Source: an uncultured Spirochaetaceae bacterium
GTDB taxonomy: Bacteria; Spirochaetota; Spirochaetia; Sphaerochaetales; Sphaerochaetaceae
NCBI GenBank assembly: GCA_944389145.1
Contig: CALXLH010000007.1
Coordinates: 1-34,909, forward strand
DNA: 34,909 nt
Direction: 5' to 3'
Shown piece after piece: positions 1 through 34,909 of this stretch (position 1 is its first letter; every line of letters starts with the position of its first letter). The notes below the pieces were generated by a model, which saw nothing but the letters and a program-made list of their open reading frames with translations, searched no databases and was not told where the DNA came from. A program made the translations under genes and the position numbers.

Positions 1-228
1 GATGGCAGACTACTCTTCTCCTGCTCGAACAGCTATGCAAACGAGATCCGCAGGGACAAGGATGGCTCATTCCTGACCGGCAAGGATGACAGCAGGAGCC
101 ATGGCCTTGGCATCAGGAACATAAGGAGGGCTGTCGAGAGGCTGGATGGAGATATGGATATATCCACGGAAGGCGGCATCTTCACCGTCAGGACCAGCAT
201 ACCCTTCAGGAAGGAAATGAGGAGATGA
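1..228 (+). CDS. Sensor histidine kinase, C-terminal end (partial, 5' cut off)
   Basis: The frame starting at base 1 is open to the TGA at 226-228 and gives the last 75 residues of a protein that begins outside the window. The segment HGLGIRNIRRAVERLDG fits the G2-box region of GHKL-type kinase ATPase domains, followed by the usual closing strands (IFTVRTSIPF). The HGLGIRNI form is closest to the HATPase_c_5 branch found in AgrC/YpdA-like kinases rather than classical EnvZ-type kinases; that sub-assignment is an inference. The stop overlaps the next start (ATGA), so the downstream membrane protein is translationally coupled and probably co-regulated. The sensor domain and any response regulator must lie upstream of the window. 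Confidence 0.8.
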   Translation, partial: DGRLLFSCSNSYANEIRRDKDGSFLTGKDDSRSHGLGIRNIRRAVERLDGDMDISTEGGIFTVRTSIPFRKEMRR

Positions 229-1439
229 GAAGCGGTATCACGGCAGTCATGATCGCAGCAGGGGCTCTCTTCCTCGCTACGGGGCTCCTGCTCTTCATAT
301 CCCCGCTCTTCTGGAACAGCGGCATCGGGTATGAAGGAACATACATGCTACGGGACTGCGTCAGGGAGGTGATCGGCAAGGGAATCGCGATAGACGATGA
401 CTCCTCCATCGCGTTGGCGCTTATCCTCATATTCCAGGGGATAAGGCTCATGGAGAGGCGGAACAGGAGCATAGGCTCACTGCTCTATTCGTTCTGGCTG
501 CTGATCCCAGCGCTCCTTGCGATCTCGACGCTCGACAGCGCTCCGGGAAGCCTGCCTCGGCTGCTTTCCTCCATCCTCCCTGGAGATCCTCCCGCGCCCC
601 TCTTCCTTTCCATGATCCTCACCATCCTCTTCAGGATGCTGCTATCGATGACAAGGAGCGTGAGCCATGGATACGCGGCAGAAGATGAGAGGAGGAAGGC
701 GCTTCCCGCGCCTCGTACGAAGGCGGAGACACGCCCTGAGCCGCTTGAACTGGAGGTCGTGGATGAGATTCCCGTCATGGCAGAGGCAGTCACTGAAGCC
801 GTGAATCCTGAGAACACGGAGGAAAGCGCCGAGGAAGCAGCATCCTCTTCTATTGATACATCAGAGGCCCTTGCGCTGATGGAGAAGCTTCTTAAGGATG
901 CAGATACCGCCGCGACGTACCAGACCCTTGTCCGTAAGAGGAAGAAGCTTCTGTCACTTCCCGTGGAAAGCCTCTCGAAGGCCACGAACTCGATCAGGGG
1001 CTTCAGGGTATACCGCGAGGAGGACGGATCACTAGGCAACATCGAGGACGAGATGGCCGGGATGATCGTCTATGAGTTCTCCCCATTCACCATCATCGCG
1101 ATGAATAAGAAGGACGCCATCAGGCGCATCGATGTCAGGGATCTCTCCATCCCGGCCTTCAGCATGGAACAGGCCATGGAGCTTGCCAAGGCAGATGTAG
1201 AAGGCTATTCGAAGGGAGGATACGCCTACTCTGCGCTTGAGGGCGAGCTGACGATAGCGGGGAAGAGGCTCAATGTCGAGCGCCGCGACTTCCTCGTTCC
1301 CTGGTATCGCAAGGAACTCTCCTATGATGACCTGATGACGGCTGACAAGCTCTTTGCCTGGGACTTCCGCCTCAAGTACGGGCTTGAACGGGGCCTCACG
1401 CCATACCTAACGCCTAGACTGGGAAAAGACGAGTCCTGA
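225..1439 (+). CDS. Hypothetical membrane protein coupled to histidine kinase
   Basis: I do not recognise a family for this 404-residue protein. The N-terminal third is hydrophobic with three to four likely membrane segments (about residues 6-27, 61-75, 84-102 and 124-141). A low-complexity acidic linker rich in Glu and Ala follows (about 150-215). The C-terminal 190 residues are soluble and mixed alpha/beta, starting with a charged helix (KLLKDADTAATYQTLVRKR). The layout suggests a membrane anchor with a cytoplasmic domain. Its start overlaps the histidine-kinase stop, with an AAGGA ribosome-binding sequence inside the kinase gene, so the two are very likely made together; the protein could be an accessory factor or an output of that signalling pair. 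Its 3' end overlaps the convergent DMT transporter gene by 33 bases. Confidence 0.8.
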   Translation: MRSGITAVMIAAGALFLATGLLLFISPLFWNSGIGYEGTYMLRDCVREVIGKGIAIDDDSSIALALILIFQGIRLMERRNRSIGSLLYSFWLLIPALLAISTLDSAPGSLPRLLSSILPGDPPAPLFLSMILTILFRMLLSMTRSVSHGYAAEDERRKALPAPRTKAETRPEPLELEVVDEIPVMAEAVTEAVNPENTEESAEEAASSSIDTSEALALMEKLLKDADTAATYQTLVRKRKKLLSLPVESLSKATNSIRGFRVYREEDGSLGNIEDEMAGMIVYEFSPFTIIAMNKKDAIRRIDVRDLSIPAFSMEQAMELAKADVEGYSKGGYAYSALEGELTIAGKRLNVERRDFLVPWYRKELSYDDLMTADKLFAWDFRLKYGLERGLTPYLTPRLGKDES

Positions 1440-2267
1440 GAGCGTCAGCAGCACTCCTATGACCGCAAGCCCTGTCATGCGTTCGCCAAGCACCATGGCT
1501 GAGGCGACCAGCGTGACTACAGGAGTCAGATACAGGTAGATGCTTGTAGATACCGGTCCGATGATCCCCACAGCGCTGTTCCAGGTCACGAAGCAGAGCG
1601 CAGAGGCACAGAATCCCAGATAGAGAAGATTCAGCAGCATCAAAGGAGACAGGATATCCTCAGGCGAGACAGAGAACCCCGCCATGGCCACTGCCGGAAC
1701 CATGAATATGATGCCATAGAGGAATATCCTCCGCGTGGTAAGGAGGATGCTATAGCCATAGCCAGCGATCTTCCGCGTCAAGATGGAGTATATAGCCCAT
1801 ATGACAGCGGCGAGGAAGGCCAGCCCGTCACCGGCAAGGCCGGTTCCAACAGAAAGGCCGGAGACGCTCAGCAGCACTATCCCGATGAGTGCGGCGGCAA
1901 AGCCAAGCATGAAGCGCAGCGTTATGCCATCCCTTGATAAGAGGGCGACGAAGAACGGAGCGACGGCTATTATCACGCCGACATTCGATGCCGTGGTATA
2001 CGTCAGCGCGATATTCTCCAGCAGATAGTACAGCGTGATGCCTGAAAGACCGGCAAGGGCGAATATCCCCTCCTCCTTCCATGACCGCGTATGCAGCATA
2101 TGCGGACAGGCGATAAAGAGTGCCGCATAGCCAAGGATGAAGCGGATAAGCAGTATCTCTACCGGGGAGAGAGAGCGCAGCAGCACCTTCGTCGAAATGA
2201 AGGTCGTACCCCATACTATTATCGTGAAGAGGGCCGCGGCATGGCCCTTGATGATCCTATCGTCCAC
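1407..2267 (-). CDS. DMT-family (EamA) membrane transporter
   Basis: This 286-residue protein is almost entirely hydrophobic, with about ten predicted membrane segments arranged as two similar halves, the pattern of EamA-domain drug/metabolite transporters. Family markers include IIVWGTTFISTKVLLRSLSP at the start of repeat 1 and FLAAVIWAIYSILTRKI at the start of repeat 2; repeat 2 also carries the late motif STSIYLYLTPVVTLVASAMVLGE. Members export amino acids, nucleosides or metabolites, and the substrate cannot be told from sequence. The start is GTG at 2267, since no in-frame ATG lies near it, and the ribosome-binding site is weak. A MATE exporter lies upstream on the same strand with a 53-base gap, so the two may be co-transcribed. 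Confidence 0.88.
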   Translation of the reverse strand: MDDRIIKGHAAALFTIIVWGTTFISTKVLLRSLSPVEILLIRFILGYAALFIACPHMLHTRSWKEEGIFALAGLSGITLYYLLENIALTYTTASNVGVIIAVAPFFVALLSRDGITLRFMLGFAAALIGIVLLSVSGLSVGTGLAGDGLAFLAAVIWAIYSILTRKIAGYGYSILLTTRRIFLYGIIFMVPAVAMAGFSVSPEDILSPLMLLNLLYLGFCASALCFVTWNSAVGIIGPVSTSIYLYLTPVVTLVASAMVLGERMTGLAVIGVLLTLSGLVFSQSRR

Positions 2268-2320
2268 CGCTACATATTAGCCTGTCGGACTGCATTGAGG
2301 AAGACAGGGACATGAACGTC

Positions 2321-3658
2321 TCAGCCCTGTGATCTCCTGAGGCGCCGCATCATGACGGCATAGACGGGAATCACTATCGCATCGGCCCCTATCCAGGCAA
2401 GCGGTGAGGAGAAGACGATACCCATATAGCCGAAGAGCGCGCCAAGCAGGATCGATGCGGAACAGCGGGCAACGAGTTCCACGATGCAGGCGGCAAATGG
2501 CGCCCAGGAGTTTCCCATCGACTGCACGCTCGTGCGATACACGCATAACAGGCCAAGCACAGGATAGAACGGCAGGGTCACGGTGAAGAAATCCCTTGCA
2601 TAACCGAACACCTCCGGAGATGGCGAGGAGACGAACATAGGCACGATGAAGGGCTCCACGATAAGTATGATCATGATCATCAGGAAGTCCGTTAGTTCGG
2701 TTATCAGGAGACCGCTCCACACGCCATTCCTTATCCTCTCGATATCCCTGGCACCATAGTTCTGCGCGACGTATGCAGCTATGGCGGTTATGAAGGCATT
2801 GTTCACCAATACGGATAGCTGGTCGACCTTCGTCGCTGCGGTATAGCCTGCGATGGCGATGGTTCCAAGGCTGTTGACGGAGGCCTGCATCACAAGCTGA
2901 CCTATGCACATCACGGACATCTGGAAGCCCATCACGAAGCCAAGCCTGAGATTCCTGATGATATTGCTTCCATCCGGCTTCCAGTCATCCAGCGAAAGAT
3001 GAAGAAGATCATACTTCCTCACCGCCGAAATGATCGAAAGCACCCCAGCGATAAGCTGTGACAGCACCGTCGCCGCGGCAGCTCCTCCCACGCCCCAGCC
3101 GAAGGGCACTATGAATACTATATCAAGAACGATGTTCAGCAATGACGAGAACACCAGATACACAAGAGGCGTGCGGCTGTCCCCAAGGGCCCTGAGCATG
3201 TTCGAGATGAGGTTATACAGGATAGTAGCCCCCGTGCCAGCGAGCATCACGAAGAGATAGGCGGAAGCATCATCGGAAATCTCTGAAGGAACATCCATTA
3301 AGGCGATGATCCATGGCGTCATGATGCAGGTAACGAGGGTCAGCACGATCGAGAACGCGAGGGAGATGTACACGCTTGAGGCGATGCTCTTCCGGGCCTC
3401 ATGCTCATCATGGCTCCCTATATTCTGCGCGAGTATTATGGAAAAGCCGTTAGTCAGCCCCTGTATGAAGCAGAGTATGAAGTAGACGAAGACCGTCGTC
3501 GCCCCCACGGCGGCAAGCGCCCCCTCTCCTATCGTCTGGCCGACTATTACGGTGTCGGCAAGGGTATAGAAGAGCTGGAACAGATTGCCTCCGATCACAG
3601 GAAGCGAGAAGCGAAGCAGCACGGAAAACGGATTTCCCTTAGTCAGATCGATTGCCAT
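2321..3658 (-). CDS. MATE-family efflux transporter
   Basis: A 445-residue protein of typical MATE length with twelve likely membrane helices in two homologous halves. Diagnostic segments are the N-terminal MAIDLTKGNPFSVLLRFSLP, the TM1-2 stretch FYTLADTVIVGQTIGEGALA and GFSIILAQNIGSHDEHEARK. The second-half equivalents are GTIAIAGYTAATKVDQLS and AAYVAQNYGARDIERIRNGV. MATE proteins exchange cationic drugs or metabolites for Na+ or H+ across the inner membrane, and the NorM/DinF-like branch is common in anaerobes. It is divergent from the LacI-controlled operon. The intervening 275 bases carry LacI-type palindromes, so its promoter could be affected by that repressor, although nothing ties its function to the sugar operon. 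Confidence 0.93.
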   Translation of the reverse strand: MAIDLTKGNPFSVLLRFSLPVIGGNLFQLFYTLADTVIVGQTIGEGALAAVGATTVFVYFILCFIQGLTNGFSIILAQNIGSHDEHEARKSIASSVYISLAFSIVLTLVTCIMTPWIIALMDVPSEISDDASAYLFVMLAGTGATILYNLISNMLRALGDSRTPLVYLVFSSLLNIVLDIVFIVPFGWGVGGAAAATVLSQLIAGVLSIISAVRKYDLLHLSLDDWKPDGSNIIRNLRLGFVMGFQMSVMCIGQLVMQASVNSLGTIAIAGYTAATKVDQLSVLVNNAFITAIAAYVAQNYGARDIERIRNGVWSGLLITELTDFLMIMIILIVEPFIVPMFVSSPSPEVFGYARDFFTVTLPFYPVLGLLCVYRTSVQSMGNSWAPFAACIVELVARCSASILLGALFGYMGIVFSSPLAWIGADAIVIPVYAVMMRRLRRSQG

Positions 3659-3842
3659 ATAACCCCATCATGGCCACGCCATGCGTGCGCATTATGCTCC
3701 TAACGCCCGCAAGATTCCAGAGCCTCAGGCATCTTCATGAGAAATATAGGAAGATGCCTCCACCGCTAATATCCAGCAGGCCGCAAATCAGAGATAAATG
3801 CATCTGATCGACTCTGAGAATGGAGGATCGTGTCGGCTGTTG

Positions 3843-3856
3843 GATTAACGTTAATC
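3843..3856. promoter_or_regulatory. LacI-type operator O1 (perfect palindrome)
   Basis: GATTAACGTTAATC is a perfect 14-base palindrome with the central CG typical of LacI/PurR-family operators. It lies 78 bases before the LacI-family start codon and just upstream of a TATATT at 3858-3863 that could serve as a -10 element. The likely binder is the adjacent LacI-family protein. Confidence 0.7.
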
Positions 3857-3918
3857 TTATATTTTGCGAAGAAATACATGGATTTACCCCTGTTTTTGGT
3901 TGCATATAGGGAAATCAG

Positions 3919-3932
3919 TGTTAACATTAATC
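3919..3932. promoter_or_regulatory. LacI-type operator O2 overlapping the regulator's leader
   Basis: TGTTAACATTAATC matches the upstream perfect palindrome at 11 of 14 positions and ends two bases before the ATG of the LacI-family gene. It sits where a ribosome-binding site would be expected and no good Shine-Dalgarno is visible there. Two copies 76 bases apart fit autorepression with looping across the operon promoter. Confidence 0.6.
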
Positions 3933-3933
3933 C

Positions 3934-4953
3934 ATGAGAGCCACTTTGAAGACCATTGCAGAGGCAACCGGCTTCTCGATCAACACGGTATCGAGGGTTC
4001 TCCGTAATGATGGCCGCATCAGCCAGGAAACAAGCCAGATCATACGACGTAAGGCCGATGAGCTGGGATACATCCCAGACGCCATCGCATCAAGCATGCG
4101 CAACCCCAGGACAAGGACGATAGGCGTCGTCAGCGCGGATCTTTCCAACCCCTTCTTCAGCGAGGTCATAAGGGGTATCGAGGAGAGGGCCCAGGAGACG
4201 GGATACCAGATGCTCATAGGCAACACGGAGGAGGATGCAGAGCGGGAGGAACATCTGATACGCCTCTTCCTGTCTCGCAAGGTCGACGGCCTGATCATCA
4301 TGCCCTCCTACGGCAAGGACAGGAGACAGCTCGAGCTATATGCGTCCCTGCCCGTGCCGTTCATATTCGCCGGAAGGTACATAGAAGGGCTCGAAAGCCA
4401 TAGCGTACTCCATAGTGATATCGAGGGAGAGCAGAGCGTATTCGACTACCTCTTATCCCGCGGCCACAGCCATATACTCTACCTCTCAGGGCCTGAATGT
4501 ATCAGCAATACCCATGACAGGGACAAGGGCATGATGGAGGCGTATGAGAGCCGCTCGCTCATCCCTGACCAGAAATACATCTTCCACCTTCCCGGGCATC
4601 CTGAGGACGGATACCAGGCGGTCAATTCCGCGATAAACCTGAGCATGGAGTTCACTGCGGTCGCCTGCTTCAATGATATCGTCGCGATGGGCGTACTCAA
4701 GAGCCTAGCGGAGAACGACCTCTCCGTTCCTCATGATATCGAGGTGATCGGCTATGACAACCTGATGTTCTCGCAGTTCATGCAGCCATCGCTCTCCACC
4801 GTGGATGTCCCGAAGCACCGCCTCGGCTATGTCGCGATGGAACTGCTTGAGAAGCATATGGATAATCCATCAATGGAATACAAGACGGAGAATCTTCCCG
4901 CAAGGCTGCTGTTCAGGGACAGCACTGCAGGAGAAAGGATAAGACAATCATAG
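3934..4953 (+). CDS. LacI-family transcriptional regulator
   Basis: A 339-residue protein of standard LacI/GalR size. Residues 3-22 (ATLKTIAEATGFSINTVSRV) are the helix-turn-helix, followed by a hinge ending near ASSMRNPRTRTIGVVSADLS. The rest is a periplasmic-binding-like effector domain that includes GLIIMPSYG, DIVAMGVLKSLAENDLSVPHDIEVIGYDNL and the LSTVDVPKHRLGYVAMELL tail. It should repress the sugar operon that begins 16 bases downstream of its stop, with the incoming sugar or a derivative as inducer. The start is fixed by the family's conserved N-terminus rather than by a ribosome-binding site, which is poor. Two palindromes upstream indicate autoregulation of the whole operon. Confidence 0.93.
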   Translation: MRATLKTIAEATGFSINTVSRVLRNDGRISQETSQIIRRKADELGYIPDAIASSMRNPRTRTIGVVSADLSNPFFSEVIRGIEERAQETGYQMLIGNTEEDAEREEHLIRLFLSRKVDGLIIMPSYGKDRRQLELYASLPVPFIFAGRYIEGLESHSVLHSDIEGEQSVFDYLLSRGHSHILYLSGPECISNTHDRDKGMMEAYESRSLIPDQKYIFHLPGHPEDGYQAVNSAINLSMEFTAVACFNDIVAMGVLKSLAENDLSVPHDIEVIGYDNLMFSQFMQPSLSTVDVPKHRLGYVAMELLEKHMDNPSMEYKTENLPARLLFRDSTAGERIRQS

Positions 4954-4969
4954 GAAAGGAGGAAATACT

Positions 4970-6235
4970 ATGAGGAAGAGGCTTATCGCCATCATAGCGC
5001 TTGTCGTGGCAGGCGCAATGCTTTTCGCGTCCGCGGCTCCGGAGAAGAGCGCAGGAAAGGAAGGGCCGATCGAGCTGAAGTTCTGGTCCCTATTCACAGG
5101 AGGGGATGGGGAGTTCTTCAATGCGATGATCGATGAGTTCAATGCATCGCAGGATGAGATCCATATGACCAATGACATGGTCAGGTTCGATGACTACTAC
5201 ACGAGGCTCACGACAGCCCTGGCTGCCGGAACGGCACCTGACGTCATCGTCCTCCATCAGGCAAGGCTTATAAACTATGTGCCATCTGGGGTCCTCCTTC
5301 CGCTTGACGACTACGTCTCAGAGGAGATGCTCTCAGACTTCCAGACAGCCCCGCTTGAGGCCTGCCGCATGGACGGGAATCTCTACGCGATCCCATTCGA
5401 TGTCCACCCGATCGTGATGTACAGCAACAAGGCGCTGCTTGACGCGGCAGGAGTGACTGAGATCCCAGAGACTGCGGAGGAGTTCCTTGCAGCGGCGAAG
5501 GCCGTCAAGGAAGCTACCGGCGAGTGGGGCTCGCTGATCGATAACACGACAGGAACCTACAAGGCATATACCCTTACCCGTCTGTTCGTATCGCTGGTCA
5601 ACCAGCAGGGTGGTTCGATGCTCACCGAGGACCTGAGCGCAGCGGCCTTCAATAATGAGTATGGCTACAACGCCCTCGTAGGCCTGCAGATGCTCGTGAA
5701 TGAGGCTGGGGTGAATCCCAACGAGCTCGACTATGATGCGGCGATGAATATGTTCAAGCTCGGAGAGGGTGCGTTCTACTTCAATGGCGTATGGGCTACC
5801 GGAACCCTTGAGCAGACAGACGGCCTTGAGTTCGTGGCCAGCCCGCTCCCGCCATTCATGGGCAAGAGCGCGGCATGGACTGATTCCCATACCTTCGCGA
5901 TTCCTGTGCAGAAGAACCAAGATCCAGTGAAGGTCGAGGCAGCGATCAAGTTCATCGACTGGATGACGGAGAACGCGCATCTATGGGCCAAGGCCGGAAA
6001 CATCCCGACCAGGACCAGCGTCCTTGAAGGAGAGGAATTCAACGCGCTTCCGTACAGGGCGGACTATGCTGCGGCTGTCTCCTCTGTCATCGCCAATCCG
6101 CCGACAGCGGCCTGGGGAGAGATCTATGAGACACTCAGCGATCTGCTGGAGAGCGCAGTGACGCACAACGAGGATCCGCAGACGGCACTCGATGGCATGG
6201 AGGCTACCGTAAACGAGATCATCAGCCATTACTGA
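4970..6235 (+). CDS. Sugar ABC transporter substrate-binding protein (CUT1 type)
   Basis: A 421-residue family 1 extracellular solute-binding protein. It has a basic N-terminus and hydrophobic signal segment (residues 2-24), cleaved probably after the Ala-rich stretch near 24; there is no lipobox cysteine, so it would be a soluble periplasmic protein. Mature-domain hallmarks are ELKFWSLFTGGDGEFFNAMI at the N-terminus, LAAGTAPDVIVLHQARL, YAIPFDVHPIVMYSNKALL and the C-terminal KVEAAIKFIDWMTEN. It captures an oligosaccharide or glycoside for the two permeases that follow. A strong AGGAAAGGAGG ribosome-binding site sits in the 16-base gap after the LacI-type gene, so it is in the same operon. Confidence 0.93.
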   Translation: MRKRLIAIIALVVAGAMLFASAAPEKSAGKEGPIELKFWSLFTGGDGEFFNAMIDEFNASQDEIHMTNDMVRFDDYYTRLTTALAAGTAPDVIVLHQARLINYVPSGVLLPLDDYVSEEMLSDFQTAPLEACRMDGNLYAIPFDVHPIVMYSNKALLDAAGVTEIPETAEEFLAAAKAVKEATGEWGSLIDNTTGTYKAYTLTRLFVSLVNQQGGSMLTEDLSAAAFNNEYGYNALVGLQMLVNEAGVNPNELDYDAAMNMFKLGEGAFYFNGVWATGTLEQTDGLEFVASPLPPFMGKSAAWTDSHTFAIPVQKNQDPVKVEAAIKFIDWMTENAHLWAKAGNIPTRTSVLEGEEFNALPYRADYAAAVSSVIANPPTAAWGEIYETLSDLLESAVTHNEDPQTALDGMEATVNEIISHY

Positions 6236-6243
6236 TAGCTCAT

Positions 6244-6291
6244 GCTCCCCTTCGGGGGAGCGATGTCCAGGGGTTCCCACGGGGACTCCTG
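6244..6291 (+). other. Tandem stem-loops between binding-protein and permease genes
   Basis: Two GC-rich hairpins fill the 74-base gap. The first has GCTCCCC (6244-6250) and GGGGAGC (6255-6261) around a TTCG loop. The second has a TCCAGG stem start (6266-6271) closing with CCTGGA (about 6288-6293) and internal CCC/GGG pairing. There is no T-run, so they are probably not full terminators. Structures in this position often protect the upstream binding-protein mRNA and lower permease expression. Confidence 0.6.
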
Positions 6292-6309
6292 GAGATCGGA
6301 GGGAAAGCA

Positions 6310-7182
6310 ATGGCAATACCTGGCAACAAGGACATTAGGGATGGAATACTCTTCTCCCTCCCATTCATGATAGTCTTCGCGCTCTTCATGATCTATCCGC
6401 TGATATTCGGCCTGTACATCAGCTTCTTCAAATGGGATATCCTCGGTACGCCCTCATTCCTGGGACTGCAGAACTACGCGGACCTCCTGGCTGACGAGAA
6501 GTTCTGGTCATCGCTATGGCATACGGTGCAGTTCGTGCTGATGACGACTCCCGTGCTTCTCGTGCTAGGCTTCCTGATGGCACTGCTTGTCACCAGCAAG
6601 TCACCGCTGAGGGGCATCATGGAGACATGCTTCTTCGTCCCTTACATCTTCTCCATGACCGTCGTGGCGACGCTCTGGGCCTGGATCATGCAGAAGGACT
6701 TTGGAATCATCAACCAGGTACTGAATATCCTCGGGCGCGACGGCGTGAGCTGGCTCACATCGGAGAAGAACGCGATGTGGTCGATCTCCGTAGCCACATA
6801 CTGGTGGACGGCGGGATTCAACATGGTACTCTTCACCGCTGGCATCAAGCAGATATCAAAGGAGATATACGAAAGCGCCACAGTTGACGGTGCAGGAATG
6901 CTCCAGCAGGTCATCCATATCACGATACCGCTGCTCAAGCCCACCACGATACTCTGCCTGATACTGCAGATAATCGCCTCATTCAACGTCTTCGGGCAGG
7001 TATATGTCATGACCGGAGGAGGACCTGCAGGCTCGACCAGGGTCCTCGTGCAGTACATCTATGAGACGGGATTCAACTACTTCAGGATGGGATACAGCGC
7101 GGCGATGAGCTACGTGCTATTCGTCATCATCATGGCTGTATCGGTGCTGCAGTACGTATTCCTGGGAAGGAGGGAAGACTGA
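6310..7182 (+). CDS. Carbohydrate ABC transporter permease, MalF/UgpA type
   Basis: A 290-residue inner-membrane protein with six likely helices, the usual size of short MalF-type permeases. The N-terminal helix GILFSLPFMIVFALFMIYPL and the NYADLL segment before the core are typical. The cytoplasmic EAA loop that docks the ATPase is EIYESATVDGAGMLQQVIHI, followed by TIPLLKP. The motif VMTGGGPAGSTRVLVQYIYE is characteristic of the CUT1 MalF branch. A GGAGGG ribosome-binding site lies shortly before the ATG. Its stop and the next start share TGATG, so the two permease subunits are translationally coupled and form the channel heterodimer. Confidence 0.94.
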   Translation: MAIPGNKDIRDGILFSLPFMIVFALFMIYPLIFGLYISFFKWDILGTPSFLGLQNYADLLADEKFWSSLWHTVQFVLMTTPVLLVLGFLMALLVTSKSPLRGIMETCFFVPYIFSMTVVATLWAWIMQKDFGIINQVLNILGRDGVSWLTSEKNAMWSISVATYWWTAGFNMVLFTAGIKQISKEIYESATVDGAGMLQQVIHITIPLLKPTTILCLILQIIASFNVFGQVYVMTGGGPAGSTRVLVQYIYETGFNYFRMGYSAAMSYVLFVIIMAVSVLQYVFLGRRED

Positions 7183-8003
7183 TGAGGAACATGAAGAGAG
7201 AAGTCATCTTCCGCATCCTTGAGGTGCTTATCATAGCTATCTGGATCTTCCCGCTTGCCTGGATGGTCATAACCTCGCTCAAGTTCGAGAACGAGGTGGT
7301 CACTAGGTCGTTCACCTTCCTCCCGCAGAATCCCACGCTGCATAACTATCAGGAGGCATTCGGCTCGACCTACATACTCCAGTGGCTCCTCAACTCGCTC
7401 ATCATAAGCGCGGTAACGATGGCTGGGACATTCGTGCTTGATGCTCCGATAGCCTACGCGTTCGCCAAGATCCGCTTCCCCGGCAGGAACATCCTCTTCT
7501 GGATCGTAATGGCGGGCATGATGGTACCGTTCCAGGTGCTTATCGTACCGCTATACCTGCAGTTCAACTCCTATGGGATAATCAACACGCTTACCGCGGC
7601 AATACTCCCACGGCTTGCCATGCCGATAGGGATATTCATCCTCAGGCAGTTCTATGAGGGTATTCCCGACGCGCTTGAGGAGGCGGCCTTCATCGATGGA
7701 GCAGGACGCCTCAGGACATTCGTCCAGATCATAATGCCGCTGGGGAAGGCTGCCGCGACGACGGTCATCATACTCGCGTTCATCAACGCCTGGAACGACT
7801 TTCTCTGGCCCCTGATAGCCATAAGCGATTCAGTGAATTACACGATAACGGTAGGAATAGCCAATTTCCAAGGCACGCATGGAACGGAATATGCGATGAT
7901 AATGGCCGGAGCGGTTATCGCATCGCTGCCAGAGCTGGTATTCTTCCTTATATTCAGAAGAAAGATCATCGATGGCATCGCCATGACTGGCATAAAGGGG
8001 TGA
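7182..8003 (+). CDS. Carbohydrate ABC transporter permease, MalG/UgpE type
   Basis: A 273-residue MalG-type permease with six likely membrane helices. It begins with a short basic tail and the helix FRILEVLIIAIWIFPLAWMV, followed by the TSLKFENEV motif found in nearly all CUT1 second permeases. The EAA loop reads DALEEAAFIDGAGRLRTFVQ and then IIMPLGK. Late motifs AFINAWNDFLWPLIAI and QGTHGTEYAMIMAG are also standard. The start overlaps the previous gene's stop by one base. It pairs with the MalF-type subunit. No ATPase gene follows, so energy must come from a shared MsmK/UgpC-type ATPase encoded elsewhere. Confidence 0.94.
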   Translation: MRNMKREVIFRILEVLIIAIWIFPLAWMVITSLKFENEVVTRSFTFLPQNPTLHNYQEAFGSTYILQWLLNSLIISAVTMAGTFVLDAPIAYAFAKIRFPGRNILFWIVMAGMMVPFQVLIVPLYLQFNSYGIINTLTAAILPRLAMPIGIFILRQFYEGIPDALEEAAFIDGAGRLRTFVQIIMPLGKAAATTVIILAFINAWNDFLWPLIAISDSVNYTITVGIANFQGTHGTEYAMIMAGAVIASLPELVFFLIFRRKIIDGIAMTGIKG

Positions 8004-8005
8004 GG

Positions 8006-9937
8006 ATGAGAGCGGAGATCATACTGAAGACGGGAAGCGGCAGGTATCAGGAATCGATCATGGATAGCTGCTCGGTCCATAAGGACGGGATGGCGCTGGA
8101 TGCGAAGGCGCTTCCTGATGGCCTCCTCCTCAGTATCCGCTCCGATCTCGATTCCTCATGCGCGGTATCACTGCGCTTCCCGTTCAAGGGGCTCTCGCCC
8201 GAGAGCGTATTCATCCCTTCCGTGTGGTACGGCGGGAATATGGAGGGAGAGGGATGCTTCCCTTCCGCAAGGCGATCATCATCCTGGACATTCGTTGAGA
8301 CACGGATGCCGATGCCAGGCATCATAGGGGCTCGTAATGAGGATGGGTGGACTTTCTTCTGGATGGATGAATGTGCGGATCCCCTCGCTCTCGCCTCTGC
8401 CGGCTGGGATAACGATGGAATAATCTTCCGCCTTCCATATCATGAGGCGCCCTTCAGCTACAGGGGCAAGACGAAGCTGCTGCCTGCAGGAGATTCCCCG
8501 CTCCTTCATCTTGATCCAGGCACCGTGATAAGCCGGCGCTTCTATATATTCGAAAGCGGCGAGGCTGATCCATACGATGGCTACAGGAAGCTTATCAGGG
8601 AACGCTTCAACTATTGCCAGACTCTCAAGGGAGGAAACTGGGAAGGGTATGCGGAATCAAAGCTGAAGAGGCTTCTAGGCCTTGTGATACGCACCACCGA
8701 TGGCAACGCAGCCCTGATCATGGGAGAGGGCAATGGCAGCCACCAGAGCGTCTATCGCTTCACCTCAGGATCATTCCTCGTCAAATCGCTTGAAGCCGCA
8801 TCAGCGTTCCTCAGGACAGATGGCACCACCCTATCATCAGGCTCCTTGGAAGCGGCAAGGGAGAGGATAGCGGAGCTGCTGGGAATAAGCGGGAACGATT
8901 GGCCTAAGGAGCTTGCCTTAAGGATCGGAAGATACTTCCTCTCATCAGAGACAGAGGAGGGGTTCTATCAGGATTCCATAAGCCTCGATACCGGGGAACG
9001 GGGAGGATATCTCGGCATCAGCGAGCATCCGGAGTTCAGGTTCCTGATGAACGCGAGGTGTGCCGGAGAGGCAATGGCAAGCTATATCGACCTATATGAG
9101 AGAACAGGCTATGAGCCATTCATGGAATTGCCTCGCCGCGTACTGGGCTTCTTCATCTCACATCAGCTTCCCGACGGCTCGTTCGGCAGATGGTGGGATA
9201 AGGAGGGCTTCTCGATAGACCGCAATGGCACGAATGGAGCCTATGTCGCCGTGGCGCTGTCAAGGATGATACCCCATCTAAGCGATGAAGGCGAAAGGAG
9301 GAATGCAGAGAAAGCCCTCGTAAAGGCAATAGGATACTACTCTGCCCTCTCGCTCTCCGGAGGCTTCCACGGAGACACGCTCGATGCGGATTCCGTAGAC
9401 AAGGAAGCAGGGGTAAGCCTCCTGTCCCTGATGCTTGAAGGATTGGAATCGGGATACGGTGACGAGGATACGCTGAAGGCTGCCATCCACGCTGCCTCAT
9501 TTACCCTTACATGGATATGGGAGATGGATTCGTACATCTCCCCTGATTCCCCTCTTGGTAGGCTTGGCTTCCGGAGCCAGGGCATGACAAGCGTATCAGC
9601 CGCCCATCACCATCTGGATTTCTACGGGATGCTGATCGCCCATCTCTACCTACGGCTGTGGAAGATCACCGGCGATGAGCTGTGGAAGAACCAGGCTGTG
9701 CTGATGATGGCCTCCTGCCTACGCCTGATAGCCTCCGATGGCAATGGCTTTCTGGGCAGAGGAGCGGAGTTCGATGGCTGGCAGCCTGAGCAGATCAACC
9801 ACACCCTCTGGGACTACTTCTCGGATGAGGGCAACATGAACGGCACGTATGGCATAGATATCGCATGGGTCAACGTGCTTGGCTATAGCTCATACCTATC
9901 CATAAAGGAAGATTTCGCGGAAGTTCTCAACCTCTGA
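8006..9937 (+). CDS. Putative alpha/alpha-toroid carbohydrate-active enzyme
   Basis: I do not recognise a named family for this 643-residue protein. The N-terminal 200 residues are beta-rich with many aromatics (for example SVWYGGNMEGEG and DGWTFFWMDECADPL), like the beta-sandwich domain ahead of many glycosidases and lyases. From about residue 290 to the end, amphipathic helices alternate with Gly/aromatic loops (SFGRWWDKEGFS, NGAYVAVALSRM, SAAHHHLDFYGMLIAHLYL, GWQPEQINHTLWDY), as in (alpha/alpha)6 or (alpha/alpha)7 toroids. There is no signal peptide, so it would act in the cytoplasm on the sugar imported by the preceding permeases. The ATG at 8006 has AAGGGG five bases upstream; a GTG at 8000 is the alternative. 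It is the last gene of the LacI operon. Confidence 0.78.
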   Translation: MRAEIILKTGSGRYQESIMDSCSVHKDGMALDAKALPDGLLLSIRSDLDSSCAVSLRFPFKGLSPESVFIPSVWYGGNMEGEGCFPSARRSSSWTFVETRMPMPGIIGARNEDGWTFFWMDECADPLALASAGWDNDGIIFRLPYHEAPFSYRGKTKLLPAGDSPLLHLDPGTVISRRFYIFESGEADPYDGYRKLIRERFNYCQTLKGGNWEGYAESKLKRLLGLVIRTTDGNAALIMGEGNGSHQSVYRFTSGSFLVKSLEAASAFLRTDGTTLSSGSLEAARERIAELLGISGNDWPKELALRIGRYFLSSETEEGFYQDSISLDTGERGGYLGISEHPEFRFLMNARCAGEAMASYIDLYERTGYEPFMELPRRVLGFFISHQLPDGSFGRWWDKEGFSIDRNGTNGAYVAVALSRMIPHLSDEGERRNAEKALVKAIGYYSALSLSGGFHGDTLDADSVDKEAGVSLLSLMLEGLESGYGDEDTLKAAIHAASFTLTWIWEMDSYISPDSPLGRLGFRSQGMTSVSAAHHHLDFYGMLIAHLYLRLWKITGDELWKNQAVLMMASCLRLIASDGNGFLGRGAEFDGWQPEQINHTLWDYFSDEGNMNGTYGIDIAWVNVLGYSSYLSIKEDFAEVLNL

Positions 9938-9982
9938 TTCCTCATTGCCTCCCGGCAGAGACAAGGGAGAGGAAGATTATCA

Positions 9983-10011
9983 TCAATATTTTGTAATATT
10001 GATTTACAAAT
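9983..10011. promoter_or_regulatory. Overlapping inverted repeats before the M24-type gene, candidate ROK operator
   Basis: Two nested palindromes occupy this site. TCAATATT (9983-9990) and AATATTGA (9995-10002) form a perfect 8-base repeat around TTGT. TTTGTAA (9990-9996) and TTACAAA (10004-10010) form a 7-base repeat. The TTTTGT...TTNACAAA pattern resembles the 29-base palindrome at 15472-15500 (16 of 23 core positions), suggesting the same ROK repressor binds both. It lies 53 bases before the ATG at 10064. Confidence 0.5.
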
Positions 10012-10063
10012 TGAATATCCCATAGTACCATCTTCATATAAACACAGGAAAAGGAGTGCATTG

Positions 10064-11158
10064 ATGGAACTCAAGGAAGAATTCAGCATAAAGCTCGGCC
10101 GTGTAAGAAAGCTTATGGAGGAAAAGGGGCTGGATGGGGTATTCCTCAAGAGGCAGGATGATTTCGCCTGGCTTTCATGCGGAGGCAGGAACTATGTCGG
10201 AGCCGGTGACATGGGCAATTGCGGACTTCTGGTCACGCATGATGGCTACTATGCGATAACCAACAACATCGAGGCACCCCGCATGGCTGCCGAGGAGAAC
10301 CTCGGAGAGCTTGGGTTTGATATCAAGGCTGGCGTCTGGCATGACTCGGGATTCGAAGGCAAGGAGATAGCGGCGCTGACAGATGGCGGCAAGGTCGGAA
10401 AGGACTTCGGAGAAGGCAGCATAGCCGAGGATATAAAGGGAATCCGCATGGATCTTACCGAGGCCGAGATCGATAGATACCTCAGCAATGGCCACGATGC
10501 CTCAGAGGCCATGGAAGAGGCCGCAGCGACCATCGCTAAGGGTGACATCGAATACTCCATCGCCGCGAGGATAATCAAGAACATGGAAGACCGAGGTCTG
10601 GAGATGGTCTCATGCATGGTAGCCGCCGATGAGAGGATCAGGTCATACAGGCATCCGCTCCCGACAGGAAAGACCGTAGAGAACCTCGTACAGATCGGAG
10701 GGAACTTCAGAAGGGATGGCCTCATCATCTGCATGACAAGATACGTCAGCCTCTCCCCTCTCAGCGATGCCCTCAAGAAGCAGTACCATGATAACCAGAT
10801 CATAGATGGCACCTACATCGCGGCATCAAGGCCCGGAACGATCTATTCCGACGCGCTCCTTGCCGGAAAGAGGATGTATGAGGAGCTAGGATACGGCGAG
10901 GAGTTCGACAAGCATCATCAGGGCGGTCCTATCGGATACGCTGGCCGTGACTACAGGGTCGGCTTCACCACGAACGGAAGGATCCAGGACCATCAGGCCT
11001 TCTGCTGGAATCCCTCGATCACGGGCACGAAGAGCGAGGACACATGCATCGTCACCAAGGATGGCGTGCAGATGGTAACAGGGCCGGTACTGTTCCCTAA
11101 GGTAGTAGTAAGCGCAGGCGGAATGAACCTTGAAAGACCTGCGATACTGGAAAGATAA
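10064..11158 (+). CDS. M24-fold (creatinase/aminopeptidase P-like) protein, metal site apparently lost
   Basis: A 364-residue protein with the two-domain plan of aminopeptidase P and creatinase. The N-terminal domain contains the substrate-cleft style segment GVFLKRQDDFAWLSCGGRN. The C-terminal pita-bread domain includes LVQIGGNFRRDGL, MTRYVSLSP, HHQGGPIGY, AFCWNPSITGTKSED and TCIVTKDG. By hand alignment the five M24 metal ligands (Asp, Asp, His, Glu, Glu) fall on G212, C223, G288, N316 and E325, so only the last remains. It is therefore unlikely to be a metallopeptidase. It may be a metal-free hydrolase like creatinase, or a non-catalytic binder. AAGGAG seven bases before the ATG at 10064 favours that start over the TTG at 10061. 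A terminator follows. Confidence 0.85.
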   Translation: MELKEEFSIKLGRVRKLMEEKGLDGVFLKRQDDFAWLSCGGRNYVGAGDMGNCGLLVTHDGYYAITNNIEAPRMAAEENLGELGFDIKAGVWHDSGFEGKEIAALTDGGKVGKDFGEGSIAEDIKGIRMDLTEAEIDRYLSNGHDASEAMEEAAATIAKGDIEYSIAARIIKNMEDRGLEMVSCMVAADERIRSYRHPLPTGKTVENLVQIGGNFRRDGLIICMTRYVSLSPLSDALKKQYHDNQIIDGTYIAASRPGTIYSDALLAGKRMYEELGYGEEFDKHHQGGPIGYAGRDYRVGFTTNGRIQDHQAFCWNPSITGTKSEDTCIVTKDGVQMVTGPVLFPKVVVSAGGMNLERPAILER

Positions 11159-11178
11159 CTAATCTCCCTTGGTTATCG

Positions 11179-11205
11179 CCACCGGGCAACCGGTGGTTTT
11201 GTTTT
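11179..11205 (+). terminator. Rho-independent terminator after the M24-type gene
   Basis: CCACCGG (11179-11185) and CCGGTGG (11190-11196) pair perfectly around a GCAA loop and are followed by TTTTGTTTT. This is a textbook intrinsic terminator 20 bases after the M24-type stop. Confidence 0.92.
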
Positions 11206-11344
11206 CTCTTCATGTGCTGCTGACTGATATGTTCCTTCTTATCGTGATTCCCTAAGCTTCTTATCCTTACTTTGAAAAGCATTGCATTTGGAACAAGATT
11301 CTAAGCAGAACTACGGATACAAGGATGATCACTGAGAATAAGGA

Positions 11345-11364
11345 GCCTCACGTTTCCGTGAGGC
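11345..11364 (-). terminator. Terminator-like hairpin after tctA
   Basis: GCCTCACG (11345-11352) and CGTGAGGC (11357-11364) form a perfect 8-base stem with a 4-base loop, 28 bases beyond the tctA stop. On the minus strand it is followed by a short T-rich stretch (TCCTTATTCT), so termination is plausible but the tail is weak. Confidence 0.65.
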
Positions 11365-11391
11365 CCCCAAGGATTGAATGGACAATATTCC

Positions 11392-12894
11392 TTATGCCGT
11401 CTTCTCAGCCATCTCCTTGCGTCCATCCCTTATGTTCGTGTAGATCGCATAGATGATGGATGCCGCGGATAGAAGCAGGAAGATGCAGGATATCGGGCTG
11501 GTGATGAAGACCGACCAGTTGTTGTCAGATATCACAAGGGCCCTGTTGAGGTTCTCCTCCGCGATAGGACCGAGGATGAGGCCGAGGACAAGAGGCGCGC
11601 CAGGATATCCGAACTTCTTCATGCCGAATCCAAGCAGTCCGAAGAGTATCGCGATAAGCACGTCGAACATGTTATTGGCGTTCGAGTACGCGCCGACGAT
11701 GCAGAGTACCGCGATGATCGGCATGAGGATCGTCTGGTGGATCTTGAGGATCTTCGGCGAGAACTTCGCGCATACCAGTCCTGCGGCAAGCATGATGAAC
11801 TGGACGATGAGCATACCTGCGAAGATCATGTAGACGATATCAGGATTCTCGACAAAGAGCATCGGACCCGGGCGCACGCCGATGAGGATAAGCGCACCGA
11901 GCATGACAGAGGTGACTACATCACCGGGGACGCCGAGCGTGAGCATCGGGATGAGCGCACCACCGGTCGTTCCGTTGTTCGATGCCTCAGGAGCCGCAAC
12001 TCCCTCCAAGGCGCCATGGCCGAACTTCTCAGGGTGCTTCGAGAGCTTCTTCGCGACATTGTAGGCAAGGAAGCAGGAGATAGATCCACCCGTTCCGGGG
12101 ATGATTCCGATGAATACTCCGATAACGGCTCCAACGATAGCAGCCAATGCGAATCCCTTGAAGTCAACCCACGAAGGCAGTACCCTTCCGACCTTCTGCT
12201 GCTGGGAGGTCCCTTCCCTCTCGCCGCCCTTCTGCACGATGACGAAGACCTCGCTGAGGGCGAATACGCCTATAAGCACGGACAGAAGCTGGAAGCCCCT
12301 CATCAGCTGGTAGTTGCCGAATGTGAAGCGGTCAAGACCGGCAACGGCATCGATTCCAACCGTGGAGATCAGCAGTCCGAACACGCCGGAGATAAGGCCC
12401 TTGACGATGTTCTTATCGGTACTTGCCATGATGGTAAGGCCGAAGAGCGAGAGCGCGAAGTAATCAGCGGCATGGAACGAAAGCGCGATCTTGGCAAGCT
12501 GCGGAGCGATGAGGATAAGGCAGATCGAGGAGATCAGTCCTCCGAGGAAAGACGATGTCGCAGAGACACCGAGCGCCTTACCTGCAAGCCCCTGCTGACA
12601 GAGAGGATAGCCATCAAGCATGGTAGCTGCAGCCGATGGCGTACCGGGAGTATTCAGGAGTACCGCGGCGATAGAGCCACCGTACATCGAGCCGCAGAAG
12701 AGTCCGCAGAGCATGACGATGGCGGTCGCGGCATCCAGCTGGTACACCAGCGGCAGCAGCAGAATGATCCCTGTTGACCCGGAAAGCCCGGGGAGCGCAC
12801 CGATGACGACACCGACGATCGTTCCGAATACCATCAGAAGGAATGTCATCGGGTGAAAGACATTAGCAAGACCATTAAGCAGTTCTGGTAACAT
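11392..12894 (-). CDS. tctA: Tripartite tricarboxylate transporter large membrane subunit TctA
   Basis: A 500-residue protein with about twelve membrane helices. It shows the TctA signature at its start (GTIVGVVIGALPGLSGSTGI) and its internal duplicate (VGAVIGVFIGIIPGTGGSIS); the two glycine-rich loops are thought to form the substrate path. Other markers are SMYGGSIAAVLLNTPGTPSA, the A-APEASNN-T-GGALIP type segment and GLILGPIAEENLNRALVISD near the end. It works with TctB and the periplasmic TctC to import carboxylates or related anions using an ion gradient. GAGGAGG four bases before the ATG overlaps the tctB stop region, so the genes are tightly coupled. It is the last gene of the operon. 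Confidence 0.95.
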   Translation of the reverse strand: MLPELLNGLANVFHPMTFLLMVFGTIVGVVIGALPGLSGSTGIILLLPLVYQLDAATAIVMLCGLFCGSMYGGSIAAVLLNTPGTPSAAATMLDGYPLCQQGLAGKALGVSATSSFLGGLISSICLILIAPQLAKIALSFHAADYFALSLFGLTIMASTDKNIVKGLISGVFGLLISTVGIDAVAGLDRFTFGNYQLMRGFQLLSVLIGVFALSEVFVIVQKGGEREGTSQQQKVGRVLPSWVDFKGFALAAIVGAVIGVFIGIIPGTGGSISCFLAYNVAKKLSKHPEKFGHGALEGVAAPEASNNGTTGGALIPMLTLGVPGDVVTSVMLGALILIGVRPGPMLFVENPDIVYMIFAGMLIVQFIMLAAGLVCAKFSPKILKIHQTILMPIIAVLCIVGAYSNANNMFDVLIAILFGLLGFGMKKFGYPGAPLVLGLILGPIAEENLNRALVISDNNWSVFITSPISCIFLLLSAASIIYAIYTNIRDGRKEMAEKTA

Positions 12895-12903
12895 GTCGCC
12901 TCC

Positions 12904-13374
12904 TCAGATCAGGAACCCGCTGGGCAGCAGTACCTGGAACACCCTAACGAATAGAAGATATACGAACAGCGTGAAGACCACGCTGATGATTGCAGCCTTT
13001 ATCTTGTTCTTGTATCCGAAGAACATCATAGATCCAAAGAGATAGACCATCGTCGTGATCGGAAAACCGATGATCCTCATCAGGAAATAATAAAGGAAGG
13101 TCGCAGCGAACATGATGAACGCACGCAGCAGGAAGCGCTTATTGACGCCCTGCCAGTCTATTCCCGGTATACCCTTCTCCGTAACCAGCACCCTCAATGC
13201 CTGGACAAGTCCGAGGATGAAGAGAAGGACACATACAAACATAGGATAATCTCCAGGCCCGATGCCCCTTGGAGAATCCGGCATCTTCCAGGCAGAGACG
13301 AAGAAGATGATGCTTACCACCATCATCGCACAACCGACCCAGAAATCAGCTGCCTTATTCGTGTTCTTTGTCAT
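12904..13374 (-). CDS. tctB: Tripartite tricarboxylate transporter small membrane subunit TctB
   Basis: A 156-residue membrane protein with four likely helices, the size and shape of TctB subunits. It has the family features of a short N-terminal tail, a first helix (GCAMMVVSIIFFVSAWKMP), a conserved G-GP-GDYP motif (GIGPGDYPMFVCVLLFILGL) that marks DUF1468/TctB proteins, and a charged linker before the last two helices. Sequence conservation in this family is low, so the call rests on the motif and on its place between TctC and TctA. The ribosome-binding GGAG lies just upstream of the ATG. Confidence 0.92.
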   Translation of the reverse strand: MTKNTNKAADFWVGCAMMVVSIIFFVSAWKMPDSPRGIGPGDYPMFVCVLLFILGLVQALRVLVTEKGIPGIDWQGVNKRFLLRAFIMFAATFLYYFLMRIIGFPITTMVYLFGSMMFFGYKNKIKAAIISVVFTLFVYLLFVRVFQVLLPSGFLI

Positions 13375-13391
13375 CTTGAATCTCCATCAAG

Positions 13392-13418
13392 AGGGGCTGC
13401 ACGCCTCGCACAGCCCCT
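13392..13418 (-). other. Stem-loop between tctC and tctB
   Basis: AGGGGCTG (13392-13399) and CAGCCCCT (13411-13418) form an 8-base stem around an 11-base loop in the 55-base gap. No T-run follows in the direction of transcription. It is probably an mRNA-stabilising or partial attenuation element, allowing more binding protein than membrane subunits. Confidence 0.6.
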
Positions 13419-13429
13419 TGCGAAAAGAC

Positions 13430-14395
13430 TTAGAAAGTAGTTGAAGCCACCAGCTCAGCGTATCTGGCATCTTCCTCATGCATGAATGCATCGGCCTCAG
13501 CCGGCCCCTTATAAGTAACCTCTACGCACTGGCTCTCCATAGCCGCGATGAACTCAGGATCCTCGACGCACTGCTTAAAGATCTCAGCCAGCTGGTTGAT
13601 CCTCTCCTCAGGCGTTCCTGGAGGACATACGACGGTTCTCCACTGCGGGAGATCGAGGTCGACACCGCACTCATGTCCCGTAGGAACATCAGGGAATGCG
13701 GAATAGCGCTCAGGTGCGAATACGGCAAGGATCCTCAGCTGGCCATTCTCAACGTTGGAGATGCCCTCTGGAGCGTTAGCCATTACGCAGTCAACCTGCT
13801 TTGAAAGCACGCCGGTGATAGCCGGGCCACCGCCAGAGAACGGAACATGGACGAATGTAGCGCCTACGGCATCCTCAAAGAGGAGTGCTGCCATGTGGTT
13901 ACCGCCCTGGGCGCCTGCGTTTCCGATCGTTACGGTCTCAGGAGCAGCAAGGGCCGCATCGATGAGATCCTGCAGCGTCTGATACGGGGAATCGGCAGGA
14001 ACAACGAGGTAGTTGTAGGAAGAGACGACCTGGCAAACTGCCTCGAATGTATCAGCACCGGTCACAGGGACATCTGAGAGATGCGTCTTCGTAAGGGATG
14101 CGTTATTCCAGTGCATGACACTGTATCCATCCTTGGAAGCATTGAGGAACTCGATGGCTCCGGTTATTCCAGAAGCTCCATTGACGTTCTTGATAACCAT
14201 CGTCTGTCCGTTGGCATACTTCGGGAAGACTGCGGCAAGGGCACGGAACACGACATCTCCGCCACCGCCGGCAGACCAGCCTACCGTTGCCTCAACGGTC
14301 TTGGATGGGAATACATCATTCTCGCTGCCACCCTGAGCAAACAGCGAGCCCATTGCCATGATAAGGCAAAGCGAAACAATCAAAGCCTTTCTCAT
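13430..14395 (-). CDS. tctC: Tripartite tricarboxylate transporter substrate-binding protein TctC (Bug family)
   Basis: A 321-residue periplasmic receptor of the TctC/Bug family. The signal peptide (residues 1-20, ending GSLFAQ) leads into a mature N-terminus with VFPSKTVEATVGWSAGGGGD, the usual opening of Bug proteins. IKNVNGASGITGAIEFLNAS, the DGYSVMHWNN segment, APETVTIGNAGAQGGNH and FVHVPFSGGGPAITGVLSKQ mark the ligand-binding loops. The late part PTGHECGVDLDLPQWRTVVC corresponds to the region that varies with the ligand. Bug proteins usually bind carboxylates. The neighbouring dehydrogenase and M24-type protein suggest a modified sugar acid or an amide-containing acid. An AAGGAGG ribosome-binding site precedes the ATG. 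Confidence 0.94.
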   Translation of the reverse strand: MRKALIVSLCLIMAMGSLFAQGGSENDVFPSKTVEATVGWSAGGGGDVVFRALAAVFPKYANGQTMVIKNVNGASGITGAIEFLNASKDGYSVMHWNNASLTKTHLSDVPVTGADTFEAVCQVVSSYNYLVVPADSPYQTLQDLIDAALAAPETVTIGNAGAQGGNHMAALLFEDAVGATFVHVPFSGGGPAITGVLSKQVDCVMANAPEGISNVENGQLRILAVFAPERYSAFPDVPTGHECGVDLDLPQWRTVVCPPGTPEERINQLAEIFKQCVEDPEFIAAMESQCVEVTYKGPAEADAFMHEEDARYAELVASTTF

Positions 14396-14418
14396 TCTAT
14401 TTCCTCCTTGCTATTACA

Positions 14419-15453
14419 TCAGAGAGCTACGGAGCTACCGCTTTTAGCGCTCTGGTATATACCTTCTATCAGCCTCACCGATTCAGCCGCATCCTCTCCG
14501 GTTATGAAAGGACGGCGTCCTGTCATGATGGCCTCAGCGAAATCCTCATACTCCTTCAGGTGTCCCGTGTAACTTATCGCCTTCGGATCATTAGACCCGC
14601 CGGCAGATGAGGCTGATGCAAAGCGCCTGAGTATCTCGGCATCCTCCTCCGTGCTATCGCGGAAGCTCCACTCGGTTATCGAATCCTCCTCAAGGACGGC
14701 AGAGCCATCGGTGCCATGGATCTCTATGCGCTTAGGCGATCCAGGATAGGCTCCCGTGGTCCCTTCGATCACGCCGATCGCGCCATTCTCGAACCGCACG
14801 ACGGCGGCGCCTACATCCTCGACCTCGATACGCTCATGAGCCAGCGTCGCTGTAGAGGCAGAGACGCTCACGGCCTTTCCCATGAACCACTGCAGGAGGT
14901 CTATGGCGTGGATGCCCTGATTCATGAGGGCTCCTCCTCCATCGATCTTCCAGGTACCGCGCCATGCTCCGGAATCATAGTATTCCTGGCTCCGATACCA
15001 CTTGATGTACGCATCCGCAAGCACGATGCGGCCGAAGCGGCCCTTGTCTATGGCGTCCTTGACGATACGGGCAGCCTCCTGGAACCTTGACTGGAACACG
15101 CCCGATACCAGCACGCCGTTCTCCCTGGCTGCATCGATGATCTGTCGCGCGCGCTCGTACGTTACCTCGATAGGCTTCTCTATAAGGAGATTCTTACCGT
15201 GGCGTGCGGCCTCAAGGGCAGGCTCAAGATGGAAGCCGGACGGTGTCGTGATCGATATGATGCTGATCTCAGGATCGGATAGCATGGCCTCCAGGGAATC
15301 ATAGGCAATGCCGCCATTCTTGGCGGCAAAGGCCTCAGCCTTGCCAGGAACCGAATCAAACGCCCCCCTCAGGTAACAGTTAGATGATGAAGAGATCGCC
15401 AAGACGTGAGTATCAGCGATCATCCCTAATCCTATGAGACCGACTCCTAGCAT
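14419..15453 (-). CDS. Gfo/Idh/MocA-family NAD(P)-dependent oxidoreductase
   Basis: A 344-residue dehydrogenase of the usual family length. The Rossmann dinucleotide motif GVGLIGLGMIADTHVLAI opens the protein. ITTPSGFHLEPALEAARHGK followed by NLLIEKPIEVTYERARQI contains the conserved EKP lysine. The segment GGALMNQGIHAIDLLQWFMG holds the G-H-x3-D pair that places the catalytic His near residue 170. Members oxidise or epimerise sugars, inositols and sugar acids with NAD(P). As first gene of the operon with the Tct transporter, it probably acts on the imported compound. AAGGAGG lies six bases before the ATG. A palindromic operator sits about 19 bases upstream of the start. Confidence 0.92.
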   Translation of the reverse strand: MLGVGLIGLGMIADTHVLAISSSSNCYLRGAFDSVPGKAEAFAAKNGGIAYDSLEAMLSDPEISIISITTPSGFHLEPALEAARHGKNLLIEKPIEVTYERARQIIDAARENGVLVSGVFQSRFQEAARIVKDAIDKGRFGRIVLADAYIKWYRSQEYYDSGAWRGTWKIDGGGALMNQGIHAIDLLQWFMGKAVSVSASTATLAHERIEVEDVGAAVVRFENGAIGVIEGTTGAYPGSPKRIEIHGTDGSAVLEEDSITEWSFRDSTEEDAEILRRFASASSAGGSNDPKAISYTGHLKEYEDFAEAIMTGRRPFITGEDAAESVRLIEGIYQSAKSGSSVAL

Positions 15454-15471
15454 CAGAGACCTCCTTTCAGG

Positions 15472-15500
15472 GTATTTTGTTAATCAGATTGACAAAATAC
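15472..15500 (-). promoter_or_regulatory. 29-base near-perfect palindrome, ROK repressor operator of the dehydrogenase-tct operon
   Basis: GTATTTTGTTAATC (15472-15485) and GATTGACAAAATAC (15487-15500) are mirror halves about A15486, with 13 of 14 positions paired. It lies between the ROK gene's stop and the start of the dehydrogenase gene, in the only sizeable gap before that operon. TTTTGT/ACAAAA arms resemble the operators of XylR-type ROK repressors. The adjacent ROK protein is the obvious binder. Confidence 0.72.
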
Positions 15501-15543
15501 TATAGAAATAGGATACCAGCTCATTCCGGTTTGTCAATAGAAA

Positions 15544-16770
15544 TTACAAATCAATGCGGTTTCTGGAGCTTCTAATCAGCGACAACATCAGCGGAATGAC
15601 ATCCTGAAGGACCAGGAAGGCTCCACCATGAGCTGCGGAAAAGCTTGCGATAGAAGCCTTCGAGGCACGGAAGCGCCCGAATGGAAGCACGCTCTTCGAG
15701 TAATAGTCATCCAATGAGGCGTTTACGAACACCACAAGCGAGTCAGATGTCCCCACCGGTCCGCCGATGACGACCTTGCGTGGATCCACGACATCAGCGA
15801 CCATGCAGATGACCTTGGCCAACGCAGTCGCGACCCGCCTTACCGCCGCGGCAGCCACGGCATCGCCGCTATCAGCGGCCTGGATTATCATCGAGGTGGT
15901 AAGCTCACCCTCGTGGCCCCTGAGAACGGATGCCTCATCACCCGCAGAGAGCAGTTCGATCACATAGTCATGGAGCGCGAATGAATTTGCCTCAGTTATC
16001 AGGCAGCCATATCTTCCGCATGAGCATTGCCGTCCATTGGGATTGACCTGCAGATGGCTTATACGTCCAGCGCTGAAATGCGCCCCCTGCATAAGCTTGC
16101 CATCGGAGAATATCGCGGAGCGGATACCTGAGCCGACACCGATGTATATCATGTCGCGGATCTTCTCAGGGTTTGCATAGCGGAACTCCGAGACACCTTC
16201 AAGCGTATGCCTATTCATGACATAGGCCTTCATTCCAGTCTCCTTCCTTACCCTCTCGGATATATTGAAGCTATCAAGCCAGCTCTGGTCGAAGGCGAAG
16301 AGAAGATCGCCTTTCGTGGTATCAACGATGCCGGGCACGCCGATGCCTATTCCAGGGATCAGCACATCGCCATATTCGGCCTGTATGCGCTTGATGCCAT
16401 CGATAAGCGCATCCTCCATGAGCGAGGGTGACGAGACATCGGCAAGATGCTCGAATGACCTGACTATATTCCCTGAAAGGTCGCAGATGACGAACTGCCA
16501 CTTACCGACATCAAGCGCGGCACCCACGACGCGCCAGTATGAGTCATCAATGAGCAAAGGTAGTCCAGGACGGCCTCTTCCGGTATCTATCGGATTCGTC
16601 CCTTCTGAGACAAGACGGGCAGAGATGAGGCTTGAGACTATGAGTGATACGGCGGTGCGGGATAAGGAAAGGTTCTTAGCGACCCCCGCCCTGGATAGCC
16701 CGCCGGGAAGATCGGCAATGCATTGATACACATTCCTAAGGTTCTCGAACTCCATATCCTCGTATCGCAT
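15544..16770 (-). CDS. ROK-family transcriptional repressor (NagC/XylR type)
   Basis: A 408-residue protein with an N-terminal winged helix-turn-helix (about residues 8-62, including SRAGVAKNLSLSRTAVSLIV and TNPIDTGRGRPGLPLLID) fused to a ROK sugar-kinase-like domain. GIGIGVPGIVDTTKGDLLFA and the zinc-binding GRQCSCGRYGCLITEANS (near residue 260) are the ROK hallmarks. The first ATP-site motif reads AALDVGKWQFVICDLSG, so kinase activity is doubtful and an effector-sensing role is likely. GAGG six bases before the ATG at 16770 supports that start; a TTG at 16773 is in frame. A TATAAT (minus strand, 16798-16793) may be its -10 box. It precedes the dehydrogenase-tct operon on the same strand and probably represses it. 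Confidence 0.92.
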   Translation of the reverse strand: MRYEDMEFENLRNVYQCIADLPGGLSRAGVAKNLSLSRTAVSLIVSSLISARLVSEGTNPIDTGRGRPGLPLLIDDSYWRVVGAALDVGKWQFVICDLSGNIVRSFEHLADVSSPSLMEDALIDGIKRIQAEYGDVLIPGIGIGVPGIVDTTKGDLLFAFDQSWLDSFNISERVRKETGMKAYVMNRHTLEGVSEFRYANPEKIRDMIYIGVGSGIRSAIFSDGKLMQGAHFSAGRISHLQVNPNGRQCSCGRYGCLITEANSFALHDYVIELLSAGDEASVLRGHEGELTTSMIIQAADSGDAVAAAAVRRVATALAKVICMVADVVDPRKVVIGGPVGTSDSLVVFVNASLDDYYSKSVLPFGRFRASKASIASFSAAHGGAFLVLQDVIPLMLSLIRSSRNRIDL

Positions 16771-16974
16771 CAATTACCTCACATAGTAAGGGATTATAAC
16801 AGAAAGGACCGAGATACAGGAAGGTCGTATCAATGCCTCGGCAGCTGTATTATTACCATATGGTCCAAGGTAGCTAACCTTTCGGCATTGCGTGAATCCA
16901 TCTGATTGAGGCTTGAGATATTACATATAGAATATATTTCCTATATTAGAATGATAATATCAATTAATATATGT

Positions 16975-16991
16975 CTCCCTGTCGGAGGGAG
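16975..16991 (-). terminator. Weak terminator-like hairpin after the metal ATPase gene
   Basis: CTCCCT (16975-16980) and AGGGAG (16986-16991) form a 6-base stem nine bases beyond the ATPase stop, followed on the minus strand by AT-rich sequence (ACATATATTAATTG) but no clean T-run. The remainder of the gap up to about 16790 is AT-rich with no further feature that I can support. Confidence 0.45.
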
Positions 16992-16999
16992 GCATTCTA

Positions 17000-18883
17000 T
17001 CAGAGGTTCTTCACGAATAGCGTCCGGATCGCGTTAAGCACTGCTATGACCATGACGCCTACATCAGCGAAGATCGCCAGCCACATATTGGCTATTCCCA
17101 GCGCTCCAAGGAGAAGGCAGATAGCCTTTACCCCTATCGCGAATACGATATTCTCATATACGATCCTCAGGCACTTGCGGGATATCCTTATCGCCTTCGC
17201 TATCTTCAGTGGGTCATCATCCATCAAGACGACATCGGCAGCCTCTATCGCGGCATCGGACCCAAGCGCTCCCATCGCGATCCCTATATCGGCACGACTC
17301 AGCACGGGAGCGTCATTGATACCATCGCCAACGAAGGCAAGAGCGGCCTTAGCCGGCTTTGACTGCAGGAGTTCCTCGACCTTATCGACCTTATCAGAGG
17401 GCAGCAGCTCGCTGTAGACGACATCTATGCCAAGAGACTCAGCGACATCATCGGCCACCCTCTTCGCATCTCCGGTCAGCATCGCGATCTTCTGTATACC
17501 GGCCTTCCGCAGCTCCTTCATCGCTTCAGCGGAATGGGGCTTCAGGACATCGCTTATGACGATATGGCCTACGTAGCTGCCATCGACTGCGACATGGATT
17601 ATGGTTCCGACGCTATGGCATGGTATGGGCTCGACGCCTATCGAACGCATCAGCTTGTCATTTCCGCAGGCGACAGTACGGCCATCGACCTTGGCAATGA
17701 CTCCTCCTCCGCTTATCTCATGGACCTCGCTCACCCTGCTTCTGTCGAGAGCCTTTCCGTATTCCCTCTGGAGGCTTCTCGCTATCGGATGGGATGATGA
17801 GCTTTCCGCAAGAGCGGCATACTCGATGATCCTCTCGTTCTCGATCGCACTATGGTGTATGCCATTCACCTCGAATGTTCCCTTAGTAAGCGTTCCGGTC
17901 TTATCGAAGACAACGACCTTTGTCTTCGAGAGCGTCTCAAGATAGTTCGACCCCTTCACAAGCACGCCGGCATTGCTCGCCCCTCCGATTCCGGCGAAGA
18001 ACGATAGCGGAATCGATATGACAAGCGCGCATGGGCATGATATCACGAGGAAGGTAAGCGCGCGGTAGATCCAGACTTCCCAGCCCGCGGCATTGCCGAG
18101 GACGGTATTCACCACCGGAGGCAGCAGGGCCAGAAGCAGTGCGCCTATGCATACGGCAGGGGTATAGACACGGGCGAACCTGGATATGAAGTCCTCTGAC
18201 CTGGACTTGCGGGAGCTGGCGTTCTCCACGAGATCGAGGATCTTCGAGACGGTGGATTCCCCGAACTCCCTTGTCGTACGTACCTTAAGGACCCCGGTCA
18301 TGTTGATCGATCCGGAGATGATCTCATCTCCTTCCTGTATGCTTCTCGGGAGGCTCTCCCCGGTAAGGGCGCTGGTATTGAGCGAGGAGTCGCCCTCGAT
18401 CACCACGCCATCAAGCGGGACCTTCTCGCCAGGCTGCACGACGATGACGCTACCAACTGCCACATCGTCAGGATCCACGCGCTCCAGCTTCCCGTCGCGC
18501 TCGATGTTCGCATAATCCGGGCGGATATCCATCAGCTCGGTGATGTTCTTCCGGCTCTTGCCTACTGCATAGCTCTGGAACAGCTCCCCGATCTGATAGA
18601 AGAGCATCACGGCGATTGCCTCCGTATAGTCTCCGCTCCTCTCATAGATTGCCAATGCCATGGCGCCTACGGTCGCGGTAGCCATCAGGAAGCACTCATC
18701 GAAGACCTGCCCCCTGATGATCCCGCCCACGGCCTTCCTGAGTATGTCATATCCTATGATGAGATATACCACCAGATAGAGCCCAAATCGCATGATGCCC
18801 TGCACAGGAATGAAGGCCAGCGCCACCATCATCACAGCCGAGATGATTATGCGGATAAGCATCTGCCGTTGCTTCTTATTCAT
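17000..18883 (-). CDS. P1B-type heavy-metal translocating ATPase (Zn/Cd/Pb class)
   Basis: A 627-residue metal-pumping ATPase. Visible motifs are TGES in the actuator domain (174-177), the membrane SCPCAL metal site (CPC at 283-285), the phosphorylated DKTGT (327-331), the SSSHPIA nucleotide loop (HP at 365-366), LTGDA and GDGINDAP. The last helix contains FADVGVMVIAVLNAIRT, whose Asp matches the metal-binding residue of ZntA-type (P1B-2) pumps, so Zn, Cd or Pb export is the best guess. It is short because it has no N-terminal metal-binding domain; the gene upstream encodes that domain separately. ACGGAGG lies six bases before the ATG. The pair forms a two-gene operon. Confidence 0.95.
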   Translation of the reverse strand: MNKKQRQMLIRIIISAVMMVALAFIPVQGIMRFGLYLVVYLIIGYDILRKAVGGIIRGQVFDECFLMATATVGAMALAIYERSGDYTEAIAVMLFYQIGELFQSYAVGKSRKNITELMDIRPDYANIERDGKLERVDPDDVAVGSVIVVQPGEKVPLDGVVIEGDSSLNTSALTGESLPRSIQEGDEIISGSINMTGVLKVRTTREFGESTVSKILDLVENASSRKSRSEDFISRFARVYTPAVCIGALLLALLPPVVNTVLGNAAGWEVWIYRALTFLVISCPCALVISIPLSFFAGIGGASNAGVLVKGSNYLETLSKTKVVVFDKTGTLTKGTFEVNGIHHSAIENERIIEYAALAESSSSHPIARSLQREYGKALDRSRVSEVHEISGGGVIAKVDGRTVACGNDKLMRSIGVEPIPCHSVGTIIHVAVDGSYVGHIVISDVLKPHSAEAMKELRKAGIQKIAMLTGDAKRVADDVAESLGIDVVYSELLPSDKVDKVEELLQSKPAKAALAFVGDGINDAPVLSRADIGIAMGALGSDAAIEAADVVLMDDDPLKIAKAIRISRKCLRIVYENIVFAIGVKAICLLLGALGIANMWLAIFADVGVMVIAVLNAIRTLFVKNL

Positions 18884-18909
18884 ATAAAGCCTCCGTTAGG
18901 ATCCGCATC

Positions 18910-19128
18910 TCAGATGAAAATCTCGCAGTCGCTCTCGACCCTCTTGCAGTTGTGCCTGACGTTCTCCATGACGGAAGACCGATCCGCACCATCCTCGAAC
19001 TCGACGGTCATCCTCTGCATCATGAAGTTAACAGAGCAGCTCTTTACTCCAGCTGTCTTCTGAGCCGCACTTTCCATCTTATTCGCGCAGTTGGCGCAAT
19101 CGACCTCGATACCATATGTCTTCTTCAT
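18910..19128 (-). CDS. Small heavy-metal-associated (HMA/CopZ-like) domain protein
   Basis: A 72-residue single-domain protein with the ferredoxin-like HMA pattern. It begins MKKTYGIEVDCANCANKMES, giving the metal-binding DCxxC motif at about residues 10-14, and ends with DCEIFI, where the extra Asp-Cys may help to bind divalent metal. The start at 19128 has TAGGAG seven bases upstream; an in-frame ATG at 19152 lies before that site and is unlikely. The following gene is a Zn/Cd/Pb ATPase that lacks this domain, so the small protein probably delivers metal to it or senses metal for it. Confidence 0.92.
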   Translation of the reverse strand: MKKTYGIEVDCANCANKMESAAQKTAGVKSCSVNFMMQRMTVEFEDGADRSSVMENVRHNCKRVESDCEIFI

Positions 19129-19141
19129 CGCTTTACTCCTA

Positions 19142-19163
19142 CGATTAAGCATTTATTTAATCG
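19142..19163. promoter_or_regulatory. Inverted repeat upstream of the HMA-ATPase operon
   Basis: CGATTAA (19142-19148) and TTAATCG (19157-19163) form a 7-base inverted repeat with 8-base spacing, immediately upstream of the HMA ribosome-binding site. An adjacent TTGTAATAACAA (19164-19175) is also partly symmetric. This fits an operator for a metal-responsive repressor, but no ArsR or MerR gene is in the window. Confidence 0.45.
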
Positions 19164-19299
19164 TTGTAATAACAATACCACCGCATCGAAGGATATTCAA
19201 TAGGTAAGGCACGATTTTCCACGTATTCAAGCTACGATCCTCCGGATACGAAGATCCTGGCGATCCTGTGACACGGCAGCAGATGCCTGACGGATTTTA

Positions 19300-19341
19300 T
19301 TGACACGATGTCAGTCGTACCATATTATTGACACGGAGTCA
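19300..19341 (+). promoter_or_regulatory. Promoter with two TetR-type operator repeats
   Basis: TTGACA (19300-19305), 17 bases, then TATTAT (19323-19328) gives a near-consensus sigma-70 promoter. TGACACGATGTCA (19301-19313) overlaps the -35 box, and TGACACGGAGTCA (19329-19341) sits over the start of transcription. Each is a short inverted repeat (TGAC...GTCA), 28 bases apart. A further half-site TGACACGG lies at 19269-19276. The arrangement fits autorepression by the TetR protein encoded next. Confidence 0.7.
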
Positions 19342-19350
19342 GAAAAGACA

Positions 19351-19998
19351 ATGGCTAAGGTATCAAAGGAAATCGTACGGCAGAGGCCTGCGGAGATCGT
19401 CGAGGCCTGCAGAAAGCTCTATGAGACGATGTCATTCCATGAGATCACACTGAAGGAGATCAGCAAGGAGACAAGCCTGTCCCGACCCTCTATATATAAC
19501 TATTTCCAGACGAAGGAGGAGATCTTCCTTGCTATCCTTGAAGAGGAGTATGGGCTTTGGGGTGATGATCTGGAGAAGATCCTGAGGGATGGGCAGGCTG
19601 AGGGGGCAGAAGGCTTTGCCGAAGCCATCGCATGTTCGCTCAAGAGCCGCGAGACGCTCCTCAGGATACAGTCCATGAACCTCTATGACATAGAGGAGAA
19701 CAGCCGCATCGAGAAGCTGACGGCCTTCAAGGTACAGTATGGCAGGACGATAGCGCTTATGGATGGCTGTCTATCAATGTACTTCCCGCATCTTTCGGGA
19801 ACGGAACGCAGCGACTTCATCTATGAGTTCTACCCATTCATGTATGGCGTCTATCCATATGCTCATCCGACGGAGAAGCAGCTGGATGCGATGAGGAATG
19901 CAGGAATGGTGCCTCGGAAGCTGACTGTATACGAGATAACGAGGAAATTCATATCTGACCTTCTCGGAAGGACCGCATCAAGGAGTGATGATAGATGA
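19351..19998 (+). CDS. TetR/AcrR-family transcriptional regulator
   Basis: A 215-residue regulator. The N-terminal DNA-binding domain runs from about residue 10 to 60 and contains ITLKEISKETSLSRPSIYNY followed by FQTKEEIFLAIL, the classic TetR helix-turn-helix and helix 4. The remaining helical domain is a ligand pocket without a recognisable subtype. The start at 19351 is chosen because the longer in-frame reading would begin inside the -35 box of the promoter. The next gene's ATG overlaps this stop (ATGA), so it is the head of an operon with a flavodoxin and a YgiN-like monooxygenase. It is divergent from the metal-pump genes and could also affect them. Confidence 0.9.
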   Translation: MAKVSKEIVRQRPAEIVEACRKLYETMSFHEITLKEISKETSLSRPSIYNYFQTKEEIFLAILEEEYGLWGDDLEKILRDGQAEGAEGFAEAIACSLKSRETLLRIQSMNLYDIEENSRIEKLTAFKVQYGRTIALMDGCLSMYFPHLSGTERSDFIYEFYPFMYGVYPYAHPTEKQLDAMRNAGMVPRKLTVYEITRKFISDLLGRTASRSDDR

Positions 19999-20444
19999 AG
20001 AAGCTTATAGCCTATTTTTCCGCAAGCGGCGTCACAGGAAGAGCCGCAAGGAAGCTTGCGGATGCTATCAAGGCTGACATTTACCAGATAAGGCCGGAGA
20101 GGCCCTACTCTGCCGCTGACCTAGACTGGACAGACAGGAAGAGCAGGAGTTCTGCTGAGATGAAGGATGAGTCCGCGCGTCCGGCAATAGCAGGGGACCT
20201 TCCCGATCTCTCGGCATATGACACCCTATACATAGGATTCCCGATCTGGTGGGGTGTCGCCCCGAGGATAATCAGCACATTCATCGAAGGCTGCGGCCTT
20301 GAGGGGAAGAAGATAGTGATATTCGCAACGTCTGGAGGCAGTTCGCTCCCGCCTGCCGTGAAGGATCTCAAGATGATGTACCCATCATTGGACATCACCG
20401 GGGGAAAGCTCCTCAACGGCCGTATCGATGGGGATATCGTATGA
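19995..20444 (+). CDS. Flavodoxin-like protein
   Basis: A 149-residue FMN-binding protein. The N-terminal strand-loop MKKLIAYFSASGVTGRAARK holds the phosphate-binding segment, DTLYIGFPIWWGVAPRIIST is the FMN-ring loop, and KIVIFATSGGSSLPPAVKDL is the third FMN loop. This is the flavodoxin_4 pattern common in anaerobes, where such proteins act as NADPH-dependent reductases or electron carriers with stress roles. It overlaps the TetR stop by four bases and is followed by a small monooxygenase-like gene. The operon may detoxify quinones or reactive electrophiles; that is an inference from family tendencies. Confidence 0.9.
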   Translation: MKKLIAYFSASGVTGRAARKLADAIKADIYQIRPERPYSAADLDWTDRKSRSSAEMKDESARPAIAGDLPDLSAYDTLYIGFPIWWGVAPRIISTFIEGCGLEGKKIVIFATSGGSSLPPAVKDLKMMYPSLDITGGKLLNGRIDGDIV

Positions 20445-20470
20445 GGCCGATGGCAGCGAGGATCTGATAA

Positions 20471-20803
20471 ATGAGCATAGTAATGCATCTTTATTATACA
20501 GGCAGGAATGGCAGCGCCAGACGCTTTGCAGAGGAAATGGAAAGAAGCGGCACGGCCGATCTCATACGGAAAGAGCACGGGAACGAAGGATACGGATACT
20601 TCCTTTCCCTTGATGATCCAGAGACAGTGCTGCTCATCGACGCCTGGAAAGATCAGGAAGCGCTGGATGCGCATCATAGCTCTCCTATGATGGCAACCAT
20701 CTCGAAACTAAGGGAGAAGCATGATCTTCATATGCGCGCAGAGAGATGCATATCTGATGATTCCGGTATTCCATCATCTGATACTGCATTCATAAGAAGA
20801 TAA
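20471..20803 (+). CDS. YgiN-like antibiotic-biosynthesis-monooxygenase (ABM) domain protein
   Basis: A 110-residue protein with the dimeric ferredoxin-like ABM pattern: an opening beta strand (SIVMHLYYTGRNGSARRFAE), the central FLSLDDPETVLLIDAWKDQE strand-turn, and the A-L-x-A-H-H-S-S-P motif (ALDAHHSSPMMATISKLRE) typical of YgiN-type quinol monooxygenases. Such proteins oxidise quinols or sense aromatic compounds. It begins 26 bases after the flavodoxin stop with a GAGG ribosome-binding site nine bases before the ATG, and it closes the TetR operon. The 150 bases that follow contain no further feature I can support. Confidence 0.85.
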   Translation: MSIVMHLYYTGRNGSARRFAEEMERSGTADLIRKEHGNEGYGYFLSLDDPETVLLIDAWKDQEALDAHHSSPMMATISKLREKHDLHMRAERCISDDSGIPSSDTAFIRR

Positions 20804-20973
20804 TAACTGCGATCAGGGCGGCAGGAGATCAATAAGGATACATGCATCTTACCAGGCCTTGATCGAGTCTCTGATACGGCATCGGTGGCAAATGGCACCA
20901 TGGACGGGACAATAGGATTGGAGAATATTGATCAGCAACACACAGGACCGCTGTCCGATAAATGGAGGAACAT

Positions 20974-21864
20974 ATGAGATCAAAAGTCTATTTCACGCGT
21001 GGCCTCACACCGGAAAAGGTCGTAGAGGCCTATGATAAGCTGGGAATCACGCTACCGGGAAAAGTAGCGGTGAAGATCCATTCAGGAGAGAAAGGGAACC
21101 AGAACTATCTGCATCCGGAATTCTGGAAGCCGATGGTCGACAAGGTCCACGGAACGATCGTCGAGTGCAATACGGCATATGGCGATGCCGCTGGCGGAGT
21201 CCGTGATAACACGGAATCCCACTGGAAGCTCCTCGAGGAGCATGGATGGACCAGATACTTCGATGTGGATCTCATGGATGCGGAAGGCCCGGACGTGATC
21301 TGGCCAATCACTAACGGAAAGGTCCTTAAGGAGAACCATCTTGGCAAGAATATCATGAACTATGACTCAATGCTTGTCCTGGCTCATTTCAAGGGACATC
21401 CCATGGGTGGCTACGGTGGTGCGCTCAAGCAGCTCTCGATAGGCTGCGCAAGCCGTGCCGGCAAGGCCCTGATCCATTCAGCAGGAAAGACAGATGATCG
21501 CTATAGGACATGGCAGGAGCATGCAAGCAAGGAGGAATTCCCTGAGGCAATGGCTGATGCCGCGATGAGTGTCGTTGAACATTTCAAGGACCGCATAGCC
21601 TTCATCAATGTGATGAAGAATCTCTCGGTTGACTGTGACTGCTGCATGGTCGCAGAAGATCCCTGCATGAAGGATATAGGGATACTCGCATCCCTGGATC
21701 CCGTCGCGATCGATCAGGCCTGCATCGATCTCGTGATGAGCTCAGATGATCCAGGACGTGAGCATTTCATGGAGAGGGTCAACAGCAGGAACGGCATCCA
21801 TACCATCGAATCCGCCGCAGAGCTCGGCTATGGCTCCAGGAAATACGAGCTCATAGAATTCTAG
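20974..21864 (+). CDS. DUF362-domain protein
   Basis: A 296-residue protein of the DUF362 family, whose biochemical role is not firmly known. Recognisable segments are VAVKIHSGEKGNQNYLHPEF near the N-terminus, ECNTAYGDAAGGVRDNTESH, LVLAHFKGHPMGGYGGALKQ and IGCASRAGK. The C-terminal end has VDCDCCMVAEDPCMKDIGIL followed by ASLDPVAIDQACIDLV. Cysteines in that last block may hold a metal or cluster, but the four-cysteine ferredoxin motif present in many relatives is absent. The ATG at 20974 has GGAGG five bases upstream; an ATG at 20962 lies before that site and is not preferred. A strong hairpin follows the stop. Confidence 0.9.
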   Translation: MRSKVYFTRGLTPEKVVEAYDKLGITLPGKVAVKIHSGEKGNQNYLHPEFWKPMVDKVHGTIVECNTAYGDAAGGVRDNTESHWKLLEEHGWTRYFDVDLMDAEGPDVIWPITNGKVLKENHLGKNIMNYDSMLVLAHFKGHPMGGYGGALKQLSIGCASRAGKALIHSAGKTDDRYRTWQEHASKEEFPEAMADAAMSVVEHFKDRIAFINVMKNLSVDCDCCMVAEDPCMKDIGILASLDPVAIDQACIDLVMSSDDPGREHFMERVNSRNGIHTIESAAELGYGSRKYELIEF

Positions 21865-21871
21865 CAAGCTG

Positions 21872-21898
21872 GGGATGATGCCTAGCAGGCATCATCCC
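21872..21898 (+). terminator. Hairpin terminator after the DUF362 gene
   Basis: GGGATGATGCC (21872-21882) and GGCATCATCCC (21888-21898) form a perfect 11-base stem with a 5-base loop, eight bases after the stop. The 3' side is only moderately T-rich. Its strength argues against translation starting within it for the next gene. Confidence 0.75.
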
Positions 21899-21964
21899 TG
21901 CCCTTCCTGGGTATATCCAGAAATCATGATTCGCTATATACTCCTGTCTCTGGGATATCTGGAC

Positions 21965-22393
21965 ATGAAACGACCTCATGACTTCATCATCTACTGCATA
22001 TTCGGGGCCATGGCCACAGCGGTGAACATGCTTAGCTATGAGGTCCTCTACAGGATGATCGGACTCACGAATGTCGTTTCAGTCGCACTGTCGTGGTTCC
22101 TCGCTGTCACGTTCGCGTTCTTTACGAACAAGTACATCGTCTTCAGCGTGAAAGGCGCAAGGAACAGGCATTCATTCCTGGCAGAACTTGGATACTTCTA
22201 TGCATGCCGTGCGCTAAGCGGCGTGCTGGATATAGCGATAATGTTCGTAGCCGTCGACATCATGGCATGGAATCACACGCTCTGGAAGTTCATCGCGAAC
22301 CTCGCCGTTGGCATATGCAACTATCTTGCAGGACGATTCTTCATATTCGCGAAGAAGAAAGCTCAATCCATGGATAACGACGCAAGTACTTGA
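21965..22393 (+). CDS. GtrA-like membrane protein
   Basis: A 142-residue membrane protein with four likely helices, the size of GtrA/DPMS_TMD proteins that help to move lipid-linked sugars across the membrane. The first helix FIIYCIFGAMATAVNMLSYE carries the family's G-x-x-x-T-x-x-N pattern. SWFLAVTFAFFTNKYIVFS matches the conserved FxxNKxxVF motif, and WKFIANLAVGICNYLAGRFF IFAKK-type ending matches the usual NYxxxRxxVF close. The start at 21965 is chosen because it leaves the usual short tail before the first helix; the longer reading would begin inside a hairpin. Its 3' end overlaps the convergent kinase gene by 31 bases. Confidence 0.87.
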   Translation: MKRPHDFIIYCIFGAMATAVNMLSYEVLYRMIGLTNVVSVALSWFLAVTFAFFTNKYIVFSVKGARNRHSFLAELGYFYACRALSGVLDIAIMFVAVDIMAWNHTLWKFIANLAVGICNYLAGRFFIFAKKKAQSMDNDAST

Positions 22394-23406
22394 TCAATAC
22401 AAGGAATAAGGCTTGTCGCATCCCTTGAGCCAAGACTTATACCAGCTAAGGCCGTTGATACTGAAACAGCCTGTTCTGGAGACAATGGTTCGTCAAGCAA
22501 GAAGGAAGCTAGGAATCCTGCTACCGCGATATCACCAGCGCCAGTAGTAGATATTATATGCTCAACCTTTGGCGCTTCCATCCATATTTCCCTATCAGCC
22601 CACAGGGTAGCCTGATATTCCGTATGGAACAAAGCCGGTATGCGCTCCAACCTATCAAGGCCCGCAGTCCGAAGGAACATACCTCCACTTCCGTTCTTTA
22701 TAAGGACAATCGCTGCCCCACACTCTATGAAATAACGAGCAATATTGAAGATATCATCATGAGATGAACATGGATATAGAGGAACTATGTCGCTAACGCT
22801 AGGCATGAAGATATCACAATGGCCGAGTACCTTCTCAAGCATCGTACGGTGGTATGAGAAATCGACATCTCCACGTTTTATGGAACTTGTATCAGCACTT
22901 ATCGCAATACCCTTGTCATGAACATGGCGCAATAGCTCGAGAAGAGAAGCACCTCCATCAGTCCATAATCCGCCCAGATTAAACAGATATCCAAGGTGAA
23001 GTATTGAGGACTCCAAGGAAAGCGATGCGAGTATCTCATCAGCTTCAATCTGGTTCGAAGCCCCCTTCTTATGCAATATTATCCGATTACCGTCATCTGG
23101 CAGCAGTATGATCGAACATGATGTGGCAGCATCATTGGATATGATTATCGAAGCCTGGCAGCCGAATCCCGAGATAACGTCCTGCACCATATGTCCGAAC
23201 GCATCATTTCCAACCTTTCCGACAAGCTTTACAGGAAAACCAAGCCTATGAAGGGCACCCCCCGTATTGCCGACACATCCACCTATGCTTGCCTCTATCT
23301 GATCAAGATATGCCTGAGATCCACCGATAAGGCTAAGCTGGCTTCCTGCAGAAATGATCGGTGTCATATCAAAAACCAGCGAGCCTGCGACGGTTATTCC
23401 CTTCAT
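22363..23406 (-). CDS. PfkB-family carbohydrate kinase
   Basis: A 347-residue ribokinase-fold kinase. The N-terminal substrate region has GGCVGNTGGALHRLGFPVKL at 42-61 and VGKVGNDAFGHM at 62-73. The C-terminal signature STTGAGDIAVAGFLASFLL has the GAGD anion hole and catalytic Asp292. PfkB kinases phosphorylate sugars, sugar phosphates or nucleosides. The neighbouring FGGY kinase and class II aldolase suggest it makes a ketose bisphosphate (like tagatose-6-phosphate 1-kinase) or a 5-dehydro-2-deoxygluconate-type phosphate (like IolC). It starts 12 bases after the FGGY stop with GGAGGAGG in between, and is the last gene of the operon. Confidence 0.93.
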   Translation of the reverse strand: MKGITVAGSLVFDMTPIISAGSQLSLIGGSQAYLDQIEASIGGCVGNTGGALHRLGFPVKLVGKVGNDAFGHMVQDVISGFGCQASIIISNDAATSCSIILLPDDGNRIILHKKGASNQIEADEILASLSLESSILHLGYLFNLGGLWTDGGASLLELLRHVHDKGIAISADTSSIKRGDVDFSYHRTMLEKVLGHCDIFMPSVSDIVPLYPCSSHDDIFNIARYFIECGAAIVLIKNGSGGMFLRTAGLDRLERIPALFHTEYQATLWADREIWMEAPKVEHIISTTGAGDIAVAGFLASFLLDEPLSPEQAVSVSTALAGISLGSRDATSLIPCIDQVLASLSMD

Positions 23407-23418
23407 AGACCTCCTCCG

Positions 23419-24855
23419 TCAATAAACGAAGCCCTCGTAATACCTCATGGCAGCCTCTGCATCAGCAGAGATAGAATCATCAGGAACCACTGTCTCCGAT
23501 GAGGATAGCCTGTCCGATATCGAAGAAAGGACAGCATCATTACCAGAGGCAATAATGCCAGAGCAGACAGCACCAAGGGCGCATATCTCCTTCACTGGTA
23601 CATGCTTAAGACTCCGGCCCAGCACGGTAGCCTTATATCGCATGAATAGATCATTACCGATAGCGGCTCCACCGATATAGTAATCAGGATCCTTACGAGT
23701 AGAGAATGTAAGGAGATTATCAACTATATCACGGGTCTTCATAGCACAGTATGCATAGGCGCTCTTTATGAAATACTCTGCAGGCATCGACATATTAAGG
23801 CGATGAATATCGATCTCATTCCTCGCAAGGATATCCGGACTGAGAAAGTTGCCTCCACAGCGCATCAGGAATGCAAATCTTCCATCAAATACACTGCGCA
23901 TGCGCTCATTAATCTCTGCGTATCCGCAATCATCGGCCTCTAGGCCAAAATGATGCATCCAGAATGAAAGTATCGCTCCATATCGAGAACATGCACGGAA
24001 AACGATGAATTGCCCATCTCTGAATCCGTTTATCACGCCGCCATTGCTATTCAGGAAGGTCTTGTTACCATCGATCGCGTCAACATCATCAGTTATTATC
24101 GATACGGTAGAGCTGGTTCCCATTGAATCAAAGAGGAAGCTTTCAAAGCCCAGGACAGAATAAAGTCCGAATAATCCAATATCATGATCATGGCCGCCAA
24201 CGCCATACACCATCCCATCGGCAGAGCCAGCATAGGTCCCCATAGGGCGGATCTCACCTGGTTCATCCAAGCCAAGCTCATCAAGCAGACGATGATTCCA
24301 TTCCTTCCGAAACACATCATATGCATGACTACGACTGGCTAAGGAATAATCCCAGAAGCCACATCCGGTCTTCCTGTATACCTCATATGACGCAAGCGGA
24401 AGATAGCTTGCAGCCTTCAGCCGCTGCTCCCTGAATCGGGCCTCATACCACAGGATCTTCTCCAGAGACATCATCAACCCATTCACGGATACACCATCTA
24501 TCGAATAGCAGGTGTTGTCTTCGATGATCCTCATCTCCCCATCTGTCGGAGATGCATTCTTCTCATCCCAGAACACCGGAGCGGCAAGCACTCGGCCTGA
24601 CGGATCAATAGGAACTACCGTCTCCCCCACAGAAGAGAAGGAAACAGAAACAAGGTCCCCATGGCAGCGTATACGTGCTTCATCTATAAATGAATCGATG
24701 ATATCATCAAGGGCCCGTATATCAAAACATTTAAGCCCATGATCAATGAGCCGGGGCGTAGAAGATGATGCTGTGTATTCCACAGCACCATCCTCATTGA
24801 TCACAAGTATCTTGACGTTAGTTGATCCTATATCAATTCCAGCGAAGCACTTCAT
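23419..24855 (-). CDS. FGGY-family carbohydrate kinase
   Basis: A 478-residue kinase of the xylulokinase/gluconokinase superfamily. The first ATP/phosphate motif is FAGIDIGSTNVKILVINEDG at residues 4-23, with a catalytic-type Asp in the ADDIIDS...FWDEKN region. FDSMGTSSTVSIITDD and the late YIGGAAIGNDLFMRYKATVL followed by ALGAVCSGIIASGN form the adenosine-binding C-terminal domain. FGGY enzymes phosphorylate ketoses, polyols or aldonates, and the exact sugar is not readable. Its ATG overlaps the aldolase stop (ATGA), so kinase and aldolase are translationally coupled, suggesting consecutive steps in one pathway. Confidence 0.93.
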   Translation of the reverse strand: MKCFAGIDIGSTNVKILVINEDGAVEYTASSSTPRLIDHGLKCFDIRALDDIIDSFIDEARIRCHGDLVSVSFSSVGETVVPIDPSGRVLAAPVFWDEKNASPTDGEMRIIEDNTCYSIDGVSVNGLMMSLEKILWYEARFREQRLKAASYLPLASYEVYRKTGCGFWDYSLASRSHAYDVFRKEWNHRLLDELGLDEPGEIRPMGTYAGSADGMVYGVGGHDHDIGLFGLYSVLGFESFLFDSMGTSSTVSIITDDVDAIDGNKTFLNSNGGVINGFRDGQFIVFRACSRYGAILSFWMHHFGLEADDCGYAEINERMRSVFDGRFAFLMRCGGNFLSPDILARNEIDIHRLNMSMPAEYFIKSAYAYCAMKTRDIVDNLLTFSTRKDPDYYIGGAAIGNDLFMRYKATVLGRSLKHVPVKEICALGAVCSGIIASGNDAVLSSISDRLSSSETVVPDDSISADAEAAMRYYEGFVY

Positions 24856-25718
24856 GCCTCAACCATCTTCCCTGCGCTCCCGAACACATCGATCTTATGC
24901 TCTACGATCTCCTGGGTCTTAGCCCTCACGAGAGCCTGGATCTTCCTGACATCACCATGGTCAGCCGTAGCATACGCAGCTTTCTGGACGTCAAAATTTC
25001 CATGGACCTTGAGTTCGGTTCCGACATTGATCTTTGTGATACCGAGGGCTATTGCCTTCTTGAAATCCTCATCAGGAACACCAGAACCACCATGAAGCAC
25101 AAGCGGAACATCGATTGCTGCACGGATAGCTGCAATCCTATCAAAATCAAGCTTAGGAGTCGATTTGTAGAACCCATGAGCGGTTCCTACTGCAATGGCA
25201 AGAGCACCGACATTCGTCTGCTTTACAAACTCAACTGCATCCTCGACCTTCGTAAACAAGGCATCACGCTCGTCGACAGAGATATCATCCTCTGTTCCAC
25301 CTATATGCCCAAGCTCTGCCTCGACAGTCACACCATAGCGAGAAGCATACTCAACAACCCTGCAGGTTCTTTCGATATTCTCCTCGAAGGGATACGCAGA
25401 AGCATCGATCATAACGGAAGTATAACCATAATCAATACATCTTTTTATCCTTTCGAAATCCGAGCAATGATCAAGATGGATTGCTATATCGATATCAGGA
25501 TACTCATGGCTTATCGTCTCAATCGTTGAGTAACACATCTCATCGCCCATCTCGTTCATAGTCAAGACTGCAGGCATGATGATGACAGGGCTCTTCTTTG
25601 CGGCAGCAGCCTGGGCAATGCCCTGGATGCTGGAAAGATCAGGGAAATTAAAGGCTCCGACAGCATAGTGGCCTTTCTGAGCCTTCTTCAGCAGATACGA
25701 CATCGTGACTAATGACAT
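24852..25718 (-). CDS. Class II (metal-dependent) ketose-bisphosphate aldolase
   Basis: A 288-residue class II aldolase of the FbaA/GatY/KbaY/IolJ group. The catalytic Asp83 and zinc His84 lie in AIHLDHCSDFERIKRCIDYG. EAELGHIGGTEDD (133-145) holds a metal-region Glu, GTAHGFYK (178-185) and LVLHGGSGVPDEDF (206-219) hold the other zinc histidines (181 and 209), and TKINVGTELK (228-237) is the phosphate loop. It splits a ketose bisphosphate or keto-sugar phosphate into DHAP plus an aldehyde. Length and motifs fit tagatose- or fructose-bisphosphate aldolases better than any other class. The following FGGY gene overlaps its stop. Confidence 0.95.
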   Translation of the reverse strand: MSLVTMSYLLKKAQKGHYAVGAFNFPDLSSIQGIAQAAAAKKSPVIIMPAVLTMNEMGDEMCYSTIETISHEYPDIDIAIHLDHCSDFERIKRCIDYGYTSVMIDASAYPFEENIERTCRVVEYASRYGVTVEAELGHIGGTEDDISVDERDALFTKVEDAVEFVKQTNVGALAIAVGTAHGFYKSTPKLDFDRIAAIRAAIDVPLVLHGGSGVPDEDFKKAIALGITKINVGTELKVHGNFDVQKAAYATADHGDVRKIQALVRAKTQEIVEHKIDVFGSAGKMVEA

Positions 25719-25737
25719 TTGTTATACTCCTAAATAA

Positions 25738-25759
25738 GGGAATGCCATTCGGCATTCCC
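25738..25759 (-). terminator. Stem-loop between the binding-protein and aldolase genes
   Basis: GGGAATGCC (25738-25746) and GGCATTCCC (25751-25759) pair perfectly around a 4-base loop. On the minus strand the hairpin is followed by TTATTTAGGAG, giving a short T-rich tail before the aldolase ribosome-binding site. It may be a partial terminator that leaves the binding protein more abundant than the enzymes. Confidence 0.65.
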
Positions 25760-25783
25760 ATTTGTATCAAGCTATTATCTGGA

Positions 25784-27049
25784 TCAGACCCAGATCTCCA
25801 TCCAGCTCTCCTGAGCTGCCTGGCAAGCCTCTTCAGCCGTGCACTGACCATCAAAGAACTTCTGGATCTCAGTTGCAAACCTGCGGCCCATCTCATCAGA
25901 ATTCGGGAGGGCAAGGTACTCATTTACGAGCGTGCTTCTCTGGAAGATATCGAAAGCCTGCTGGTAGATCGGGTTTGGATCATTAACCCAATCAGGAACG
26001 ACAGAGGTATTTCCAGGGAATCCCTTTGCCAGCGAAGCGAACTTCTGGTTGACTTCCGGGCTGATGAGATACTCGATAAGCCTCCATGCTTCATCCGGAT
26101 GCTCTGACGACGCGCTTATTCCAACGCCCCAGTCTGCATACCTAATACCACGCTGACCCGTGTAGTCATCCTCTGCCGGAACATCGGTAAGCACAAGATT
26201 GAGATCAGGATTCCTTTCCAGAAGCATATTAAGCGCGGCCAATGAAGAGAAAGCGAACGCAGCATTTCCATTTGCGAATTCCTCGTTCTTATCCTGCTCC
26301 ATCTTTGCGAATGCTCCAGGAGAAACCGCCGTATCATAAAGATCCTTGGCATAATTGAGGACATCATACATATGCTGGTTGCAAAGATTTGGCTTTCCGT
26401 CCTTAAGCATGGAATAGCCATTTGCCCAATAGAGGGACATAAGCTCAACACGAAGACCGGTAGAGGACTGTACTGGCATTGGAAGAATCCAGCCATACTT
26501 ATTCTCTGCAGGATTCGTTACAGCCTTCGCCATCTCTGCAAACTCCGATCTATTCTTCGGCGGCTCCGTATAGCCAGCTTCATTGAGAAGATCCATATTG
26601 CAGTAAAGGGGATACAGGAAGGTAACGAGAGGGAACATCATACTGTCATCATGAACCTTCGTAATGATGGAGATATCTTCAGTATATGGACTCTCTGCAA
26701 GATAATCATCAAGAGGAATGACTCCACCAGCCATCGTCAGATCATATACCCACTTACCATCCATTCCGACAACATCGGCAAGCGTACCTGTAGCGGTACC
26801 GGCGATGATCTGATCATAGATAGAGGCATTAGGTCCGGAAATGAGCGTTACCTTGATATCCGGGTTAGCTGCCTCGAATTCATCCATTATCGCCCTAAGG
26901 GATCCTTCAGGAAGCTCCGGTTCCCACCACTGAATAAAGCTGATTTCCACGACTTCATCATCAGAACTCTCACTTGCTCCCCTAGCGAAAGCAGGAGCAA
27001 CGCAAAGCAATGCAGCAAGAAGGAGTACAAATACTTTCCTTTTCACCAT
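25784..27049 (-). CDS. Sugar ABC transporter substrate-binding protein (CUT1 type)
   Basis: A 421-residue family 1 solute-binding protein. Its signal peptide covers about residues 1-22 (basic VKRK, then FVLLLAALLCVAPAFA), and the mature protein begins with a Ser/Glu-rich linker typical of spirochaete periplasmic proteins. VEISFIQWWEPELPEGSLRA, IAGTATGTLADVVGMDGKWV and EAWRLIEYLISPEVNQKFAS are family features. GGAGG six bases before the ATG at 27049 defines the start; the longer in-frame reading has none. It should serve the MalF/MalG pair about 4 kb upstream on the same strand, because no other permeases are nearby. It heads the segment with the aldolase and two kinases. Confidence 0.93.
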   Translation of the reverse strand: MVKRKVFVLLLAALLCVAPAFARGASESSDDEVVEISFIQWWEPELPEGSLRAIMDEFEAANPDIKVTLISGPNASIYDQIIAGTATGTLADVVGMDGKWVYDLTMAGGVIPLDDYLAESPYTEDISIITKVHDDSMMFPLVTFLYPLYCNMDLLNEAGYTEPPKNRSEFAEMAKAVTNPAENKYGWILPMPVQSSTGLRVELMSLYWANGYSMLKDGKPNLCNQHMYDVLNYAKDLYDTAVSPGAFAKMEQDKNEEFANGNAAFAFSSLAALNMLLERNPDLNLVLTDVPAEDDYTGQRGIRYADWGVGISASSEHPDEAWRLIEYLISPEVNQKFASLAKGFPGNTSVVPDWVNDPNPIYQQAFDIFQRSTLVNEYLALPNSDEMGRRFATEIQKFFDGQCTAEEACQAAQESWMEIWV

Positions 27050-27097
27050 TGTTAACCTCCAAGTTATTTTGTTGCAGTATACACTTGAAGTCACAGC

Positions 27098-27126
27098 ATT
27101 TTTGATTTATACGACCAATATTTTTG
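27098..27126 (-). promoter_or_regulatory. Tentative AraC-type direct repeat upstream of the binding-protein gene
   Basis: ATTTTTG occurs at 27098-27104 and again at 27120-27126, a 22-base offset (two helical turns), within the very AT-rich gap between the AraC gene and the binding-protein gene. Direct repeats at this spacing are typical AraC-family activator sites. The repeat is short and AT-rich, so chance is possible. Confidence 0.35.
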
Positions 27127-27212
27127 CTTTTTTATATTTTATTTGTAATTTTTTTATAATCTATTGGAATATTTTAACAATGACTGCTTCAAACTATACA
27201 ACTAGTTTACCA

Positions 27213-28046
27213 TCAATGAAGGTTACGTACCATGTTCTGATATTGCTTAGGACTCATTCCGACACGTTTCTTGAAGGTACGTGAGAAATGAGGATAGTTA
27301 TTAAATCCGACCTTATTACATACCCCTTCGGCAGAGACCGCATCCTTAAGAAACTCCATTGCCTTCGATATACGATATTCTATCAGATACTGAATCGGGG
27401 TACGCCCTGTGAACCGACGGAACAAGCCACAAAGATCATTACGGCTGATGCCAAATTTAAGAGAGAGTCCGTCTATCGTTATATCTTCCCAATAATTATC
27501 CCTTATATAAGTAACTATCTGATAGAAACGAGAATTTCCAGGAAGAGGAAGGTCATCCTGGGACAATCCGTACGCCTGCCTGAATTTCATATTGGCAATA
27601 AGCAATATATATGAGATAAGAAGTCGCTTGGAGAACGATGAACCATAATGATCACCAAAATCAGAGAGGCGTTGAAGACGATCAAGCTGATCTCTGATCT
27701 GCGCAGCATCCGCCTCTGAGAGGCTTATGACATTAACATCTACAAAATCCTTATACCGGAAGCACTCAGAAAGATCAGTAGCTGATGTGGAAAGGTCATC
27801 CACATACGATTTCATGATATATAACTCATACCTTGAGAAATCGGCCTCAGGCGATGAGATAAGGTGCAGATTATCATCTTCGCCAAGGAGGATGATACTG
27901 TCCTTCTCTATATGGATATGATGATTATTTATCACTACCTGAAAAGGCCCGGCGATATTGAATATGATAATGTATCGGTCACGATGCCTATATCTAGGCC
28001 TATCATCGATGCCCTCCGAAAAATAGAGCTCATATCCCTCATCCAT
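27213..28046 (-). CDS. AraC-family transcriptional regulator
   Basis: A 277-residue regulator with an N-terminal cupin-like sensor (about residues 20-80, including IIIFNIAGPFQVVINNHHIH) and a C-terminal double helix-turn-helix. The first HTH is ITIDGLSLKFGISRNDLCGL followed by FRRFTGRTPIQYLIEYRISK. The second is VCNKVGFNNYPHFSRTFKKR with the family-typical VGMSPKQYQ end. It probably activates the sugar operon in response to the imported sugar. No ribosome-binding site is visible and the ATG lies two bases after the DeoR stop, so translation likely depends on coupling to DeoR. Confidence 0.93.
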   Translation of the reverse strand: MDEGYELYFSEGIDDRPRYRHRDRYIIIFNIAGPFQVVINNHHIHIEKDSIILLGEDDNLHLISSPEADFSRYELYIMKSYVDDLSTSATDLSECFRYKDFVDVNVISLSEADAAQIRDQLDRLQRLSDFGDHYGSSFSKRLLISYILLIANMKFRQAYGLSQDDLPLPGNSRFYQIVTYIRDNYWEDITIDGLSLKFGISRNDLCGLFRRFTGRTPIQYLIEYRISKAMEFLKDAVSAEGVCNKVGFNNYPHFSRTFKKRVGMSPKQYQNMVRNLH

Positions 28047-28048
28047 GA

Positions 28049-28804
28049 TCAGGCAAGCACGACCTGAACATCATGATTCTTCAGGATATTCAGCATATCA
28101 GGATCAGGCATGCTATCCGTAACAAGCACATTGATGTTATCGAATGAGCAGAAATTAAACACTGCAGGCTGACCGATCTTCGTGCTATCAGCAAGTAGGA
28201 ATACCCTACGGCCGTGCTTAACAATAGTCTTCTTCAGTTCAGCCTCAAGATAGATATTGGTTGATAATCCTATAGGAAGGATGCTTGTCGTACCGATGAA
28301 GACCATATCAAACGTCATAGAGCTTATCGTTTCTATCACAGATATTCCTATAAAGGAATTAGGAGAATAATAATATGATCCACCTATACCTATGAGGTTA
28401 ATATTCGGATACTTGGCAACCTCATTCATAACTGTCAGGCTATGCGTTATCACAGTTATGTTCTTCCTATCCTTTATGAATGGAACTATACAGACTGCAG
28501 TCGAGCCTGAATCAATGAAGATAAGAGCATTATCAGAGACGAACTCGCCAGCAACCTTGCCGATACGCATCTTGAGGTCGAAGTTCCGGAGCTGCCTTTC
28601 GGATACGGTCGTCAGGACGGTGGAATTATTTGCTGAAGCAACTCCGCCATAGACCTTCTTCACGTTTCCCCGCGCAGTAAGTTCCTCGATATCCCTCCGT
28701 GCGGTATTTATCGATATATCAAACTTCTCCGCAATGTCATGCAATGACATGGAACCTCGTTCGATTATGCATTGTTCCATCCTATTTATGCGGTCAGCTC
28801 TCAT
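28049..28804 (-). CDS. DeoR-family transcriptional regulator
   Basis: A 251-residue repressor of the usual DeoR/GlpR/IolR size. The N-terminal HTH (about residues 5-57) reads RINRMEQCIIERGSMSLHDI and then AEKFDISINTARRDIEELTA, followed by the typical KKVYGG wing. The C-terminal DeoRC sensor domain includes FIDSGSTAVCIVPFIKDRKN and VFLLADSTKIGQPAVFNFCS, where the conserved D-S-x-K-x-G loop binds sugar phosphates. It probably senses a phosphorylated intermediate made by the kinases in this locus. It is followed directly by the AraC gene, so the locus combines a sugar-phosphate-responsive repressor with an activator. Confidence 0.94.
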   Translation of the reverse strand: MRADRINRMEQCIIERGSMSLHDIAEKFDISINTARRDIEELTARGNVKKVYGGVASANNSTVLTTVSERQLRNFDLKMRIGKVAGEFVSDNALIFIDSGSTAVCIVPFIKDRKNITVITHSLTVMNEVAKYPNINLIGIGGSYYYSPNSFIGISVIETISSMTFDMVFIGTTSILPIGLSTNIYLEAELKKTIVKHGRRVFLLADSTKIGQPAVFNFCSFDNINVLVTDSMPDPDMLNILKNHDVQVVLA

Positions 28805-28828
28805 CTTCTAATTTCCTTAGTAACAATA

Positions 28829-28839
28829 TACAACTTGTA
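28829..28839. promoter_or_regulatory. Short palindrome in the DeoR promoter
   Basis: TACAACTTGTA is symmetric apart from its centre (TACAA/TTGTA). On the minus strand it directly abuts TATATT, a possible -10 box for the DeoR gene 25 bases downstream. It could be an autoregulatory operator. Confidence 0.35.
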
Positions 28840-28878
28840 GGAGAACCCGGCAATCAGGAAGCGGGGCATAACCCGATC

Positions 28879-29940
28879 TTACCCAACAATGGGACCACGT
28901 ATAAGGAACACCTCCATCAGGCCCTTCCTTGATCCAATCGAAACTTCCTTCTCTGATGCTGGGATAAAGAATTGATCTCCCTGCCTGATATCCATGGCTT
29001 CATCACCTGAAACCATCACACCATCTCCTCGATAGCAGTATAACCCATAGAAAGAACCCTCATCCGGAAGCTTTAATGTCTTTCCCTCTCTTATCATGGC
29101 CTTATCCATAGCAAAACATGGAGTGTCCATATAATCAACTATCTTATATAGAGATACCCCATCCTCATCCAAGCGTGGATATGATCTAAGGAAAAGCTGC
29201 ATCCTCGCCTCATCAGGCGTAAATGTCGTATAATCACAACAATCGAAGATACTATCGAAACCAAGCCCTAGATGGCACTGCTCGTCTGAAATCTGCAACC
29301 CCTGCGGAGTGATCTTCTCAAAACGCAATGTATAATCAGTAGGTTCCTGAATCTCTATGAGAAACGTATCAGCACCGATCGCATGAGGCAGGCCTCCGGG
29401 AATCAGAACCGTATCCCCTTCCTTTACGGAATGCCTTATCAGGCAGTCAAGCAATCCCTGCGTGTCCTGCTTATCGAAAAGATCTTTCCACAGCTCTCTG
29501 GTAACCCCTTCCCGAAAACCGGCATATACGCAAGGATCAGATCCTCCTAATATATACCAACACTCAGTCTTACCAAATGGAGATGAGAAGTACTCCATTG
29601 CCTTCAGCTTATCCGGATGCACCTGTATCGTCAGCCGCTCTGCGCTATCAATGAGTTTCGTAAGTACGCCAAGCCGTGGGCCATACTTACGAACATGGCT
29701 GCTACCAAGGAAAAGACTTGGACTATCAGAGATCAGGCTTTTAAGCGGGAGGTTGCCTAACGAAGGAATCAATGAAAGGCCTTCCCCCTCCTTCTTCCCC
29801 GTCGAAGCCGTATCCGAAACTATCCATTCCTCTGGATAATTTGATCCCAGAGCACCTGGCATCATGCCATGGATCACATCAAGATTATCCCCACCTGTAT
29901 ATGTCCTCCATACCCTGGGATTATCAAGCTTATATATCAT
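28879..29940 (-). CDS. Class I mannose-6-phosphate isomerase (ManA) homologue
   Basis: A 353-residue cupin isomerase of the type I phosphomannose isomerase family. The zinc site is visible: LTIQVHPDKLKAMEYFSSPF carries the Gln and His ligands, FGKTECWYILGG the Glu, and LIPGGLPHAIGADTF the second His. IKLIDSAE-type and QEPTDYTLRFE segments agree with bacterial ManA proteins. ManA proteins interconvert mannose 6-phosphate and fructose 6-phosphate, and relatives isomerise other aldose phosphates. The start at 29940 has AGAGGTG about six bases upstream; the longer in-frame reading lacks one. It is divergent from the IolB-like isomerase, and both likely feed the kinase-aldolase pathway. Confidence 0.9.
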   Translation of the reverse strand: MIYKLDNPRVWRTYTGGDNLDVIHGMMPGALGSNYPEEWIVSDTASTGKKEGEGLSLIPSLGNLPLKSLISDSPSLFLGSSHVRKYGPRLGVLTKLIDSAERLTIQVHPDKLKAMEYFSSPFGKTECWYILGGSDPCVYAGFREGVTRELWKDLFDKQDTQGLLDCLIRHSVKEGDTVLIPGGLPHAIGADTFLIEIQEPTDYTLRFEKITPQGLQISDEQCHLGLGFDSIFDCCDYTTFTPDEARMQLFLRSYPRLDEDGVSLYKIVDYMDTPCFAMDKAMIREGKTLKLPDEGSFYGLYCYRGDGVMVSGDEAMDIRQGDQFFIPASEKEVSIGSRKGLMEVFLIRGPIVG

Positions 29941-29964
29941 GTAAGGCACCTCTATCTTAAGACA

Positions 29965-29979
29965 GATTATCATATAATC
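29965..29979. promoter_or_regulatory. Inverted repeat A in the divergent isomerase promoter
   Basis: GATTAT (29965-29970) and ATAATC (29974-29979) are mirror halves around CAT. The site is 25 bases upstream of the ManA-type start and shares TTATCAT with the second repeat at 30003-30020. Confidence 0.45.
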
Positions 29980-30002
29980 CGAATCTTTCACCAAGATTTA
30001 CC

Positions 30003-30020
30003 AATCATGTTATCATGATT
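30003..30020. promoter_or_regulatory. Inverted repeat B overlapping the IolB-like gene's promoter
   Basis: AATCATG (30003-30009) and CATGATT (30014-30020) form a perfect 7-base repeat around TTAT. TATCAT at 30012-30017 may be the -10 box of the IolB-like gene, so a bound regulator would block it. It ends two bases before the upstream candidate ATG. Confidence 0.5.
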
Positions 30021-30022
30021 TC

Positions 30023-30799
30023 ATGATCATTCCTGCAAATAAGAAGAAAATGAACGTAATCTGTTCTTCAGATAGCGACATGCTTCTGAATGTCACCCAT
30101 ATCAAGCTCTCGAAAGGCGAGACCTTCCAGGATCAAGGCCACGAGGAACGAGCATTTCTCCTGATAACCGGTGAAATTACGGTGAGGCTGGACGGAAAGG
30201 ATCATCATGTAAGTCGAAGGTCATGCTTCGATGATGATCCGATCGTATTCCATCTATCGCAAGACACTCCGATATTCATCACAGCCTGTCAGGACTCAGA
30301 GTTATGCATCGAAGGATGCCCGAATGACAATGACTTCAAGCCAGTAGTCTACATGGAAGGAGACTCCATGCTATCAAGGCCTGCAGAAAATACTCTTGAC
30401 GGTATGGCAGATAGGATAATCAGGACAGTCTTCGATGGCGATTCGGCACCATATTCGAACATGGTTCTCGGCGAGGTTGTTGGGCTACCGGGTCGATGGG
30501 CCAGCTACCCACCGCATGACCATCCGCATCCTGAGGTATACCTATACAAATTCCTGCCTGATGACGGATATGGAATATCCATAATCGAAGATGATGCTTC
30601 TATAGTAAGGAGCGATTATGCCTCGCTTATCCCGGGCCTCAAGACACACAGCCAGGTAGCCGCTCCAGGTTACGCAATGTATTATGTCTGGATGATTCCA
30701 CACCTCAAAGGCAATAGATGGCTACAGACAACAAGGAACTATAGAAAAGAGTTCGAATGGGTGCTTACAAATCCACGTCTATGGCACCCTGCAAGGTAA
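30023..30799 (+). CDS. IolB/KduI-like cupin isomerase
   Basis: A 258-residue two-cupin protein of the IolB (5-deoxy-glucuronate isomerase)/KduI group. Diagnostic is VVGLPGRWASYPPHDHPHPE with VYLYKFLPDDGYG, where HDHPHPE supplies two zinc histidines and the Glu, and AAPGYAMYYVWMIPH, which matches the PGY-YYLW motif. The insertion that IolB carries between the histidines and the Glu is missing here. It probably isomerises an aldose or uronate to a ketose in the cytoplasm. The start is uncertain: ATG 30023 directly follows a palindrome and has no ribosome-binding site, while ATG 30050 has a weak AAGAAG before it. It is divergent from the ManA-type gene. Confidence 0.85.
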   Translation: MIIPANKKKMNVICSSDSDMLLNVTHIKLSKGETFQDQGHEERAFLLITGEITVRLDGKDHHVSRRSCFDDDPIVFHLSQDTPIFITACQDSELCIEGCPNDNDFKPVVYMEGDSMLSRPAENTLDGMADRIIRTVFDGDSAPYSNMVLGEVVGLPGRWASYPPHDHPHPEVYLYKFLPDDGYGISIIEDDASIVRSDYASLIPGLKTHSQVAAPGYAMYYVWMIPHLKGNRWLQTTRNYRKEFEWVLTNPRLWHPAR

Positions 30800-30872
30800 G
30801 CGATAACTCAAAAATGCCTAACTCGCTATCCTTCGAACATATCATAAGAGTTATCAGTTAATCAAAAATAAT

Positions 30873-30901
30873 CCCCCATACGCCATGAAGGCATATGGGG
30901 G
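30873..30901 (-). terminator. Rho-independent terminator of the permease operon
   Basis: The arms at 30873-30884 and 30890-30901 (CCCCCATA...TATGGGGG) form a 12-base stem; the one mismatch on the plus strand becomes a G-U pair in the minus-strand transcript. On the minus strand it is followed by ATTATTTTTGATT, a good U-tract. It lies 30 bases past the MalG-type stop. Confidence 0.88.
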
Positions 30902-30931
30902 TCCCCCAAAAGAAGATAGAATATAAAACTC

Positions 30932-31777
30932 TCAGCTCTTAACCGAACCTGCTGTCATTCCAGCAACAACGTATTTCTGACAGAAAAGATAGATTATGAG
31001 TACTGGTATGGATCCGAGGAAACTCATAGCCATCATTTCATTCCATACGTAGAAATGCTCACCGATAAGAAGCTGAATTCCAACAGGCACCGTCCTCATC
31101 GACTGAGACTGCGTAAGCGTAAGTGCATATAGGTACTCATTCCATGAAAGGATAAACGTATACACCGCAGTAGCAACGATTCCCGGTAAGGAGATCGGTA
31201 CCAAGATCCTCCAAAGTATGGTCATCGATGACCCACCATCAACCATGACCGCCTCATCAAGGGCTTTGTTTATCGTATTAAAATAACCGGTCATCATAAG
31301 AACGCCATAAGGTAATGTAAATACGAGATAAGTTAATATAAGGGCCCAGAGCGTATCATGAAGATTCATCATCACGATCATCGAGAAATATGGAATCATC
31401 AAAGCGATAGGAGGTATTGCCTGAGTGTTGATGATAAACATATTCATAAGCTTCTTTCCCCTAAACTCGAATCTGCTGAATGCATATCCTGCAAATATCG
31501 AAATCACAAGGGTAAGTGCGGTAACCACCAAGGAAACGATGATGCTATTCGCAAAATACCTCATCCTTGTGGAAGAATGGAATATCGTATCATAGGCATC
31601 CAGCGTAGGTTCCTTTGGGATAAGCGTCTGAGGAATTGCAAATACCTCGTTATTCGGCTTAAGAGAAGTCGAAATCATCCAAAGGAATGGGAATATCGAA
31701 TATATCAGGCCGATAAGAAGACCGATCATAAGAAGTGTCGTGGCCACCTTACGCCTGCGAGCGATTGATTTAATCAT
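30932..31777 (-). CDS. Carbohydrate ABC transporter permease, MalG type
   Basis: A 281-residue MalG-type permease with six likely helices. A basic tail precedes LIYSIFPFLWMISTSLKPNN, the characteristic first helix and TSLKP motif. The EAA loop that contacts the ATPase reads KALDEAVMVDGGSSMTILWR and then ILVPISLPG, and AVYTFILSWNEYLYALTLTQ is the standard fifth-helix segment. It should pair with the MalF-type protein encoded four bases upstream; GGAGGAG at the end of that gene serves as its ribosome-binding site. A clear terminator follows, so the two permeases form their own transcript, separate from the binding-protein gene. Confidence 0.94.
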   Translation of the reverse strand: MIKSIARRRKVATTLLMIGLLIGLIYSIFPFLWMISTSLKPNNEVFAIPQTLIPKEPTLDAYDTIFHSSTRMRYFANSIIVSLVVTALTLVISIFAGYAFSRFEFRGKKLMNMFIINTQAIPPIALMIPYFSMIVMMNLHDTLWALILTYLVFTLPYGVLMMTGYFNTINKALDEAVMVDGGSSMTILWRILVPISLPGIVATAVYTFILSWNEYLYALTLTQSQSMRTVPVGIQLLIGEHFYVWNEMMAMSFLGSIPVLIIYLFCQKYVVAGMTAGSVKS

Positions 31778-31781
31778 CTTT

Positions 31782-32681
31782 CTACTCCTCCTTTGCCTTC
31801 TGCAGCCTGATATAGAAATAAGAGATGATCATCGACAGAATCAGGATGATGACCGAACTCGTAGAAGCCCTTGCAAAATCAAGGCGGCTGAATGCATCTT
31901 TGTATATATATGTACCCATAACTTCTGTCGAAGTTCCCGGACCTCCGCCGGTCACCGTCCAGACAAGGGCAAATACCCTCATCGTAAGGATGATATCAAG
32001 CATGGATGTGCTAAGCAGGATAGGCTTGAGCTGCGGTAGCGTGATGTACCAGAACTTCTGCCATCCATTGCAGCCATCAAGCGTGGCAGCTTCATAGTAG
32101 TCCTTGCTTATGCCCTGCAATCCAGCCAGAAGCGTAACCATATAATATGGATATCCAGACCATATATTCACGAATATCAATGCAGGCATCGCCAGATCAA
32201 TCTCAGAAAACCAAGCATATTTCTCAGAGATTATGTTAGCCCCCATCAATACATAATTTATTATTCCATCTGGGCTGAGAAGAAGTCTCCAAACGATGGC
32301 AACGATAGTTACCGTCAAAACCCAAGGCAGGATAAAGAGCAATCTCATGATATTCCTAAGCGCGCTAGGAATCAGGTCTGAATTAAGCATTAACGCGAAT
32401 ACAAGGCCCAGCAATAGATGGAATACAACGCTGATGATAGTGTAATAAGTGGTATTCCATACCGAAGTCCAGAATACATCATCCTGGAAAACCTTCACGT
32501 AGTTCGCAAATCCAACGAAATTAGAGTTTTTAGTGACGACCACCTTATCAAAGAATGAATACCAGATAACCATCACTATCGGAACGAGCATGAGGATAAT
32601 CAACAGGATAATGGCAGGAGCCACGAAGAAATACGGCGTTGCATTGCTTCGCAGCTTTCCTTTCCTCTTAATCAAATCCAT
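31782..32681 (-). CDS. Carbohydrate ABC transporter permease, MalF type
   Basis: A 299-residue MalF-type permease with six likely helices. It opens with a basic tail and the helix YFFVAPAIILLIILMLVPIV. NYVKVFQDDVFWTSVWNTTY is the conserved periplasmic segment, DYYEAATLDGCNGWQKFWYI the EAA loop, and WTVTGGGPGTSTEVMGTYIY the late CUT1 motif. It is the first gene of a two-gene minus-strand transcript, with GGAGG nine bases before the ATG. Its partner binding protein is probably the one at 25784-27049. As with the other importer here, no ATPase gene is present. Confidence 0.94.
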   Translation of the reverse strand: MDLIKRKGKLRSNATPYFFVAPAIILLIILMLVPIVMVIWYSFFDKVVVTKNSNFVGFANYVKVFQDDVFWTSVWNTTYYTIISVVFHLLLGLVFALMLNSDLIPSALRNIMRLLFILPWVLTVTIVAIVWRLLLSPDGIINYVLMGANIISEKYAWFSEIDLAMPALIFVNIWSGYPYYMVTLLAGLQGISKDYYEAATLDGCNGWQKFWYITLPQLKPILLSTSMLDIILTMRVFALVWTVTGGGPGTSTEVMGTYIYKDAFSRLDFARASTSSVIILILSMIISYFYIRLQKAKEE

Positions 32682-32785
32682 AGAATCTAACCTCCATCTA
32701 GAAAAACAACCAAGAGATTGCTTGACGGTGATTTGAATTTATCATACTACCAGCACTAAATTTGCTTTTTCATACTTAATTTTTT

Positions 32786-32814
32786 ATAAATTTATACTTA
32801 TTCACATAAATTTA
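32786..32814. promoter_or_regulatory. Direct repeat in the divergent permease/ADP-kinase promoter region
   Basis: ATAAATTTA occurs at 32786-32794 and at 32806-32814, 20 bases apart, in an AT-rich 238-base divergent gap. The two-turn spacing would suit the AraC-family regulator of this locus. A second element, TTTTGTTGCA at 32864-32873 (followed by AAA, giving TTTTG/CAAAA symmetry), recurs at 27067-27076 before the binding-protein gene. Confidence 0.38.
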
Positions 32815-32919
32815 CCAAAGACTTGGCCATATATTTCTGGTTTTATCAAGAAGTTCATAACTTTTTTGTTGCAAAACTTAGATTGAGGCCTAAAATCAAG
32901 CGAAGGAGGGTCTTACGAC

Positions 32920-34119
32920 ATGAATGCAAAAATCGCACTAGGACTGAACAACGGTGTCGATTATGAGATCAGATGGGATTCATCGGTAATCGAAAAGATG
33001 ATAATAGAGAAAGGAATGAAGGCATCCGATATAAGGAAGCTAAGCATAATAGATTCCGATTGGGACCTTCTGTCCTCTATACTTTACTATGTCAGTACAG
33101 GCGAAGGCGCATCCGCATATGTCTCTGATATAAAGATAAACTTCGATTTTGCATCCAAGTTTGATTATAAGGTCACCATAGGAGGAGCAGGCACAAGAGC
33201 GGCCATCGCTATAGATAAGCTTGGATACGGTTCAATAGTCCACCTCGTATCCACGAACAATGAAACAAGAACCATGCTCCCGCGTTCCACGATCACCTAT
33301 AGCGGCAATGATCATGATACGCTATACCCTCATCTGATAGTCCAATTCACAGAGGGGACGCATATCAAGGCAAACGATATAGATATCACCAGTCCCAGGG
33401 CGAACAGGATCATGTACCTTCACGACCCAGACATCATGACAATGCCGCTTAATGAAGACTTCTTCAAGGAAGCGGGAAAATGCAATGTACTCCTGATAGG
33501 AGGTTTCACAACCATCCCAAACCCAAAAGATGGACTGGCTAAGGCAGAAGAGGTACTTGGATACATAAGGAAATATGTAGGTCCAGGGACAGAGGTCTAC
33601 TATGAGGATTCCTGCCCTCCTAGAGGAATAAGCGAAGGTCACACTGCGATATGGAGGACTGTTGCTAGTAACATATCAATCTTCGGACTCAATGAAGATG
33701 AGCTGCAGAACCATATCGGAAGGAAGATCAATCTTCTCGATGCCAATGATGTAATCAAAGCACTACAGGACCTTGAAAGGCTTATTCCTTGTAAAAACTA
33801 TGTCCTCCATACAAAATATTATGCATTGGCTTATGGAGAGAACGCAAAGCGATATAGGGATTCCCTGGTATCAGGCATCGCGCTTGCAACAACGCGGCTC
33901 GTGCATGGCGACTATTATGGAAGCAATGAGGTTAAGGAAATAATGGCAAGGCCAGCCGATCCAAATGGCAGACAGTTCTCAGAAATAATGGATAAGCTTG
34001 ACAACGGCATCATCGCGTTGCCATCATTCCTAGTCACAGAAAAGAATGTGACAACGATAGGACTAGGAGATGCTTTCGTGGGAGGATTCCTAGCAAAGCT
34101 ATCAGAGCATGAGTGCTGA
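32920..34119 (+). CDS. ADP-dependent glucokinase/phosphofructokinase-family protein
   Basis: A 399-residue member, by motif, of the ADP_PFK_GK family (ribokinase fold). Visible are VTIGGAGTRAAIAIDKLG at 85-102, LIVQFTEGTHIKANDI at 139-154, SPRANRIMYLHDPD at 158-171, LLIGGFTTIP at 191-200 and SIFGLNEDEL at 253-262. NYVLHTKYYALAYG at 293-306 follows, and the catalytic end TTIGLGDAFVGGFL at 378-391 has the GLGD motif with Asp384 as probable base. Family members phosphorylate glucose or fructose 6-phosphate using ADP and are best known from archaea. It is shorter than archaeal enzymes, so substrate and donor are unproven. AAGGAGG nine bases before the ATG gives a clear start. It is divergent from the permeases and ends just before an insertion sequence. 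Confidence 0.82.
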   Translation: MNAKIALGLNNGVDYEIRWDSSVIEKMIIEKGMKASDIRKLSIIDSDWDLLSSILYYVSTGEGASAYVSDIKINFDFASKFDYKVTIGGAGTRAAIAIDKLGYGSIVHLVSTNNETRTMLPRSTITYSGNDHDTLYPHLIVQFTEGTHIKANDIDITSPRANRIMYLHDPDIMTMPLNEDFFKEAGKCNVLLIGGFTTIPNPKDGLAKAEEVLGYIRKYVGPGTEVYYEDSCPPRGISEGHTAIWRTVASNISIFGLNEDELQNHIGRKINLLDANDVIKALQDLERLIPCKNYVLHTKYYALAYGENAKRYRDSLVSGIALATTRLVHGDYYGSNEVKEIMARPADPNGRQFSEIMDKLDNGIIALPSFLVTEKNVTTIGLGDAFVGGFLAKLSEHEC

Positions 34120-34132
34120 TATATAATGCAAT

Positions 34133-34160
34133 CGCCTATACATCCTGCAATGTATGGGCG
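34133..34160 (+). terminator. Hairpin between the ADP-kinase-like gene and the insertion sequence
   Basis: CGCCTATACAT (34133-34143) and ATGTATGGGCG (34150-34160) form an 11-base stem with one T-G pair and a 6-base loop. There is no T-run after it. It may end the kinase transcript, or it may lie at or near the left end of the insertion sequence. Confidence 0.45.
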
Positions 34161-34909
34161 CCCTTAGACCGGGGCCTGTAAGATAGTTTGTGTAAATGGG
34201 AAATGCTACTGTAAGGAAGGAGATACAGCAGATAACCAAGAAAAGCACAAAGGAAAAGGATGCCATCGACCAGATACTCGACCAGCTGGACTTGCATGGA
34301 ATGGCGCAGGAGGAGCTGTTTGGGGCAGAGGGACTGGCGAAGAAGCTTACAGCCCGGCTGCTGAACAAGGCGCTTGAAGCCGAGATGGATACCCATCTGG
34401 GCTATAAGAAGCATTCGAACGAGGGGGATGGCAGCGGAAACAGCCGCAACGGGTATTCAGAGAAGACTGTCATCACCGGGGATGGGGAGGCGCAGATACA
34501 GGTTCCCCGGGACCGCAACAGCACATTCGAGCCCGAGATCGTGAAGAAGCATGAGAGGCGGCTGCCGCTGTTCAACGACCAGATCATATCGCTCTACTCC
34601 AGGGGGATGACGACCAGGGACATACAGTCGCATCTGAAGGAGATCTACGATGTGGATGTCTCTGCCGAGCTCATAAGCAATGTCACCGATGCCGTGCATG
34701 AGGATGTGAGGGCCTGGAGGACAAGGCCGCTGGAGAGCATGTATCCGATCGTCTATCTTGATGCGGTGAGGGTGAACAGCCGGGAGAGTGGGAAGAACGT
34801 GAACAAGGCGCTATACATCGCTCTGGCCATTACGATGGAGGGACATAAGGAAGTCCTCGGGTTCTACATTTCAGAGAACGAAGGGGCGAAGTTCTGGATG
34901 GGCGTGCTT
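34161..34909 (+). mobile_element. IS256-family insertion sequence, left part (cut by window end)
   Basis: The transposase gene at 34196 identifies the element. Its left end is not precisely defined: the terminal inverted repeat probably lies in about 34161-34195 (GGGGCCTGTAAGATAGTTTG region), ahead of the start codon, but the right end needed to confirm it is outside the window. Its GC content is visibly higher than that of the sugar cluster beside it. Confidence 0.75.
34196..34909 (+). CDS. IS256-family (Mutator type) transposase, N-terminal part
   Basis: The frame from ATG 34196 stays open to the end of the window, giving the first 238 residues of a protein that is usually about 400. LTARLLNKALEAEMDTHLGY, NSRNGYSEKTVITGDGEAQI and PRDRNSTFEPEIVKKHERRL are standard IS256 features, as is ISLYSRGMTTRDIQSHLKEI. 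YPIVYLDAVRVNSRESGKNV contains the first catalytic Asp, and GHKEVLGFYISENEGAKFW matches the conserved stretch after it. The reading frame shows no break, so the element may be active. No Shine-Dalgarno sequence precedes the ATG. The codon style is more GC-rich than in the genes immediately to its left. Confidence 0.93.
   Translation, partial: MGNATVRKEIQQITKKSTKEKDAIDQILDQLDLHGMAQEELFGAEGLAKKLTARLLNKALEAEMDTHLGYKKHSNEGDGSGNSRNGYSEKTVITGDGEAQIQVPRDRNSTFEPEIVKKHERRLPLFNDQIISLYSRGMTTRDIQSHLKEIYDVDVSAELISNVTDAVHEDVRAWRTRPLESMYPIVYLDAVRVNSRESGKNVNKALYIALAITMEGHKEVLGFYISENEGAKFWMGVL

Follow-up and report, generated by a model that had tools for sequence, protein, structure and literature searches.

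A spirochaete sugar locus with a bacterial ADP-dependent-type kinase, a class II aldolase and an apparently mosaic gene set

Knowledge of ADP-dependent sugar kinases comes mostly from the glycolysis of archaea and from a single animal enzyme. Among the described bacterial systems closest to the locus considered here, YdjH and YdjI of E. coli are an octuluronate kinase and an octuluronate-1-phosphate aldolase, respectively; KbaY and GatY are the aldolases of the tagatose and galactitol pathways; and the breakdown of sulfoquinovose of the sulfo-EMP2 kind is carried out by SqvD, SqiK and SqiA, with a class II aldolase acting on sulfofructose 1-phosphate. The stretch of DNA analysed in the present work (hereafter, the window) is one whole contig, C7, of 34909 bases, from an uncultured Spirochaetaceae bacterium. 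The gene set of its sugar locus has no match among the described pathways that we found, in agreement with an earlier reading of the DNA letters alone (hereafter, the sequence-only reading). Its most interesting part is a module that joins a kinase of the ADP-GK/PFK family (ADPK) to a class II aldolase.

Gene content of the locus

The assembly harboring the window has a size of 2.13 Mb and a completeness of 95%, and an IS256 transposase lies at the contig end. The sugar locus spans positions 22363-34119; Pfam and NCBIfam scans verified all eleven genes named by the sequence-only reading, that is, the PfkB, FGGY and ADP-GK/PFK kinases, the ManA-type and IolB/KduI-type isomerases, the class II aldolase, the CUT1 importer, and the DeoR and AraC regulators. 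The features are the following:

22363-23406, minus strand: PfkB/ribokinase-family sugar kinase, a distant relative of YdjH (PF00294, 84 bits)
23419-24855, minus strand: FGGY carbohydrate kinase of a Spirochaetota clade (PF00370/PF02782)
24852-25718, minus strand: class II ketose-phosphate aldolase, ALD (PF01116, 327 bits)
25738-25759: perfect 9-bp inverted repeat between the SBP and aldolase genes
25784-27094, minus strand: CUT1 solute-binding protein (SBP), orthologous to the SBPs of ADPK modules
27213-28046, minus strand: AraC-family regulator (G084 counterpart, 40% identical)
28049-28804, minus strand: DeoR-family regulator with a DeoRC phosphosugar-sensor domain (G084 counterpart, 50% identical)
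28879-29994, minus strand: ManA-like protein, phosphomannose isomerase (PMI) type I (G084 counterpart, 48% identical)
30023-30799, plus strand: KduI/IolB-family cupin isomerase, orphan and divergent (PF04962, 124 bits)
30932-31777, minus strand: MalG-like CUT1 permease (G084 counterpart, 70% identical)
31782-32681, minus strand: MalF-like CUT1 permease (G084 counterpart, 63% identical)
32920-34119, plus strand: ADP-GK/PFK-family sugar kinase, ADPK (ADP_PFK_GK, PF04587)

From position 29994 down to 22363, the minus strand carries, in this order, manA, deoR, araC and the genes for SBP, ALD, FGGY and PfkB. The IolB-type gene is divergent at 30023, malF and malG are on the minus strand, and the ADPK gene is divergent from them at 32920. 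The stop of the aldolase gene and the start of the FGGY gene share four bases (24852-24855), which makes plausible the translational coupling suggested by the sequence-only reading; the inverted repeat is a possible attenuator. No gene for an importer ATPase was found in the locus, and a comparison of the intergenic regions for shared operator motifs retrieved only short 10-mers, mostly AT-rich.

None of the three kinases or two isomerases reached its NCBIfam cut-off, and the aldolase exceeded only that of the broad ketose-bisphosphate aldolase subfamily; thus, the substrate cannot be named from family matches. The FGGY kinase retains its catalytic Asp (in GGHDH) and groups with other Spirochaetota proteins in an unassigned clade, separate from XylB, LyxK, FucK, RhaB, AraB and GlpK, in a tree with weak deep branches. 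The best PDB match of PfkB is YdjH (3h49/3in1, 47 bits), accompanied by a weak NCBIfam match to tagatose kinase. The ManA-type isomerase keeps the zinc ligands and the Arg of E. coli ManA, and the IolB-type protein keeps its metal motif (PPHDHPHPE...HSQ).

The latter protein is 46-52% identical to the IolB of spirochaete inositol clusters. Together with an IolG-like Gfo/Idh gene at 14419-15453, which scores under the IolG cut-off, this identity would fit a part of myo-inositol catabolism; the protein, however, lies on a long branch and obtains 74 bits against an IolB cut-off of 205, so that it is not assigned to the IolB 5-deoxyglucuronate isomerases. Moreover, no IolD above the cut-off was found in the 95% complete genome, only a paralogue (219 vs. 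715 bits), and the substrate of the IolB-type protein therefore cannot be 5-deoxyglucuronate from a local IolD. A role in inositol catabolism, which the sequence-only reading had already discarded, is thus excluded in this assembly by the absence of IolD, and we regard it as scarcely credible.

Homologues of the IolB-type protein in Erysipelotrichaceae are located with a transaldolase and an iron alcohol dehydrogenase, an observation that, together with a first match of SBP to SmoF, prompted the idea of sulfoquinovose breakdown. A sulfo-EMP2 route with its class II sulfofructose-1-phosphate aldolase shares with the locus the isomerase-kinase-class II aldolase logic, and SmoF was the best match of SBP in a single-sequence search, a rank lost under profile search. 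Furthermore, the SqvD family (PF02952) was not found in the genome, genes for sulfoquinovosidase and DUF4867 are absent from the locus, and the kinases of the locus do not belong to PF00365 (PMC9594981). The lack of PF02952, the profile search and the known SqvD, SqiK and SqiA families led us to reject sulfoquinovose catabolism of this type, which appears highly improbable.

A conserved core and its accessory genes

The search for ADPK in 393 genomes of the phylum retrieved only five carriers, that of the window included; the surveyed genomes are drafts, and the counts are phylogenetically non-independent. The set was extended with G084 (through FGGY), with G087, G905 and G018 (through the SBP profile), and with G503 (fetched locus), G834, G504, G805 (phylum of an Oscillospiraceae genome) and G055 (locus extension). 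In all 14 genomes whose ADPK locus was mapped, a class II aldolase gene lies at no more than 8 kb from the ADPK gene, and homologues of the CUT1 components SBP, MalF and MalG are present in 12 of them; in G503 and G055 the ABC importer is of a different kind, and the G343 contig stops inside malF. A regulator accompanies the module, being DeoR in most of the Spirochaetota cases, RpiR in G834 and ROK in G029. In the reciprocal search, which is independent of the former, nine out of 395 genomes of the class gave a match to the SBP profile with E<=1e-100, and each of the nine harbors adjoining ADPK and aldolase genes. The recurring core consists of a CUT1 importer, ADPK, a class II aldolase and a regulator, the other genes being accessory; it occurs across several families of Spirochaetota as well as in the phylum to which an Oscillospiraceae genome belongs. 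The minimal (ADPK-only) modules lack an isomerase and have a single kinase and a single aldolase.

Among the other mapped ADPK loci, only that of G084, the closest relative, also has FGGY and ManA; counterparts of PfkB and of the IolB-type protein were found in no other locus, G084 included. The G084 locus keeps together FGGY, ALD, SBP, ManA, DeoR, AraC, ADPK, MalF and MalG, with no PfkB nearby; a lactaldehyde-reductase-like iron alcohol dehydrogenase adjoins its MalG. The sequence-only reading proposed that the whole set may form one undescribed route, for a rare hexose or a uronate-derived sugar, to be abandoned if the genes were not conserved together in relatives. The co-occurrence data do not bear out a single conserved route for the whole set, in that PfkB and IolB recur nowhere and FGGY and ManA in a single genome; the ADPK-aldolase core, for its part, is conserved.

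These distributions also bear on the idea of a composite locus serving two or more sugars, with ADPK, FGGY and PfkB each working on a separate sugar and only the aldolase in common. The presence of three kinases, two isomerases and two regulators, the separation of ADPK from FGGY-ALD in other genomes and the lack of fixed partners for PfkB and IolB speak for it; the single importer, and the maintenance of nine of the genes as one group in G084, speak against it, and we consider it unlikely.

Within the 48 genomes of the same genus, no second copy of the window aldolase was found at a comparable level; three genomes have an aldolase 58-59% identical to it in a different cluster, whose importer is unrelated in the two where it could be reached. 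The clusters of G082, G488 and G491 combine FGGY and an aldolase of the window's clade with a PfkB of the 1-PFK type. An apiose-type route with a split transketolase was considered for clusters of the G082 type and rejected, because NCBIfam identifies the 318-residue protein as a 1-PFK-type kinase and the 274-residue one as IMPase-like. Searches on plasmids gave no match for ADPK and only distant ones for FGGY, PfkB and ManA.

Predicted substrates of the kinase and the aldolase

The ADPK sequence matches PF04587 with 78 bits (cut-off 27). Its AlphaFold model has a mean pLDDT of 90.4, and the best Foldseek matches of the model are all ADP-GK/PFK proteins (ancMT, E 6e-23). The catalytic GxGD (GLGD), the Mg-ADP motif NxxE (NEDE) and E229 are intact, and the other Mg-ADP motif, HxE, is replaced by YxE (Tyr-Tyr-Glu). 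By predicted fold and motifs, ADPK can be assigned to the ADP-dependent sugar kinase family PF04587, whose fold is ribokinase-like. AncMsPFK binds fructose 6-phosphate via Lys179, Asn181 and Arg212 (PMC7948494); at these positions ADPK has Tyr136, His138 and Asp169, the last two being the His and Asp of glucokinases in the alignment with solved relatives. The glucose-orienting Glu (Glu90) corresponds to Ser65 in the enzymes of the window and of G084 and is a Glu in most other members. The pocket is thus closer to the glucokinase than to the phosphofructokinase type and suggests that ADPK acts on a free sugar, one other than glucose; the case for a second-step, PFK-type sugar-6-phosphate kinase is weakened.

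Regarding the aldolase, the HLDH, GTAHG and HGGSG motifs are intact, and the protein has the zinc ligands (His84, His181, His209) and the C6-phosphate arginine (Arg258) of class II bisphosphate aldolases. Arg258, in a DVR motif, aligns with Arg331 of E. coli FbaA (mature numbering, DPR motif), which we take to contact the C6 (distal) phosphate. An equivalent arginine is present in FbaA, KbaY, GatY, the two additional class II aldolases encoded in this genome, and every aldolase of the clade that contains the window and G084 proteins; it is absent from the aldolases of the minimal modules and from YdjI, a ketose-1-phosphate aldolase. One exception is an FGGY-linked aldolase of G005 (L008:8584), which is outside the window's clade, lacks the arginine and is flanked by FGGY and a 1-PFK-type kinase. 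This distribution predicts a ketose bisphosphate as the substrate of the window aldolase and a ketose 1-phosphate as that of the minimal-module aldolases. Since two further class II aldolases are encoded in the genome, the one in the window need not serve glycolysis.

When 30 aldolases were placed in a maximum-likelihood tree, those of the window and G084 (77% identical) formed a clade with 97/100 support with the FGGY-linked aldolases of G082, G488 and G491 and one G005 aldolase, separate from the ADPK-linked aldolases; KbaY and GatY formed a clade of their own. The tree bears on an ordinary route of the tagatose/sorbose type, in which a KbaY/GatY-like aldolase would act after conversion of a ketose into its 6-phosphate and bisphosphate, yielding DHAP and GAP. 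This would agree with the best-scored families of the aldolase (fructose/tagatose bisphosphate aldolases), with its best PDB match (AgaY/KbaY) and with the weak PfkB-tagatose kinase match. Nevertheless, the aldolase stays under the equivalog cut-offs (at best, 328 vs. 423 bits), KbaY and GatY branch separately, no KbaZ/GatZ partner was found in the locus, and ManA and IolB would be left unexplained, so that we judge this route very unlikely.

A single-phosphate route resembling YdjH-YdjI or fucose and rhamnose breakdown is the chief alternative to the reading set out in the next section. In it, one kinase would form a ketose 1-phosphate, whose cleavage by the class II aldolase would release DHAP together with an aldehyde bearing no phosphate, and an iron alcohol dehydrogenase would reduce this aldehyde elsewhere. 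The composition of the minimal modules, their aldolases devoid of the distal-phosphate arginine as in YdjI, the free-sugar pocket of ADPK, the dehydrogenase beside MalG in G084 and the YdjH match of PfkB all favor it; the different clade and the retained arginine of the window and G084 aldolases oppose it, as does the absence of an aldehyde reductase or dehydrogenase from the window locus. For the window, it seems rather unlikely.

A literature search, partial in its coverage, found no description of a bacterial ADPK-aldolase module. It is possible, and we propose it tentatively, that the core represents an undescribed bacterial module, in which a CUT1 importer is joined to an ADPK phosphorylating a free ketose at C1 and to a YdjI-like aldolase, and that the window is a rewired version, with FGGY and a bisphosphate-type aldolase swapped in.

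A possible mosaic pathway and its relation to known systems

The importer and ADPK of the window are those of the recurrent importer-ADPK-aldolase module, and its aldolase belongs to an FGGY-linked clade; the two pairs, importer and ADPK on one side and FGGY and aldolase on the other, thus have separate histories, making the locus a mosaic of two modules. We infer that the window aldolase replaced an earlier one. Accepting this origin, the reading that we favor, still with some reserve, is that of a catabolic locus for a single sugar, leading from import through isomerisation and phosphorylation by two kinases to cleavage into DHAP and triose phosphate. The sugar would enter via SBP, MalF and MalG and would be converted into a ketose by a cupin isomerase (the ManA-type, possibly the IolB-type one); FGGY and ADPK would phosphorylate both ends, with PfkB as a possible alternate in this genome; the aldolase would split the ketose bisphosphate into DHAP and triose phosphate; and DeoR would sense a phosphosugar intermediate.

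The retained arginine fits the bisphosphate scheme of the sequence-only reading, and two kinases per aldolase are the usual pattern in the aldolase clade (G084; G082, G488 and G491). That reading drew on the coupled aldolase and FGGY genes with PfkB next to them; ADPK is more likely than PfkB to be the second kinase, since G084 has FGGY, ADPK and a 77% identical aldolase with no PfkB nearby. Two points count on the other side: given the free-sugar pocket of ADPK, the phosphorylated sugar would have to be handled by FGGY or PfkB, and the G005 aldolase lacking the arginine, despite its two kinase neighbors, counts against the bisphosphate reading.

If this is true, the conserved association of a bacterial ADPK with a dedicated importer and aldolase would assign to the ADP-dependent kinase family a role in catabolism whose substrate can be tested. 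The window would also illustrate a way of rewiring sugar breakdown, the kinase-aldolase pair being exchanged and the importer kept, with a prediction at the residue level, in that the presence or absence of one arginine would mark the change of substrate.

With the ydj cluster, the locus shares the clustering of a regulator, a sugar kinase and a class II DHAP aldolase, as well as the distant relationship of YdjH to PfkB. YdjI, however, lacks the distal-phosphate arginine, so that by this residue the window aldolase falls outside the YdjH-YdjI type; FGGY, ADPK, the cupin isomerases and the ABC importer, all present in the window, are missing from the ydj cluster. The KbaY/GatY pathways likewise have a class II aldolase with an Asp-x-Arg motif; the window differs in clade, in the lack of KbaZ/GatZ and of a PTS in the locus, and in its additional kinases and isomerases. 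Sulfo-EMP2 resembles it in combining an isomerase and a C1 kinase with a class II aldolase, and differs in the SqvD family, missing from this genome, in the kinase families and in the sulfoquinovosidase, which the locus lacks. Closer are the Sphaerochaetaceae clusters of G082, G488 and G491 (aldolase 58-59% and FGGY 30-34% identical), where a 1-PFK-type PfkB and an IMPase-like protein replace ADPK and ManA; the CUT1 importer of G488 and G491 is unrelated. Finally, ADPK has in common with the archaeal ADP-GK/PFK family the fold, the NxxE and GxGD motifs, and the Asp, Arg, His and Asp conserved in glucokinases; it differs in length (399 residues vs. about 450-470), in having Tyr-Tyr-Glu for His-x-Glu and Ser65 for the glucose-orienting Glu, and in being placed in a bacterial importer-aldolase module.

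The kinase-side flank and the sister locus

In the window, the gene for the ADP-GK/PFK-family sugar kinase (ADPK) is directly followed by an IS256-family transposase gene (34196-34909), which continues past the contig end. The flank on this side is likely mobile, since the assembly break that ends the contig falls within this transposase. In the related genome G084, the region between ADPK and manA (L007:2710-6200) harbors an IlvD/EDD-family dehydratase gene and, as judged by eye, what is probably a transposase gene of the IS110 type.

Other transport and unassigned genes of the window

A tripartite transporter (TctA-TctB-TctC) is encoded at 11392-16773, together with a ROK protein and a Gfo/Idh dehydrogenase, whose weak likeness to IolG scored under the cut-off. 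A second CUT1 importer lies at 3934-9937 with a LacI regulator and a 645-residue protein (8000-9937); neither this protein nor a 404-residue open frame (225-1439) matched any family in Pfam or NCBIfam.

Sugar clues and IolB-family genes in other genomes

In G503, a gene for a D-lyxose-isomerase-family cupin (L055:5047-5586) adjoins ADPK and the aldolase gene, which hints at the configuration of the ketose; in G834, a GH3 glycosidase gene (L056:14965-17451) immediately precedes the importer, aldolase and ADPK genes, a hint that the sugar may be delivered as a glycoside.

As for IolB-family genes, Sphaerochaeta clusters (L014:3238-10832 and L015) combine one with genes for a CUT1 importer, a split transketolase and an FGGY kinase that resembles ribulokinases. 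In clusters of Erysipelotrichaceae (L031:3907-12972 and L027), an IolB-family gene accompanies genes for a transaldolase, a class II aldolase, an iron-type alcohol dehydrogenase (Fe-ADH) and a PTS of the fructose type, and no IolD was seen in these clusters, which represent a further non-inositol setting for IolB-like isomerases.
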